Below, in pieces: positions 1-64,000 of a DNA stretch of 64,000 nt. The position numbers and the translations under genes are program-made. This DNA comes from Actinomycetota bacterium (GTDB lineage: Bacteria; Actinomycetota; Actinomycetes; S36-B12). The notes beneath the pieces were generated by a model that searched no databases, was not told where the DNA came from, and saw only the letters and a list, made by a program, of their open reading frames with translations. Where the stretch lies: assembly GCA_016870515.1 (NCBI GenBank), contig VGBL01000003.1, forward strand, positions 1-64,000, read 5' to 3'. Numbering within the stretch: position 1 is the first letter of the stretch; every line of letters begins with the position of its first letter.

Positions 1-822
1 GTAGGACTCCAGGTCGTCGAGGCGCTCGTCGACGGGGCGCCCGGAGCCACTGCGCATCAGGTGGCCGAGGCCTGCCTTGAGCGCCCGCGGCACCGCGATC
101 AGCGGAGTTCCGGTAATGACGAGAAGTCCGAAGATCGCCAGGAGGCCGAGCAGCACCCCGGCGACCACGGGCCCGAGGGCCGCAGCGATCGGAGCGGTCG
201 CGACCCATCCGACGATTCCCGCGCCCGATGACAGCGCGTCGAGTCCATCACTGGGGGTCGGCAGGCCCTGGATGAGATGCCAGATGCCAGCGGCGGCGAT
301 CAGTAGTGCCAGGCCACCGACGAGAAGGCGCCCGTTGGTGACATGGTCCTCGGGCGCGCGCAGGGTGCGCCACGCCATCACAAGCAGGATCACCGGCACA
401 AACACGTCGAAGGCGCCCACGAAATACGACGACACGGTGCCGAGCCCGACGGTGAACCACCCGTCGACGCCGAACCACACGGCCGCGGCCGTGATCACCG
501 CGAGCGCGACGAAGAGCAGGCCCAGCCCGTCGCGGCGGTGGACATCGTCGAGGTCTCGGGCGTCCGATCCGATACGGCGGGCCGCTCCCCCGATGGCTCC
601 GGCAATGCCCAGCCAGACGGCCCGAATCGCACGGCCCAGGGCGGCGATCATGCGGGCGACCGGTCCGGGACCGCTGCGCGGGGCCGGACGACGGGCACTG
701 GCGCTGCGGGCCGACGCCTTGGCCTTGGGGCGAGCCGCGGGCTTGGCGGCAGGCTTGGTCGCCGGGCGCCGGGTGGAGGTGCCGCGACGGTTGCGCGCGG
801 GCGCGCTGGAACGACTCGCCAT
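1..822 (-). CDS. ftsK: DNA translocase FtsK/SpoIIIE, N-terminal membrane part (truncated by window start)
   Basis: Reverse-strand translation from ATG at 822 (MASRSSAPARNRRGTSTRRPATKPAAK...) is open to the window edge, with a basic Ala/Pro-rich N-terminus followed by several hydrophobic helices. It lies directly downstream of rnj, the usual actinobacterial ftsK position. Confidence 0.8.
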   Translation of the reverse strand, partial: MASRSSAPARNRRGTSTRRPATKPAAKPAARPKAKASARSASARRPAPRSGPGPVARMIAALGRAIRAVWLGIAGAIGGAARRIGSDARDLDDVHRRDGLGLLFVALAVITAAAVWFGVDGWFTVGLGTVSSYFVGAFDVFVPVILLVMAWRTLRAPEDHVTNGRLLVGGLALLIAAAGIWHLIQGLPTPSDGLDALSSGAGIVGWVATAPIAAALGPVVAGVLLGLLAIFGLLVITGTPLIAVPRALKAGLGHLMRSGSGRPVDERLDDLESY

Positions 823-885
823 GTCCCGAGGGTACCCTCCGGTAACACCTTCACCGTGGGGCACACGCGACACGCGTGTCGCTTT

Positions 886-2571
886 CTAGGCCTCCACCAC
901 CACGGGGATGATCATGGGCCGCCGGCGATGGGTCTGCGAGACCCACCGGCCCACGACACGACGGACCCGCTGCTGGAGCTGACGGGCATCGACCACCCCG
1001 TCGGCCAGGGCGGTCTCGAGCTCGCGGCGAACTTCGTCGCGCACCGGCTTGAGGACCTCGGGGTCCTCATGGAAGCCACGCGCCTCGATCTCCGGGCCGG
1101 CCACGACCTTGCCCTCGATGATGTCGACAGCGGCGAAGATGGAGATGAAACCCTCCTCGCCGAGCACGCGCCGGTCGGTGAGCGCCGCCTCAGTGATGTC
1201 TCCCACGCTGGCGCCGTCGACAAAGACGTAACCCACGGGGAGTGCGCCTACGATCGAGGCGACTCCGTCGACAAGGTCGACCACGACGCCGTCTTCGGCC
1301 AGGACGATTCGATCCGTGGGTACGCCGGTGCGCGCCGCGAGCGCCGCATTGGCTCTCAGGTGCCGCCACTCGCCGTGGACGGGCATGACGTTGCGGGGCT
1401 TGACGATGTTGTAGACCCACAGGAGCTCGCCCGCGGACGCGTGCCCCGATACGTGGACGAGTGCATTGCCTCGGTGGATGACTGTGGCACCCGAGCGCGT
1501 GAGTCCATTGATCACGCGGTTGACCGCGTTCTCGTTGCCGGGGATGAGCGAGGAAGCGAGGATGACCGTGTCGTCGGGGCCGATCTTGATGTTGTGATCG
1601 TTGTTGGCGATGCGCGAGAGCACCGCCATGGGCTCGCCCTGCGAACCCGTGCAGACCAGGACGGCCTCGTCGTCGGGCAGTTCGGCGAGCTCGTCGCTCG
1701 AGACCACGACACCGCCCGGGATCGTGAGGTAGCCGAGGTCGCGGGCGACGTTCATGTTGCGCACCATCGACCGGCCGACAAAAGCGACCTTGCGCCCGTG
1801 CGTTGCGGCTGTGTCGATGATTTGCTGTACGCGATGGATGTGTGACGCGAACGAGGCAACGATGATGCGTCCGCGAGCCCGGGAGAAGACCGAGTCGAGG
1901 ACCGGCATGATGTCGCGCTCGCTGGGGATGAAGCCGGGCACCTCCGCATTGGTGGAGTCGACAAGGAAGAGGTCCACGCCCTCATCACCCAGGCGCGCGA
2001 ATCCGTTGAGGTCGGTGATTCGACCGTCGAGGGGCAATTGGTCGACCTTGAAGTCGCCCGTGTGGAGCACGAGCCCCGCAGGAGTGCGAATGGTCAGTGC
2101 CAGGGCATCGGGGATCGAGTGATTGACGGCGAGGAACCCAAGGTCGAACGGCCCCACGCGCTCGCTCTGGCCCTCGCGCACCTCGAGCGTGTAGGGCGTG
2201 ATGCGTGATTCGCGCAGCTTGGCCTCGACAAGGGCCAGGGTCAGGCGCGAGCCGATGAGCGGGATGTCGGGGCGTTCGCGCAGCAGGAAGGGCAGCGCCC
2301 CGATGTGGTCCTCGTGACCGTGCGTTAGCACGACGGCCTCGATGTCGCCGAGCCGATCCATGATCGGCCCGAAGTCCGGGAGGATGAGGTCGACGCCCGG
2401 CTGGGAGTCCTCGGGAAAGAGCACCCCGCAGTCGACGATCAGCAAATTGCCGTCGTAGTCGAAGACCGTCATGTTGCGACCGATCTCGCCAAGACCGCCC
2501 AGCGCGTAAATGCGCAGTGCGCCGTCGGCAAGCGGCGGTGGCGGAGGAAGCTCGGGGTGCGGATGGCTCAC
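886..2571 (-). CDS. rnj: Ribonuclease J (metallo-beta-lactamase / beta-CASP family)
   Basis: Contains LTHGHEDHIGALPFLL (HxHxDH motif) and GGLGEIGRNM. The GTG start at 2571 overlaps the dapA stop (GTGA), so the track ORF start at 2937 is an over-extension. Confidence 0.93.
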   Translation of the reverse strand: MSHPHPELPPPPPLADGALRIYALGGLGEIGRNMTVFDYDGNLLIVDCGVLFPEDSQPGVDLILPDFGPIMDRLGDIEAVVLTHGHEDHIGALPFLLRERPDIPLIGSRLTLALVEAKLRESRITPYTLEVREGQSERVGPFDLGFLAVNHSIPDALALTIRTPAGLVLHTGDFKVDQLPLDGRITDLNGFARLGDEGVDLFLVDSTNAEVPGFIPSERDIMPVLDSVFSRARGRIIVASFASHIHRVQQIIDTAATHGRKVAFVGRSMVRNMNVARDLGYLTIPGGVVVSSDELAELPDDEAVLVCTGSQGEPMAVLSRIANNDHNIKIGPDDTVILASSLIPGNENAVNRVINGLTRSGATVIHRGNALVHVSGHASAGELLWVYNIVKPRNVMPVHGEWRHLRANAALAARTGVPTDRIVLAEDGVVVDLVDGVASIVGALPVGYVFVDGASVGDITEAALTDRRVLGEEGFISIFAAVDIIEGKVVAGPEIEARGFHEDPEVLKPVRDEVRRELETALADGVVDARQLQQRVRRVVGRWVSQTHRRRPMIIPVVVEA

Positions 2572-3473
2572 GGGCCGTCCAGGCTGACGCCGCCGTCGCG
2601 CAGATCGCGCTCCAATTGCTCGATCTGGCTGGCGGTGGCATCGATCAGTGGTGAGCGCACCGGCCCCGCGGGCAGGCCCTTGAGGTTGAGCGCGGCCTTG
2701 GTCAAGATCGCTCCCTGCGTGCGGAAGATGCCGGTGTAGACGGGCAGCAGCGCACGATTGATGCCGACCGCCTCGCACACGTCTCCGCCGTGGAAGGCCA
2801 GCGCCATGGCCCGAATCCGATCGGCGACAAGGTGACCCACGACTGAGATGAAGCCATTGGCGCCGACGGCGAGCAGGGGCAGGTTGAGCATGTCGTCGCC
2901 GGAGTACCACCCGAGGTCGCAGCGGGCCATGGCCCACTGAGCGGACTCGAGGTCTCCCTTAGCGTCCTTGTTGGCCACGATGCGGGGGTGGTCGGCAAGG
3001 CGCACGAGCGTCTCCACCTCGATAGCCACCCCAGTGCGCTTGGGAATGTCATAGGTGATCACCGGAAGCTCCGTGGCATCGGCGACGGCGCGGAAGTGGT
3101 GGATTAGACCCTCCTGGGGCGGCCGGTTGTAGTAGGGCGTGACGACCAGCAGTCCATCGGCTCCCGCGGCCGCCGCCTCACGGGCGAGGTGCACGGAGTG
3201 CGCCGTGTCGGAGGTGCCCACGCCCGCGATGACGCGCGCCCGGTCACCCACGGCCTCCTTCACCGCACGGATGACGGCGGCCTTCTCATCGTCCGTCGTC
3301 GTCGCCGACTCACCCGTCGTTCCGTTGACGACGAGCCCGTCGTTGCCCAGCGAATCGACGAGGTACCCCGCGAGGCGCTGAGTGCCGATGACGTCAAGAC
3401 CGCCGTCGCGATCGAACGGCGTCGCCATCGCGGTGAGTACGACCCCGATGGGTCCGACGGGTGGCACGGGCAT
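2568..3473 (-). CDS. dapA: 4-hydroxy-tetrahydrodipicolinate synthase
   Basis: GTTGES motif, VVTPYYNRPPQEGLIHHF and YDIPKRTGVAI are DapA signatures; located next to thyX and rnj. Confidence 0.94.
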   Translation of the reverse strand: MPVPPVGPIGVVLTAMATPFDRDGGLDVIGTQRLAGYLVDSLGNDGLVVNGTTGESATTTDDEKAAVIRAVKEAVGDRARVIAGVGTSDTAHSVHLAREAAAAGADGLLVVTPYYNRPPQEGLIHHFRAVADATELPVITYDIPKRTGVAIEVETLVRLADHPRIVANKDAKGDLESAQWAMARCDLGWYSGDDMLNLPLLAVGANGFISVVGHLVADRIRAMALAFHGGDVCEAVGINRALLPVYTGIFRTQGAILTKAALNLKGLPAGPVRSPLIDATASQIEQLERDLRDGGVSLDGP

Positions 3474-3488
3474 GGCGTCAGGCTACCG

Positions 3489-4214
3489 CTACGGAGCGAC
3501 CCGGCCGTTGGCCGCGAATGCGTCGTGGGTGATCGGCATCAGCGCTGCCCACTCGGTTTCCATCAGGCCAGCCACCATCTCGATCTCGCGCTGCGGGAAT
3601 GACGGGAAGTGACTGTCGGGATGCTTGGTGCGAAGCGATAGGAAGTTCATGAGGGCCCGGGCATTCATCGTGACGTACATCGACGAGTACGTCGTGACCG
3701 GCAGCACGATGCGCGCGACCTCACGCGCCACACCTGCAGCCAGCATCTCCTGGTAGGCCGCGTAGGCCTGTCGACAGGACGCCTCGGTCTGCTCCACCAC
3801 GATGCGGTGCTGCTCGGGCGTGCCCGGCACGAACTCGTAGGCGCCGGGCTTGCCCTTCTGGACGAGATTGCGCTCGGGGCCGGGCACGTAGAAGACCGGG
3901 CGCAGCTCGCGGTAGCGACCGCTCTCCTCGTTGTAGGAGGCGATGCGATGCCGCATGAACTCGCGGAAGACGAAGATGGGCGCGGAGACGAAGTAGGTCA
4001 GGGAGGTGTGCTCGAACGGCGTACCGTGACGGTCGCGCATCAGATAGTTGATGAGCCCGCGCGCCTTCTCGGGATCGGCGTCGACGTCCTCCAGCGAGGA
4101 CTCGCCCTTGGTGGACACCCGGGCGGCCCATATGACATCCGAGTCGCGAGCCGTCGCCTTGACGAGCTCCACGGTCATGTCACTGCGGAACGAGATGGCC
4201 TCGGCCTCCGACAC
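3489..4214 (-). CDS. thyX: Flavin-dependent thymidylate synthase
   Basis: ThyX signature RHRIASYNEESGRY. GTG start at 4214 is preceded by AAGGAGG (an upstream in-frame ATG at 4235 is possible). Confidence 0.93.
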   Translation of the reverse strand: MSEAEAISFRSDMTVELVKATARDSDVIWAARVSTKGESSLEDVDADPEKARGLINYLMRDRHGTPFEHTSLTYFVSAPIFVFREFMRHRIASYNEESGRYRELRPVFYVPGPERNLVQKGKPGAYEFVPGTPEQHRIVVEQTEASCRQAYAAYQEMLAAGVAREVARIVLPVTTYSSMYVTMNARALMNFLSLRTKHPDSHFPSFPQREIEMVAGLMETEWAALMPITHDAFAANGRVAP

Positions 4215-4280
4215 GTGCCCTCCTTGAGTCGACATGACCCTACCCGCGGACAACCGTCCCCCCGGTGATAGGCAGGGGTC

Positions 4281-4841
4281 ATGTCCGGTGCCGCAGGGGT
4301 TCGCCTCGCCCGCACGTCGGACGTCGATGACGTGGCCGCCGTCCAAATCCGGGCCTGGCGATCGGCCTACGGCTCGTTGCTGCCCCCGGAGGTCCTCGAC
4401 ACCCTCGATGCGGCTGACATCGCGCTGGAATGGGGGCGTGCACTCCTGATGCCGGGAGCGCATCGGCTGCTCGTCGCAACCGACGACGACGGGCAGGTTG
4501 TCGGTGCTACCAGTCTGGGGCCGTCGACCGATCCCGACGTTCGCGACGTCGGAGAGATCGAGCTCTTCGTCGTGGATCCGGACCAGCGTGGGCAAGGGCA
4601 CGGCTCGCGGCTCCTCAACGCGTGCGTCGACCTGCTCGCGCAGTCCGGATACACCGAGGCCGTGACCTGGATTCCACTGGACGACGAGCCGCGTCGCGCC
4701 TTCCTGCTGTCTGCTGGCTGGGGCCCTGACGGCGCCTATCGCGACCTGCTGGTGATCGGCGAGCAGGTCGTGCGCGAAGTGCGCCTGGGCACTCGCATCG
4801 TGGACGACCTCACTCCGGGAGCAGATTCCCCGGATTCATGA
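4281..4841 (+). CDS. GNAT family N-acetyltransferase
   Basis: GNAT acetyl-CoA binding pattern VVDPDQRGQGHGSRLLNACVDL. Confidence 0.85.
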   Translation: MSGAAGVRLARTSDVDDVAAVQIRAWRSAYGSLLPPEVLDTLDAADIALEWGRALLMPGAHRLLVATDDDGQVVGATSLGPSTDPDVRDVGEIELFVVDPDQRGQGHGSRLLNACVDLLAQSGYTEAVTWIPLDDEPRRAFLLSAGWGPDGAYRDLLVIGEQVVREVRLGTRIVDDLTPGADSPDS

Positions 4842-6435
4842 CGCCCTCGGGATCGACCTGTTGCTTCACCGACCGCAACACGTCGATGCCAAGCGGGCCG
4901 ATCTCGCCCACCAACCACGGCGCATGATCGCGGCCGACCGCATGGTGATGCGTGATGGTGGCTCCCTCGGCGGCGATGGCGTCGGTGACCGCCCGCTTGG
5001 CCCGGGCCCACTGCCCAACCGGATCGGACTGGTCGGCGACCGCGATGACGGTCGTGTAGAGCGAGGCGCCGGTCTCATAAACGTGCGAGACGTGCGACAT
5101 GACGTAGGGACCCGGGCGCGGACCGAGCGCGCGGGATAACGCCGCGACAACGGCATCGTGCAGTGCCGGCAGGCCCGCCCACGACGTCGCTGTCTCGACC
5201 GTCTCGACCAGGTAGCCCGCGTCCATCAAGGTGTCGCGCAGTAACGGCCCCTCGAAGCGGTGCCGACGCCACGACTGCCCCGCGCGGCGACCGAGGCTCA
5301 CCGCGCCGTGTCGCTTCAGGACACGCCACGTGGCTGAGCGGCGATCGCGCGTCATGTCACGATCGACACCCTCCCAGCCCAGGATCGCCAGCGACGCCCG
5401 GTCGACGTCGACCCCGCGCACACGCAGGTATCGCGCCAGGGCCGCACCCATCAGACCCCCGGGCGCCGACATCAGCAGGGTCGTGCGCGTCTCATCGGCA
5501 TCCGACAGCCGCATAACGTCTGCCGTCGCGCGCGACTGCGCGGCTTCGCGGAATGCCTCTCGGCCCGCGGCGAAGTCCGGCAGCAGGACGCCCTCGTAGA
5601 TCCGCTCCTCGGGCAGTCGCCGCACGCGCAGGCCCACGCGGGTGATGACTCCGAGGCTGCCCTCGCTGCCGACGAAGAGTTCGCTCAGGTCAGGCCCCGC
5701 CGCTGACGACGGCCCGCGGCCGAGGTCGATCGATCCCGCGGGGGTCGCGACGGTGAGCGACTCGACCATGTCGTCACTGCGCCCATAGCCGGTGGACGCC
5801 TGGCCGGACGATCGTGTGGCGATGTAGCCCCCGATGCTGGCGCGCTGCCACGACTGGGGCAGGTGCCCGAGCGTGAAGCCGCGCGCTGCCAACAGCGCCT
5901 CCAGTCGCGGGCCGGTGATGCCCGGCTCGACGTGCGCGATGGCGGACGTCGTATCGAGGTCGACCAGCGAAATCATCCGCCGCAGCGATAGGGCGATGTG
6001 CGGCCGCCCGGCGCGCAGTCCGCCCACCACGGAGGTGCCACCACCCAGTGGCACAACCGCAATGCCGCGCGCGGAGCACAGGCGAAGCACATCGACCACC
6101 TGCTCGTGCGTATGGGGAGAGACCACAGCGTCGGGGGCATCGGCTGCATCTCCCGAGCGACGCCGCGCGTAGTCGGTGTACGACGCGCCGCCCAGATGGG
6201 CCAGCCGAGACACGCGATCAGTGGCCACGTGATCATCGCCCACGACCGAGGCGAGCGCAGCCAGGTCATCGGCTTTCACGCGCCCCTCGGAAAGCACCCA
6301 CTGGTCCGGTCCCTGAGCAAGCCAGGGGTTCGCGATGCCGACGTGCTCGCGCAGGAATTCGCGCATATCGGGCTGGAGCGTCACCGGTTCCTTCGGGGTG
6401 CCCCACCGATACGACAGGTCACCGGCCTCGGACAT
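4810..6435 (-). CDS. FAD-binding oxidoreductase of the alkyldihydroxyacetonephosphate synthase-like (FAD_binding_4) family
   Basis: PLGGGTSVVGGL, GSEGSLGVITRVGLRVRRLP and HHHAVGRDHAPWL are typical of the AGPS/glycolate-oxidase-type flavoprotein family. Start MSEAGDLSYRWG at 6435. Confidence 0.82.
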   Translation of the reverse strand: MSEAGDLSYRWGTPKEPVTLQPDMREFLREHVGIANPWLAQGPDQWVLSEGRVKADDLAALASVVGDDHVATDRVSRLAHLGGASYTDYARRRSGDAADAPDAVVSPHTHEQVVDVLRLCSARGIAVVPLGGGTSVVGGLRAGRPHIALSLRRMISLVDLDTTSAIAHVEPGITGPRLEALLAARGFTLGHLPQSWQRASIGGYIATRSSGQASTGYGRSDDMVESLTVATPAGSIDLGRGPSSAAGPDLSELFVGSEGSLGVITRVGLRVRRLPEERIYEGVLLPDFAAGREAFREAAQSRATADVMRLSDADETRTTLLMSAPGGLMGAALARYLRVRGVDVDRASLAILGWEGVDRDMTRDRRSATWRVLKRHGAVSLGRRAGQSWRRHRFEGPLLRDTLMDAGYLVETVETATSWAGLPALHDAVVAALSRALGPRPGPYVMSHVSHVYETGASLYTTVIAVADQSDPVGQWARAKRAVTDAIAAEGATITHHHAVGRDHAPWLVGEIGPLGIDVLRSVKQQVDPEGVMNPGNLLPE

Positions 6436-6491
6436 GGGCACAGTCTGGCACCGCCTCACCTGACTACCTCAGCGCATGGCACGCTGCCGTC

Positions 6492-8048
6492 ATGCCCGCC
6501 CCCACGACCACGGCCGACCTGACGCGCGCGCGTCGGGAGCGAGATCGCGATGCCCTTGCCGCGGGCGAGTCCGTCGACGTCCTCGTGGTCGGAGGCGGGG
6601 TGACCGGCGTCGGCGTCGCTCTCGATGCCGCCACGCGCGGCCTTTCGACCGCGCTCATCGAGGCCGAGGACATCGCCTTCGGCACATCGCGCTGGTCGAG
6701 CAAGCTCATCCACGGAGGCCTGCGCTATCTCGCGCACGGCGACATCGCCGTCGCCTGGGAGAGCGCGACCGAGCGCAGTCACCTCATGGGCACGATCGCC
6801 CCCCACCTCATCCGGCCGCTCCCCCACGTGATGCCCGCATTCGACGACACCGCCCTACGCGATCGGTTGCTCGTAGGCGCGGGCCTGCGTGCCGCCGACC
6901 TGCTGCGCGTCATCGCGCGCACCCCGCGCGGCTCCCTTGCCCGGCCGCGCAGCATCGGCGCCGATCAGGTCGTCTCCCTCGTGCCCGGGGTCGACGCGAC
7001 CCGCCTGCGCGGGGGCACGGTGCACTGGGACGGCCAGGTCGTCGACGATGCACGATTGGTCGTCTCGATTGCCCGGACGGCGGCGTCCTACGGCGCACGC
7101 ATTCTCACGCGCACACGGGCCCTGTCGGTCACCGGCGGCGGTGCACGCGTGCGCGACACGCTCACGGGAGAGTCCTACGACATCCAGGCGCGACACGTGA
7201 TCGTGGCAACGGGCGTGTGGACCGGTGACCTCGATCCCGACACACGCATCGTGGCCTCGCGGGGGTCGCATGCCCTGCTCGATCCGCGCGCACTCGGGTA
7301 TCCGCGGGCGGCCCTGACGGTGCCGGTCCCCGACGAGCGCGGTCGCTTTGTGTTCGCCCTCCCCACCACCGACGGCCCGGTGATCGCGGGCATCACCGAC
7401 GAGCCCGAGCCCGCCCCCATGCCCGACGTGCCCTCGGCCCCGCAGAAGGACATCGCGTGGATCCTGCAGCACCTGAGGAGTGCGCTCAGCCGGCCTTTGA
7501 CGAGCGACGACGTGATCGGCACCTACGCCGGGCTGCGTCCACTGGTCGCACCACCTGACGGAGGCGAGGCGGGCGACACCGCCGACATCTCCCGTCGGCA
7601 CCTCATTACGCACACGCCAGATGGTGTGGTTGTGATCACCGGCGGCAAGCTCACGACCTACCGCCGAATGGCGCAGGATGCAGTGCACGCGCTCGGCATC
7701 GACGAGCGGTGCATCACCGCGACGACCCCCCTGATCGGCGCGCAGCCCTACCTCACGCCCGCGCCGCCCGGCGTGCCCCCGCGACTGGTGCGCCATTACG
7801 GCTCCGAGGCTCCGCGGGTTGCCGCCTGGGCCGCCGACGACCCGTCTCTGATGCAGCCCGTGGCGGCTGGCGTGCCGGTGCTCGGCGTAGAGATCGTGCA
7901 CGCGGTGCGGGCCGAGGGCGCGCTCTCGCTCGATGACGTGCTCGAGCGCCGCACGCGCCTGTCGGTCACGCCGCAGGCGCTTGCGCGCGCGAGGGAACGG
8001 GTTGCACAGATAGCGTGCGCTAGCGATTCCGACGTGGAGGTGGCGTGA
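6492..8048 (+). CDS. glpD: Glycerol-3-phosphate dehydrogenase/oxidase
   Basis: DVLVVGGGVTGVGVALDAATRG (Rossmann FAD motif), SSKLIHGGLRYL and ITGGKLTTYRRMAQD are GlpD signatures. Confidence 0.92.
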   Translation: MPAPTTTADLTRARRERDRDALAAGESVDVLVVGGGVTGVGVALDAATRGLSTALIEAEDIAFGTSRWSSKLIHGGLRYLAHGDIAVAWESATERSHLMGTIAPHLIRPLPHVMPAFDDTALRDRLLVGAGLRAADLLRVIARTPRGSLARPRSIGADQVVSLVPGVDATRLRGGTVHWDGQVVDDARLVVSIARTAASYGARILTRTRALSVTGGGARVRDTLTGESYDIQARHVIVATGVWTGDLDPDTRIVASRGSHALLDPRALGYPRAALTVPVPDERGRFVFALPTTDGPVIAGITDEPEPAPMPDVPSAPQKDIAWILQHLRSALSRPLTSDDVIGTYAGLRPLVAPPDGGEAGDTADISRRHLITHTPDGVVVITGGKLTTYRRMAQDAVHALGIDERCITATTPLIGAQPYLTPAPPGVPPRLVRHYGSEAPRVAAWAADDPSLMQPVAAGVPVLGVEIVHAVRAEGALSLDDVLERRTRLSVTPQALARARERVAQIACASDSDVEVA

Positions 8049-8761
8049 GCGAGGAGCTCACCGATGCGAAAAAGCGGGCCATCCGCCGCGACGCCATCGG
8101 CCTCGGCGTTGGGACGGGCGCCTACGCGCTGTCCTTCGGCGCCCTGTCGGTGTCCGCCGGCCTGTCCATCTGGCAGACGCAGGCGCTGTCGCTGCTAATG
8201 TTCACCGGCGCATCGCAGTTCGCGCTCATCGCCATCCTGGGCGCTGGCGGCGGCGCCGTGGTTGCCGTGGCGACGGCCGCGCTCGTCGGCAGTCGCAACG
8301 CCTTTTACTCCATTCACATGGTGCGTGTTCTGCGACCCAGCGGCTGGCGGCGCCTAGCCGCCGCACAACTCACCATCGACGAGTCGACGGGCATGGCGGT
8401 CGGCCATGACGAGACCGATGCGGGAGCGCGACTGGCCTTCTGGTCGACGGGGATTGCGATCTTTATCTGCTGGAACGTCGGCACCCTGATCGGTGCGGTC
8501 GCTGCCGGACTGCTGGATGACCCGGCCGTTCTCGGGCTGGATGCCGCGGGACCCGCGGCATTCCTCGCGCTCATCTGGCCACGCCTGACGTCGTGGTCGA
8601 TGCGTGCTGTCTTCGCCGTATCGATGGCGTGCGCGGTCGCCTTCACGCCGTTCTGGCGCCCGGGCATCCCGGTGCTGATCGCGGGAGCCGCTGGCGTCGC
8701 GACCGGCCTGCTGCTCGCCCTGCCCGAGCTCCGCCGTGCCCGGGGAGGTGGGGCCGCGTGA
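8045..8761 (+). CDS. azlC: AzlC family branched-chain amino acid exporter subunit
   Basis: AzlC-like GTGAYALSFGALSVSAGLSIWQTQALSLLMFTGASQFA; followed by an AzlD-like gene with overlapping stop/start. Confidence 0.88.
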   Translation: MSEELTDAKKRAIRRDAIGLGVGTGAYALSFGALSVSAGLSIWQTQALSLLMFTGASQFALIAILGAGGGAVVAVATAALVGSRNAFYSIHMVRVLRPSGWRRLAAAQLTIDESTGMAVGHDETDAGARLAFWSTGIAIFICWNVGTLIGAVAAGLLDDPAVLGLDAAGPAAFLALIWPRLTSWSMRAVFAVSMACAVAFTPFWRPGIPVLIAGAAGVATGLLLALPELRRARGGGAA

Positions 8762-9069
8762 TCTGGACGATCGTGATCGTCGCCTCGATCGTCTGCTACG
8801 GCATCAAGCTGGGCGGCTACTCGGTGCCCCAGCGCTGGCTCGATCAACCGGTGGCGCAACGCGTCACCGTGCTGATGCCGGTCGCCCTGCTCTCGGCCCT
8901 CGTCGGGCTCTGGACGTTCACGAGCGGCACCACGGTGGAGGTCAATGCGCGCGTCGTCGGGCTCGCCACCGCTGTCGTGCTCCTTGTGGTGCGCGCACCG
9001 TTTCTCGTCGTCATCCTCGGCGCCGCCTTCGTCACGGCCGGCTTACGTGCCCTGGGGTGGATGCCGTGA
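8758..9069 (+). CDS. azlD: AzlD domain membrane protein
   Basis: Short ~100 aa four-helix protein (VIWTIVIVASIVCYGIKLGGYSVPQRWL...), GTG start overlapping the azlC stop. Confidence 0.85.
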   Translation: MIWTIVIVASIVCYGIKLGGYSVPQRWLDQPVAQRVTVLMPVALLSALVGLWTFTSGTTVEVNARVVGLATAVVLLVVRAPFLVVILGAAFVTAGLRALGWMP

Positions 9070-9614
9070 TCGAGCGCCGGCCGCTGCTGGGCTTCCTGTG
9101 GCCGCACACGGCGCCGGGGCCCCTGGACCACGATGCACGCCAGGATCGCTGGCTGCGCATCCCCCCGCGCGGCCCCTGGCGATGGGCGTTGCTCGTCGCC
9201 CTCTCGCTGGCGTGGATCAGTGCGCTGCCCTCGGCCCTCATCGCACTCTTCGTCGCGCCGTCCTTCTATGCGCTCGCACTCGCCGTGGCCGTGCTCCTGC
9301 CCACGGGAGCCCTGCTGCTACGCGGTTGGGTCGCGGGCACCTACGTGAGCGACCGCGGGGTGAAGGTATTGCGCATCCTCAGCACCACGTTCATCTCGTG
9401 GGACGACGTCGTCGACGTGCGCGCCGAGTCCACGAGGCGCGGCTGGCTGGGTACGCCGATCCCCATTGCCACGCAAGCCATCGCGTTGGACACGCCCGAG
9501 GAGTTGGTGTCGACAACGATCACGTCGGTAGGCCCCGACCTGTGGCTGCGCCCTCAGGCCTGGGACGCCTGCGCCGATCGCTTCAGGCTGTGGTGGCGCG
9601 AGACGCGCGACTGA
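9066..9614 (+). CDS. PH-domain-like membrane protein (hypothetical)
   Basis: Two hydrophobic helices then TYVSDRGVKVLRILSTTFISWDDVVDVRAE, resembling actinobacterial PH-domain membrane proteins. GTG start overlaps the azlD stop. Confidence 0.65.
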   Translation: MIERRPLLGFLWPHTAPGPLDHDARQDRWLRIPPRGPWRWALLVALSLAWISALPSALIALFVAPSFYALALAVAVLLPTGALLLRGWVAGTYVSDRGVKVLRILSTTFISWDDVVDVRAESTRRGWLGTPIPIATQAIALDTPEELVSTTITSVGPDLWLRPQAWDACADRFRLWWRETRD

Positions 9615-9615
9615 A

Positions 9616-12386
<2,771 letters not shown>

Positions 12387-12390
<4 letters not shown>

Positions 12391-13700
12391 TCGCCCAGCT
12401 CGATGGCACCATCGAAGGGGCCGATCACCGCATAGGTGGGCTCATCGCTGAGCAGGCGCCCGGCGAGTTCGCGCACGTCGTCGTGACCGACAGCGTCGAT
12501 ACGGCCGAGCACCTCGCCGATGGACGGGATCTCGGCATAGAGGAGTTCGCCCTTCGCGATCCGGCTCATGCGCGCGCCCGTGTCTTCCTGGCCGAGCACA
12601 ACGCCGCCCTTGACCTGACCCTTGCCGCGCTGGAGTTCCTCGTCGGTCAACCCGGAGCGCATGACCTCCGCAACCGTCTCGCGGCACACTCGCACCACGT
12701 CCCTCACCTTGCCGGGCAGGCAACCGGCATGGATGCCGGTATATCCGGAGTCGCTGAAGCTGCAGACGAAGGAGTAGACGGAGTAGGCCAGGCCACGCTC
12801 CTCGCGCACGCGCTGAAACAGCCGGCTCGACATGCCAGCGCCCAGCGCTGCATTGAGCACACCGAGCGCATATCGGCGATCGTCGGTCCGCCGCAGACCG
12901 TCATACCCGATGACCAGATTGGCCTGCTCGGTCGGGCGGACCTGCAGCGCGGTCGTGCCGCGCCCCCGGGCGGCTGCCGCGCGGCTCGGCACCGAACGGT
13001 GCTCGGGCTCGGCGTTGGGGGCGTCACCGTCGAAGGCCTCGGCGACGAGCGCGACGATGTGATCGTGGTCGACAGACCCGGCCGCCGAGACGACGATGCG
13101 CGAAGGCACGTAGTTGCGCCGGTAGAACGCCCGGATCCCCCGGGGGGACAGCTCGCTGATGGTCTGCTGGCTGCCCAATATCGAACGGCCGAGCGGAGAG
13201 GAGCCGTAGTAGGTCTCCATGAAGAGGTCGTGGACGATGTCGCCGGGATCATCCTCGTTCATGGCGATCTCCTCGAGGATCACGCCTCGCTCGCTCTCGA
13301 TGTCATCCGACTGGAGGAGTCCCTGGGTCACGACGTCGCAGACCACGTCGACAGCGAGCGCCGTGTCGGTGTCGAGGACCCTGGCGTAGAAGCAGGTGTA
13401 TTCCTTCATGGTGAAGGCGTTCATCTCACCGCCCACGGCCTCGATCGCCGAGGAGATGTCCCAGGCGGAGCGACGCCGCGTGCCCTTGAAGAGCAGGTGC
13501 TCGAGGAAGTGCGCCGATCCCATCTGACGCGCAGACTCGTCTCGCGAGCCGACTCCGACCCAAACGCCGAAGGAGACCGAGCGAACGCCGGGCACGGACT
13601 CGGTGACGATGCGCAGCCCGCTGGTCAGCACCGTGCGACGCACGAGGGCCCCGTCCGCCCCCTCGAGAAGGGTGCGGGTCGAGGCCCTGTGTGCGGTCAC
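12387..13700 (-). CDS. M16 family zinc metallopeptidase
   Basis: Inverted zinc motif HFLEH (GSAHFLEHLLFKGT) and GGEMNAFTMKEYTCFYARVL; downstream of pnp as usual in actinobacteria. Confidence 0.92.
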
Positions 13701-13708
13701 GTCAGCGA

Positions 13709-15928
13709 TCAGGCGTCTGCGGTGGCCGGCTCTGCTGCAGCAGCTGCCGACTCGTCGAGCACCGGGACCAGCGAAAGCTTGCCGCGCGGATCTATCTCCT
13801 TGATCTCGACCTGCACTTTGTCGCCGACCTTCAGCACCTCTTCGACGGTCTCGAGCCGCTTCTTGCCAGGGGCCAGCTTCTTGACCTCCGAGATGTGCAA
13901 CAGGCCATCGCGACCTGGCACGAGTGACACGAAGGCCCCGAACGTCGTCGTCTTGACGACGGTGCCCAGGTAGCGCTCGCCGATCTCGGGCATCGTCGGA
14001 TTGGCGATGGCGTTGATCTTGGCTCGGGCAGCCTCGGCGGCGATGCCGTCGGAAGCCCCGATGTAGATGGTGCCGTCGTCCTCGATGGTGATGTCGGCGC
14101 CGGTGTCTTCCTGGATCTGGTTGATGATCTTGCCCTTGGGCCCGATCACCTCGCCGATCTTGTCGACCGGGATCTTCACCGAGATGATGCGCGGCGCGAA
14201 CTGCGACATCTCGCCCGGGTGGTCGATCGCCTCGCCCATGACCTCCAGAATCGTCAGGCGAGCCTCGCGCGCCTGGTCGAGAGCACCCGCCAGCACCGAG
14301 GCAGGGATGCCATCGAGCTTGGTGTCGAGCTGCAGGGCGGTGACGAAGTCCTTGGTGCCGGCAACCTTGAAGTCCATGTCGCCGAAGGCGTCTTCGGCAC
14401 CCAGGATGTCGGTGATCGCGACATATTCGGTCTTGCCGTCGATCTCGCCGCTGATGAGTCCCATGGCGATGCCGGCCACCGGCGCCTTCAGGGGCACGCC
14501 CGCTGCCATCAGCGACATCGTGGAGGCGCAGACCGAGCCCATGGACGTCGAACCGTTGGAGCCCAGCGCCTCCGACACCTGGCGGATCGCGTAGGGGAAC
14601 TCCTCGCGAGTGGGCAAGACCGGCATGAGAGCGCGCTCGGCGAGCGCGCCGTGACCGATCTCGCGACGCTTGGGCGACCCGACGCGGCCCGTCTCGCCGG
14701 TGGAGTAGGGCGGGAAATTGTAGTTGTGCATGTAGCGCTTGCGGTTCTCCGGATTGAGCGTGTCGACCTGCTGCTCCATGCGCAGCATGTTGAGGGTGGT
14801 GACTCCCAGAATCTGGGTCTCACCGCGCTCGAACAGCGCTGAGCCGTGCACGCGCGGGATGACATCGACCTCGGCCGAGAGCACGCGAATGTCGCGCGGG
14901 CCACGGCCGTCGATGCGCACCTGGTCGCGAAGTACGCGCTCGCGGACGTTCTTCTTGGTAACGCTGCGAAGTGCCGCCGAGATCTCCTTCTCGCGGCCTT
15001 CGAACTTCGGCCCGACGGCGGCCAGGACATCGGCCTTGATGGCGTCGAGGGCGGCCTCGCGCTCGGCCTTGCTCACGATCGTGAGAGCCTGAGCGACGCG
15101 CGAGCCGGCTTCCGCGTCGACAGCGGCGTAGACGTCATCGCCGTAGTCGAGGAACACCGGGAACTCCGCCACGGGCTTGGCCGCGTCAGCGGCGAGCGCC
15201 TGCTGCGCCTCGCACAGGACGCGGATGAACGGCTTTGCAGCCTCGAGGCCCGCGGCCACGACCTGCTCCGTCGGCGCCGTGGCCCCGCTCGCGACGAGGT
15301 CGATCGTGGATGTCGTGGCCTCGGCCTCGACCATCATGATCGCGACGTCGTTGTCGACGACGCGTCCGGCAACGACCATGTCGAAGACGGCGCGCTCGAG
15401 CTGAGAATGCTTGGGGAAGGCCACCCACTGCCCGTCGATCAGCGCGACGCGCACGCCGCCGATCGGCCCGGAGAAGGGCAGACCGGAGATCTGAGTGGAC
15501 GCCGAGGCCGCATTGATGGCGAGGACGTCATAGAGGTCATCGGGGTTGAGCGCGAGGACCGTGACGACGATCTGGACCTCATTGCGCAGGCCCTTCACGA
15601 AGGACGGGCGCAGAGGCCGGTCGATGAGGCGGCAGGTGAGGATCGCGTCCTCGGACGGGCGCCCCTCACGGCGGAAGAACGAGCCGGGGATGCGGCCCGC
15701 GGCGTACATGCGCTCCTCGACGTCGACCGTGAGCGGGAAGAAGTCGAACTGGTCCTTGGGCTGCTTGCCCGCGGTGGTGGCGCTGAGGACCATCGTGTCG
15801 TCGTCCAGGAAGGCAGACACGCTGCCGGCAGCCTGGCGCGCGAAGCGACCGGTCTCGAATCGGATGGTGCGGGTGCCGAAGCTTCCGTTGTCGATGACGG
15901 CCTCGGTCGTGGTGATGGAACCCTCCAC
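13709..15928 (-). CDS. pnp: Polyribonucleotide nucleotidyltransferase (PNPase)
   Basis: Full-length PNPase with RNase PH-like domains ([21 protein letters not shown]), KH domain ([16 protein letters not shown]) and S1 domain ([19 protein letters not shown]). Confidence 0.97.
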
Positions 15929-16114
15929 GGGTTACTCCTTAAAGATGCGTCGGCACGCGGCTATGCGGCAGCGAGCCTCGACGCCCTTCGCAGGACCGCG
16001 CCGGTCTTCGATCGAGGCCCACGGGTGCAAGGACCCGGAAGCCACTACCGAGGACCGACGGCGCGTCGGCGAATCAGCGTCTGTGGGTGAACTGTTCAGT
16101 TGTGAGGCGCTCGC

Positions 16115-16384
16115 CTAGCGGCGAATGCCCAATCGCTCAACGATGGCGCGGTAGCGAGCGATGTCGGTCTTCTGCAGGTACTGCAGGAGGCGACGGCGCT
16201 GGCCGACCAGGATGAGCAGCCCACGGCGCGAGTGGTGATCGTGCTTGTGCGCCTTCAAGTGCTCGGTGAGGTCGCTGATGCGGCGGGTGAGCATCGCAAC
16301 CTGGACCTCGGGGCTGCCGGTGTCCTGGGGCGATGAGCCGAATTCGGCGATGATCTGCTGCTTGGTGGCAGAGTCGAGCGACAT
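16115..16384 (-). CDS. rpsO: 30S ribosomal protein S15
   Basis: 89 aa; [37 protein letters not shown] and RRLLQYL are S15 signatures. Confidence 0.97.
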
Positions 16385-16489
16385 GGACTTCCTCTCGGGC
16401 GCGTCGGCCGGCCGGTGGCCGGTGGCCCGGGGTTGAGGGCCGTCACGAGCTCCAGGGCGCCCGCCCCGGAACCGTCAGAGCCCAGCGTA

Positions 16490-17392
16490 TCAGCCGTCGA
16501 GGAGGGCCGACGCCGCGGCGACGTCACGGGACATCTGCTCCACGAGGGCATCCACCCTAGGAAACACCTGCTGGCCGCGCAGTCTTTCGACGAATTCCAG
16601 CCCGACGTGGGTGTCGTAGAGGTCCAGGTCGTCGCGGCCGATGACATAGGCCTCCACTCGCATCTCGTGGCCGCCGAACTGGGGATTGGTGCCCACGGAG
16701 ATGGCGGCCGGCAGTCGCGTGTCATCGCCCGCCGCGAGGTAGCCGGCGTACACGCCCTCGGGCGGCACGGCCAGGCCTGGCTCGACCTCGACGTTGGCCG
16801 TCGGGTAGCCCAGTTCGCGCCCGCGTCGATCCCCTTCAATCACCGGCCCCTCAAGCCTGTGCGGACGGCCGAGCACCGCCTTGGCGCCGCGCATGTCGCC
16901 CTCCGCGATGCGGTCGCGGACATAGGTGGACGACAAGATCACCGAGCCGCGGCCGGGGATCTCCTCGGCAACGAGGTCGACGACGTCGACAGCGAAAACC
17001 AGGTCGCGGCCCAGCTCGGTCAGGGTTTCCACGTCACCCGCGGCCCTTTTGCCGAAGCGGAAGTTGCGGCCCACGATCACAACGTCGGCATTGATCCCCT
17101 CGGGGTCGCGCAGCAGGCGAGCGAACTCCGCGGGAGTCTGAGCGGCCAATTGCGGCGTGAATGGCAGGACGATCACCTCGTCGGCACCCGCGCGCTCCAA
17201 GAGGGCGATGCGCCGATCCAGGGTCGTCAGCCGTGCCGGTGCACGATCGGGCCTGAGCACGGAAACCGGGTGGGGGTCGAAGGTGACGACCACCGCGCTG
17301 CCGTCGTCGCCGGCCCTTCGCACGGCACGTCCCACGAGCCCCTGGTGCCCCCGGTGGACGCCGTCGAAGTTGCCGATGGTCGCGACGCGCAC
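16490..17392 (-). CDS. ribF: Bifunctional riboflavin kinase / FMN adenylyltransferase
   Basis: ATIGNFDGVHRGHQGLV (nucleotidyltransferase motif), STYVRDRIAEGD and GRELGYPTANVEV (riboflavin kinase motif); GTG start at 17392. Confidence 0.93.
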   Translation of the reverse strand: MRVATIGNFDGVHRGHQGLVGRAVRRAGDDGSAVVVTFDPHPVSVLRPDRAPARLTTLDRRIALLERAGADEVIVLPFTPQLAAQTPAEFARLLRDPEGINADVVIVGRNFRFGKRAAGDVETLTELGRDLVFAVDVVDLVAEEIPGRGSVILSSTYVRDRIAEGDMRGAKAVLGRPHRLEGPVIEGDRRGRELGYPTANVEVEPGLAVPPEGVYAGYLAAGDDTRLPAAISVGTNPQFGGHEMRVEAYVIGRDDLDLYDTHVGLEFVERLRGQQVFPRVDALVEQMSRDVAAASALLDG

Positions 17393-17478
17393 GTGCGAAG
17401 CCTGCCACGGAGCGCCACGTGGGAGGATGAGGCCTCCCGGGTTCGCGATCCCCGCGCCCCGGGGCACCGGGAGAAGAT

Positions 17479-18567
17479 GTGGCGGATCGCCTGCTGCTGC
17501 ACATCGGCACGCAGAAGTCGGGTACGACATACCTCCAGCGCGTCATGTCACAGCTCTCCGGCAGCCTCAAGCGCGACGGCGTCCTGTATCCCCTTCGCCT
17601 GCATGGCCGACGCGAGGTCTACAACCACGAGGCCGCCGCCTACGGACTGCTCGGCAACACCTCGTTTCCTTGGGTGGCCGAGTCCAAGGCGCGCGCGTGC
17701 GAGGGGTCGTGGGAGGGACTCACGCGCAAGGTCCGCGAATGGGACGGCACAGCGATCGTGTCGGGAGAGGCGATATCCGTCATCACCTCCGGAGCGGCCG
17801 AGCGCCTGGTCGGCTCGCTCGGGATCGCCAACACCCACGTCATCATCACGGCACGCGATCTGGGTCGCGTCCTGCCAAGCTCGTGGCAGCAGCACATTCG
17901 CAACGGGCGCTCCACGCCCTTCGCTCGCTACCTCACACAACAGGCCGAGCGCCGTGGCGATGGCGACGCCGCGCAGCGAGCGGCACGGTGGGACGCCGAT
18001 CCCGAGCAGACGTTCTGGCGTGCGTACGCCATCGGCACCCTCGTGGACCGGTGGGCTCCCCTCGCTCGCACCGTCACCGTCGTGACCGTCCCTCGCCGAG
18101 GGGCGGCGCCCCACGAGCTGTGGCACCGGTTCAGCCGCGCGCTCGACCTGGGCGGCCTCCTGCCTGAGATTCCCCCACAAATCGACGACCTCGAGGCCAA
18201 CGTCGGGCTCACCGAGCCGGAGGTCCTCGTACTGGCCGGACTCAACCGTAGGATCGACCCGGTCAAGGCAGACGATTCCGAGGTACGCCGGCTCCGCGGC
18301 CGCATCGTGCGCGAAGCGTTCGTACCGCGTGCCGACCGAGGCTCACCCGTGTCGATCCCGCGCACTTGGCTGCCGCATGTCACCGCGTGGGCGCAGCAGG
18401 ACGCCGACGTGCTGCGATCGAGCTCTGCCCTTCTGGTCGGCCCCGAGTCCGACCTGCTCGTCGACCCCGACGCACCCTCAGGGGACGGCCCTGACGCCGA
18501 CGAGGTGGCGCGCGCCGCGGGCGCAGCCATGGCCTACCTCGCCAATGTCTGCACGCGAGGCGCCTAG
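17479..18567 (+). CDS. Sulfotransferase-like P-loop protein (paralog A)
   Basis: N-terminal LLHIGTQKSGTTYLQRVM matches the 5'-phosphosulfate-binding loop; ARDLGRVLPSSWQQHIRNG is shared with the gene at 19560. Confidence 0.75.
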   Translation: MADRLLLHIGTQKSGTTYLQRVMSQLSGSLKRDGVLYPLRLHGRREVYNHEAAAYGLLGNTSFPWVAESKARACEGSWEGLTRKVREWDGTAIVSGEAISVITSGAAERLVGSLGIANTHVIITARDLGRVLPSSWQQHIRNGRSTPFARYLTQQAERRGDGDAAQRAARWDADPEQTFWRAYAIGTLVDRWAPLARTVTVVTVPRRGAAPHELWHRFSRALDLGGLLPEIPPQIDDLEANVGLTEPEVLVLAGLNRRIDPVKADDSEVRRLRGRIVREAFVPRADRGSPVSIPRTWLPHVTAWAQQDADVLRSSSALLVGPESDLLVDPDAPSGDGPDADEVARAAGAAMAYLANVCTRGA

Positions 18568-18576
18568 ACTGTTTGG

Positions 18577-19557
18577 GTGCTGCTGTTGGTATGCGGGATG
18601 CATCGTTCCGGCTCGACCCTCGTGTGGCAGATCACCCGCCAACTCGTCGACGGACAACCGGGCCTTCGAAACCCCCGTGGCGTGGAGCCCGACGCCTTTC
18701 CCGCGGCCGCGGCTGATCCCGGCGATCTCCTCCTGGCCAAGATCCACTACCGCGGGTCACTGAAGAAGGCGGACTTCCCCGATCAGGGTGTTCGCTACCT
18801 CTACACCTACCGCGATCCGCGCGACGTCGTCGCGTCACTCTTCCGCAAGGGCCGGTTCAAGCCTGGGAGTCCCAAGCGGGGCCCCAGCAAAAGCAAGCTC
18901 ATCGCTCGACGCGAGCTCAATGGCGACACGTTTTGGCGGGCCCGCAAGAACCTCTGGGTTGGCCGCTACGAGGACTTCCGCGACGACGTACCGCGGCTCA
19001 TAAGCCAGCTTGCCGACTTCCTCCAGGTGCCTGTCACCGCCGAGCGAGTCGAAGAGATTGCCGCCCTTGTCAGCCTGGAGCAACAGCAAGAACGCGTTTG
19101 GGAGTCTCGCGCCTCTGGGGTGGACCCCGACCTGCGTGTGACGGCTAATCACATCACCGATGGTCGCGAGGGCGCCTGGCGAGACACCCTCACCCCGGAG
19201 GAAGTCGCGGCCGTCGAGGCAGAGTGCGCGCCATGGTTGGTCGAGCACGGATACGACCTCGACACCCCTGTCGGCCGACGCAAGGCTGGACTCGCCAGCC
19301 CGGCAGCCACGGCCAGCGCGCGGCCCGCTCCAACGTCGGCCGCAGACGTGTCGGTGGCCGTGCTCGCCCCGTTCGCCGGCGCTGCTGGCTTCGCCTGCGT
19401 CGGCGTCCTCGTGCACAGGCGACTCCCGGGCGCAGCGCTTCTCATGTGGGCGGCGGCAGCGGCAGTGGGAGGGGCGGCGGCCTACCGCGCCGGACGAGAA
19501 GGGATCTCGCCGCGCGAGGTCGCCCAGTCACTCCTAGCGCGCGTTCGCGGCGGCTAG
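18577..19557 (+). CDS. Sulfotransferase-like protein with C-terminal hydrophobic hairpin
   Basis: LLVCGMHRSGSTLVWQ (5'-PSB-like) and LYTYRDPRDVVASLFRKG (3'-PB-like R-D-P-R-D). The C-terminus has two hydrophobic segments (VAVLAPFAGAAGFACVGVLV / AALLMWAAAAAVGGAAAY). GTG start. Confidence 0.75.
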   Translation: MLLLVCGMHRSGSTLVWQITRQLVDGQPGLRNPRGVEPDAFPAAAADPGDLLLAKIHYRGSLKKADFPDQGVRYLYTYRDPRDVVASLFRKGRFKPGSPKRGPSKSKLIARRELNGDTFWRARKNLWVGRYEDFRDDVPRLISQLADFLQVPVTAERVEEIAALVSLEQQQERVWESRASGVDPDLRVTANHITDGREGAWRDTLTPEEVAAVEAECAPWLVEHGYDLDTPVGRRKAGLASPAATASARPAPTSAADVSVAVLAPFAGAAGFACVGVLVHRRLPGAALLMWAAAAAVGGAAAYRAGREGISPREVAQSLLARVRGG

Positions 19558-19559
19558 CG

Positions 19560-20633
19560 ATGGCGCGCCGCGTCATCTTGCACATCGGACCCCGTAAGAC
19601 CGCGACCACCTACGTCCAGCGAGTACTGCAGTCGCTCGTGCGATCGCGTGAGATCCCGGCCGAGATGTACCCAGTGCGCACGCGCGACCGACTCGACCAC
19701 AACCAGGTGCCCGGCCTTATAGACCTTGTGCGTTCCGCCGGGGAGATCGGCCTGCAGGAGGATGCCTGGACGCAGCAGGACGGCTCGGATGCTCGGGCCC
19801 TGCTGAGCGCGGTCGCCGGCACCGCAGGCGACGTGATCCTCTCGGCCGAGGCCATGTCGGTGCTCCGCCCGTCAGGGGTTCAGGCGGTCGTGAGCGCCCT
19901 GGCGCCGGCGCCCGTCGACGTGATCGTCACCGCGCGCGCCCTGGATCGGGTACTGCCGAGCTCGTGGCAACAGCACATGCGCAATGGGAACTTCGAGGCC
20001 TACGACGCCTATCTCGCCCTCCGGGCGGAGGAGCGCAGCACACGGATCTACGAGACGGAGCTGTCCCGCGCATTCTGGCGCGCCTACCGCTACGGCGATC
20101 TCGTGCGTCGCTGGCAGGAGGCGGCCCGCTCGGTGTCGGTGGTGACGGTGCCTGCCGGATCATCCGATCCCGCGGTGACCTGGCGGCGCTTCCGTGCAGC
20201 CACCGGAGTCGAGGAACTCCCCTCGGATCACCCGCCGATTCCCGACGACCGCGCCAACGTCTCGCTGACCGGTGCCGAGGCATTCGCCATCTACGGCCTC
20301 AACCTCATCGCCCGTGCGGCCGGTCACGGTCGACGCGAGGTTAGGGCATGGCATCGGACCCTGATTCGGGAGGGGTGGACGGATCGCGCCGATCGCGGGA
20401 CGCGACTGGGCCTACCACCGGACATGCGTGAACCGGTGTCCTGCTGGGCCGCAGATGACCTCGCAGGTCTCCAGGCCACGAATGCGGTCGTAAACGGTGA
20501 CCTCAGGGATCTTGAAGCCGCAGACATGACGGCAGACCCCGGCCTACCCACTGCCGACGAGGTCGCAGCCGCGTCGGGAGCGGCGCTCACGCTGCTCTTC
20601 GCTCAGCACTCCGGTCAATCCGCCGACGACTAG
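19560..20633 (+). CDS. Sulfotransferase-like P-loop protein (paralog B)
   Basis: VILHIGPRKTATTYVQRVL at the N-terminus; ARALDRVLPSSWQQHMRNG and VVTVPAG shared with the gene at 17479. Confidence 0.7.
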   Translation: MARRVILHIGPRKTATTYVQRVLQSLVRSREIPAEMYPVRTRDRLDHNQVPGLIDLVRSAGEIGLQEDAWTQQDGSDARALLSAVAGTAGDVILSAEAMSVLRPSGVQAVVSALAPAPVDVIVTARALDRVLPSSWQQHMRNGNFEAYDAYLALRAEERSTRIYETELSRAFWRAYRYGDLVRRWQEAARSVSVVTVPAGSSDPAVTWRRFRAATGVEELPSDHPPIPDDRANVSLTGAEAFAIYGLNLIARAAGHGRREVRAWHRTLIREGWTDRADRGTRLGLPPDMREPVSCWAADDLAGLQATNAVVNGDLRDLEAADMTADPGLPTADEVAAASGAALTLLFAQHSGQSADD

Positions 20634-21742
20634 GGTCGACGTGCCGGCAGGGCCGCCCCCGTCGGGCCGGCCCGCGCCCACCGCTCCAACTGAGCCACGA
20701 ACGCCTCCCCGTCGTGCCGCCAGTCCGCGTTGTCGCGCACCCACTGCCGTCCGGCGTCGGCCATTGCCTGTCGTTTCTCGTCGTCCCGGTTGAGCATGGC
20801 CACAGCGTCGGCGACCGCGCCCGGATCGCCGAAGGGCACGATAACTCCGCCGCCGGAGGCTTCGGCCAGCTCGCGGGCCAGCGGGAGCGGCGTGGAGACG
20901 AAGGGCACCCCGCGCGCGAGGTATTCGATGAGCTTGGTCGGCATCGAATGGCGGTAATTGGCCTCGTCATGGAGCAGCGACAGGCCCACGGTGGCGCCCT
21001 CGATCGAGCGAAGGGCTTGAGCGTTGGCAACGTAACCGTGCCACACCACGTCGCCGCGCGCGTCGGCGTCTTGCAGCCTCTGGCGGAATACGCCGTGAGC
21101 CTCGCCCGTGATCTCCATCGTGATCTCGGGCGTAATCCTGCGACCCACCTCGATGAGGTCGTCACCGCCTCGCTGCGATGTGAGCGTGCCGACGTAGATC
21201 GCCCGGCCGCGCTCGCTGGGGCGCACGCTCTCCGGCACGATCGTGGTGTTGGCAATGATCGGGTGCGGCCGCTCGAACCTGTCGGCGTAGGCGGTCTCCG
21301 CGAGAATCAGGTGCATGCGTCGCTCCGCGAACCGCTCCAGACGTCGCACGGCCCCGGCTGCCGGGGCACGAAGAGGGCCGGGGATCCACGCCTTCATCGA
21401 GACAGCCGCGGCGGTGTCCTCGTGGACATCCCACACGATGACCGGATGGCGGATGCCGATCGACGCCGCGACGAGTTCGGGTTCATGCAGCAGGACGACG
21501 TCGTGCCTGGGCGCCTCCCGTCGCAAGACGCGTCGAGCCGCTGTGAACGCTGCCACTCGACGACGCCCGGAGGCGCGCGGGACATCGATGGTTCGCACTC
21601 CGGGTGGCGGGGCGGCTCCCGCCTGGGCGAAGGGTGCGGCGAGCGTCACGGAGTGGCCCGCCGCGAGCAGGGCGCCGATCTGCCGCTCGACCACCCGCGC
21701 ATCCAGCGGGTGCTGGACGGTCACAACGACGAGGACGCGCAC
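20630..21742 (-). CDS. GT4-type glycosyltransferase
   Basis: GT-B architecture: N-terminal HPLDARVVERQIGALLAAGHSVTLAAP; C-terminal YVGTLTSQRGGDDLIEVGRRI and MPTKLIEYLARGVPFVSTPLPLARELAE. Confidence 0.85.
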   Translation of the reverse strand: MRVLVVVTVQHPLDARVVERQIGALLAAGHSVTLAAPFAQAGAAPPPGVRTIDVPRASGRRRVAAFTAARRVLRREAPRHDVVLLHEPELVAASIGIRHPVIVWDVHEDTAAAVSMKAWIPGPLRAPAAGAVRRLERFAERRMHLILAETAYADRFERPHPIIANTTIVPESVRPSERGRAIYVGTLTSQRGGDDLIEVGRRITPEITMEITGEAHGVFRQRLQDADARGDVVWHGYVANAQALRSIEGATVGLSLLHDEANYRHSMPTKLIEYLARGVPFVSTPLPLARELAEASGGGVIVPFGDPGAVADAVAMLNRDDEKRQAMADAGRQWVRDNADWRHDGEAFVAQLERWARAGPTGAALPARRP

Positions 21743-21743
21743 G

Positions 21744-22679
21744 TCAGTCGCTGCCCAACTCCACGGCGAACTCCTCGCCCGCCTGTTCGTTGGCCTCCTT
21801 GCGCTTCTTGCGTCGTTCGCGCAGGGCCTTCTTGGTCTTCAAGCCGAATCTCTGCTCGTATTCGGTAACGACGTCGTCGGGATCACCGTCGGCGAGGATT
21901 CGGCCCTGATCGAGCCAGATGACGCGATTGCATGCCGAGCGGATCGCGCCCATCGAATGGCTCACCAGGAAGATCGTGTCGGCCTCATCTCGCAAGTGCT
22001 GAATCCGCTGACTGCTGCGCTTGACGAACTCGCCATCGCCGGTCGACAGTGCCTCGTCGATGAGGAGTATCTCGTGGGTCACCGCCGATGCGATCGCGAA
22101 CTTCAGTCGCGCGGACATACCGGATGAGTAGGTCTTCATGGGCATATGGATCGCATTACCGATGCCGCTGAATTCGACCACGCTCGAGTAGCGCTCCTTG
22201 ACCTCCGCGGGCGTGAGACCCAGCGCCAACAACCCCAGTTCGACGTTGCGCGAGCCAGGCAGCGCCTGCATGAGCGCCGAGCTCACGCCCAGCATGGTCG
22301 GCTGCCCGTCGGCATAGACCGATCCGTGGTTGGGAGGGAGTAGGCCGGCGATCGCCCGCATGAGGGTCGACTTGCCCGCGCCATTCTTGCCGATGATGCC
22401 GATCGCATCGCCTTGCCGAGCGACGAAGGAGACCCCTCGAAGCGCATGCACCTCGCGCTTGATCGACACCGGGCGGCGGGGCCGCAGCCGCAGCCACCAG
22501 CGAGCGTCCTCGGGGGGCGGGCCTTCGGGCGTCGTCCAGACCCGGTAGACGATATGGAGGTCGTCGACTACGACCTTGATCGGCGCATGTGGATCCCCCG
22601 CCTTCGGTGGCTCGACCCCCTCGAGGTCGAGGTCATCGGCGAAGTCGACGTCGTCGAAGTCGGGCTCATCCGCGGCCAT
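21744..22679 (-). CDS. Polysaccharide ABC transporter ATP-binding protein (Wzt/TagH/KpsT type)
   Basis: Walker A GKNGAGKST, signature YSSGMSARLKFA, Walker B ILLIDEALSTGD. The characteristic GxxDxEF region and ABC-2 permease partner indicate a glycan exporter. Confidence 0.9.
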   Translation of the reverse strand: MAADEPDFDDVDFADDLDLEGVEPPKAGDPHAPIKVVVDDLHIVYRVWTTPEGPPPEDARWWLRLRPRRPVSIKREVHALRGVSFVARQGDAIGIIGKNGAGKSTLMRAIAGLLPPNHGSVYADGQPTMLGVSSALMQALPGSRNVELGLLALGLTPAEVKERYSSVVEFSGIGNAIHMPMKTYSSGMSARLKFAIASAVTHEILLIDEALSTGDGEFVKRSSQRIQHLRDEADTIFLVSHSMGAIRSACNRVIWLDQGRILADGDPDDVVTEYEQRFGLKTKKALRERRKKRKEANEQAGEEFAVELGSD

Positions 22680-23514
22680 ACTGGTCCTCCGCGCGCCAGA
22701 AGAACCACAGGCTCAGGGGCAGCATGACCAGGGCCCAGCCTGCGGCGAGCGCCCAGTTGATCCAGCCGCCCGGCGAGAGGTACGAGTCCATCAGCGCGTC
22801 GCGCATGCAGTTGAGGTACACCGTGCCGGGATTGACCTCGATGATGAATGTGGCCCACGGTGGAACGCCGAGGCGATCGAGGCGATCCGCGATCGGGATC
22901 ATGACGCCCGACATGTAGCCCCAGATGCGAAGTAGATAGGGCAGCACCTCGGAGATGTCCTGGACGGTGGCCACGATGCGGGCCATGATCATGGCCATTC
23001 CGAGGCTGAACATCACGATCAGAAGCAGCGCGACGGGGGCCAGCAGCCACTGCCACGTGATGGGCTCCCCCGTGACCAGCAGGATGACGATCATGATCGG
23101 CAGCGCGTAGTAGAAGACGCGCAGCTGCTTGGTGACGACGGCGATCGGCAGGACGGCCCGCGGGAAGTGGATCGACCGCACGAGGCCCTCGTTGCCCGAG
23201 ATCGACCGCGAGCCGGCGGTCACGGATTGACGAATGAGCGCGAAGGTGAACACGCCCACCGCAAGGAAGCCGGTGTAGTTCTCGACGCTACCGCGACCGC
23301 CCAAGAGGAAGCCGAAGAGAAACCAGTAGAGAGCCATGGTCAGGACTGGATCCATCACCTGCCAGAACTGCCCCAGTCGGCTCTTTGTGGTCTGCTTGTC
23401 AACGCTGGCCTTGGCGAAGGCACGAATGAAGACCCTGCGCTGCCACAGGCTGCGCAGGTAGGCGAAGAAGCCCGGCCTGCTGTTGACGGGCCGGAGGTCG
23501 TACTCCGCCGCCAA
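22666..23514 (-). CDS. Polysaccharide ABC-2 type transporter permease (Wzm/TagG type)
   Basis: LYWFLFGFLLGGRGSVENYTGFLAVGVFTFALIRQSVTAGSRSISGNEGLVRSIHFPRAVLPI is typical of the ABC-2 polysaccharide export permease; overlaps the ATPase gene. Confidence 0.88.
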   Translation of the reverse strand: MAAEYDLRPVNSRPGFFAYLRSLWQRRVFIRAFAKASVDKQTTKSRLGQFWQVMDPVLTMALYWFLFGFLLGGRGSVENYTGFLAVGVFTFALIRQSVTAGSRSISGNEGLVRSIHFPRAVLPIAVVTKQLRVFYYALPIMIVILLVTGEPITWQWLLAPVALLLIVMFSLGMAMIMARIVATVQDISEVLPYLLRIWGYMSGVMIPIADRLDRLGVPPWATFIIEVNPGTVYLNCMRDALMDSYLSPGGWINWALAAGWALVMLPLSLWFFWRAEDQYGRG

Positions 23515-23549
23515 CTGCCGGGCGTCGCGCTCCTGCCCGTCGACCAGGA

Positions 23550-24830
23550 TCAGAGTCGCACCGCCTTGTCATCGGTCGTGACCCCGCGCGTATCGAAGAA
23601 TCGGCTTGCCCGACGGGACAGCGCATCAATGTCGTAGGCCGCATGGTTTTGCAGCAGGACACAGACGTCGGCACCGTCGATGGCATCATCGAGATCGGGG
23701 ACCGCATCGAGGCTGGCGCCGCCCAGGTGCCACGTGCGCACGTGGGGATCGTGGAAGGTGACGTCGACGCCCTTGTCGATCAACTCCTGGGCGATTGGCT
23801 TGGCTGGCGACTCGCGCTGATCAGCGATGTCTGGCTTGTAGGTGACGCCGAGCAGCAGCACCTTGGCCCCGCGCAGTGCCTCGCCCTGCTCGTTGAGGAT
23901 GTCTTGGATGCGGCGCACGACGTAGGCCGGCATGCCCGCATTGATCTCCTGCGCCAGCTCTACGAAGCGGAACGGATAGCCCAGCTTCGCCTGCACCTGA
24001 TAGGAGAGATAGTTGGGATCGATGGGGATGCAGTGACCGCCCACACCGGGCCCGGGGTAGAAGGCCTGGAATCCGAAGGGCTTGCTGCGAGCCGCCGCGA
24101 TGACATCCCACAGGTCGATGCCCAACTCATGGCAGAAGCGGGCCATCTCGTTGACGAGCGCGATGTTGATGTGGCGGTAAGTGTTTTCGAGCAGCTTGGC
24201 CATCTCTGCCTCGCGCGTGCCGCGCGCGCGTACGACGGTGTCGACGAAACGGCCGTAGAAGGCCGCTGCCGCCTCCGTGCAATTGGGAGTGTGGCCGCCG
24301 ACCACCTTGGGGGTGTTGCGCATGCCGAACGTCGGGTTGCCCGGGTCGATGCGCTCGGGACTGAAGGCCAGGTGGAAGTCACGCCCGGCAACAAGGCCCC
24401 CGGCCTCGAGGATGGGGCGTACCTCGTCGTCGGTGGTACCCGGGTACGTCGTGGACTCCAGGACGATCAGGTGCCCGGGACGCAGGTGGGTCGCAATGGC
24501 CCGGGTGGCGCCGAGCACCGGGCCAAGGTCGGGACCTCCCTCGGGGGTCAACGGGGTGGGCACGCAGATCACGATCGCGTCGGCGCCGGCCATCACAGAA
24601 GGATCAGTGGTGGCCTCGAAGCCGGCGGCGAGCATGTCGGCGATGTCACCGTCGGACAGATCGTCGACGTGCGAGCGGCCAGAACGCAGCCCCTCGACCA
24701 CGCGCTCGGAGACGTCGAACCCGGTGACGGACAGACCCGAACGGGCGGCCTCCTGCGCGAGGGGTAGCCCGACGTAGCCCAGGCCGATCACCACGAGGTC
24801 GCGAGCCATAGTCACGTCATCCTTCATCAC
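23550..24830 (-). CDS. Nucleotide-sugar dehydrogenase (UDP-ManNAc/UDP-GlcNAc 6-dehydrogenase type)
   Basis: VIGLGYVGLPLA, CVPTPLTPEGGPDL, ESTTYPGTTDDEV, NTYRHINIALVNEMA and PGPGVGGHCIPIDP are UDPG/MGDP dehydrogenase signatures. Confidence 0.9.
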   Translation of the reverse strand: MMKDDVTMARDLVVIGLGYVGLPLAQEAARSGLSVTGFDVSERVVEGLRSGRSHVDDLSDGDIADMLAAGFEATTDPSVMAGADAIVICVPTPLTPEGGPDLGPVLGATRAIATHLRPGHLIVLESTTYPGTTDDEVRPILEAGGLVAGRDFHLAFSPERIDPGNPTFGMRNTPKVVGGHTPNCTEAAAAFYGRFVDTVVRARGTREAEMAKLLENTYRHINIALVNEMARFCHELGIDLWDVIAAARSKPFGFQAFYPGPGVGGHCIPIDPNYLSYQVQAKLGYPFRFVELAQEINAGMPAYVVRRIQDILNEQGEALRGAKVLLLGVTYKPDIADQRESPAKPIAQELIDKGVDVTFHDPHVRTWHLGGASLDAVPDLDDAIDGADVCVLLQNHAAYDIDALSRRASRFFDTRGVTTDDKAVRL

Positions 24831-24863
24831 GTGCGCCCGCCGAACGCGGATGCACTCGTCGAG

Positions 24864-26567
24864 TCAGCCAGACAGCGTCGGCTCGGCCGACCCGCCGGGC
24901 GAGGACGCCGACGGTGGATTTCCCTCGATGGGAACGCCGAGAGCAGCGTACGCGGTGCGGTAGCGCCTGGTCACGGAAGGCCACGTGCGGTGTGCCGCGG
25001 CCCAGGCCTTTCCCCGCTCCCCCAGGTCGCGGCGCAGGGCCGGATCCCGCAGCTCCCTGAGGGCCTGCGCCAAGGCGCCCGGATCTCCTGCTGCCACCAG
25101 CGGCGTCTGGGGAGCCAGGACCTCGGCCACCGCCGGCAGGTCGGTGCCGACCACCGGCAGCCCGCGGGCCTGCGCCTCCAGTGGCTTCAGCCCGGTGACC
25201 TCCCTGTTGAGGGGGGTATCTAGGCGTGGGTAGGCAAAGACGTCGAGCGCGTCGAAGTAGCGGCTGACCTCGACCACGGGCACGCGTCCGGGTGTCGTCA
25301 TTGGCACGGCGAGGTCGCGTGCCCGAGTGCGCAGCCGAGGAAGCGCCGGCCCATCACCGACCAGCAGTACACGCGCATCGATCCCCTCCGCCCGAAGTCG
25401 CGCTAACGCATCGAGCATGACCTCGAAGCCTTCAGCGTCGTGGATGGTTGCCACGCTGCCAACCCAGAAGCCATCGCGGTCAAGCCCGAGGTCCGCGCGT
25501 GCCTCGACAGACTCGCGCTTGCCCTCGAGGAACCCGACAGGCACGCCGTTAGGAACGACGACCACGCGGTCGGCATCCACGCCACGCGCGATGATCTTGG
25601 CACGCATGGATTCGCCGAGAGTGGTGACCAGGTCGGCAGCCCTCATGACCTCGGTATGCCGCTCACGCGTCCACCGGTAGGTGTCGCTGTCGCGTGCAGA
25701 CTCGCCCCCGTGACGGGACAGCCAGGTGTCCTCATGAAAGGCGCGCACCTCATAGGCGACCGGGATGCCCGCGCGGCGCCCCACTTCAAGGGCCACTCGC
25801 GCGTTGACGTGATCGGATGCCGCGTGCAGAAGATGCGGACGGAAGTCGTCGGCCACGCGCGCTAGCAGGTCGGCATATGCGCGCGGCAGTGCCGCGTCGG
25901 ACGGCATCACCGCGGGAAGGAGCCGGAGGTAGGGCACTCCATCGAGGAATTCGGTGGGCGCAGCATCGAGTTCGCCGTAAGTCACGGGATATCCCGGCCG
26001 CGTGGCCGCGCGCGCATCCCAGCCGAACTCTCGCTGAGCAAGCAGGATGCGATGGGTGCGGATCGTCGAGCCCGCCTGCGTCAGTGGGAGCGAGTTGGTG
26101 ACGACGTGGAGTATGCGGGCTGGGGGCGTGCCTGGCGGGAAAGCCGCATCGTCACCTTGTGCATAGGCCCACGTCGGAAGTGGCGACGTGAGCTCATCAA
26201 CTTGACGGCGAGCCGTGCGCGCAACTCGACGACCCCGTGCATCGTGCACCGGATGGTCGAGCACGTCGATCAGGTCACCTCTGAGGCGACGCACCGCGAG
26301 TTCGCAGGAGGGTCGGCGCGAGTCGTCGGGATCGAGCAGTCCGAGCGCGATCTCCGCGTCGACCAGGCGGTCCTCGGCCACCGCCCGATCGACCAGCGCG
26401 GCCGGATCGGTGCCGCGGGGGCCGCGGGCCGTCGCTGGCCACGCGCGCTCGAGCGCCGCTCGGCCCCGGGCCGGATCTTCCGCGAAACGACGCAGGGCAC
26501 CGGTCACGGCGAGCGGAAGGCGACGCGCCACTTGCGCGCCTCGCCGCAGGGCGCGCAGCCGTGTCAT
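24864..26567 (-). CDS. GT4-type glycosyltransferase
   Basis: VTNSLPLTQAGSTIRTHRILLAQREFGWDARAATRPGYP, VVVPNGVPVGFLEG and PLEAQARGLPVVGTDLPAVAEVL. ATG at 26567 has a strong upstream GAGGAGG; the track ORF start at 26747 is over-extended. Confidence 0.87.
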   Translation of the reverse strand: MTRLRALRRGAQVARRLPLAVTGALRRFAEDPARGRAALERAWPATARGPRGTDPAALVDRAVAEDRLVDAEIALGLLDPDDSRRPSCELAVRRLRGDLIDVLDHPVHDARGRRVARTARRQVDELTSPLPTWAYAQGDDAAFPPGTPPARILHVVTNSLPLTQAGSTIRTHRILLAQREFGWDARAATRPGYPVTYGELDAAPTEFLDGVPYLRLLPAVMPSDAALPRAYADLLARVADDFRPHLLHAASDHVNARVALEVGRRAGIPVAYEVRAFHEDTWLSRHGGESARDSDTYRWTRERHTEVMRAADLVTTLGESMRAKIIARGVDADRVVVVPNGVPVGFLEGKRESVEARADLGLDRDGFWVGSVATIHDAEGFEVMLDALARLRAEGIDARVLLVGDGPALPRLRTRARDLAVPMTTPGRVPVVEVSRYFDALDVFAYPRLDTPLNREVTGLKPLEAQARGLPVVGTDLPAVAEVLAPQTPLVAAGDPGALAQALRELRDPALRRDLGERGKAWAAAHRTWPSVTRRYRTAYAALGVPIEGNPPSASSPGGSAEPTLSG

Positions 26568-26643
26568 GGGCACCTCCTCGTCTGGGATAGTAGAGGTGGC
26601 CCGACACCCCGACCGGCTCGCAGGCGCCCACAGGAAGGCCCCG

Positions 26644-27729
26644 ATGACCCTGCTCCACGTGACCGGAGCGCGCCCGAACTTCCCCAAGGCGGCCCCTGTC
26701 ATCGCGGCCCTCGATGCCGCGGGTGCCCGCCAGCGGCTCGTCCACACCGGGCAGCACTACGACGATCGCATGTCGGAGATCTTCTTCCGCGAGCTCAACC
26801 TGCCGCGCCCGGACATCAACCTGGGCGTCGGGTCCGGCAGCCACGCCCAGCAAACTGCCGCGCTCATGGTGGGGCTCGAACGCGAATTCCTCGAGACGCG
26901 TCCCCAACTCGTGATCGTCTACGGAGACGTCAATTCCACGCTCGCCGCCGCTGTCACGGCCGCCAAGCTCGGGCTTCCCGTCGCTCACGTCGAGGCGGGG
27001 CTTCGCAGCTTTGACCTGTCGATGCCCGAGGAGATCAACCGCATCGTCACCGACCGCCTATCGGACCTCCTCTTCTGCACGAGTGCCGATGCCATCGCTC
27101 ATCTCGCTCACGAGGGCGTCGAGGAGCAGCGCATCCACCTGGTCGGCAACCCGATGATCGATACTCTGCTGGCCAACCTCGACCGCCTCGACGTCGAGCG
27201 CGCGCGCGACGCACTGGGACTTCCCAAGCGCTACCTCGTCGCCACGCTCCACCGGCCCGGCAACGTCGATGATCCCGAGGCCGCGGAAGCCCTCGTCGCG
27301 CTCATGCACGCCGCCGCGGCCAGGGCCGACATCGTGCTGCCGCTCCACCCACGGGGGCGAGCGGTGCTCGAGGCGCTCGGCATCGCCGATCATCCGCGCA
27401 TCCATGTCGTCGAACCCCTGGGCTACCTGGAGTTCATCTCGCTCGTACGCGGAAGCGTCGCCGTGATCACCGACTCCGGCGGGGTGCAGGAAGAGACGAC
27501 GATCCTCGGGGTTGCGTGCCTCACGCTGCGACCCAACACCGAGCGACCGATCACCATCACCCATGGCACCAACCGGCTCGCGTCCCCCGACACGCTGCTC
27601 GACCTACTCGACCTCGCGCTGACCGGGGAGACCGACGGCACCAAGGCACCCCCGCTGTGGGATGGCCGCGCCGGCCAGCGCATCGCCGGTGTGATCCTTG
27701 ACTGGCTCGACGACCGAGACCCAGCATGA
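26644..27729 (+). CDS. wecB: UDP-N-acetylglucosamine 2-epimerase (non-hydrolysing)
   Basis: VTGARPNFPKAAPVIAAL, HTGQHYDDRMSEIFF, VYGDVNSTLAAAV, HVEAGLRSFD and TDSGGVQEETTILGVACLTLRPNTERPIT are classic WecB/MnaA motifs. Confidence 0.94.
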   Translation: MTLLHVTGARPNFPKAAPVIAALDAAGARQRLVHTGQHYDDRMSEIFFRELNLPRPDINLGVGSGSHAQQTAALMVGLEREFLETRPQLVIVYGDVNSTLAAAVTAAKLGLPVAHVEAGLRSFDLSMPEEINRIVTDRLSDLLFCTSADAIAHLAHEGVEEQRIHLVGNPMIDTLLANLDRLDVERARDALGLPKRYLVATLHRPGNVDDPEAAEALVALMHAAAARADIVLPLHPRGRAVLEALGIADHPRIHVVEPLGYLEFISLVRGSVAVITDSGGVQEETTILGVACLTLRPNTERPITITHGTNRLASPDTLLDLLDLALTGETDGTKAPPLWDGRAGQRIAGVILDWLDDRDPA

Positions 27730-29330
27730 CGGAGCCCGTTGCCGACACCGCGCCCGGAAAGGCCCCGGAGGCCGGGGCCACCGACGAGCGCGCGTTGTCA
27801 GACAGCGCGCGCCTGCGCGGGCAGCTGCGACAGGCCGAGGCTCGCGCCGAGCGCGCCGAGCGGGCCCTGGAGCGCATGGAACGCAGCGCCAAGTACACCG
27901 TGGGGTCGCTGCTGGTCGAGGCCGCACGAAGTCCGCGACGCCTGTTGCTGCTCCCGCGCGATCTCTGGCGGGTATGGCGCCTGCGGCGGCGCGGGAGGGA
28001 CACGCCCGGAGGTGCAGCCTCGACCCGTTCGCGCCGCGACGATGCACTCGACACCGATGCCGCGCGTCTGCTCCTGCCTCGCGCATCCGCGCGGCCGGAT
28101 TCGGCCTTCGCCATCGTGGGGGCCCTGTCCGAATCGACGGCCGCCGCCTGGTCGCCGTATGTCGCCGTCACCGCCGCCCTCCCCCACCAGGCGGCGGAGA
28201 CCCTACGTGCCCTCGGCGCGGACCTCGTCGTCATCGAACACGCCTCGGCGCTGCCCGGCGAATCATGGGCATTCCTGGGCGACCCCGCAGCGGCGGATCG
28301 GCAACTCGCAGCGCTTCGACTCATCGACGCTGCCCGCGAACAGGGGATCCCGGTCGTCCTGCTACGCAACACGCCCGTTGCCAACACTGCCTTCCTCGCA
28401 CCGCTCGCAGCGCGGTGCGATCTTATCGTCGACGGGCCCGGTTCCCGGCGCGACAACCCGTGGAATCCAGGAATCGACCCGGCAGCCTGGACGACGCCCG
28501 ACACCGGACGGCCCGATCGCGCCGCGATCTTCGGATCCGATCCCCTCACCGACCCGCGGAGCGCACTGGGTGACCGCGCTCTCGCGGCGGCCCTCTCGCA
28601 AGCCCTGTCCGCCGCGGCCATCCAGACGATCTCACCGGATCCCCGGCTGCCCGTGGTCGCGGCCCGGCGCGCCGCCTTGTCGTCCGCCGCATTCGGCATC
28701 ATGTCGCCCCTGCGCATTGCCGACGGCACGGTGGGCGCGCACCCCGGGAGCCTGGGGGTCCTCGCCTCCGGGCGACGGCTCGTCGGCGGCCCCGACGCCG
28801 ATATCGACAGCCTCCTGCCCCACACGGCGTGGTCACGCGTCAGGATCGAGCCCGGCACGGACCTGCCGAGTGCGCTGCCGGCCGCGCAGGCGCCGCTCAC
28901 CGACGAGGAAGGTCGAGCACTGCGGCGCGAGATACTCCTGCACGCCTCGGCACCCGTGTGCCTGCGCGATCTGGCGCAGCGACTTGGGCTTCGGGGTCGT
29001 CCCGCCGCATGCTGGGACATCTCCCTCGTCACCCATGACGCCGACATCGATGCCGTGCTGCTGCAGACATGGCGACCGCACGAGGTGCTCATATCGACGC
29101 CTCTCGCCGATCGTGCACGAGACACCCTTAACGACCACGGCATCGCCGTCGTCAGTGTCCACGAGGCGCGCACGCGCGATGAGTTGTCGCTGGCCAGCGG
29201 CTCACCCCTGGTGGCCGCACAGGTCGACCTGGGCGATAAGCACGCCCTCGCCGACCTGCTCGTCGAGCGCGTGGCGGGGTTGCCCACCCGATCCCGGCAC
29301 AGTGACGCAGCCCTGTGGGGCACCTCATGA
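27726..29330 (+). CDS. Coiled-coil protein of unknown function within the glycan locus
   Basis: N-terminal Ala/Glu/Arg heptad-like helix (ARLRGQLRQAEARAERAERALERMERSAKYTVGSLLVEAARSPRRLLLLPRDLWRVWRLRRRG) then a globular region with no motif I recognise. Start overlaps the wecB stop. Confidence 0.7.
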   Translation: MTEPVADTAPGKAPEAGATDERALSDSARLRGQLRQAEARAERAERALERMERSAKYTVGSLLVEAARSPRRLLLLPRDLWRVWRLRRRGRDTPGGAASTRSRRDDALDTDAARLLLPRASARPDSAFAIVGALSESTAAAWSPYVAVTAALPHQAAETLRALGADLVVIEHASALPGESWAFLGDPAAADRQLAALRLIDAAREQGIPVVLLRNTPVANTAFLAPLAARCDLIVDGPGSRRDNPWNPGIDPAAWTTPDTGRPDRAAIFGSDPLTDPRSALGDRALAAALSQALSAAAIQTISPDPRLPVVAARRAALSSAAFGIMSPLRIADGTVGAHPGSLGVLASGRRLVGGPDADIDSLLPHTAWSRVRIEPGTDLPSALPAAQAPLTDEEGRALRREILLHASAPVCLRDLAQRLGLRGRPAACWDISLVTHDADIDAVLLQTWRPHEVLISTPLADRARDTLNDHGIAVVSVHEARTRDELSLASGSPLVAAQVDLGDKHALADLLVERVAGLPTRSRHSDAALWGTS

Positions 29331-31576
29331 CGCGAGACCTACGGGCGATCGTCTACGGCGATGTCAACCTCAACATCCTCGACGGGTCGGCCATCTGGGT
29401 CCAGTCGATGACCGAGGCCCTCTCGCGATGCGGCGTCGACGTGCGGGTCCTCCTGAAGGCCCCCGTCGAAACGCCGCGACTCGTCGATCCGATCCGCGCC
29501 CTGCCGGGCGTGCGAGTCGTCGATCCCTTTAGCGAGCAGCTCACGGTCGGCAAGACGCCGCTCGCCGTACCCGAGGCGGTGCGCCTCCTCGAGCAGCTTG
29601 ATGGCGCGGAGCGGCCCGGCGCGGCGGCTGAGCCGCCCCTGTCGGGCTGGGCCGATCTCGTCGTGGTCCGCGGACTGCGACTGGTCACGGCGGCGGCCGC
29701 GAGTTCGCTCCGCGGACGCCTGTGGACCTATCTCACCGACATCCCGCAGTCGCCCATCGAGATGCTTCCCGAGACGCTCGAGCAACTCGAGTCCATCGCC
29801 GAGTCGAGCCGATTCATGCTCTGTCAGACGGAGGAACTCAGGGACCTACTGGAGTCCACGGTCCCGGCCGCGTGTGGACGCTGCGTGCTGTGGAGCCCGG
29901 TGGTCCCGGAGCCTGGCTTCCCGATCGCACCTCGGCCCGCACCACAGGGTCGCCAAACCCCCATCAGCATCGTCTACACGGGCAAGTTCGCCCCCTTGTG
30001 GAACACCCTGCAGATGACTCGGCTTCCGGCCCTGCTTGCCGACCAAGGCATTGCCGCCGAGCTTCACATGATCGGCGACAAGATCCACGACGTCCCGGAC
30101 GACCCGGACTGGTCGTGGCGCATGCGCGAGGCCCTGCAGACCAGTCCCGGTGTCATCTGGCACGGAGGCATGCCGCGCCAGGAGGCTATGCGCCTCACCG
30201 CCTTAGCCGACCTCGGCCTGTCATGGCGCGACCCCGAGATGGATGCCAGCCTCGAACTGTCGACCAAGGTCCTGGAGTTCGGATCGCTCGGGCTCCCGGC
30301 GCTGCTCAATCGCACTCCCATGCACGAGGATCTCCTCGGCTCGGACTACCCCTTCTTCGTCGGCGACGAGGGCGACATCGTGGCGGCGGTCGCCGCAGCC
30401 ATCGACTCGCCGCATCACTACGACTCCGCGCGCGAGGCCATGACTACCGCCGCCCGGCCATTCAGCATGGTGTCCTGTGTTGACCGACTGTCTTCATTGC
30501 TGGCTCGCGCATTCCCCCCGCGGCCTGGGGCCCTTGCCCATCGGGAGCAGCCGCTTCGCGTCGGCGTGGCCAGTCACGACCTGAAGTTCTTCTCACGCCT
30601 CCTCGAGCACCTGCGGTCCGTGCCGGGGATCGAAGTGCGCCTCGACACCTGGAGCAGCCTGTCAACGCATGACGAGCAGGCCAGTCGCGAGATGGTCGAG
30701 TGGGCCGACGTCGTCATTTGCGAGTGGGCCGGGCCCAACATCGTCTGGTATAGCCGGCACAAGCGCGCCGGGCAGCGGCTCATCGTTCGCCTGCATCGCT
30801 TCGAACTCGATGCAGGCTGGCTGTCCGACGTGCGGATCGACGCGGTCGATCAGGTCGTCTGCGTCAGCCCCTTCTACGGCCAGTTGACCGCCGAGCGCAC
30901 CGGGTGGCCAGCCGACCGCATCGTCGTGATTCCCAACTGGGTCGACGTGGATGAATTCGCGCGACCCAAGTTGCCCGGTGCCGAGTTCACCCTGGGCATG
31001 ATCGGCATCTCCCCCATGCGCAAGCGACCCGACCTCGGGGTCGACGTCCTCTCTGTCCTGCGTCGACGCGATCGTCGCTATCGGCTCGCGGTCAAGTCCA
31101 AGCTGCCCTGGGACTACTGGTGGATCTGGCGCAAGCCCGAGGAGCGTGCCGACACCGAGGCACTCTTTGGCCGCCTTCACGATGACCCGACCGTCAAGGG
31201 TGCCGTGTCCTTCGATGGATTCGGTGGCGATGTGCCCGCGTGGCTGCGGCGCGTGGGCTGGGTTCTCTCCACGTCCGACGACGAGAGCTTCCACCTGGCC
31301 CCCGCCGAGGGGATGGCGTCGGGCGCTGTACCGGCCCTGCTCCCCTGGCCGGGCGCCGACACCATCTACGACCGGCGCTGGATCCACGCCGATCCCGGCG
31401 CATTGGCGCGGGCAATCCACGACACAGTGTCATCGGGCTCCTGGGCCGTGGCCGCTGCGGAGGCGCAGCGCCAGGTCCGGGCATCCTTTCCCCTCTATGC
31501 CGTGTGCGACGAATGGCTTCGGATCCTCGTCGAGGACCTATCGCCTGACACGGCGCACGGCACGCTGGCCCGCTAG
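29327..31576 (+). CDS. Double-domain GT4-like glycosyltransferase
   Basis: Two GT-B-like units: the first starts AIVYGDVNLNILDGSAIWVQSMTEAL, with STKVLEFGSLGLPALLNR; the second starts LRVGVASHDLKFFSRLLEHLRSVPGIEVRLDTW, with IVVIPNWVDVDEF and HLAPAEGMASGAVPALLPW. Start chosen at the ATG near 29327, overlapping the previous gene. Confidence 0.8.
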   Translation: MTRDLRAIVYGDVNLNILDGSAIWVQSMTEALSRCGVDVRVLLKAPVETPRLVDPIRALPGVRVVDPFSEQLTVGKTPLAVPEAVRLLEQLDGAERPGAAAEPPLSGWADLVVVRGLRLVTAAAASSLRGRLWTYLTDIPQSPIEMLPETLEQLESIAESSRFMLCQTEELRDLLESTVPAACGRCVLWSPVVPEPGFPIAPRPAPQGRQTPISIVYTGKFAPLWNTLQMTRLPALLADQGIAAELHMIGDKIHDVPDDPDWSWRMREALQTSPGVIWHGGMPRQEAMRLTALADLGLSWRDPEMDASLELSTKVLEFGSLGLPALLNRTPMHEDLLGSDYPFFVGDEGDIVAAVAAAIDSPHHYDSAREAMTTAARPFSMVSCVDRLSSLLARAFPPRPGALAHREQPLRVGVASHDLKFFSRLLEHLRSVPGIEVRLDTWSSLSTHDEQASREMVEWADVVICEWAGPNIVWYSRHKRAGQRLIVRLHRFELDAGWLSDVRIDAVDQVVCVSPFYGQLTAERTGWPADRIVVIPNWVDVDEFARPKLPGAEFTLGMIGISPMRKRPDLGVDVLSVLRRRDRRYRLAVKSKLPWDYWWIWRKPEERADTEALFGRLHDDPTVKGAVSFDGFGGDVPAWLRRVGWVLSTSDDESFHLAPAEGMASGAVPALLPWPGADTIYDRRWIHADPGALARAIHDTVSSGSWAVAAAEAQRQVRASFPLYAVCDEWLRILVEDLSPDTAHGTLAR

Positions 31577-32457
31577 CCGAAGACCGCCGCCCACACGGCA
31601 CGGTCGTCGCGCTGCTGGGCCACCCCGACAAGGTCGTTGCCGTGGATGAAGGCGGTGGAGCCCCCCTCGACACCGGCCGGCCACGGCAATTGCACGCCGT
31701 GGCGCGCGAGCCTCGCCGCATCGCCGTCAATCTCGATGGCGGGCAGCGTGCGCCGCGCCGCCTCCGCTGCCGACATGAGTGGCCCGCCGACTCCAAGCTC
31801 CTCGAGGGCCTTTGCATCCGTTAGGTCGAACGCGCCGGATCGAATCCGTCTCAGTGTGGACACGTGCCCGCCGACGCCCAGGATCTGGCCGAGATCGCGG
31901 GCGAGTGCCCGGACGTAGGTGCCTGCCGAGCAGTCGACGGACACATCGACCATCGCTACCGTGCGTTCACCGCGTCGCTCATGACGCACCCCGAGGAGAT
32001 CGAAGGAGTGCACAGTGACTGGCCGTGCCGACAACTCGACATGCTCCCCGGATCGCACCAGGTCATAGGCTCGCTTGCCAGCCACCTTGATCGCACTCAC
32101 CGCACTCGGCCGCTGCTGGATCTCGCCCACGAAGTGGGACATCGCGCGGGCGATCTGCGAATCGGAAAGCCCGGCGGTATCGGTTGCAGCGATGACGTCG
32201 CCGGCCGCGTCGTCAGTGACGGTTGATTCACCCAGGATGATCGTGCTGACGTACGCCTTGTCGCTGGCGGCGAGGTAGCCAAGTAGTCGAGTGGCCTGGC
32301 CGACGCCCACGACCAAGACTCCCGTCGCATCCGGGTCCAGCGTGCCCGCATGCCCCACCTTACGGGTCCCCAGCGCCTTGCGGACACGCCCCACGACGCC
32401 GTGAGAGGTGATCCCCGATGGCTTATCGACGATAAGGATGCCGACCGGATCATTCAC
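31573..32457 (-). CDS. truB: tRNA pseudouridine(55) synthase
   Basis: GILIVDKPSGITSHGVVGRVRKALGTRKVGHAGTLDPDATGVLVVGVGQATRL is the TruB signature. Confidence 0.95.
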   Translation of the reverse strand: MNDPVGILIVDKPSGITSHGVVGRVRKALGTRKVGHAGTLDPDATGVLVVGVGQATRLLGYLAASDKAYVSTIILGESTVTDDAAGDVIAATDTAGLSDSQIARAMSHFVGEIQQRPSAVSAIKVAGKRAYDLVRSGEHVELSARPVTVHSFDLLGVRHERRGERTVAMVDVSVDCSAGTYVRALARDLGQILGVGGHVSTLRRIRSGAFDLTDAKALEELGVGGPLMSAAEAARRTLPAIEIDGDAARLARHGVQLPWPAGVEGGSTAFIHGNDLVGVAQQRDDRAVWAAVFG

Positions 32458-32468
32458 GGGATCGCCGG

Positions 32469-32912
32469 CTAGTCCTCGACGGCAGCGTCATCGATGCGCG
32501 GCTGACGGTAGGGATCCGGGTCGCCCGCATACGCAGCGCCGGTAGCACGCTCGTGCACCTGCGCATCCGACTCCGCCGCGACGCGAAGGAGGTCGTCGAT
32601 CTGACGCGCCGTGTCGGGGAGCGCATCGGGAATGAAGGTCAGCGAGGGAGTGTGCTTGATGCCGGTCTGGCGGCCGACTTCGCTGCGCAGCACGCCCTTG
32701 GCGGACTCCAGTGCAGCCGCGGTGGAGGCACGTGCCTCGTCATCTCCGTAGACGGTGTAGAAGATCGTCGCGTCGCGAAGATCAGGGGTCACGCGGGCAT
32801 CGGTGACGGTGATGAAGCCGAGCCGGGGATCCTTGACGCGCATCTCAAGCGTTGCGGCTACGATCTCGCGCACACGGTCGGCAAGCTTGCGGGCCCTGGC
32901 CTGTGAAGCCAT
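32469..32912 (-). CDS. rbfA: 30S ribosome-binding factor RbfA
   Basis: RARKLADRVREIVAATLEMRVKDPRLGFITVTDARVTPDLRDATIFYTVYG; between infB and truB. Confidence 0.94.
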   Translation of the reverse strand: MASQARARKLADRVREIVAATLEMRVKDPRLGFITVTDARVTPDLRDATIFYTVYGDDEARASTAAALESAKGVLRSEVGRQTGIKHTPSLTFIPDALPDTARQIDDLLRVAAESDAQVHERATGAAYAGDPDPYRQPRIDDAAVED

Positions 32913-33217
32913 CAGTGCATCCCCTCATCGTCACCGCCGAAGAGCCTTCGGCGTACCGCCAGAATCTCGATCTCGGGGCGGGCAGCGAACCAGGCCTCGC
33001 AGGAATCCGCCACCTGGCGGGCATGTGCCGCCGACCCGGAGACCGAGGCGACGGTCACGAGGGTGCGCCTATGCAGATCCTGGTAGCCGGTCTCGGCGAC
33101 CGCCACGTCGAACTTGCGCCGTACCTCCTTCACCAGCGGGCGTATCAACGCCCGCTTCTCCTTCAGCGAGTGCACGTCGCCCAAGAGGGCATCGACCTCG
33201 CATGTGGCGACGAACAC
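32912..33217 (-). CDS. DUF503 family protein (YlxP-like)
   Basis: VATCEVDALLGDVHSLKEKRALIRPLVKEVRRKFDVAVAETGYQDLHRRTLVTVASVS; canonical position between infB and rbfA. Confidence 0.88.
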   Translation of the reverse strand: MFVATCEVDALLGDVHSLKEKRALIRPLVKEVRRKFDVAVAETGYQDLHRRTLVTVASVSGSAAHARQVADSCEAWFAARPEIEILAVRRRLFGGDDEGMH

Positions 33218-33233
33218 GCCGGCCTCCGGCAGA

Positions 33234-35957
33234 TTAGGCGAGCGCCTTCTCTCGCATCTCGTAGGTCTCGATGACGTCGTCGACCTTGACGTCCTGGTAA
33301 GAGCCAAGGTTGATGCCGCACTCGAAGCCCTCACGCACTTCGGTGACGTCGTCCTTGAAGCGGCGCAGGCCGGAAATCGTGAGATCGTTGGCCACCACGG
33401 CACCGTCTCGGATGAGCCGGGCCTTGGTGTTGCGACGGATGTCGCCCGAGCGCACGAGGCAGCCTGCGATGGTGCCGAACTTGGACGACTTGAACACCTC
33501 GCGTACCTCCGCCGTGCCCAGCTGGAACTCCTCGAACTCGGGCTTGAGCATTCCCCGAAGCGCCGCCTCGATCTCCTCGATGGCCTGGTAGATGACCGAG
33601 TAGAAGCGGACGTCAACACCCTCCTGGCTCGCGTATTCGGCGACCTTGCCTTCGGGGCGAACGTTGAAGCCCACGACGACGGCGTCCGAGGCGCTGGCGA
33701 GGGTGACGTCGCTCTTGGTGATCGCGCCGACGCCGCGATGGATGACCCGCAGGGATACTTCCTCGCCCACCTCGATCTTCAACAGCGCATCCTCGAGGGC
33801 TTCGACGGAGCCCGAGACATCGCCTTTGAGGATAAGGTTGAGTTCCCGCTGTTCGCCTTCTTCAATGCTCTTGAGGAAATCCTCGAGGGTGCGACGAGCA
33901 CGCGACTTGGCGAGTTGCGCGTTGCGCTCGCGTGCCTGGCGAGTCTGCGCGATTTGCCTCGCGATCCGATCCTCGCCCACGACCAAGAATGTGTCGCCAG
34001 CTCCGGGCACGGACGTCAGGCCCAGCACCTGCACGGGACGAGATGGAAGCGCCACATCGACAGGATTGCCGTCCTCATCGAGCATCGCGCGTACGCGACC
34101 GTAGGCGTCACCCGCCACGATCGAGTCCCCGGGGCGCAGGGTGCCTCGCTGGACCAGGACGGTGGCGACCGGCCCGCGGCCTCGATCGAGGTGAGCTTCG
34201 ATCGCGACACCTTGAGCGTCCTGCACCGGATTGGCTCGCAGGTCGAGCGCCGCATCGGCGGTCAGCAGGATGGCCTCAAGGAGATCATCGAGTCCCGTGC
34301 GCTGCACAGCGGAGACGTCGACGAACATCGTCTCGCCGCCGTATTCCTCGGCGACAAGCCCAAATTCCGTGAGCTGCCCGCGCACCTTCGAGGGGTCGGC
34401 ACCCTCCTTGTCGACCTTGTTGACGGCGACGACGATGGGGACCTCCGCCGCCTGCGCGTGGTTGAGGGCCTCAATGGTCTGGGGCTTGACGCCATCGTCG
34501 GCTGCGACCACGAGCACCGCGATGTCGGTGACCTGAGCGCCGCGCGCGCGCATGGCCGTGAAGGCCTCATGACCGGGGGTATCGATGAAGGTGATCTGGC
34601 GTTCGCCATCGCCCGGGTGTGCGGTGATCTGGTAGGCGCCGATGTGCTGGGTGATGCCGCCGGCCTCACCGGCCACGACGTTGGTCTGGCGAAGTGCGTC
34701 GAGCAACTTGGTCTTGCCGTGATCGACGTGACCCATGACGGTTACGACCGGCGGTCGAGCCGCCAGGTCGGCCTCGTCGCCCTCGTCCTCGCCGAAGTCG
34801 AGGTCGAAGGACTCGAGCAGCTCACGGTCTTCGTCTTCGGGCGAGACGACCTGGACGTCGAAGTCGAGTTCGCTACCGAGGACCTTCAGGGTGTCGTCGT
34901 CGACCGACTGGGTGGCCGTGACCATCTCGCCTAACTTGAACAGCACGGTCACGAGGTCGGCAGGGCTCGCATCGATCTTCTCCGCGAAGTCGGTCAGGCT
35001 CGCTCCTCGTGGGAGGCGCACGACCGCACCGTTGCCGCGCGGCAGCCTTACGCCACCGATCGTCGGCGCCTGCATGTTGTCGAATTCCTGGCGCTTCGCG
35101 CGCTTGGACTTGCGGCCGCGCGACGGGCGTCCGCCGGGCTTGCCGAACGCACCCGCGGTGCCACCCCGACCACCGGGACCGCCTCCGCGACCGCCACCAC
35201 CGGGTGCGCCGAAACCACCGGGACGACCCCCGGGGGCGCCACCGGGACCGCCGCCACCGGGTGCGCCGAAGCCACCGCGGCCGCCACCGGGACGACCACC
35301 CGGCGCACCGCCGGGACGGCCGCCGGGACCGCCTGGACGACCACCCGGCGCACCGCCAGGTCGAGTGCCCGGTGCACCGGGACGTGCGCCAGCCGGGCGC
35401 GGGACGCCGGGGACGCCCGGCGGCATGAGGCCGGGGGTCGGTCGCGGAATGCCAGGGACCGCCGGAGCCGGCCGACCCATGCCGGTATTGCCGGTGAACG
35501 GATTGTTGCCCGGACGCGGAGCCGGTGGACGGGGTGCCTCGCGCGCGGCCACGTTGCCGGTGAACGGATTGTTGCCCGGACGCGGAGCCGCGGGGCGCGA
35601 TGCGGGGCGGGGGCCATCGGGCGTCCCCGCCGCGGGGGCCTCGGGCGCCGGCGGAGCCGGCTGCGGCGCGGCTGCGGCAGCCAACACGGGTTCGGTCGCT
35701 CGTTCGGGCTCGGCGACGGGAGGGGCCTGTGCCGGCGCAGCCTTCTTCGCGGCAGCCTTCTTGGCGGGTGACTTCTTCGCGGGGGCTGCCCCCTCCGCGG
35801 GAGCGGGCATGGCGTCCTTGAGCTTGCGGACCACGGGAGCTTCCACCGTGGAGGATGCCGAGCGCACGAATTCGCCGAGCTCAGCCAACTTGGCGAGCAC
35901 GACCTTGCTCTCGACTCCGAGCTCCTTAGCGAGCTCGTAGACCCGGACTTTCGACAC
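33234..35957 (-). CDS. infB: Translation initiation factor IF-2
   Basis: GTPase motifs [25 protein letters not shown] and NKVDK; Gly/Pro-rich actinobacterial N-terminus. Confidence 0.97.
35488..35590. repeat. Direct repeat (37 bp x2) within infB, encoding [11 protein letters not shown]
   Basis: ttgccggtgaacggattgttgcccggacgcggagccg occurs at 35488-35524 and 35554-35590. Confidence 0.9.
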
Positions 35958-36031
35958 GACTCTCCTGTCTTCGGTCCGGGAGGCATGCTCACTGCATGCG
36001 GGTCCGGACCATCAGTGCTGGACGACCCTGC

Positions 36032-36406
36032 TCATGGCTGGGTGCTCATCGGTGCTGCATCCTGTATGCCCCGATCTCGGACGGTTGAGCCCTGCGGGGT
36101 GGCAAGGCCACCCAGTTCAGGCTGTCCCGCGTCCATGGCGACGGACTTGGACATGCGTGCCACGTAGTCGCGCAGGGCCGATGTGCTCGGCGCCTGCGAG
36201 GTGCGCAGCGCGCGGGTGAACGCCTTGCGGCGCTCGGCGATCTCCAGGCAGGCGGGGTGCAACCACGCGCCCCGGCCCGGCAGGGCACCCCGTGGATCGG
36301 GAATGGCTTCCCCGCCGCACAGGACGACCCGCAGGAGGTCGGCCGGAGCGGACCGCTCCCGGCAGCCGATGCACGTGCGCACGCTACGAGCGCCACTGGA
36401 CGTCAC
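36032..36406 (-). CDS. ylxR: YlxR/DUF448 family RNA-binding protein
   Basis: RTCIGCRERSAPADLLRVV and GRGAWLHPACLEIAERRKAFTRALR; located between nusA and infB. Confidence 0.92.
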   Translation of the reverse strand: MTSSGARSVRTCIGCRERSAPADLLRVVLCGGEAIPDPRGALPGRGAWLHPACLEIAERRKAFTRALRTSQAPSTSALRDYVARMSKSVAMDAGQPELGGLATPQGSTVRDRGIQDAAPMSTQP

Positions 36407-36455
36407 ATCGATCCCGGGGGCCGACCACTCAGACGCAAGGAGTGTAGCCCCTGCC

Positions 36456-37493
36456 TCAGGGGGATCCCGCGCCCGGATCAGGCTCTGCCGCCCCCTCGAG
36501 GGCGACCGCGTTGTCTGGCCGGATGTCGATGCGCCACCCCGTGAGACGGGCGGCCAGGCGCGCGTTCTGTCCCTCGCGCCCGATCGCCAGGGAAAGCTGG
36601 TAGTCGGGGACGGTAACTCGCGCGGCCTTCGCCGCCGGATCGACGATCTCGACCTTGCTGACCCGTGCCGGGGACAGCGCGTGGGCGATGAGCTCGGCGG
36701 GATCGTCGCTGAAGTCGACGATGTCGATTTTCTCTCCTCCGAGTTCGGACATCACCTGGCGCACGCGCTGCCCCATGGGCCCGATGCAGGCACCCTTGGC
36801 GTTGACGCCGGGCGCCACGGGGCGCACCGCGATCTTCGTGCGGTGCCCTGCCTCGCGGGCCAGACCCGCGATCTCCACGCTGCCGTCGGCGATCTCAGGG
36901 ACTTCCAGGGCGAATAAGCCGCGAACCAGGCCGGGGTGCGAACGCGAGACCGTCACCTGCGGACCACGCGGACCACGGCGTACTTGGGTCACGACGCACT
37001 TGATGCGCGTGCCGTGCGGATAGGACTCGCCGGGGACCTGTTCGGCGGGCGGGAGGATGGCCTCGACCTTGCCGAGGTCGACGCGGACTACGCGCGGGTC
37101 TGAGCCCTGCTGGATCACTCCGGAAACGAGGTCGCCCTCGGTGCCGCTGAACTCGCCGAAGGTGCGGTCCTCCTCGGCCTCTCGCAAACGCTGGAGCAGG
37201 ACCTGTCGAGCCGTCGTCGCCGCAACCCGCCCGAAGCCTGAAGGGGTGTCGTCGTACTCCCTCGGAAGGGGCGGCGCGGTGCCGGCAACCTGATCGGCCT
37301 CCTCGGGAATCTCCCGCGCCCACACGGTGACGTGGCCCGTCTTGCGGTCCACCTCGACTCGCGCCTGGTCGGCCGCGCCCTCTGTGCGCTGGTAGGCGAC
37401 GAGCAGGGCCTGCTCGATCGAGTCGATGACGAGGTCCCAGGAGAGATCCTTCTCGCGCACCAGGGCCTTGAGGGCATTGACGTCAATGTCCAT
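36456..37493 (-). CDS. nusA: Transcription termination/antitermination protein NusA
   Basis: S1 and KH signature segments: [56 protein letters not shown]. Confidence 0.96.
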
Positions 37494-37496
37494 CGC

Positions 37497-37961
37497 TCAC
37501 TGAACCTCGTCATCGCTACGACGGAACTCGACCAGGACACGCCCCTGGGCGATGTCACTGAATGCGCCCGTCCACGGCCCGGCGCGCGTGTCGATCGTCA
37601 CGCCGTGGTCGTCGGTGACGCTCACGCGCCCCTCAAGCGTGTCGCCATCCGCCAGGCGACAGGACACCAAGCGTCCGCGTGCACGGCGCCAGTGACGCGG
37701 CTCGGTCAAGGGGCGATCGACTCCTGGTGAGCTCACCTCGAGCACATAGGGAGCATCGCCGAGTGCGTCGCTGCCGTCGAGCGCATCGGAAACGACTTTG
37801 CTGACGTCAGCGACAGCATCGAGGTCTATGCCGCCGTCTCGGTCCACGATGACACTGACCTTGCGACGCCGGCCGGCCGTCGTGACCTCGATGCCTTCAA
37901 GATCAAAGCCCAGACCATCGACGACGGGGGCGAGAAGGGCGTGGAGGGTCGTCTCGACCAT
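37497..37961 (-). CDS. rimP: Ribosome maturation factor RimP
   Basis: VDGLGFDLEGIEVTTAGRRRKVSVIVDRDGGIDLDAVADVSKVVSDALD and YVLEVSSPGVDRPL. Confidence 0.93.
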   Translation of the reverse strand: MVETTLHALLAPVVDGLGFDLEGIEVTTAGRRRKVSVIVDRDGGIDLDAVADVSKVVSDALDGSDALGDAPYVLEVSSPGVDRPLTEPRHWRRARGRLVSCRLADGDTLEGRVSVTDDHGVTIDTRAGPWTGAFSDIAQGRVLVEFRRSDDEVQ

Positions 37962-38072
37962 TGCGCCTCCCGATATTCACCTGTCAACCCTGGGCCACGT
38001 ACCCCCCGAGGGTACCCGCATCCGTGGCATGCTGACCGCGTGGGAAACCCAGCGCCCGACATTCGCGTGCGC

Positions 38073-38528
38073 ATGACTCGCCGAACCGCCCTCGCCCTCC
38101 TGGCTGGTGCCGGCCTCGCAGCCTGCACCTCGGGAGGCGACTCGGTTGCCGACACCTCGCCGACCGTCGACCCCGATGCGGGCACCCGGGCCGAGGTGGT
38201 GGCCCAGGAGTGGGCGCTGGTGGCGCTGTACGACGCGGCACTGGCCGCGCCATCCGGCCGGGCCGACGAGTTGACTCTCCTTCGCGAGCAGCACATCGAG
38301 CATGCACGAGCCCTCGGCTCGACCCCGGCCACTCCCACGCCCTCGGCCTCCGCGAGCGTTCCCCCGGTCCCCAGCGCACAGGACCTCGCCGCTGCGGAAG
38401 CGGACGCGGCACGTGCCCGCGTCAACGCGTGCTCACGCGCTGTCGAGCCCGAGCTGGCCCGCCTCCTCGCGCTCGTCGGCGCCTCCGAAGCCGGTCATGC
38501 CGCGTTCTTGAAGGCGGCGTTCTCATGA
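38073..38528 (+). CDS. Probable lipoprotein
   Basis: MTRRTALALLAGAGLAACTSGG (twin-Arg-like start plus lipobox LAAC); overlaps the start of the DUF4439-like gene. Confidence 0.7.
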   Translation: MTRRTALALLAGAGLAACTSGGDSVADTSPTVDPDAGTRAEVVAQEWALVALYDAALAAPSGRADELTLLREQHIEHARALGSTPATPTPSASASVPPVPSAQDLAAAEADAARARVNACSRAVEPELARLLALVGASEAGHAAFLKAAFS

Positions 38529-38920
38529 GCGCGCTGGGCGAGGCGATCGCCGGCGAGGAGGCAGCCCTTTATGCCTACGGACTGTGCGGATCACGGCTTT
38601 TCGGGGCGGATCGTGACCGCGCCCTGGGCGGACTCGCCGCTCACCGAGCCCGGGTCCTGCAGTTACGCGACCTGGCGGGCGCGGCATCGATCGCCGGCAC
38701 TCCCGGCGGCTACGACATCGCACCCCCGGCTGGCGAGGCGGGGGCACGCGCGCTACTTGCCGACGTCGAGTCTCGACTTGCCGCAACCTACTCCGACCTG
38801 GCCGCCGCCACGTCGGGCGATGAGCGGACCAATGCGGCCCTCGCCGCCTGCGAGTGCGAGGTTCGCGCCATCGGATGGGGTGGCGATCCCGAGGCGTTCC
38901 CCGGGCATCCCACCGACTAG
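38525..38920 (+). CDS. DUF4439 / ferritin-like domain protein
   Basis: GEAIAGEEAALYAYGLCGSRLFGADRDRALGGLAAHRARVLQL, a DUF4439-like helical bundle; located beside rimP as in many actinobacteria. Confidence 0.75.
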   Translation: MSALGEAIAGEEAALYAYGLCGSRLFGADRDRALGGLAAHRARVLQLRDLAGAASIAGTPGGYDIAPPAGEAGARALLADVESRLAATYSDLAAATSGDERTNAALAACECEVRAIGWGGDPEAFPGHPTD

Positions 38921-38948
38921 ATTGGCCAGTTTCCATAATGTGGGCTCG

Positions 38949-40208
38949 ATGAGCACCATGCGCGCTGCACTTCTGGCAGGACTCACCGTAACCGCCTTTC
39001 TCACAGCACCCACGTCCATGGCCGTCGCAGACGCGGCAGATGAGATTCCCGCGGGTCCCTACACCGCGTCGGTGCTCAACGAGAGCGCCCTGAACCCGAC
39101 GGTCATGGGCTCGCAGGTCGGCCAACCGGTGGCCGACGTGTCGATGGTGCTTCTCCCCGACGGGACCATCCGGGCCTTCGTCTTCGTCCAATCCCGCGGA
39201 CTCGAGGTGGCCGACTCCACAGACGGCGGCAAGACGTTCACTCGTGTCGGCAGCGTCTTCGGTAGCGACAATGGCTATGGCTTCCCTCGCGTCGTCAAGA
39301 CCGGCGACGGTCGCCTCCGTCTGTACAGTTCGACGAGCGGTGGCATCGCCTGCTTGGTGTCGTCAAGCTTGACCTCTTACAAGTTCACGCTAGAGAAGGC
39401 CGACTGCATTCCCAGCGCGCCTTACGGCACCGCCATCACCGGCCCTGGAATCGTGAAGCTCGCCAACGGGACCTACCGCGCTTTCTTCTCCGACTTCGTA
39501 AGTGCGGGAGGCGGGCCGAAGGCGCGCAGCATCTACAGCGCCTCGTCGCCGGACGGCACCACCTGGACGGCGGACCCCGGCGTGCGATACGGCCCTGGCT
39601 CGGCCATCACTCGCTCCGGCGAGCACCCGGCGGCAGTCCTTCACCCTGACGGCTCCATCGGCCTCTTCGCGTTCGACGCTGGCGTGGGCCCCGGTGGCGT
39701 TCCCAGCGGGCCGATGGGCCTGTACTACGCGAGGAGCACAGACGGCGGGCTGACGTTCGGCGAGCCCACGGCCATCAGTCTGACCAATGCGGTGGGGCAG
39801 GGATTCGGCAACGATCCCGACGTGATCCTGCGCGCCGATGGCTCGGTCCTTCTGTCAGCGGGAGGGTTCGCTCCGAGCGTGGGCGGCTATATCGGCACCT
39901 ACGTCCTGGCCAATCCGCCCACCGAGTCCCCGACCATTGCCGTGACCTGCAAAGCCAAGGTCACAGTGAGTGCTCGGACGGTCAGGTGCAGGGGATCCTC
40001 GACGGGCATCGACCCCGGCTCCATGCTGATGCCCTATGTCCGCTACTCGCCCAAGGATACGTGGGTCATGGTAAGCGGCACTCCGCCGACGGTTTCAACA
40101 AAGGGAACCTTCACCTGGACCTTCAAGCTGACTAAGAAGAAGTCGATGGTCTACGTGTACTTCGCCCATGGAACCACGAAGAGCGTGTCCGTCGCCGTCG
40201 GTCTATGA
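38949..40208 (+). CDS. Secreted sialidase-like / BNR beta-propeller protein
   Basis: Signal peptide MSTMRAALLAGLTVTAFLTAPTSMAVADA; Asp-box-like repeats (STDGGKTF, SPDGTTWT, STDGGLTFGE). Confidence 0.75.
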   Translation: MSTMRAALLAGLTVTAFLTAPTSMAVADAADEIPAGPYTASVLNESALNPTVMGSQVGQPVADVSMVLLPDGTIRAFVFVQSRGLEVADSTDGGKTFTRVGSVFGSDNGYGFPRVVKTGDGRLRLYSSTSGGIACLVSSSLTSYKFTLEKADCIPSAPYGTAITGPGIVKLANGTYRAFFSDFVSAGGGPKARSIYSASSPDGTTWTADPGVRYGPGSAITRSGEHPAAVLHPDGSIGLFAFDAGVGPGGVPSGPMGLYYARSTDGGLTFGEPTAISLTNAVGQGFGNDPDVILRADGSVLLSAGGFAPSVGGYIGTYVLANPPTESPTIAVTCKAKVTVSARTVRCRGSSTGIDPGSMLMPYVRYSPKDTWVMVSGTPPTVSTKGTFTWTFKLTKKKSMVYVYFAHGTTKSVSVAVGL

Positions 40209-40217
40209 GAGGGTTCG

Positions 40218-40989
40218 TCACCCGCGCACGATCTGCACGGCGAGCACCACGATCAGCAGCGCCGTGACCGCGAGCAGCACCGTGCGCACGAACCCACTGC
40301 CCTTGGCCATGGCCATGCGCGCGCCCACGATGGCCCCCGCGATATTGCACGCACCCATGAGCAGGCCCACCACCCACAGCACCGACCCGGCGAGCCCAAA
40401 GACGATGAGCGAGGCCAGGTTGGTGCCCACGTTGACGATCTTGGCGGTCGCGGAGGCCTGCAGGAACGTGTACCCCAGGGCGGCGACCAGCAGGATGACC
40501 AGGAACGAGCCCGTGCCAGGACCGATGGCGCCGTCGTAGAAGCCGATTGCCACGCCGCCGACGATGGCTGTCACGAGGTGGCGGCGCCGCGAGGCCTCGC
40601 GTGCGACCAGTCCCATGTCGCGGCGAAAAGCGATGAAGCACCACACGACGATGAGGGCAACGAGGATGATCGGGCGAAAGACCTGCGATGGCACATGCAC
40701 GGCCACGGCTGATCCCGCCGCCGCTCCCCCGAATGCCGCAAACGCCATCGGCAGGGCGGTCGACAGTCGCGGGCGCTCGAGGATGCCGTAGGCAATGGCC
40801 GCCGCCGATGTGCCCAGGATCGACGACATCTTATTGGTGCCGAGGGCAACGGAGGGCTCCTGCCCCGGGTTGGCGATGAGCAATGCGGGCAACTGCAGGA
40901 GCCCTCCGCCCCCGCTCACCGCATCCACCCAGCCGGCCGCCGCCGCCACGACGCACAGCGCGACCACGACGTACCAGTCGGGTGTCATC
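40218..40989 (-). CDS. TSUP (TauE/SafE) family membrane transporter
   Basis: AAAAGWVDAVSGGGGLLQLPALL, GFYDGAIGPGTGSFLVILLVAALGYTFLQASATAKIVNVGTNLASL are TSUP signatures. Confidence 0.9.
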
Positions 40990-41047
40990 GAGGCCGCCAC
41001 AAGTCGCCAAAGACAGGGATATCGTTCGCCGCCTCGACCGGCATTCG

Positions 41048-42808
41048 TCAGCCCTGGCGGCAGATGGCGACGACGCGTTCGACGATGTCACCGACGGGCA
41101 CGTCGACGCTGTCGCCGCTCGCACGGTCACGCAGCTCCACCTGTCCATCAGCAAGTCGCTTGCCGACGACGACGATCGTGGGGACCCCGATCAGCTCGGC
41201 ATCGTTGAACTTCACGCCCGGCGATACACCCCTGCGGTCGTCGAGGAGCACGCGCACGCGGGAGGCATCGAGTTGACTCGCCATGGCCTCGGCCGCGTTG
41301 AAGGGCGCATCCTCCTTGCCGGTCGCGACGATGTGGACGTCGGCGGGCGAGACCTCGCGAGGCCACACGAGCCCCTTGTCGTCGTGGTACTGCTCGGCAA
41401 CCGCGGCAACCGCACGAGAGACGCCGATGCCGTAGGAGCCCATGGTGACGGTCACCTGCTTGCCCTCCTCATCGAGCACCGTGAGCCCGAGGGCCTCTGC
41501 GTATTTGCGGCCCAACTGGAAGATGTGGCCGATCTCGATGCCTCGGGCGATCTCGACCGTGCCACCGCACCGCGGGCAGGGATCGCCGGCGACGATTTCG
41601 ACGGCCTCGATCTCCCCGTCCACCTCGAAGTCGCGTCCACGCACGATTCCGTAGACGTGCTGCCCGGGCGCGTTGGCGCCGGTGACCCACGCTGATCCGA
41701 CCGCGACTCGCGGGTCGACCAGGAACCGCACGCTTCCGCCGCCGGCGACACCGAGCACCCCCGGCCCGATGTATCCCTTGACCAGCGCCGGGTGCTTCGG
41801 GAAGTCGGCCTCCTCGAAGGGCCGGAGGGCAGCCGGGTGCAGGGCGGCCTCCACCCGCTTGAGGTCGACCTCGCGATCGCCCGGAACGCCGATCACGACC
41901 GGCTCCTCGGTGCCATCCGGGTAGGACGCCATGAGCACGACGTTCTTAAGGGTGTCCGAGGCGGCCCACGGGCGATCGGACCGTTGCGTCTCGGCCCGGG
42001 CGTTGGAGACCTCGACCAGCGTCGCGATGGTGGGCGTGTTCGGAGTGTCGTGGACGACCGCCGCCTCGAGCCCGCTCGTGGGCTGCGCGGCCTGCGGAGG
42101 CGTCACGACCGCCTCCACGTTGGCGGCGTAGTCGCACGACGTACAGCGAATGAAGGTGTCCTCGCCGGACTCCGTGGGGGCGAGGAACTCCTCGCTCTGG
42201 GAGCCCCCCATGGCGCCCGACTGCGCCGACACGATCACGTAGTCGAGCTCGAGGCGGTCGAAGGTGCAGATGTAGGCGTCGCGGTGGCGCAGGTACGAAC
42301 GCTCGAGCCCGGCGTCGTCGACATCAAAGGAGTACGAGTCCTTCATCACGAACTCACGGCCGCGCAGGATGCCCGCACGCGGGCGGGCTTCATCGCGGTA
42401 CTTGGTCTGGATCTGGTAGATGCACAGCGGCAGATCCTTGTAGGACGAGTACTCGCCCTTGACCATCAGCGTGAACATCTCCTCGTGGGTCGGACCCAGC
42501 AGCATGTCGGCACCCTTGCGATCCTGCAGTCGGAACAAGGTGTCGCCGTAGTCGTCCCAGCGGCTCGTGCGCTCATAGGGCTCGCGCGGCAGCAGGGCCG
42601 GGAAGTGAACCTCCTGGAACCCGGCGGCGTCCATCTCCGCACGAACGATGCTCTCGACATTGCGATAGGTGAGGTAGCCCAACGGCAGCCACGAGAAGAC
42701 GCCCGGGGCCACGCGGCGGACGTAGCCGGCCCGCACGAGCAAGCGATGGCTCGGGACCTCGGCGTCGGCGGGGTCCTCCCGCAGCGTTCGCAGAAAGAGG
42801 GTCGACAT
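41048..42808 (-). CDS. proS: Prolyl-tRNA synthetase
   Basis: Class II motifs: [106 protein letters not shown]. Confidence 0.96.
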
Positions 42809-42868
42809 GCGCAGGATCACGGGCAGCCCCTCTGTTCGCGGAAGACCCGAGGATAGCGGTGCCGTGGC

Positions 42869-43696
42869 TCAGAAGAGGATGGTGGCGAACTCTCCGACCT
42901 CTTCGAACCCGACAGCGTGGTAGCACCGACGTGCCGCCTCGTTGTAGTCGTTGACATAGAGGGTGACCACAGGAGCGCATTCGTGGCGAGCCGCCTTGAC
43001 GACGGCCGCCATCCCGGGAGTCGACAGCCCCTGGCCGCGCCGATCGGGGGCAACCCACACGCCCTGCACCTGGCAGGCCCGGGTCGAGGCCGCACCCACC
43101 TCGGCCTTGAAGACGACCTCGTCTTCGTCGATGAGCGCGTATGCGCGGCCCTCGCGGATGAGTTCGGCGATGCGAGCGCGATAGGCGCCCGCCGCGCCGC
43201 CACTCAGTGGGGATACGCCGACCTCCTCGGTGAACATCGCCACGCAAGCGGGGAGCAGCAGGTCCAGCTCGTCGATACGCACAGGCCGCACGCGTTCATC
43301 GCCGGCGACGGGGGAATCTCTCGCGATGGACAGCAGGGGCTGGTGACGCCGCTCCTCGCGCGGACGCCCCCAGGCATGGCGTACGCGGCCCCACAGGTCG
43401 AGCACCTCGTGAGCCGGCCCCACCATCGACGACCCCCTGCGTCCACTACGGGCCAGCTGGGTGGCAAAGGCCTCCCGCGACTCGTCATCGGTGTCAATCG
43501 GGATGACGTTGCTGCCCAGGTAGAGGGCGGACAGGGGATGTCCGTCGACGGCGTAGACGGACACATCGGAGACAACCCGGGCGCCGATCGCCTCGAGCCG
43601 CGAGGCCACGAAGCAGTGGGCCACGGGGTCAGCGGCGAGGGCGCCGCGAAACCAGGGCAGGTCACCGGCTGCGAGGGAGCGGACCTCGCCGCGCAC
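42869..43696 (-). CDS. GNAT acetyltransferase with DUF4081-like N-terminal domain
   Basis: GVWVAPDRRGQGLSTPGMAAVVKAARHECAPVVTLYVNDYNEAARRCYHAVGFEEVGEFATILF; adjacent to ispG as in many actinobacteria. Confidence 0.85.
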   Translation of the reverse strand: MRGEVRSLAAGDLPWFRGALAADPVAHCFVASRLEAIGARVVSDVSVYAVDGHPLSALYLGSNVIPIDTDDESREAFATQLARSGRRGSSMVGPAHEVLDLWGRVRHAWGRPREERRHQPLLSIARDSPVAGDERVRPVRIDELDLLLPACVAMFTEEVGVSPLSGGAAGAYRARIAELIREGRAYALIDEDEVVFKAEVGAASTRACQVQGVWVAPDRRGQGLSTPGMAAVVKAARHECAPVVTLYVNDYNEAARRCYHAVGFEEVGEFATILF

Positions 43697-44857
43697 CTAA
43701 CTCACCGAGACGAGCGGCGAGCCCTCGGCGTCGGCGCTGATCTGCTCGGCGAGCTTCATCGCCTCTTCGATCAAAGTCTCCACGATCTGGTGCTCGGGGA
43801 CCGTCTTGATGACCTCGCCCCTGACAAAGATCTGACCCTTGCCGTTGCCGGAAGCCACACCGAGGTCAGCCTCGCGAGCCTCTCCCGGACCGTTGACCAC
43901 GCAACCCATGACCGCGACGCGCAGGGGCACGTCAAGACCTTCGAGTCCGGCGGTGACCTGCTCGGCCAGGGTGTAGACGTCGACCTGCGCCCGGCCGCAC
44001 GATGGGCACGAGACGATCTCGAGTCCGCGTTGCCGCAGATTGAGCGACTCCAGGATGCCGATGCCTACCTTGACCTCCTCGACGGGCGGAGCGGACAGCG
44101 AGACGCGAATCGTGTCGCCGATTCCCTGCGCAAGGAGTGCTCCGAACGCGACCGCCGACTTGATGGTGCCCTGGAAGGCAGGGCCAGCCTCCGTGACCCC
44201 CAGGTGCAGCGGGTAGTCGCACTGCTCCGCGAGCAGCCGGTAGGCCTGCACCATCGTGACCGGGTCATGGTGCTTTACCGAGATCTTGATGTCACCGAAC
44301 CCGTGCTCTTCGAACAGCGACGCCTCCCACAGGGCCGACTCGACCAGTGCTTCGGGCGTCGCCTTGCCGTACTTCTTCAGCAGGCGCGGGTCAAGCGAAC
44401 CGGCGTTGACGCCGATACGGATCGGCGTGCCCGCGTCGGATGCCGCGCGGGCGATCTCCTTGACCTTGTCGTCGAACTGCTTGATGTTGCCGGGATTCAC
44501 TCGCACGCCAGCACAGCCGGCCTCGATGGCAGCGAAGACGTATTTGGGCTGGAAGTGGATATCTGCAACGACCGGGATCCCCGACTTGCGGGCGATCTGG
44601 GGCAGCGCGTCTGCATCATCCTGACTCGGAACAGCGACCCGAACCACCTGGCACCCTGCGGCGGTCAGCTCCGCAATCTGCTGCAGCGTGGCGTTGACAT
44701 CGGCCGTGAGGGTCGTGGCCATCGACTGCACGCTCACGGGGGCATCGCCTCCCACCGCCACGGGATGGGTGGGGTGGCGAAGGAGCAGCGAACGGGTGGC
44801 GCGGCGCGCAGCCAGGACGGGCGGGGGCGCCGAGGGCAGGCCCAGATCGATACTCAC
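43697..44857 (-). CDS. ispG: (E)-4-hydroxy-3-methylbut-2-enyl-diphosphate synthase
   Basis: [79 protein letters not shown] start at 44857. Confidence 0.95.
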
Positions 44858-44904
44858 GATCCCTAGTATCCCCGACGAGCGGGCAGCGCACATCCGGGCC
44901 GCTG

Positions 44905-46224
44905 TTACCCCAGGGTGATGGGCTTGACGAGATCGGCGAAAATCACGACGGCGCCGACCCCCACAAGCACGATGGCCACGACATAGGCCACCGGAAGCAT
45001 GCGCGCGATGTCAACCGGGCCCGGGTCGGGACGACCCCGCCACTTCGCCACCTTGCTGCGGGCTCCCTCGTAGAGCGCGCCGGCCACGTGTCCTCCGTCG
45101 AGTGGCAGGATCGGCAGCAGGTTGAACAGGAAAAGGAAGAGATTGAGCGAGGCGGCCAGGCCCAGGAAGATCGCGACCTTGGCCTCTGTCGATTCGTCGG
45201 ACGCAACGATCTCTCCACCCAGGCGACTGATCCCCACCACGCTCACCGGGCTGTCTACCTGGCGCTCCCCTTTCCCAATCAGCGTGTCGCTCACGAGTTC
45301 GTAGAAGCGCACGGGCAGGGAGACGAGGGCCACCACCGAACGCTCGGTGAGGTCCCACATCGCGGCTGGCACGCTCGACCACGGCTGTGGCACGTAGGCG
45401 ATCTCCGGGCGCAGGCCGAGGAAGCCGGTCGTCTGCGTCTGCCCGGTCGGCTCACCGCCCTCGTCGTAGACGGGACGGGTGACCTCGACAACGTCGACGG
45501 GCACGACCACCGTCGTGCCATCAGCCCGCGCAATGGTGACGTCGAGCGTCTGAGCACCCCCCGCGCGAACGGCCGCGGTCATGTCCTCCCATGCACCCGG
45601 CGGCTGGCCATCGATCGCCGTGATGGTGTCGCCGGGCTGCAGACCGGCAACCGCCGCCGGCGACGGGCCGAGCGCGCACGCACCATCAGCCTGCGCCGCA
45701 CCGGTGGGGTTGCTCACCGAAGGCAGGCAGGGGACGACGGCATTGACCTGGAGGGTCGCCTGCGGCACCCCTATCCCGACCAGCACGGCGCCGAAGAGCA
45801 GGAAGGCGAGCACGAGGTTCATGAACGGACCGCCGAGCATGATGATCACTCGCTTGTGCACGGGAAGCTTGTAGAAGACCCGATCTTCGTCGCCGGGCGC
45901 GATGTCTTCGAGCGACTGCCGGCGAGCATCCTCGACCATCGTGGCCAGGCGACCGGTCGACATACGTCGGGCCGTGCCCTCGGGTGCCCCCTTGGGCGGC
46001 GGGATCATGCCGATCATCCGGATGTAGCCGCCAACGGGGATCGCCTTGACGCCGTAGCGGGTCTCGCCCCGCACCTTCGACCACGCCGTCGGCCCAAATC
46101 CCACCATGTATTCGGTGACCTTGACACCGAACTTCTTCGCAGGCACGAGGTGGCCGATCTCGTGAAGGGCGATCGAGGCGAGGATGACGAGGAAGAAGGC
46201 GATGATGCCAATGACCTCCCACAT
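44905..46224 (-). CDS. M50 family site-2 protease (RseP/Rip1-like)
   Basis: HEIGH zinc motif ([30 protein letters not shown]), PDZ-like region ([16 protein letters not shown]), [17 protein letters not shown]. Confidence 0.93.
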
Positions 46225-47333
46225 CACAGCGCACCTCCCTCGATAACCTCGGCCGCAGCCTTGCGCGCCCACTCGTCTGCAGTAAGGACGCGCTCGACAG
46301 TGTCGGCGTTCCCCCTATTGTCGCTCGACAGATGCCGTTGAAGCACCACAGCAATCGTGTCGACGATCCCCGTGAAGGCAAGCCGCCCGGCAAGGAAGGC
46401 AGCCACCGCCACCTCGTCGGCGGCGTTGAAGACGGCGGGGGCGGTGCCCCCCGCTGCGCCAGCTCGACGGGCCAGGCTTACGGCGGGAAAGGCCTCGTCG
46501 TCCAAGGGCGCGAACTCCCAGGCTGCGGCCCGGGTCCAGTCGCAGCCCGGTGCGGCATCGGCAAAGCGATCGGGATAGCCGAGCGCCCAGGCGATGGGTA
46601 GGCGCATGTCGGGGGGGCTCGCCTGCGCCAGCGTCGACCCGTCGACGAACTCGACCATGGAGTGCACGACGGATTGCGGATGAACGACGACGCCGATGCG
46701 CTCAAAGGGAATGTCGAACAGTAGGTGCGCCTCGATGACCTCCAGGCCCTTGTTAACCAGGGTCGCGGAGTTGATGGTGACGAGCGGACCCATAGACCAC
46801 GTCGGGTGGGCGAGCGCCTGCTCGGGCGTCGCCGTCGCGAGTCGACCAGCGTCCCAGTCGCGAAACGGGCCGCCAGATGCCGTGAGGATCAACCTCGCCA
46901 CCTCTTCGTGGCGTCCCCCCATCAGGCACTGGGCAAGCGCCGAGTGCTCCGAATCCACCGGCCGGATCTGCCCCGGCGCAGCGCGCTTCTTGACGAGCGG
47001 CCCGCCGATGATGAGCGACTCCTTGTTGGCGAGCGCAACGACATTTCCCGCGTCGAGTGCCGCAAGGGTGGGCAGGAGGCCGGCGGCCCCGGCCATGGCA
47101 TTGAGGACCACGTCGCAGCCCATGCCCGCGAGCTCGGCGGCCGCGTCGGCGCCCATGGCCACCCGTGACACGCCAAAGGCCCGGACCTGCTGCTCCAGCA
47201 GGTCAGTTCGGCCTCCTCCGGCAGCCAGGCCGACGACCCGAAACCGTCCGGGATTCCTCGTGACCACGTCGAGGGCCTGGACGCCGATGGACCCCGTGCT
47301 GCCAAGGATGACGACGTCCCGGGGCCTGCTCAC
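46224..47333 (-). CDS. dxr: 1-deoxy-D-xylulose-5-phosphate reductoisomerase
   Basis: [74 protein letters not shown] are Dxr signatures. Confidence 0.96.
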
Positions 47334-47358
47334 GCCCCGATTGTCCTACGCTTATCCC

Positions 47359-48702
47359 ATGACCGACACACTGCTTCCCCCCGCCTCCACGCTGACCCAA
47401 GAGCGCCGCCTCGTCACCGAGCTGCCCGGGCCCCGCTCCCGCGAGCTCATGCAGCGTCGCCAGGGGGCCGTCTCCGCTGGAGTCGGAGGAACCATGCCGG
47501 TCTTCGTCGAGCGGGCGGGCGGAGGTGTCGTCGTCGACGTCGACGGCAACTCCCTCATCGACCTCGGATCGGGCATCGCCGTCACCACCGTGGGCAATGC
47601 CAACCCTCGGGTCGTGGAGCGGGTGCAGCGCCAGGTCGCCGACTTCACTCACACGTGCTTCATGGTGACGCCCTACTCCGGCTACGTCGAGGTGTGCGAG
47701 GCGCTCAACCGACTGACGCCTGGCGACCACGACAAGCGCTCGGCCCTGTTCAACTCCGGCGCGGAGGCCGTCGAAAACGCAGTGAAGATCGCGCGCTCCT
47801 TCACCAAGCGACAGGCCGTCGTGGTGTTCGACCACGGCTACCACGGGCGTACGAACCTCACGATGGCCCTCACGGCCAAGTCGATGCCCTACAAGCACAA
47901 CTTCGGGCCCTTCGCTCCCGAGGTCTACCGCATGCCGATGTCCTACCCCTTCCACGACGGCCCGCACGGCGGTGCCGAGGTGGCCGCGTGGGCCATCTCC
48001 AAGATGGATAAGGAAATCGGCGGAGCCAGCATCGCCGCCATCCTCATCGAGCCCATCCAGGGCGAGGGTGGCTTCATCGTGCCGGCAGCAGGATTCCTCC
48101 CGGCTTTGCGCGACTACGCAACCCAGCACGGCATCGTCTTCATCGCCGATGAAATCCAGACCGGCTTCTGCCGCACCGGCCAATGGTTCGCTTGCGAGCA
48201 CGAGGGGATCGTCCCCGACCTGATCACGACCGCCAAGGGGATCGCGGCAGGCTTGCCCCTGGCCGGCGTGACCGGTCGGGCCGACATCATGGATTCCATC
48301 CACGTCGGAGGGCTCGGCGGGACCTATGGAGGCAACCCGGTTGCCTGCGCGGCGGCACTGGGCTCGATCGAATCCATGGAGGTCGACGATCTCAATGCGC
48401 GGGCTCGTGCGATCGGCGACATCCTGCTCCCGCGCCTGCATGACATGGCGTCTGCCATTCCAGCGATCGGCAACGTGCGCGGCCGCGGTGCGATGGTCGC
48501 CATCGAGATCATCCAGCCCGGCACGCTCGTTCCCGATCCCGACCTCACCCAGCGCGTAGCCAAGGCCTGCCACGCGCAGGGCGTCGTCGTCCTGACCTGC
48601 GGCACCTACGGCAACGTCATCCGGTTCCTACCGCCGCTGACCATCCCCGACTCGCTGCTCCATGAGGGACTCGACGTGGTCGAGGCAGCGTTCGGCGCCT
48701 GA
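47359..48702 (+). CDS. gabT: 4-aminobutyrate aminotransferase
   Basis: Class III aminotransferase: SGAEAVENAVKIAR, FDHGYHGRTNLTMALTAK, IADEIQTGFCRTGQWFA, TTAKGIAAGLPLAGVTGRADIMD. Confidence 0.92.
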   Translation: MTDTLLPPASTLTQERRLVTELPGPRSRELMQRRQGAVSAGVGGTMPVFVERAGGGVVVDVDGNSLIDLGSGIAVTTVGNANPRVVERVQRQVADFTHTCFMVTPYSGYVEVCEALNRLTPGDHDKRSALFNSGAEAVENAVKIARSFTKRQAVVVFDHGYHGRTNLTMALTAKSMPYKHNFGPFAPEVYRMPMSYPFHDGPHGGAEVAAWAISKMDKEIGGASIAAILIEPIQGEGGFIVPAAGFLPALRDYATQHGIVFIADEIQTGFCRTGQWFACEHEGIVPDLITTAKGIAAGLPLAGVTGRADIMDSIHVGGLGGTYGGNPVACAAALGSIESMEVDDLNARARAIGDILLPRLHDMASAIPAIGNVRGRGAMVAIEIIQPGTLVPDPDLTQRVAKACHAQGVVVLTCGTYGNVIRFLPPLTIPDSLLHEGLDVVEAAFGA

Positions 48703-48705
48703 CGC

Positions 48706-49920
48706 CTACTGCTCGCGGCAGTGCCACTGCTGGCCGTAGCCCTCGCTCATGAGGTCGAGGTAGGGCACCGCGTCAAGCGCCTCGGGTCCCAGGACGCCGG
48801 CTCCCGCCCAGACACCGGTCGCCAGGAGTTCGAGCGCGATCACGGGGTTCATGGCGGTCTGCCACACGACGGCCTGCGTGCCGTATTCGCGCATCGTCCA
48901 CTCGTTGTCGGCCACGTGGTAGAGGAAGACCTCTCGTGGTGCGCCGTCCGTGCCCGTGCCCGTCACCCATAGCCCGGCACAGGTCTTGCCGGACATGCGA
49001 TCGCCGAGCGTCGCGGGATCGGGCAGGCACGCGGCCACCACATCGCGCGGGCTCACCCGTTGGCCACGCACCGTGACGGGGTCGGTGCGGTCCAGGCCGA
49101 GCCTGTGAAGGGTCTTCAGCACCTCAATGAACTCGTCGCCCAGGCCGTACTTGAACGTGACGCGCTTGCAATCGATCCATCGAGGCATGAGGAGGACCTC
49201 CTCGTGCTCGACATTGACGCACTCCACGGGGCCGATCCCGTCGGGGAAGTCGAAGACCTCGGCGCCGGAGAAGGGGGCGGTGGTGAACCAGCCGCGGTCC
49301 TTCTCCCAGATCACCGGCGGATTGAGGCATTCCTCGATCGTCGTCCAGATGGAGAAGCTAGGCGCGAAGTCGTAGCCGGACACTACGAGGTTGGCACCGT
49401 CACGCACGCCGAGTTCGTCGATCTCCGAAAACAGGTGGTCGGCGGCGTAGCGGGCGAAGACGTCGGCTAGGCCGGGCTCGACGCCGATGCCGCAGAGCGC
49501 CAGCAGACCTCGCGACTCCCACTCGGGCGACTTGTCGAACTGCTCGTCGCCCAACTTCACGAAAGTGTCGGCGTGGGGTCGTTCGGGATGCGGTCGCGAC
49601 AGGCTCATCGCGGTGTCGAGGTAATTGGCACCCGCGTCGAATGCCCCATCGAAGATCGACATGTTGAAGCGAGGATCGACGACATTCAGCACATGCGTGA
49701 TCGCGTGCTCGCGGCACAGCGCGGCGACGGCCTCCCGATCGCAGGCATCCACCGCGGCAGCGAAGAATCTCGGGTCGCCCGTGCGGGCCACGATCGACCC
49801 GGCGCGCTTGATCTCGTAGTCGGCAGCCACCCAGTGCTCGAAGAAGTCGCGGCGCTGGGCGATCAGAGCGGCCGATGTCCCGACTCCGCCTGATCCGACA
49901 GCGAGGACCCGCATGCTCAC
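48706..49920 (-). CDS. Saccharopine dehydrogenase-like NAD(P)-binding oxidoreductase
   Basis: VLAVGSGGVGTSAALIA Rossmann motif; ITHVLNVVDPRFNMSIFDGAFDAGANYLDTA and LCGIGVEPGLADVFARYAADHLF resemble the Lys9/carboxynorspermidine dehydrogenase superfamily. Confidence 0.8.
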   Translation of the reverse strand: MSMRVLAVGSGGVGTSAALIAQRRDFFEHWVAADYEIKRAGSIVARTGDPRFFAAAVDACDREAVAALCREHAITHVLNVVDPRFNMSIFDGAFDAGANYLDTAMSLSRPHPERPHADTFVKLGDEQFDKSPEWESRGLLALCGIGVEPGLADVFARYAADHLFSEIDELGVRDGANLVVSGYDFAPSFSIWTTIEECLNPPVIWEKDRGWFTTAPFSGAEVFDFPDGIGPVECVNVEHEEVLLMPRWIDCKRVTFKYGLGDEFIEVLKTLHRLGLDRTDPVTVRGQRVSPRDVVAACLPDPATLGDRMSGKTCAGLWVTGTGTDGAPREVFLYHVADNEWTMREYGTQAVVWQTAMNPVIALELLATGVWAGAGVLGPEALDAVPYLDLMSEGYGQQWHCREQ

Positions 49921-50942
49921 GTGGACTCGTCACGGTCGGCCAACAGCGGCCGACGGGGATCCCACGCGGGCCCTCCCGCCGCATCCGCCCGACGGCGGGC
50001 CATGGCGGAAAGCGCCTCGAGCACCACGCGACTGCCCAGCAAAGCGGTGATGTCGGCGTGGTCGTAGGGGGGCGACACCTCGACGACGTCCATGCCGACG
50101 ACGGGGAGCTCCAGGCAGATGCGCCGCACGGCATCGAGCAGTTGGCGAGATGACAGGCCGCCCGGCTCGGGAGTGCCCGTGCCGGGGGCGTGGCCCGGAT
50201 CGGCAACGTCGATGTCGACCGACACGAACACTCCGTCGCAGTCGTCGACGGCGATCGCGAAGGCCTCTGTCAGGCACTCGTCGAGGCCGCGCGTCACGAT
50301 CTCGGTCATCTCGTAGGACCGCATGCGCTGCTGCGCCATCCAGTCGAGGACGTCAGGGGGCGGCCAGTAGCCGCGCAATCCGATCTGCAAGAACCGGTCG
50401 CCTCGAGCGGCACCCGACTCGATGAGGCGTCGCATCGGCTGGCCATGCCCGATCAGGGAGCCGAATTCGATGTCGCCGGTGTCGGCATGCGCATCGAAAT
50501 GCAGGACCGAGACTCTTCCCCAACCACGCGCCCGGGCGACGCCCGTGACGTCGGGCCATGTGACGGTGTGATCGCCGCCGAGGATGAGCGGCATGGCACC
50601 CGTGTCGGCCACGCGCTGCACGGCGACTTCCAGGTCAGCGCACGAGCGTGCGGCGTCGCCGCTGTACATCTCGACGTCGCCTCCGTCGACGACCCGGAGA
50701 TCCTTCAGCCCGTCGGTGCGCAGGGCCAGCGATGGCCGCGATCCGTCGTGGGCGAGGTAGCAGCCCATGCGAATTGCCTGTGGGCCGAAGCGGGCACCGC
50801 TTCGGTAGGAGGTGCCGCCGTCGAAGGGAGCGCCGATGATGACGACATCGGCGTCCGCGTAGGTGGAAGGATCCTCGAGGTCGCAAGGTGGAACTCCGAG
50901 AAACGTCAGGTCCGGGCCATATTGACCGCCGTAGCGCGCCAT
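49917..50942 (-). CDS. speB: Agmatinase / ureohydrolase
   Basis: VIIGAPFDGGTSYRSGARFGPQAIR, LGGDHTVTWP, HFDAHADTGD, VFVSVDIDVADPGHAPGTGTPEPGG are ureohydrolase metal-binding motifs. Confidence 0.92.
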   Translation of the reverse strand: MARYGGQYGPDLTFLGVPPCDLEDPSTYADADVVIIGAPFDGGTSYRSGARFGPQAIRMGCYLAHDGSRPSLALRTDGLKDLRVVDGGDVEMYSGDAARSCADLEVAVQRVADTGAMPLILGGDHTVTWPDVTGVARARGWGRVSVLHFDAHADTGDIEFGSLIGHGQPMRRLIESGAARGDRFLQIGLRGYWPPPDVLDWMAQQRMRSYEMTEIVTRGLDECLTEAFAIAVDDCDGVFVSVDIDVADPGHAPGTGTPEPGGLSSRQLLDAVRRICLELPVVGMDVVEVSPPYDHADITALLGSRVVLEALSAMARRRADAAGGPAWDPRRPLLADRDEST

Positions 50943-50971
50943 TCCCCCACCCTAATGCGAGGTGGCACCTA

Positions 50972-52384
50972 TCAACTGTCGAATCCAAGACCGACGCGAT
51001 CGAGAGTGCGCAGCCAGAGGTTGCGCCGGCCCTCGTTGCGATCGGCCTTGTCGATGGCACGACGGGTGATTCCGATGCCCAGCGACCGAATCGGCTCAGG
51101 CGGGAAAGGGATGGGCTTGGTGCGAGCCATCTCCAGCGCCGTGCGCTCCGTGTGCTCGCCGCTGAGCAGGTCGAGCATGACTTGGGCGCCGAAGCGACTC
51201 GCGCCCACCCCGAGCCCGGTGAACCCCACGCTGTAGGCGACTCGTCCGGCGTAGGCCGTGCCCCAGAAAGCACTGAAGCGCGAGCACGTGTCGATCGCGC
51301 CTGCCCACGCGTGGGTGAATCGCAGGCCGTCGAGTTGGGGGAAGGTGAAGCGAAAGTGCTCGGCAAGCCGGGCGAACGGCGCACTCTGACGCTCGTGCAT
51401 CGGGTTGAAGCCTCCGTAGTACGAAGCGTCGTAGCCACCCCACAGGATCCGGGCATCATGCGTGATGCGGTAGTAGTGGAACTGGTTGCCGGCGTCGCCG
51501 ATGCCGAAGCGGTCCCGCCAACCGATCGACTCACGCTGCTGCCCGGTCAACGGCTCCGTCATGAGCACCGAGTCGTAGACCGGGACGACGTAGTGACCCA
51601 ACCGGCGCAACAGGGGCGGGTAGGCGCTCGTAGCCAGGGCCACGCGTGGGCTCCGGACGCTCCCGAAGTCCGTGACGACACGCATTGCTCCCGGTCGGTC
51701 ATCGAGCGCTATCACACGGGTGCCCTCGTAGATCGCGACCCCCCGTCGGCGGCAGGCGTCGGCCAAGCCCCACGCCAGCCGAGCGGGATCGGCCATCGCT
51801 ACTCCGCGTCGGTCGAGCAGACCCGCCTGATACGTGGGCGAGGCCACGAGCGCGCGTACCTCGTGAGCGTCGAGGAACTCCTGGTCGAGACCGAGCGCCG
51901 ACGCCTGCTGGTGCGTGTCGCGCAGACCTTCGACCTGGTAGGGCGCGACTGCGACGTCGAGCTCACCGGAGCGCAGGAAGTCACAGTCGATGCCCTCGGC
52001 CTGCACGGTCGCCTCGATGGCATCGAGATTGGCGCGCCCCATGTCGGTCAGGCAGGGCATGTCGTCTGGCCAGCGCGCCATGCCGTTACCCAGACCGTGG
52101 GTCAGCGATGCGGCAATGAAGCCGCCATTGCGCCCCGACGCACCGCCCCCGATGCGATCACCCTCGAGCACGACCACCGTCCAGTGGGGGAAGCGCTCAC
52201 GGGCGAGATAGGCGGTCCACAGGCCACTGAAACCGCCGCCGACGACGACGAGGTCGGCATCGATTTCGCTGGTCAGCGCGGGGGAAGCCTGCGGGCGATC
52301 AGGGGTGTCGAGCCAAAAGGGCGCGAATCGCACATCGGCAAGCGATGCCCGTGCCTGCGCAGTGACAGTCGTCGGAAACGGCAT
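50972..52384 (-). CDS. FAD-dependent amine oxidoreductase (DadA/PuuB-like)
   Basis: DLVVVGGGFSGLWTAYLARERFP and LEGDRIGGGASGRNGGFI; embedded in a polyamine cluster. Confidence 0.87.
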   Translation of the reverse strand: MPFPTTVTAQARASLADVRFAPFWLDTPDRPQASPALTSEIDADLVVVGGGFSGLWTAYLARERFPHWTVVVLEGDRIGGGASGRNGGFIAASLTHGLGNGMARWPDDMPCLTDMGRANLDAIEATVQAEGIDCDFLRSGELDVAVAPYQVEGLRDTHQQASALGLDQEFLDAHEVRALVASPTYQAGLLDRRGVAMADPARLAWGLADACRRRGVAIYEGTRVIALDDRPGAMRVVTDFGSVRSPRVALATSAYPPLLRRLGHYVVPVYDSVLMTEPLTGQQRESIGWRDRFGIGDAGNQFHYYRITHDARILWGGYDASYYGGFNPMHERQSAPFARLAEHFRFTFPQLDGLRFTHAWAGAIDTCSRFSAFWGTAYAGRVAYSVGFTGLGVGASRFGAQVMLDLLSGEHTERTALEMARTKPIPFPPEPIRSLGIGITRRAIDKADRNEGRRNLWLRTLDRVGLGFDS

Positions 52385-52392
52385 GGGTATCG

Positions 52393-53193
52393 CTAAACCG
52401 CGCTCTCCAACTTGCGACGACGCCGGTGGTTGGTGAATTGCGCTCCGAGGACCACCAGCAGGGACAGCACGAAGACGAGGGTAGCAAGGGCATTGACCTG
52501 AACCGGTATGCCACGCTGCGCAGCCCCCCAGATGAAGATGGGGAAGGTCACGAGGGTGCCAGCATTGAAGGCACTGATGATGTAGTCGTCGAACGACAGG
52601 CTGAAGCCGAGGAGAGCGGCGCCGAGGATGCCCGGCAGCACGAGCGGAAACGTCACGTAGCGAAACGTTGCTTGGGGGTCCGCGTAGAGATCGCGCGCTG
52701 CCTCCTCAAGCCGCGGATCCATGCCCTGCAGTCGCGCCTTCACGGTGACGACCACAAAACTGATGATGAACATGATGTGCGCGATGGTGACCGTCCAAAA
52801 GCCCAGTGGGAATGCGAGGTTGAGGAAGAGCGCCAGCAGGCTCGAGCCGAGCACCACCTCGGGGGTCGCCATCGGAAGAAAGATCAGCAGGTTGGTCGTC
52901 GACCGGCCCCGGAAGCGATAGCGGACAAGGGCGAACGCGATCATCGTGCCGAGGATCGTCCCCGCAAGGGTGGCGAGCACGCCGATCTCGATGCTGGTCA
53001 GGAACGACTGGCACACGCCTGGCACCCCGCACAGGTTTTGCCAGGCCTCGAGGGAGAACTGGTTCCAGGCGACGTTGAACTTGCCGGCGGGTTCATTGAA
53101 ACTAAGGATAGCAACGACCGCGATCGGGACGAAGAGGTAGACCAGCACCAGGATGCCAATGATCGCGATGAGGTTCTTGCGCAGCCACTTCAT
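52393..53193 (-). CDS. Spermidine/putrescine-type ABC transporter permease (PotC-like)
   Basis: MKWLRKNLIAIIGILVLVYLFVPIAVVAILSFNEP and EAARDLYADPQATFRYVTFPLVLPGILGAALLGFSLSFDDYI (EAA loop). Confidence 0.92.
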   Translation of the reverse strand: MKWLRKNLIAIIGILVLVYLFVPIAVVAILSFNEPAGKFNVAWNQFSLEAWQNLCGVPGVCQSFLTSIEIGVLATLAGTILGTMIAFALVRYRFRGRSTTNLLIFLPMATPEVVLGSSLLALFLNLAFPLGFWTVTIAHIMFIISFVVVTVKARLQGMDPRLEEAARDLYADPQATFRYVTFPLVLPGILGAALLGFSLSFDDYIISAFNAGTLVTFPIFIWGAAQRGIPVQVNALATLVFVLSLLVVLGAQFTNHRRRRKLESAV

Positions 53194-54089
53194 CAGACCA
53201 GGTCCTCCGTGCCAGCCCGACGGATATAGACGAAGACGAGCGCCGGGATGATGGCCATCAGGATGAACGACAATGCACTGGCCACCGGATAATCCCGGAA
53301 CTGCAGGAAGTTGATCTGGATTGCATTGCCCACCATCCGATCCTGGGGAGACCCGAGCAGCGTTGCGTTGATGTAGTCGCCGGATGCCGGGATAAAGGTC
53401 AGCAGCGTGCCGGCCACGACGCCCGGCAGGCTCAGGGGCCACACCACCTTGCGGAACCCGGTGAAGGGCGAGGCGTACAGATCGCCGGCCGCCTCGATGA
53501 GTCGAGGATCGATGCGTTCGAGGGCGGCGTACAGCGGGAGAATCATGAAGGGCAGGAAGTTGTAGCTAAGGCCGGTGATCACGGCAATGGGAGTGTTAAG
53601 GATTCGCCCCTCAGGGAGCAGATGCAGGGCATTGAGGGTGCTCGTGATAAAGCCCTCGTCGGCCAGGATGGTGCGCCAGGCGTAGGTGCGCAGCAGGAAC
53701 GATGCGAAGAACGGTGCCACGACAAGCACCAGGAGCAGGGCACGCCACTTGCCGGCCTTGAAGGCAATGAAGTAGGCCAGCGGATAGGCGATGACCAGGG
53801 CCAGCACGGTGGCGATGCCCGAATAGATGAATGACTTGACGAACTGGGGCCAGTAGTCGGAGATAGCCGTGAGGTAGTTGGCGGCCTCGAACCCTGGCTG
53901 ATAGACCCCCGGGGTGCCGGTGGGCGACTGCAGGCTAGTGAAAAACAGCGAGACGAGCGGCACCACGAAGAAGAGCCCGAGCCAAGCGATGCCGGGGAGC
54001 AGGAGCAGATATGCCGTACGAGCGCGTCGTTGGACGCCAGCACCGACTGAGACCTTGGCGCCGCCGGCCACCGGGGCGAGGGCGGGCAT
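53193..54089 (-). CDS. Spermidine/putrescine-type ABC transporter permease (PotB-like)
   Basis: EAAGDLYASPFTGFRKVVWPLSLPGVVAGTLLTFIPASGDYINATLLG; stop overlaps the start of the PotC-like gene. Confidence 0.92.
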   Translation of the reverse strand: MPALAPVAGGAKVSVGAGVQRRARTAYLLLLPGIAWLGLFFVVPLVSLFFTSLQSPTGTPGVYQPGFEAANYLTAISDYWPQFVKSFIYSGIATVLALVIAYPLAYFIAFKAGKWRALLLVLVVAPFFASFLLRTYAWRTILADEGFITSTLNALHLLPEGRILNTPIAVITGLSYNFLPFMILPLYAALERIDPRLIEAAGDLYASPFTGFRKVVWPLSLPGVVAGTLLTFIPASGDYINATLLGSPQDRMVGNAIQINFLQFRDYPVASALSFILMAIIPALVFVYIRRAGTEDLV

Positions 54090-54090
54090 C

Positions 54091-55206
54091 TCACTGCCCC
54101 GCGGGGACGTCGAGGCCAAACGTGTGCTCGGGCGCCCAGTGGATGACGACCTCGTCGCCCGGGTGTAGGAGGTCAACCGATCGGTTTTGCTCGAAGACGG
54201 TCCACTCGTCACCCCACGTGGTCATCACGAGGTATTGGGTGGATACGCCCGTGAAGGATGCATCGGTGACCTTGCCGGTGGCTCGGTTGTGACGGTCGGG
54301 CACGGACGATGTGGAGCCGCCCGTGGCAATCGACAGTTTCTCGGGTCGCACCCCAAGCAGGATCTCGCCCTCCTGGCGGGTAGATCGAGCCGCGGGGACG
54401 TTGTAGGAGCCGCCGGGGCCACCCACGATGAGGTCGTCGCCGGATCGCCCCTGCACTGCGCCGACGACCCCGTTGGACTGCCCCAGGAAGTTGGCCACGA
54501 ACGCCGTCTTGGGCAGGTCGTAGATCTCGACCGGTGGCCCCATCTGCTCAATGCGGCCCTTGTTCATGACCGCGACCGTGTCGGCCATGGTCATGGCCTC
54601 CTCCTGGTCGTGGGTCACGTGCACGAATGTCGTGCCCACTTCGGTCTGGATCCGCTTGAGCTCGATCTGCATCTGGCGACGCAGTTTGAGATCCAGCGCT
54701 CCCAGCGGCTCATCGAGAAGCAGGACGCCGGGTTGATTGATGAGTGCTCGCGCGACGGCGACACGCTGCTGCTGACCGCCCGACAACTGGGCGGGCTTAC
54801 GCCTGGCCATCGGGCCCAACTCCACGAGTTCGAGCATCTGATTGACCGGGCCGGCTACGTCCTTGATGCCCCTGCGGCGAAGCCCGAAGGCGACGTTTTC
54901 GAAGATGTCCAGATGCGGGAAGAGCGCGTATGACTGGAAGACGGTGTTGACGTGGCGCCTATAGGGCTTCTCGTCGGTGATATCGGTCGAGCCCAGCATG
55001 ATCTGACCGCTCGTCGGGGCCTCGAGGCCGGCAACCATGCGGAGTGTCGTGGTCTTGCCGCATCCAGACGGCCCCAATAGGGCGAAGAACGATCCCGCGG
55101 GGATGGTGAGGGTGAGCTCATCGACGGCCGTGAAGTCGCCAAACGACTTCACGAGGTTGACCAGGCGAAGGTCCTGGACCTCATCTCCAGACGGTGCCGA
55201 CACCAA
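54091..55206 (-). CDS. potA: Spermidine/putrescine-type ABC transporter ATP-binding protein (PotA-like)
   Basis: LLGPSGCGKTTTLRMVAGLE, LSGGQQQRVAVARALINQPGVLLLDEPLGALD, VTHDQEEAMTMAD and a TOBE-like C-terminus. Confidence 0.93.
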   Translation of the reverse strand: MVSAPSGDEVQDLRLVNLVKSFGDFTAVDELTLTIPAGSFFALLGPSGCGKTTTLRMVAGLEAPTSGQIMLGSTDITDEKPYRRHVNTVFQSYALFPHLDIFENVAFGLRRRGIKDVAGPVNQMLELVELGPMARRKPAQLSGGQQQRVAVARALINQPGVLLLDEPLGALDLKLRRQMQIELKRIQTEVGTTFVHVTHDQEEAMTMADTVAVMNKGRIEQMGPPVEIYDLPKTAFVANFLGQSNGVVGAVQGRSGDDLIVGGPGGSYNVPAARSTRQEGEILLGVRPEKLSIATGGSTSSVPDRHNRATGKVTDASFTGVSTQYLVMTTWGDEWTVFEQNRSVDLLHPGDEVVIHWAPEHTFGLDVPAGQ

Positions 55207-55248
55207 GAGCCCCTTTCATCGCGCTAAGGGCACCCTACGCCGGACCTG

Positions 55249-56484
55249 CTACATACCGATGGCCTTCTGGAACTCCCGCTGATAGGCGATGTCTTGCTCC
55301 GGGGTCAAGGTCATGAAGACGTAGGAATTGTCCAGGGTCGCCTCATTGGGGAAGATCCACTGGTTGTCGGCCAGGGCCGGATCGATAGCGGCCATAGCCT
55401 CCTTGGCCCCGTTGACCGGCGAAACGTATTGAACGTAGGCGGCGACCTCAGCGGCAACCTTGGGGTCGTAGTAGTAATTCATGACCGCTTCGGCATTCTT
55501 CTTGTGAGTGGCGACACTGGGGATCAGCATGTTGTCGGTCCAGAGCATGCCGCCGGTGTCGGGAAGCCCTACCCCGAAGTCCTCGCCCAACTGGAACATG
55601 TCACCCGACCATCCGATTACGGCGATGACGTCGCCTGTCTCGAGTGCCGCGACGTAGTCGTTACCGGCGACCTGGCGCACCTGGCCACTGTCGATCTGCG
55701 CCTGCAGCTCGGCGATCCCGGCCTGGAACTGGTCGTCGGTGAAGTTGGAGGGGTCGGCTCCCTGGGCGGCCATGATGACGCCCATCGTGTCGCGCATCTC
55801 GGAGAGCAGCGTGATGCGGCCCTTGAGCTTGGGGTCCCACATCTGGCTCAGCGAGGTCAGGGTGTCGGTGCCCAAAGCCTCCTGCAGCAGGGCCTTGTTC
55901 CAGCCGAGGCAGCCGAACCCGGAGAACCATGGCAGGGAGTACTCGCGGCCCGGGTCGAAGGAGACGTCGATGTAGTTGGGCAGCAGGTTGGCAGCGTTGG
56001 GCATGCTGGACTTGTCGAGCTTGACCGCGAAGCCGCTCTGGATCCACAGGGCGGCCATCCAGTCGGTGAGGACGACGATGTCTCGATCGATCGACTGGCC
56101 CGACTCGAGCTGCGCGCGTACCTTGGCGAAGAACTCGTTGTTGTCGTTGATGTCCTCGGTGTAGTTGACCGTGATGCCGGTCGCGGCGGTGAAGGCCTCG
56201 AGCGTGGGGTAGGCGCCTGTCTCGTCGTTGACGTCGATGTAGAGCGGCCAGTTGGCCCAGTTGAGGAACTTCTCCGAATCGGAGAGGTCCTGCACAGGTG
56301 CGGGCTCGGGAGCCGCGCCGCTACTGCTGGCCGTGCCACCGCCGCCTGAACCGGCGCCGCAGGCCGCGGCTGTCGCGGCGACACCGGTGATGCCCGCGAC
56401 CTGCAGGAGGCGCCGACGCGACAGCCCGGAGCGGGACATGGCGAGAACGGCGGCGGCCTCCGGGGACAACGGGCGCTTGCCCAT
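55249..56484 (-). CDS. Spermidine/putrescine-type ABC transporter substrate-binding lipoprotein (PotD-like)
   Basis: SRRRLLQVAGITGVAATAAACGAG (Tat-like plus lipobox); FLNWANWPLYIDVNDETGAYPTLEAFTAATGITVNYTEDINDNNEFFAKV is PotD-like. Confidence 0.92.
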   Translation of the reverse strand: MGKRPLSPEAAAVLAMSRSGLSRRRLLQVAGITGVAATAAACGAGSGGGGTASSSGAAPEPAPVQDLSDSEKFLNWANWPLYIDVNDETGAYPTLEAFTAATGITVNYTEDINDNNEFFAKVRAQLESGQSIDRDIVVLTDWMAALWIQSGFAVKLDKSSMPNAANLLPNYIDVSFDPGREYSLPWFSGFGCLGWNKALLQEALGTDTLTSLSQMWDPKLKGRITLLSEMRDTMGVIMAAQGADPSNFTDDQFQAGIAELQAQIDSGQVRQVAGNDYVAALETGDVIAVIGWSGDMFQLGEDFGVGLPDTGGMLWTDNMLIPSVATHKKNAEAVMNYYYDPKVAAEVAAYVQYVSPVNGAKEAMAAIDPALADNQWIFPNEATLDNSYVFMTLTPEQDIAYQREFQKAIGM

Positions 56485-56509
56485 GATAGCTCCTATGTAG
56501 TCGTGCGCC

Positions 56510-58009
56510 CTAGGGGCGGCCTCGGTCTTTGAAGATAGTACGGTGCCAGTCCTTGCGCGCGTCACCCGAAATGTCGAATGAGACGTGCTTGATCACGGTG
56601 TACTCCTCCAGGGAGTACCTGGACAAGTCCTTGCCGAAGCCGGACTGCTTCATCCCCCCGTGCGGCATCTCGCTGACGATCGGGATGTGATCGTTGACCC
56701 ACACGCACCCGGAGCGGATCTCGCGCTGGGCCTTCATGGTGCGGTAGACGTCGCGTGACCATACCGAGGCGGCCAGGCCGTAGCGCGTGTCATTGGCCAG
56801 CGCCAAGCCCTCGTCATCGTCGTCGAAGGGCAGCGCGACCAGGACCGGGCCGAAGACCTCCTCCTGGACGATCTCGGAGTCCTGGGCGGCCCCCGTGACC
56901 AGCGTGGGCGCGTAATAGGCGCCCTTGGCAAGATCGCCAGCCGGTGCCTCACCGCCCACCATGACCGTGGCCCCTGACCCGCGTGCCCGGTCGACGAAGC
57001 CGGCCACCCGGTCCCGCTGTGCGAACGTGACCAGCGGCCCGAGGTCGGTTTCGGAATCGCGAGGGTCGCCGAGCCGGATGCCGGACAGCACCTCGGCGAT
57101 CCCCGCGACGACGCGGTCGTAGATCGGTCGCTGCACGTAGACACGCGTCGCGGCCGTGCAGTCCTGGCCGGCGTTGATGAGCGCACCGGCAACGGCGCCC
57201 TGGATGACCGCGTCTACATCGGCGTCGTCGTACACCAAGAAGGGCGCCTTGCCACCGAGTTCGAGATGGACGCGCGCCGCTCGGCCGGCGGCGATCTGCA
57301 TGACGCGGCGCCCCACGGGCGTGGATCCGGTGAACGACACCATGCCGACCGCGGGGTTGCTGATCAGTGCCTCGCCGGCAACCGGACCCCGCCCCACCAC
57401 GACGTTGACGACACCCGCGGGAATCCCTGCCGCCACGGCATCTTCGGCGAGCATCAGTGTGGTGAGCGGTGTGATCTCGGCGGGTTTGAGGACGATCGTG
57501 TTACCGGCAGCGATGGCGGGCAGCACCTTCCACATGGCCATCTGCAGCGGGTAGTTCCACGGGGCGATGGACCCGACCACGCCCACGGGTTCGCGACGTA
57601 TCACGGAGGTGTGCGTGGCATCGAACTCTCCCGAGGCCAGCCCCTCAAGCTGGCGCGCTGCGCCAGCGAAGAACACCACGTTGTCGATCGATCCGGGTAC
57701 GTCGAACTCGGTGGCGAGGCGCAAGGTCTTGCCGGTCTGGCGGGACTCGACCTCGGCGTATTCCGCGGACCGCGCCTGGACTCGTGCGGCCAGCCGGTGC
57801 AGCGCAGCCCCCCGTTCGGCCGGGGTGGCCGCCGACCATTCGGGGAATGCCCGCGCGGCGGCAGCCACGGCCGCCTCGACCTCGGCCACACCCGCCAGGC
57901 CCACGGTCTCGACGACCGATCCGTCGGCGGGATCGATGACGTCGAGGGTCTCCCCGGAGCCGGTGATCACGGCCCCGTCGACGAACCCGGCACGCTGACC
58001 GCTGGGCAT
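56510..58009 (-). CDS. Aldehyde dehydrogenase, probable gamma-aminobutyraldehyde dehydrogenase
   Basis: ALDH motifs: PWNYPLQMAMWKVLPAIAAGNTIVLKPAE, HLELGGKAPFLVYDDAD, NAGQDCTAATRVYVQ, EEVFGPVL. Context is next to pot genes. Confidence 0.88.
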   Translation of the reverse strand: MPSGQRAGFVDGAVITGSGETLDVIDPADGSVVETVGLAGVAEVEAAVAAAARAFPEWSAATPAERGAALHRLAARVQARSAEYAEVESRQTGKTLRLATEFDVPGSIDNVVFFAGAARQLEGLASGEFDATHTSVIRREPVGVVGSIAPWNYPLQMAMWKVLPAIAAGNTIVLKPAEITPLTTLMLAEDAVAAGIPAGVVNVVVGRGPVAGEALISNPAVGMVSFTGSTPVGRRVMQIAAGRAARVHLELGGKAPFLVYDDADVDAVIQGAVAGALINAGQDCTAATRVYVQRPIYDRVVAGIAEVLSGIRLGDPRDSETDLGPLVTFAQRDRVAGFVDRARGSGATVMVGGEAPAGDLAKGAYYAPTLVTGAAQDSEIVQEEVFGPVLVALPFDDDDEGLALANDTRYGLAASVWSRDVYRTMKAQREIRSGCVWVNDHIPIVSEMPHGGMKQSGFGKDLSRYSLEEYTVIKHVSFDISGDARKDWHRTIFKDRGRP

Positions 58010-58252
58010 GGCGCCTCCCTTGGATGGTCGCGTTCACCCTACCCGGGCTCGGCCCGGGCGATAGCCCGACCCGTCAGGGTCGACGCGTCAGGCCCGCGCC
58101 CACCACAAGCCTACCCGCCAGACCCCCACATGCTCTACGTGGAGCGCGAAGAGCCACGTCGGGCTGGACGTGCGCTGCTCCTCGACAACCGTGACGCTCA
58201 CCGGGTCACGGTAGGTCGCGTCCGCCGGCTCGGCATCCGGACGCGCTGTCGA

Positions 58253-58504
58253 TCAGCGATCGAACTCGACGTAGTCGCCCATCGTCGAGGTCTGCGTGCA
58301 CGAGCCCGTCGTCGTGCCCACACGCAACTTCGTGGCGCTCGGCATGGTGATGAGTACCTTGGCCTCCTGCCGACCGTCGTGGTAGCAGTACACCTTGCCG
58401 TCAGGCTTGACCTGGCTGAACTCACGGTTGACCTGTCCCGACTGCTGCGGGATGAACCGCCGACTACCCGAGGGAATGCCCTTGCCCAACCCTGCCGCAC
58501 CCAT
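58253..58504 (-). CDS. Small hypothetical protein
   Basis: 83 aa ORF with a non-GC-biased composition (FSQVKPDGKVYCYHDGRQEAKVLITMPSATKLRVGTTTGSCTQTSTMGDYVEFDR), plausible as a real small protein; no family recognised. Confidence 0.5.
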   Translation of the reverse strand: MGAAGLGKGIPSGSRRFIPQQSGQVNREFSQVKPDGKVYCYHDGRQEAKVLITMPSATKLRVGTTTGSCTQTSTMGDYVEFDR

Positions 58505-58562
58505 GGCGGGGGCGCATTAGAGTGACAGGAGGGCGCAGGGGCTCCGCCCCGGGGAGGCGACG

Positions 58563-59397
58563 ATGAGTGTGGTGCGAGCGGCGCTCGTGCAGACGGGCTG
58601 GACCGGCGACAAGGAGTCGATGATCGTCGCCCACGAGGACTACGCTCGGCAGGCCGCTGCCCATGGTGCACAGGTGATGTGCTTCCAGGAGCTGTTCTAC
58701 GGGCCCTACTTCTGCCAGGTCCAGGACATCAAGTTCTACGAGTACGCCGAGTCCATCCCCGGCCCCACGACGGAGCGCTTCCAAGCACTGGCCAAGGAAC
58801 TCGGCATGGTCCTCATCCTGCCGATGTACGAGGAGGAACAGCCCGGGGTCCTCTACAACACCGCTGCAGTCGTCGACGCCGACGGGTCCTACCTCGGCAA
58901 GTACCGCAAGACGCATCCCACACGTGCCGGGCTTCTGGGAGAAGTTCTACTTCCGCCCCGGCAACCTCGGCTACCCGGTGTTCAACACCGCCGTGGGCAA
59001 AGTCGGCGTCTACATCTGCTTCGACCGACACTTCCCCGAAGGCTGGCGCGCGCTCGGCCTCAACGGAGCGCAGATCGTCTTCAACCCCTCCGCCACCTCC
59101 CGGGGGCTCTCCGCTTATCTATGGAAGCTCGAACAGCCGGCCTCCGCCGTGGCCAATGAATACTTCATCGGCGCCATCAACCGCGTCGGCATCGAGGACC
59201 TCGGCGACGACGACTTCTACGGCACCAGCTACTTCGTGGACCCCGAGGGCAAATTCGTGGGCGAACCGGCCGACCCCTTTAAGCCCGAGCTCGTCGTCCG
59301 TGACCTCGACATGGACCTCATCACCACCGTTCGCAACCGCTGGCCCTTCTATCGCGACCGTCGCCCCGACGCCTACGGAGACCTCACCCGACCCTGA
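58563..59397 (+). pseudogene. Beta-ureidopropionase / carbon-nitrogen hydrolase, split by an apparent 2-nt frameshift
   Basis: First frame: MSVVRAALVQTGWTGDKESMIVAHEDYARQAAAHGAQVMCFQELFYGPYFCQ...GKYRKTH. It continues in another frame as PGFWEKFYFRPGNLGYPVFNTAVGKVGVYICFDRHFPEGWRALGLNGAQIVFNPSAT. Catalytic Cys (ICFDRHFPE) is in the second frame. Confidence 0.88.
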
Positions 59398-59409
59398 CGG
59401 GAGGCATAT

Positions 59410-60822
59410 ATGACGACCCTCATCCGCAACGGCTTCGTCGTGACGCCGCAGGGCATTCAGGCGATAGACGTGCTCGTCGATGGCGAGACCATCGCCGCGC
59501 TGCTCGCTCCCGGCGCAACCTCCGAGGCGATGGCTGGCTCCGTAGACCGCGTGATCGATGCGTCGGGCAAGTACATCATCCCAGGCGGCATCGATGCCCA
59601 TACGCACATGGAGTTGCCCTTCGGAGGCACCTTCGCGTCCGACACGTTCGAGACGGGCACGCGTGCGGCTGCCTGGGGCGGCACCACGACGATCATCGAC
59701 TTCGCGGTGCAGCGCTACGGCGAGCGCGTGCAGGACGGCCTAGCCAGCTGGCATGCCAAGGCCGACGGCAACTGTTTCGTCGACTACGGGTTCCATCAGA
59801 TCATCGGCGGGGTCGACGATGACTCCCTGAAGGCCATGGACGAACTCGTCGACGAGGGCATCACGAGCTTCAAGCTCTTCATGGCCTACCCGGGCGTCTT
59901 CTACAGCGACGACGGGCAGATCCTCCGCGCCATGCAGCAGGCCAAGAACAACGGATCGATGATCATGATGCACGCCGAAAACGGCATAGCCATCGACGTG
60001 CTGGTGGCCCAGGCCGTGGCCCGGGGCGAGACGGCTCCGGTCCACCACGGCCTCACGCGCCCGTGGGAGACCGAGGAGGAGGCCACGCACCGCGCGATCA
60101 TGCTGGCGCGCATCACGGGCGCTTCCCTCTACATCGTTCACATGTCCGCGAAGCAGGCGGTGCAGACCCTCCAGCAGGCGCGCGACCTCGGCCTCAACGT
60201 CTTCGGCGAGACGTGCCCCCAGTACCTCTACCTCTCGCTGGAGGAGCAGCTCGGCGCGCCCGGCTTCGACGGTGCCAAGTGGGTGTGCTCGACGCCGCTG
60301 CGCTCACGCGCCGAAGGCCATCAGGACGAGCTCTGGCGCTACCTGCGCACCAACGACCTGTCGATCGTGAGCACCGACCATTGCCCCTTCTGCTTCAAAG
60401 AGCAGAAGGAACTCGGCCTCGGCGACTTCTCCAAGATCCCCAACGGCATCGGGTCGGTCGAGCACCGCATGGACCTCATCTACCAGGGAGTCGTCGACGG
60501 CCAGATCACCGTTGAGCGCTGGGTGGAGATCACCTCGGCGACGCCCGCGCGCATGTTCGGGCTCTACCCCCGCAAGGGCGCCATCGCCCCTGGGTCCGAT
60601 GCTGACATCGTCGTCTACGACCCCAACGGCCACACGAGCATTGGCGTCGACAAGACGCACCACATGAATATGGACCACAGCGCCTGGGAGGGCTACGAGA
60701 TCGACGGGCACGTCGACGTCGTCATGTCACGTGGCGACGTACTCGTCGACGAGAAAGGGTTCCACGGCACCAAGGGTCGCGGGCGATTCCTCAAGCGTGA
60801 CCTCTCGCACTACCTCATCTGA
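59410..60822 (+). CDS. hydA: Dihydropyrimidinase / hydantoinase
   Basis: GGIDAHTHMELPFGGTFASDTFETGTRAAAWGGTTTIIDFA, FKLFMAYPGVFYSDD, HAENG and STDHCPFCFKEQKELG are dihydropyrimidinase signatures. Confidence 0.94.
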   Translation: MTTLIRNGFVVTPQGIQAIDVLVDGETIAALLAPGATSEAMAGSVDRVIDASGKYIIPGGIDAHTHMELPFGGTFASDTFETGTRAAAWGGTTTIIDFAVQRYGERVQDGLASWHAKADGNCFVDYGFHQIIGGVDDDSLKAMDELVDEGITSFKLFMAYPGVFYSDDGQILRAMQQAKNNGSMIMMHAENGIAIDVLVAQAVARGETAPVHHGLTRPWETEEEATHRAIMLARITGASLYIVHMSAKQAVQTLQQARDLGLNVFGETCPQYLYLSLEEQLGAPGFDGAKWVCSTPLRSRAEGHQDELWRYLRTNDLSIVSTDHCPFCFKEQKELGLGDFSKIPNGIGSVEHRMDLIYQGVVDGQITVERWVEITSATPARMFGLYPRKGAIAPGSDADIVVYDPNGHTSIGVDKTHHMNMDHSAWEGYEIDGHVDVVMSRGDVLVDEKGFHGTKGRGRFLKRDLSHYLI

Positions 60823-60850
60823 TACGACGACCACCGAAGTGGAGACTGAC

Positions 60851-62338
60851 GTGTATACGATTGATCACTGGATCGACGGACGTCGAGCACCCTCATCGTC
60901 AGGGCGCACCGGACCTGTCTTCAACCCCGCGACCGGTCGACAGCAGGGCGAGGTAGCGCTTGCCTCCATCGCTGAGGTCGATGCCGCGGTAGCCTCGGCC
61001 AAGGCCGCGTTTTCCACGTGGCGCTCATCATCGCTCGGCCGTCGTTCAGAGATCCTCTTTGCCTTCCGCCAGCAGGTCTACTCACGTCGCGCCGAGATCG
61101 CCAACCTCATCTCGCAGGAGCACGGCAAGGTCCCGTCGGATGCGGCCGGCGAACTCGCCCGCGGCCTGGAGAACGTCGAGTTCGCCTGCGGGATCCCGCA
61201 GATGCTCAAGGGCTCCTACAGTGAGCAGGTCTCGACGGGCGTCGACGTCTACTCCATCAAGCAGCCCCTGGGCGTCGTCGCGGGCATCACGCCTTTCAAC
61301 TTCCCGGCGATGGTGCCGATGTGGATGTTCGCCAACGCCATCGCCACCGGCAACACCTTTGTGCTCAAGCCCAGCGAGAAGGATCCGTCCGTCTCGCTGC
61401 TGATAGCCGAAATGCTCGCCGAGTGCGGCCTGCCCGAGGGCGTTTTCACCGTCATACATGGAGACAAGGTGGCGGTCGATCGCATCCTCGACCATCCTGA
61501 CATCCAGGCAGTGAGCTTTGTCGGATCCACTCCCATCGCCAAGTACATCTACTCCACCGGCACGGCCAAGGGCAAGCGAGTGCAGGCCCTGGGCGGCGCC
61601 AAGAACCACATGATCGTGCTCCCCGATGCCGACATCGACATGGCCGCAGATGCCGCGGTGAGTGCCGGCTACGGATCAGCCGGCGAGCGCTGCATGGCCA
61701 TCTCGGTCGTGGTTGCCGTCGGAGACGCCGGCGACCGTCTCGTCGATGCGATCGCCGCTCGCCTGCCCAAGGTCAAGGTCGGACCCGGCACCGATCCCGA
61801 TGCCGAGATGGGGCCACTGATCACCGGCGAGCACCGCGACAAGGTGGCGTCCTACCTCGCCGGCGCCTCGGGCGAGGGCGCGACCGTGGTCGTCGATGGC
61901 CGCGACGCCGATCTGCCCGAGCAGGGCTTCTTCCTTGGTGTCTCGCTGGTCGACCACGTGCAGCCCGGCATGAAGGTCTACGACGACGAGATCTTCGGCC
62001 CCGTGCTCTCGGTCGTCCGGGTCGACACCTACGAGGAGGCTGTCAAACTCATCAATGATCACCAATACGGCAACGGCACCGCCATCTTCACGCGAGACGG
62101 AGGGGCCGCTCGCCAGTTCCAATTCGATATCCAGGTCGGCATGGTCGGCATCAATGTGCCGATCCCGGTGCCGGTCGCCTACTACAGCTTCGGGGGCTGG
62201 AAGGCATCGCTCTTTGGCGACGCCAACATGTATGGACCCGCAGGGGTGGAGTTCTACACGCGCACGAAGACGATAACTTCGCGATGGCCCGATCCGTCGA
62301 CCTCGTCGGTCGACCTCGGCTTCCCCCGCACCCGCTGA
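60851..62338 (+). CDS. mmsA: CoA-acylating methylmalonate-/malonate-semialdehyde dehydrogenase
   Basis: DHWIDGRRAPSSSGRTGPVFNPATGRQQGEVALAS, GITPFNFPAMVPMWMFANAIATGNTFVLKPSEKDPS, GSAGERCMAISVVVAVG, GINVPIPVPVAYYSFGGWKASLFGD are MMSDH signatures. GTG start at 60851. Confidence 0.93.
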   Translation: MYTIDHWIDGRRAPSSSGRTGPVFNPATGRQQGEVALASIAEVDAAVASAKAAFSTWRSSSLGRRSEILFAFRQQVYSRRAEIANLISQEHGKVPSDAAGELARGLENVEFACGIPQMLKGSYSEQVSTGVDVYSIKQPLGVVAGITPFNFPAMVPMWMFANAIATGNTFVLKPSEKDPSVSLLIAEMLAECGLPEGVFTVIHGDKVAVDRILDHPDIQAVSFVGSTPIAKYIYSTGTAKGKRVQALGGAKNHMIVLPDADIDMAADAAVSAGYGSAGERCMAISVVVAVGDAGDRLVDAIAARLPKVKVGPGTDPDAEMGPLITGEHRDKVASYLAGASGEGATVVVDGRDADLPEQGFFLGVSLVDHVQPGMKVYDDEIFGPVLSVVRVDTYEEAVKLINDHQYGNGTAIFTRDGGAARQFQFDIQVGMVGINVPIPVPVAYYSFGGWKASLFGDANMYGPAGVEFYTRTKTITSRWPDPSTSSVDLGFPRTR

Positions 62339-62351
62339 CGAGAGGCTCACC

Positions 62352-63368
62352 ATGGATATCGGCGTCGTCCTCCAGTGCACGCCACCGGCCTCGCGGGTCG
62401 TTGACCTGGCCAAGAAGGCCGAGGCATTCGGCCTCGACTACGTGTGGACCTTCGACTCCCACATCCTTTGGGAGGAGCCCTACGTCATCTACTCGCGGAT
62501 TCTCGACGAGACGCGCAAGGTCAAGGTCGGGCCGATGGTCACCAACCCGGCGACACGCGACCTCACCGTGACCGCGTCGGTGTTCGCAACCCTCAACGAG
62601 ATGTACGGCCCTCGCACGGTCATCGGCATCGGTCGAGGCGACTCCGCTGTCCGCGTAACCAATGGCAAGCCCGTGTCGGTGGGCGAACTCCGCGACCCGG
62701 TGGTGATGCTGCGCGATATGACCAACGGTCGGTCGGTGGACTACAAGGGCGCCAACATCCGCCTTCCGTGGGCCAAGGACGCCGGCACAGAGGTCTTCGT
62801 CGCGGCCTACGGCCCCAAGGTTCTGGCCCTGACCGGAGAGGTTGGCGACGGATTCATCCTGCAGCTGGCCGATCCGCAGATCGCTGCCTGGACCATCGAG
62901 GCCGTGCGCAACGCTGCCGCGGCTGCAGGGCGCAATCCCGATGACGTCTACATCTGCGTGGCGGCGCCGGCCTACGTGACCGACAACATCGCACATGCCC
63001 GCAATCAGCTGCGCTGGTTCGGCGGCATGGTCGGTAATCACGTCGCCGACATCGTGGAGCGCTACGGCGAGGGAGGTGGGGTGCCGCAGGCGCTCACCGA
63101 CTACATCAAGGGACGCGAGGGCTACGACTACAATCAGCACGGGCGCGCCGGCAACACGCACGCCGACTTCGTGCCCGACGAGATCGTCGACCGCTTCTGC
63201 ATCATCGGTCCGGTCCAGGAGCACGTCCGGCGTCTCGAGGAGCTTAAGGCTCTCGGCGTGGACCAATTCGCCATCTACCTGCAGCACGACGACAAGGACC
63301 GCACGCTGGTCGAATACGGCGAACGCATCATCCCCGCCATCCAGGACATCGTGCTGGCAAAGAGCTGA
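62352..63368 (+). CDS. LLM-class flavin-dependent oxidoreductase (probably F420-dependent)
   Basis: Luciferase-like fold signatures: FGLDYVWTFDSHILWEEPYV, TNPATRDLTVTASVFATLNEMYGPRTVIGIGRGDSAVR; located in a pyrimidine degradation cluster. Confidence 0.85.
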   Translation: MDIGVVLQCTPPASRVVDLAKKAEAFGLDYVWTFDSHILWEEPYVIYSRILDETRKVKVGPMVTNPATRDLTVTASVFATLNEMYGPRTVIGIGRGDSAVRVTNGKPVSVGELRDPVVMLRDMTNGRSVDYKGANIRLPWAKDAGTEVFVAAYGPKVLALTGEVGDGFILQLADPQIAAWTIEAVRNAAAAAGRNPDDVYICVAAPAYVTDNIAHARNQLRWFGGMVGNHVADIVERYGEGGGVPQALTDYIKGREGYDYNQHGRAGNTHADFVPDEIVDRFCIIGPVQEHVRRLEELKALGVDQFAIYLQHDDKDRTLVEYGERIIPAIQDIVLAKS

Positions 63369-63463
63369 CGTGGCGAGCCGAACGTCCACCGTGGGGCCGC
63401 GCGTCAAGCGCGGGTTGCGGGAGGGCGGCGCCTGATCAGCGCTCCCTCCCGCTGCTGAAGGGG

Positions 63464-64000
63464 CTAGTCCAGGCTGGCCATTACGTGCTTGATGCGCGTG
63501 TAGTCCTCGAAGCCGTACATCGACAGGTCCTTGCCGTAGCCGGAGTGCTTGAAGCCACCGTGCGGCATCTCGGCCACCAGCGGGATGTGGGTGTTGATCC
63601 ACACGCAGCCGAAGTCGAGGTTCTTCGCCATGCGCATCGCGCGGCCGAAGTCCTTGGTCCAGACCGAAGAGGCCAGGCCATAGCGGACGCCGTTGGCCCA
63701 GGCGAGCGCCTCGGCCTCGTCGGAGAAGCGCTGCAACGTGATGACCGGTCCGAATATCTCGTTTTGGATCATCTCGTCGTCCTGCTTCAGATGAGCGACC
63801 ACCGTGGGCTCGACGTAGAAGCCGCGATCACCCTGGCGCTTGCCACCCGCGACGACCTCTGCGTGGCTGGGCACGCGCTCGAGGAATCCGAGCACGCGAT
63901 CGAGCTGCGCGGCATTGTTGACCGGAGGCACGAGCGCCTCTCCCCCCGGCCCGTCTTCGAAGGTCGTCGCGGTGCCCTTCGCCTGCTCCGATAGGGCGGC
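63464..64000 (-). CDS. Aldehyde dehydrogenase (gamma-aminobutyraldehyde dehydrogenase-like), partial at window end
   Basis: C-terminal [70 protein letters not shown] and [30 protein letters not shown]; open to the window edge. Confidence 0.88.

What the first reader, a model, noticed from the sequence alone, without database searches (positions are those of the whole stretch)
17393..31576. Candidate sulfated surface-glycan locus between truB and ribF
In many actinobacteria truB is followed directly by ribF (order rimP-nusA-ylxR-infB-rbfA-truB-ribF-rpsO-pnp). Here ~14 kb separates them. The block encodes three sulfotransferase-like proteins, a Wzm/Wzt-type exporter, WecB- and WecC-type enzymes (together consistent with UDP-ManNAcA supply), two GT4 enzymes, a double-domain GT and a coiled-coil protein. 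Inference: an ABC-transporter-dependent polysaccharide decorated by sulfation. No initiating glycosyltransferase, PAPS-forming enzyme or capping enzyme was seen in the window, so it would need genes elsewhere. I do not know of a characterised actinobacterial system with this exact gene set.
Basis: partly seen in the sequence, partly recalled or inferred. Interest (0 to 1): 0.75.

Follow-up and report, generated by a model that had tools for sequence, protein, structure and literature searches.

The report
Sulfated surface-glycan cassette in freshwater actinobacteria
A block of eleven genes, inserted between two housekeeping genes and conserved across a genus of uncultured aquatic actinobacteria, looks like a kit for building a sugar polymer, adding sulfate to it and exporting it; this matters because sulfated bacterial polysaccharides are firmly known almost only from cyanobacteria.

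Summary
Eleven genes fill 14.2 kb between ribF and truB, while truB and ribF are adjacent in most relatives. The same gene order recurs in the same genus and in a second genus, with partial evidence in a third, so it is a conserved, inserted cassette.

Two of the three "sulfotransferases" (ST1, ST3) are not recognised by Pfam. ST1 is modelled at pLDDT 92.7, its closest solved folds are PAPS sulfotransferases (NDST1, Z 14), and its PAPS-binding residues are invariant in 23 relatives. The genome encodes CysD and a CysN-CysC fusion but no detectable PAPS/APS reductase or sulfite reductase, so sulfation is PAPS's only evident use. Three relatives carry cysD/cysNC inside a version of the cassette.

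The exporter resembles TarGH (wall teichoic acid), so a teichuronic-acid-like, wall-linked polymer is likelier than a Gram-negative-style capsule. WecA-like and LCP genes lie elsewhere. UDP-ManNAcA is probable, not certain.

Prior art: Pontimonas (2018) and Actinoplanes wps-1 (2026) proposed sulfated actinobacterial surface glycans. Hence new variant of a known kind. No chemistry has been done.

The parts
16490..17392 (-). ribF (low-coordinate border of the insertion)
   Evidence: PF06574 and PF01687
17479..18567 (+). ST1: sulfotransferase of a family that Pfam does not recognise; NDST-like fold
   Evidence: AF2 pLDDT 92.7; NDST1 Z 14.0; invariant K13, T16, T17, R126, S134
18577..19557 (+). 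ST2: PF00685 sulfotransferase with a C-terminal hydrophobic segment (probable membrane anchor)
   Evidence: PF00685 53 bits; alignment to retinol dehydratase / SULT fold; hydrophobic segment 257-280; only PF00685 match in the genome
19560..20633 (+). ST3: paralogue of ST1 (about 38% identity)
20630..21742 (-). GT4 glycosyltransferase a
   Evidence: PF00534, PF13692
21744..22679 (-). Wzt/TarH-type ATPase, without a long C-terminal carbohydrate-binding domain
   Evidence: TarH 6jbh 190 bits, TagH 7dd0 178, RfbE-type 134; TagH models best in NCBIfam, below cut-off
22666..23514 (-). Wzm/TarG-type permease
   Evidence: PF01061; TarG 6jbh_C best PDB match, 49 bits
23550..24830 (-). UDP-N-acetylhexosamine 6-dehydrogenase (WecC/Cap5O type)
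   Evidence: Cap5O 231 bits, UDP-ManNAcA dehydrogenase 206, UDP-glucose dehydrogenase 141; GGHCIPIDP motif in the sequence
24864..26567 (-). GT4 glycosyltransferase b (resembles TIGR04063, below cut-off)
26644..27729 (+). non-hydrolysing UDP-sugar 2-epimerase (WecB; WbpI not excluded)
   Evidence: TIGR00236 288 bits; WbpI-type 8sxv 296 bits against UDP-GlcNAc 2-epimerase 4neq 277 bits
27726..29330 (+). coiled-coil protein with a predicted alpha/beta domain; function unknown
   Evidence: no Pfam family above threshold; AF2 pLDDT 49, inconclusive
29315..31576 (+). double-domain GT-B glycosyltransferase
   Evidence: PF13439, PF13692
31573..32457 (-). truB (high-coordinate border of the insertion)
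   Evidence: PF01509

Best explanation
The cassette makes an acidic surface polysaccharide that is sulfated in the cytoplasm and then exported whole. Inferred steps: a WecA/TagO-like enzyme elsewhere in the genome loads GlcNAc-1-phosphate onto the lipid carrier; the 2-epimerase and dehydrogenase supply UDP-ManNAcA (or a close relative); GT4-a, GT4-b and the double GT build the chain; ST1, ST2 and ST3 transfer sulfate from PAPS, made by CysD and the CysN-CysC fusion, to specific hydroxyl or amino groups; the TarGH-like Wzm/Wzt exports the finished chain; an LCP protein probably links it to peptidoglycan, giving a sulfated, teichuronic-acid-like wall polymer. Shown by computation: gene content, synteny, ST1 fold and PAPS-site residues, PAPS synthesis without detectable sulfate reduction, and cysD/cysNC clustering with versions of the cassette in relatives. 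Inferred: polymer chemistry, wall attachment and the order of steps.
For: ST1 fold: PAPS sulfotransferases hold the top 11 places of the structural comparison; NDST1 at Z 14.0 over 242 residues stands well above the kinase rows (Z 9 and below). Phosphate-binding loop and the R126/S134 pair are invariant in 23 relatives. PAPS pathway: CysD 462 bits, CysN-CysC fusion 786 bits. No CysH and no sulfite reductase detected in the window's genome. 31 of the 32 genomes tabulated as having CysC without CysH carry the ST1 family. cysD/cysNC next to ST1 and the exporter genes in L078, L080 and L061, and next to an ST alone in L033. Exporter closest to TarGH. WecA-like and LCP genes in the genome. Cassette synteny in genera g1 and g11, with variants elsewhere.
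Against: No chemical or genetic data. ST1, ST3 and the coiled-coil protein belong to no curated family. Foldseek alone gave no match at E below 0.001; the fold call rests on VIA-align, and apart from NDST1 the other sulfotransferases score only Z 9-10. The epimerase may be WbpI-type. Wall attachment is inferred only from exporter type and the presence of LCP. Several genomes outside the genus pair ST genes with CysH, so PAPS is not used only for sulfation everywhere. The CysC-ST association is not corrected for phylogeny.
Confidence: 0.75

Rival explanations
1. The ST genes sulfate the polymer, but it is a lipid-anchored or loosely held capsule or exopolysaccharide and not a wall-linked teichuronic-acid-like polymer.
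For: ABC-dependent export also serves capsules; Wzm and Wzt also match mycobacterial galactan exporter models.
Against: TarH/TarG and TagH are the best solved relatives; WecA-like and LCP genes are present; no KpsC/KpsS-type gene was recognised among the eleven cassette genes, though the rest of the genome was not searched for one.
Confidence: 0.25
2. The STs act on a glycolipid or other small acceptor (as mycobacterial Stf enzymes do) and only share the locus with an unsulfated polysaccharide.
For: Mycobacterial sulfotransferases STF1 and STF9 are among the structural relatives; one ST paralogue stands alone at G000:C7.
Against: Three STs are syntenic with the exporter and GT genes in genera g1 and g11, and further loci pair an ST with Wzm/Wzt; cysD/cysNC join versions of the cassette.
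Confidence: 0.1
3. ST1 and ST3 are P-loop proteins that have lost catalysis and serve as structural or regulatory parts of the synthase complex.
For: ST3 and its orthologues carry TATT where ST1 has SGTT in the phosphate loop; neither matches Pfam.
Against: PAPS-contact positions are invariant across 23 sequences, divergent paralogues included; ST2 is an ordinary PF00685 enzyme with the usual motifs.
Confidence: 0.08

Closest known systems
Micrococcus luteus teichuronic acid, [-4-ManNAcA-(1-6)-Glc-1-]n (PMC3005890)
   Same: Actinobacterial wall polysaccharide containing ManNAcA, started on GlcNAc and linked to peptidoglycan
   Different: No sulfation reported in the passages read; its gene cluster was not compared here
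Actinoplanes missouriensis wps-1 cluster (PMC13390465, 2026)
   Same: Actinobacterial polysaccharide cluster with two predicted sulfotransferases and a neighbouring sulfate adenylyltransferase/APS kinase gene; sulfation proposed, not verified
   Different: Wzx/Wzy-dependent; tied to sporangium formation; sulfotransferases assigned to InterPro families, whereas ST1/ST3 match no Pfam family
Pontimonas salivibrio (PMC6106888, 2018)
   Same: Planktonic actinobacterium with PAPS synthesis but no PAPS or sulfite reductase, proposed to sulfate cell-wall components
   Different: Microbacteriaceae, coastal marine; polyrhamnose core proposed; homology of its sulfotransferases to ST1 was not tested
Synechan xss cluster of Synechocystis 6803 (PMC8205485)
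   Same: Sulfotransferases within a surface-polysaccharide cluster; sulfate chemically shown there
   Different: Wzx/Wzy-dependent, cyanobacterial; the paper lists Pfam sulfotransferase families, whereas ST1 matches none
TarGH/TagGH wall teichoic acid exporter
   Same: Best solved relatives of Wzt and Wzm here
   Different: No Tag/Tar poly(ribitol/glycerol phosphate) synthase was recognised in the cassette

Membership tests
PAPS-dependent sulfotransferase superfamily (ST1) | sulfotransferase fold | tested here: met
   AF2 model pLDDT 92.7; NDST1 Z 14.0 and the top 11 rows all PAPS sulfotransferases
PAPS-dependent sulfotransferase superfamily (ST1, ST3) | 5'-phosphosulfate loop (KxxTT) and 3'-phosphate pair R...S eight residues apart | tested here: met
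   K13, T16, T17, R126, S134 invariant in 23 sequences
PAPS-dependent sulfotransferase superfamily (ST2) | PF00685 above gathering score | tested here: met
   53 bits against 22
PAPS-dependent sulfotransferase superfamily | PAPS supply in the same genome | tested here: met
   CysD and CysN-CysC fusion at G000:C17
PAPS-dependent sulfotransferase superfamily | sulfate transfer activity | not testable with these tools
   needs assay
ABC-transporter-dependent glycan export (Wzm/Wzt, TarGH) | ABC2 permease plus ATPase of the polysaccharide class in one locus | tested here: met
ABC-transporter-dependent glycan export | initiating polyprenyl-phosphate HexNAc-1-P transferase in the genome | tested here: inconclusive
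   two WecA-like PF00953 proteins besides MraY, both below the WecA model cut-off; no PF02397
ManNAcA-type teichuronic acid | UDP-ManNAcA supply (2-epimerase plus HexNAc dehydrogenase) | tested here: inconclusive
   TIGR00236 above cut-off; dehydrogenase closest to Cap5O; epimerase nearest solved match is WbpI-type
ManNAcA-type teichuronic acid | covalent link to peptidoglycan | not testable with these tools
   LCP protein present, 164 bits, but attachment needs chemistry
Synechan-type Wzx/Wzy sulfated EPS | Wzx flippase and Wzy polymerase in the cluster | tested here: not met
   none among the eleven genes by Pfam scan

The most novel reading that the evidence does not exclude
ST1 and ST3 found a new family of glycan sulfotransferases, not covered by Pfam, that sulfate a peptidoglycan-linked teichuronic-acid-like polymer, and members of this freshwater actinobacterial group keep CysDNC solely to feed this modification after losing sulfate reduction.
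Probability: 0.45. Interest if true: 0.65.

Novelty: new variant of a known kind. Interest (0 to 1): 0.5.

Why it matters
Sulfated polysaccharides in bacteria are chemically established mainly for cyanobacteria (PMC8205485, PMC13390465). A conserved, inserted cassette in uncultured aquatic actinobacteria, whose genome makes PAPS but shows no sulfate-reduction genes, makes it directly testable whether sulfated wall glycans are common in freshwater plankton. It also gives ST1/ST3, which Pfam does not recognise, a structural assignment.

Tried and rejected
Foldseek against PDB gave no match at E below 0.001 for ST1; VIA-align on the same candidates gave the clear answer. phmmer of ST1 against PDB found only an irrelevant weak match. 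The coiled-coil model was poor (pLDDT 49), so I did not run a fold search on it; profile comparison with the double GT found nothing. A weak APS-kinase match at G000:C3:91363 covers 40 of 152 positions in a 528-residue frame and was not counted as an APS kinase. Considered and rejected: Gram-negative-style capsule with a missing capping enzyme (the ATPase is TarH-like and lacks a long C-terminal domain); chance gap between truB and ribF (synteny).

Full report
Observation. The block between ribF (16490-17392, -) and truB (31573-32457, -) holds eleven genes in three runs of one strand: ST1-ST2-ST3 (+), GT4-a/Wzt/Wzm/dehydrogenase/GT4-b (-), epimerase/coiled-coil/double GT (+). Several neighbours overlap or nearly touch: epimerase/coiled-coil, coiled-coil/double GT and Wzm/Wzt overlap, and 9 bases separate ST1 from ST2. 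GC content over the block (0.65-0.71) matches the rest of the window, so it is not a recent foreign patch by composition.

Where it sits. The genome is a 2.4 Mb, 61-contig assembly, 96.7% complete. Relatives found in a named collection are mostly titled Candidatus Nanopelagicales, Actinomycetales or Actinomycetota MAGs, so I place the window in or near Nanopelagicales; the window's own record was not named. truB and ribF lie on one contig 14.0-14.4 kb apart in G000, G003, G005, G006, G008 (same genus) and G020 (genus g11), with the cassette between them. In the family's other genera the gap is 37-197 bp wherever full-length copies of both genes are on one contig. In genus g7 the ribF-ST1 junction is present in G016 and G027; in G016 truB lies on another contig, C113, with an ST-like C-terminal fragment about 12.5 kb away on that contig, consistent with the same insertion split by the assembly. 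In the wider order some gaps are 0.4-5 kb (G037, G041, G048, G054, G056, G057), contents not examined. The simplest reading is one insertion ancestral to these genera. Variants of the cassette sit elsewhere in other lineages: L078 and L080 (with dehydrogenase), L081 and L083 (no dehydrogenase seen).

Sulfation. ST2 is an ordinary PF00685 protein and the only one over the cut-off in the genome. ST1 and ST3 match nothing in Pfam or NCBIfam, though 8 of 23 family members hit Sulfotransfer_3 weakly. The ST1 model is confident (pLDDT 92.7, pTM 0.90). Aligned to PDB chains it is nearest to the sulfotransferase domain of human NDST1 in complex with PAPS (Z 14.0, 242 residues, rmsd 4.3) and the next rows, down to rank 11, are all PAPS sulfotransferases (Z 9.2-13.7); adenylate-kinase-like folds follow from Z 8.9 down. 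Across 23 sequences from three paralogous groups and several genera, K13, T16, T17, R126 and S134 are invariant; assigning them to the 5'-phosphosulfate loop and the 3'-phosphate pair rests on established knowledge of sulfotransferases.

PAPS. At G000:C17 lie cysD (TIGR02039, 462 bits) and a cysN-cysC fusion (PRK05506, 786 bits). The only PF01507 match in the genome is that CysD, so no PAPS/APS reductase was detected, and no sulfite reductase was found. The ten same-genus genomes likewise show a single PF01507 match; none has a PF01077 match except a short one in G001, which is 7% contaminated; APS kinase is full length in nine of the ten and a fragment in G008. From I tabulated 59 genomes: of 32 with APS kinase and no CysH, 31 have the ST1 family (exception G019); CysC versus ST gives a Fisher p of 0.0003, uncorrected for phylogeny. 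CysH was told from CysD by match length and score, a judgement of mine. In L078, L080 and L061 cysD and cysNC stand beside ST1 and a UDP-glucose-dehydrogenase-like gene, in the same stretch as Wzm/Wzt and GT4-a; in L033 cysD lies beside an ST without the cassette. Outside the genus, some genomes have both ST genes and CysH, so the dedication of PAPS to sulfation is a property of this group and not of every carrier.

Sugar and export. The dehydrogenase is nearest to Cap5O and UDP-ManNAcA dehydrogenases and carries GGHCIPIDP. The epimerase passes the WecB model, but its best solved match is a UDP-2,3-diacetamido-2,3-dideoxyglucuronic acid 2-epimerase, so UDP-ManNAcA is probable and not settled. 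Wzt and Wzm are nearest to TarH and TarG. Two WecA-like PF00953 proteins besides MraY, no PF02397 protein, and LCP matches of 164 and 31 bits occur in the genome. This fits a lipid-linked, wall-attached polymer of the teichuronic acid kind, as in M. luteus (PMC3005890), with sulfate added. That last combination is inference.

Coiled-coil protein. Eight homologues share an N-terminal coiled-coil, a basic amphipathic stretch and an alpha/beta region; no family, poor model, no profile link to the double GT. A scaffold or inactive GT is my guess.

Literature. No paper on this locus was found. Pontimonas, Actinoplanes wps-1 and synechan are the nearest precedents. They make the idea of sulfated surface glycans in actinobacteria known but unverified; the ABC-dependent, probably ManNAcA-containing form reported here, with an ST family that Pfam does not recognise, is a variant.

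Limits. Everything is from sequence; assemblies are fragmented; 'absent' means not detected in genomes of stated completeness.

Noticed in passing
L037:9243-10418 (G000:C7:37371-38414, -): A fourth ST1-family gene stands alone between a decarboxylase-like gene and glnA, far from the cassette.
   Followed up: partly
window 40218-41000, -: TauE/SafE-type sulfite exporter family protein (PF01925) in a genome where no sulfite reductase was detected.
   Followed up: no
L038:11992-12789, -: A roughly 250-residue protein without NCBIfam match lies just upstream of cysD; it looks like a metal-dependent oxygenase by eye only.
   Followed up: no
L062, L066, L067, L069, L070, L072-L077: ST1 homologues at 40-42% identity in Streptomonospora, Nocardiopsis, Actinomadura and other Nocardiopsaceae, mostly named strains; L067 and L070 looked at by eye, no cassette found there.
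   Followed up: partly
L085-L112: A Wzm-Wzt-ST module recurs in many Nanopelagicales and other actinobacterial MAGs; in L085 it lies beside GT2 and nucleotidyltransferase-like genes.
   Followed up: partly
window 38571-40208, +: 545-residue ORF with no Pfam match; may be spurious.
   Followed up: no
G009:C7:544-1413: truB copy with an in-frame TAG in one relative, possibly an assembly error.
   Followed up: no
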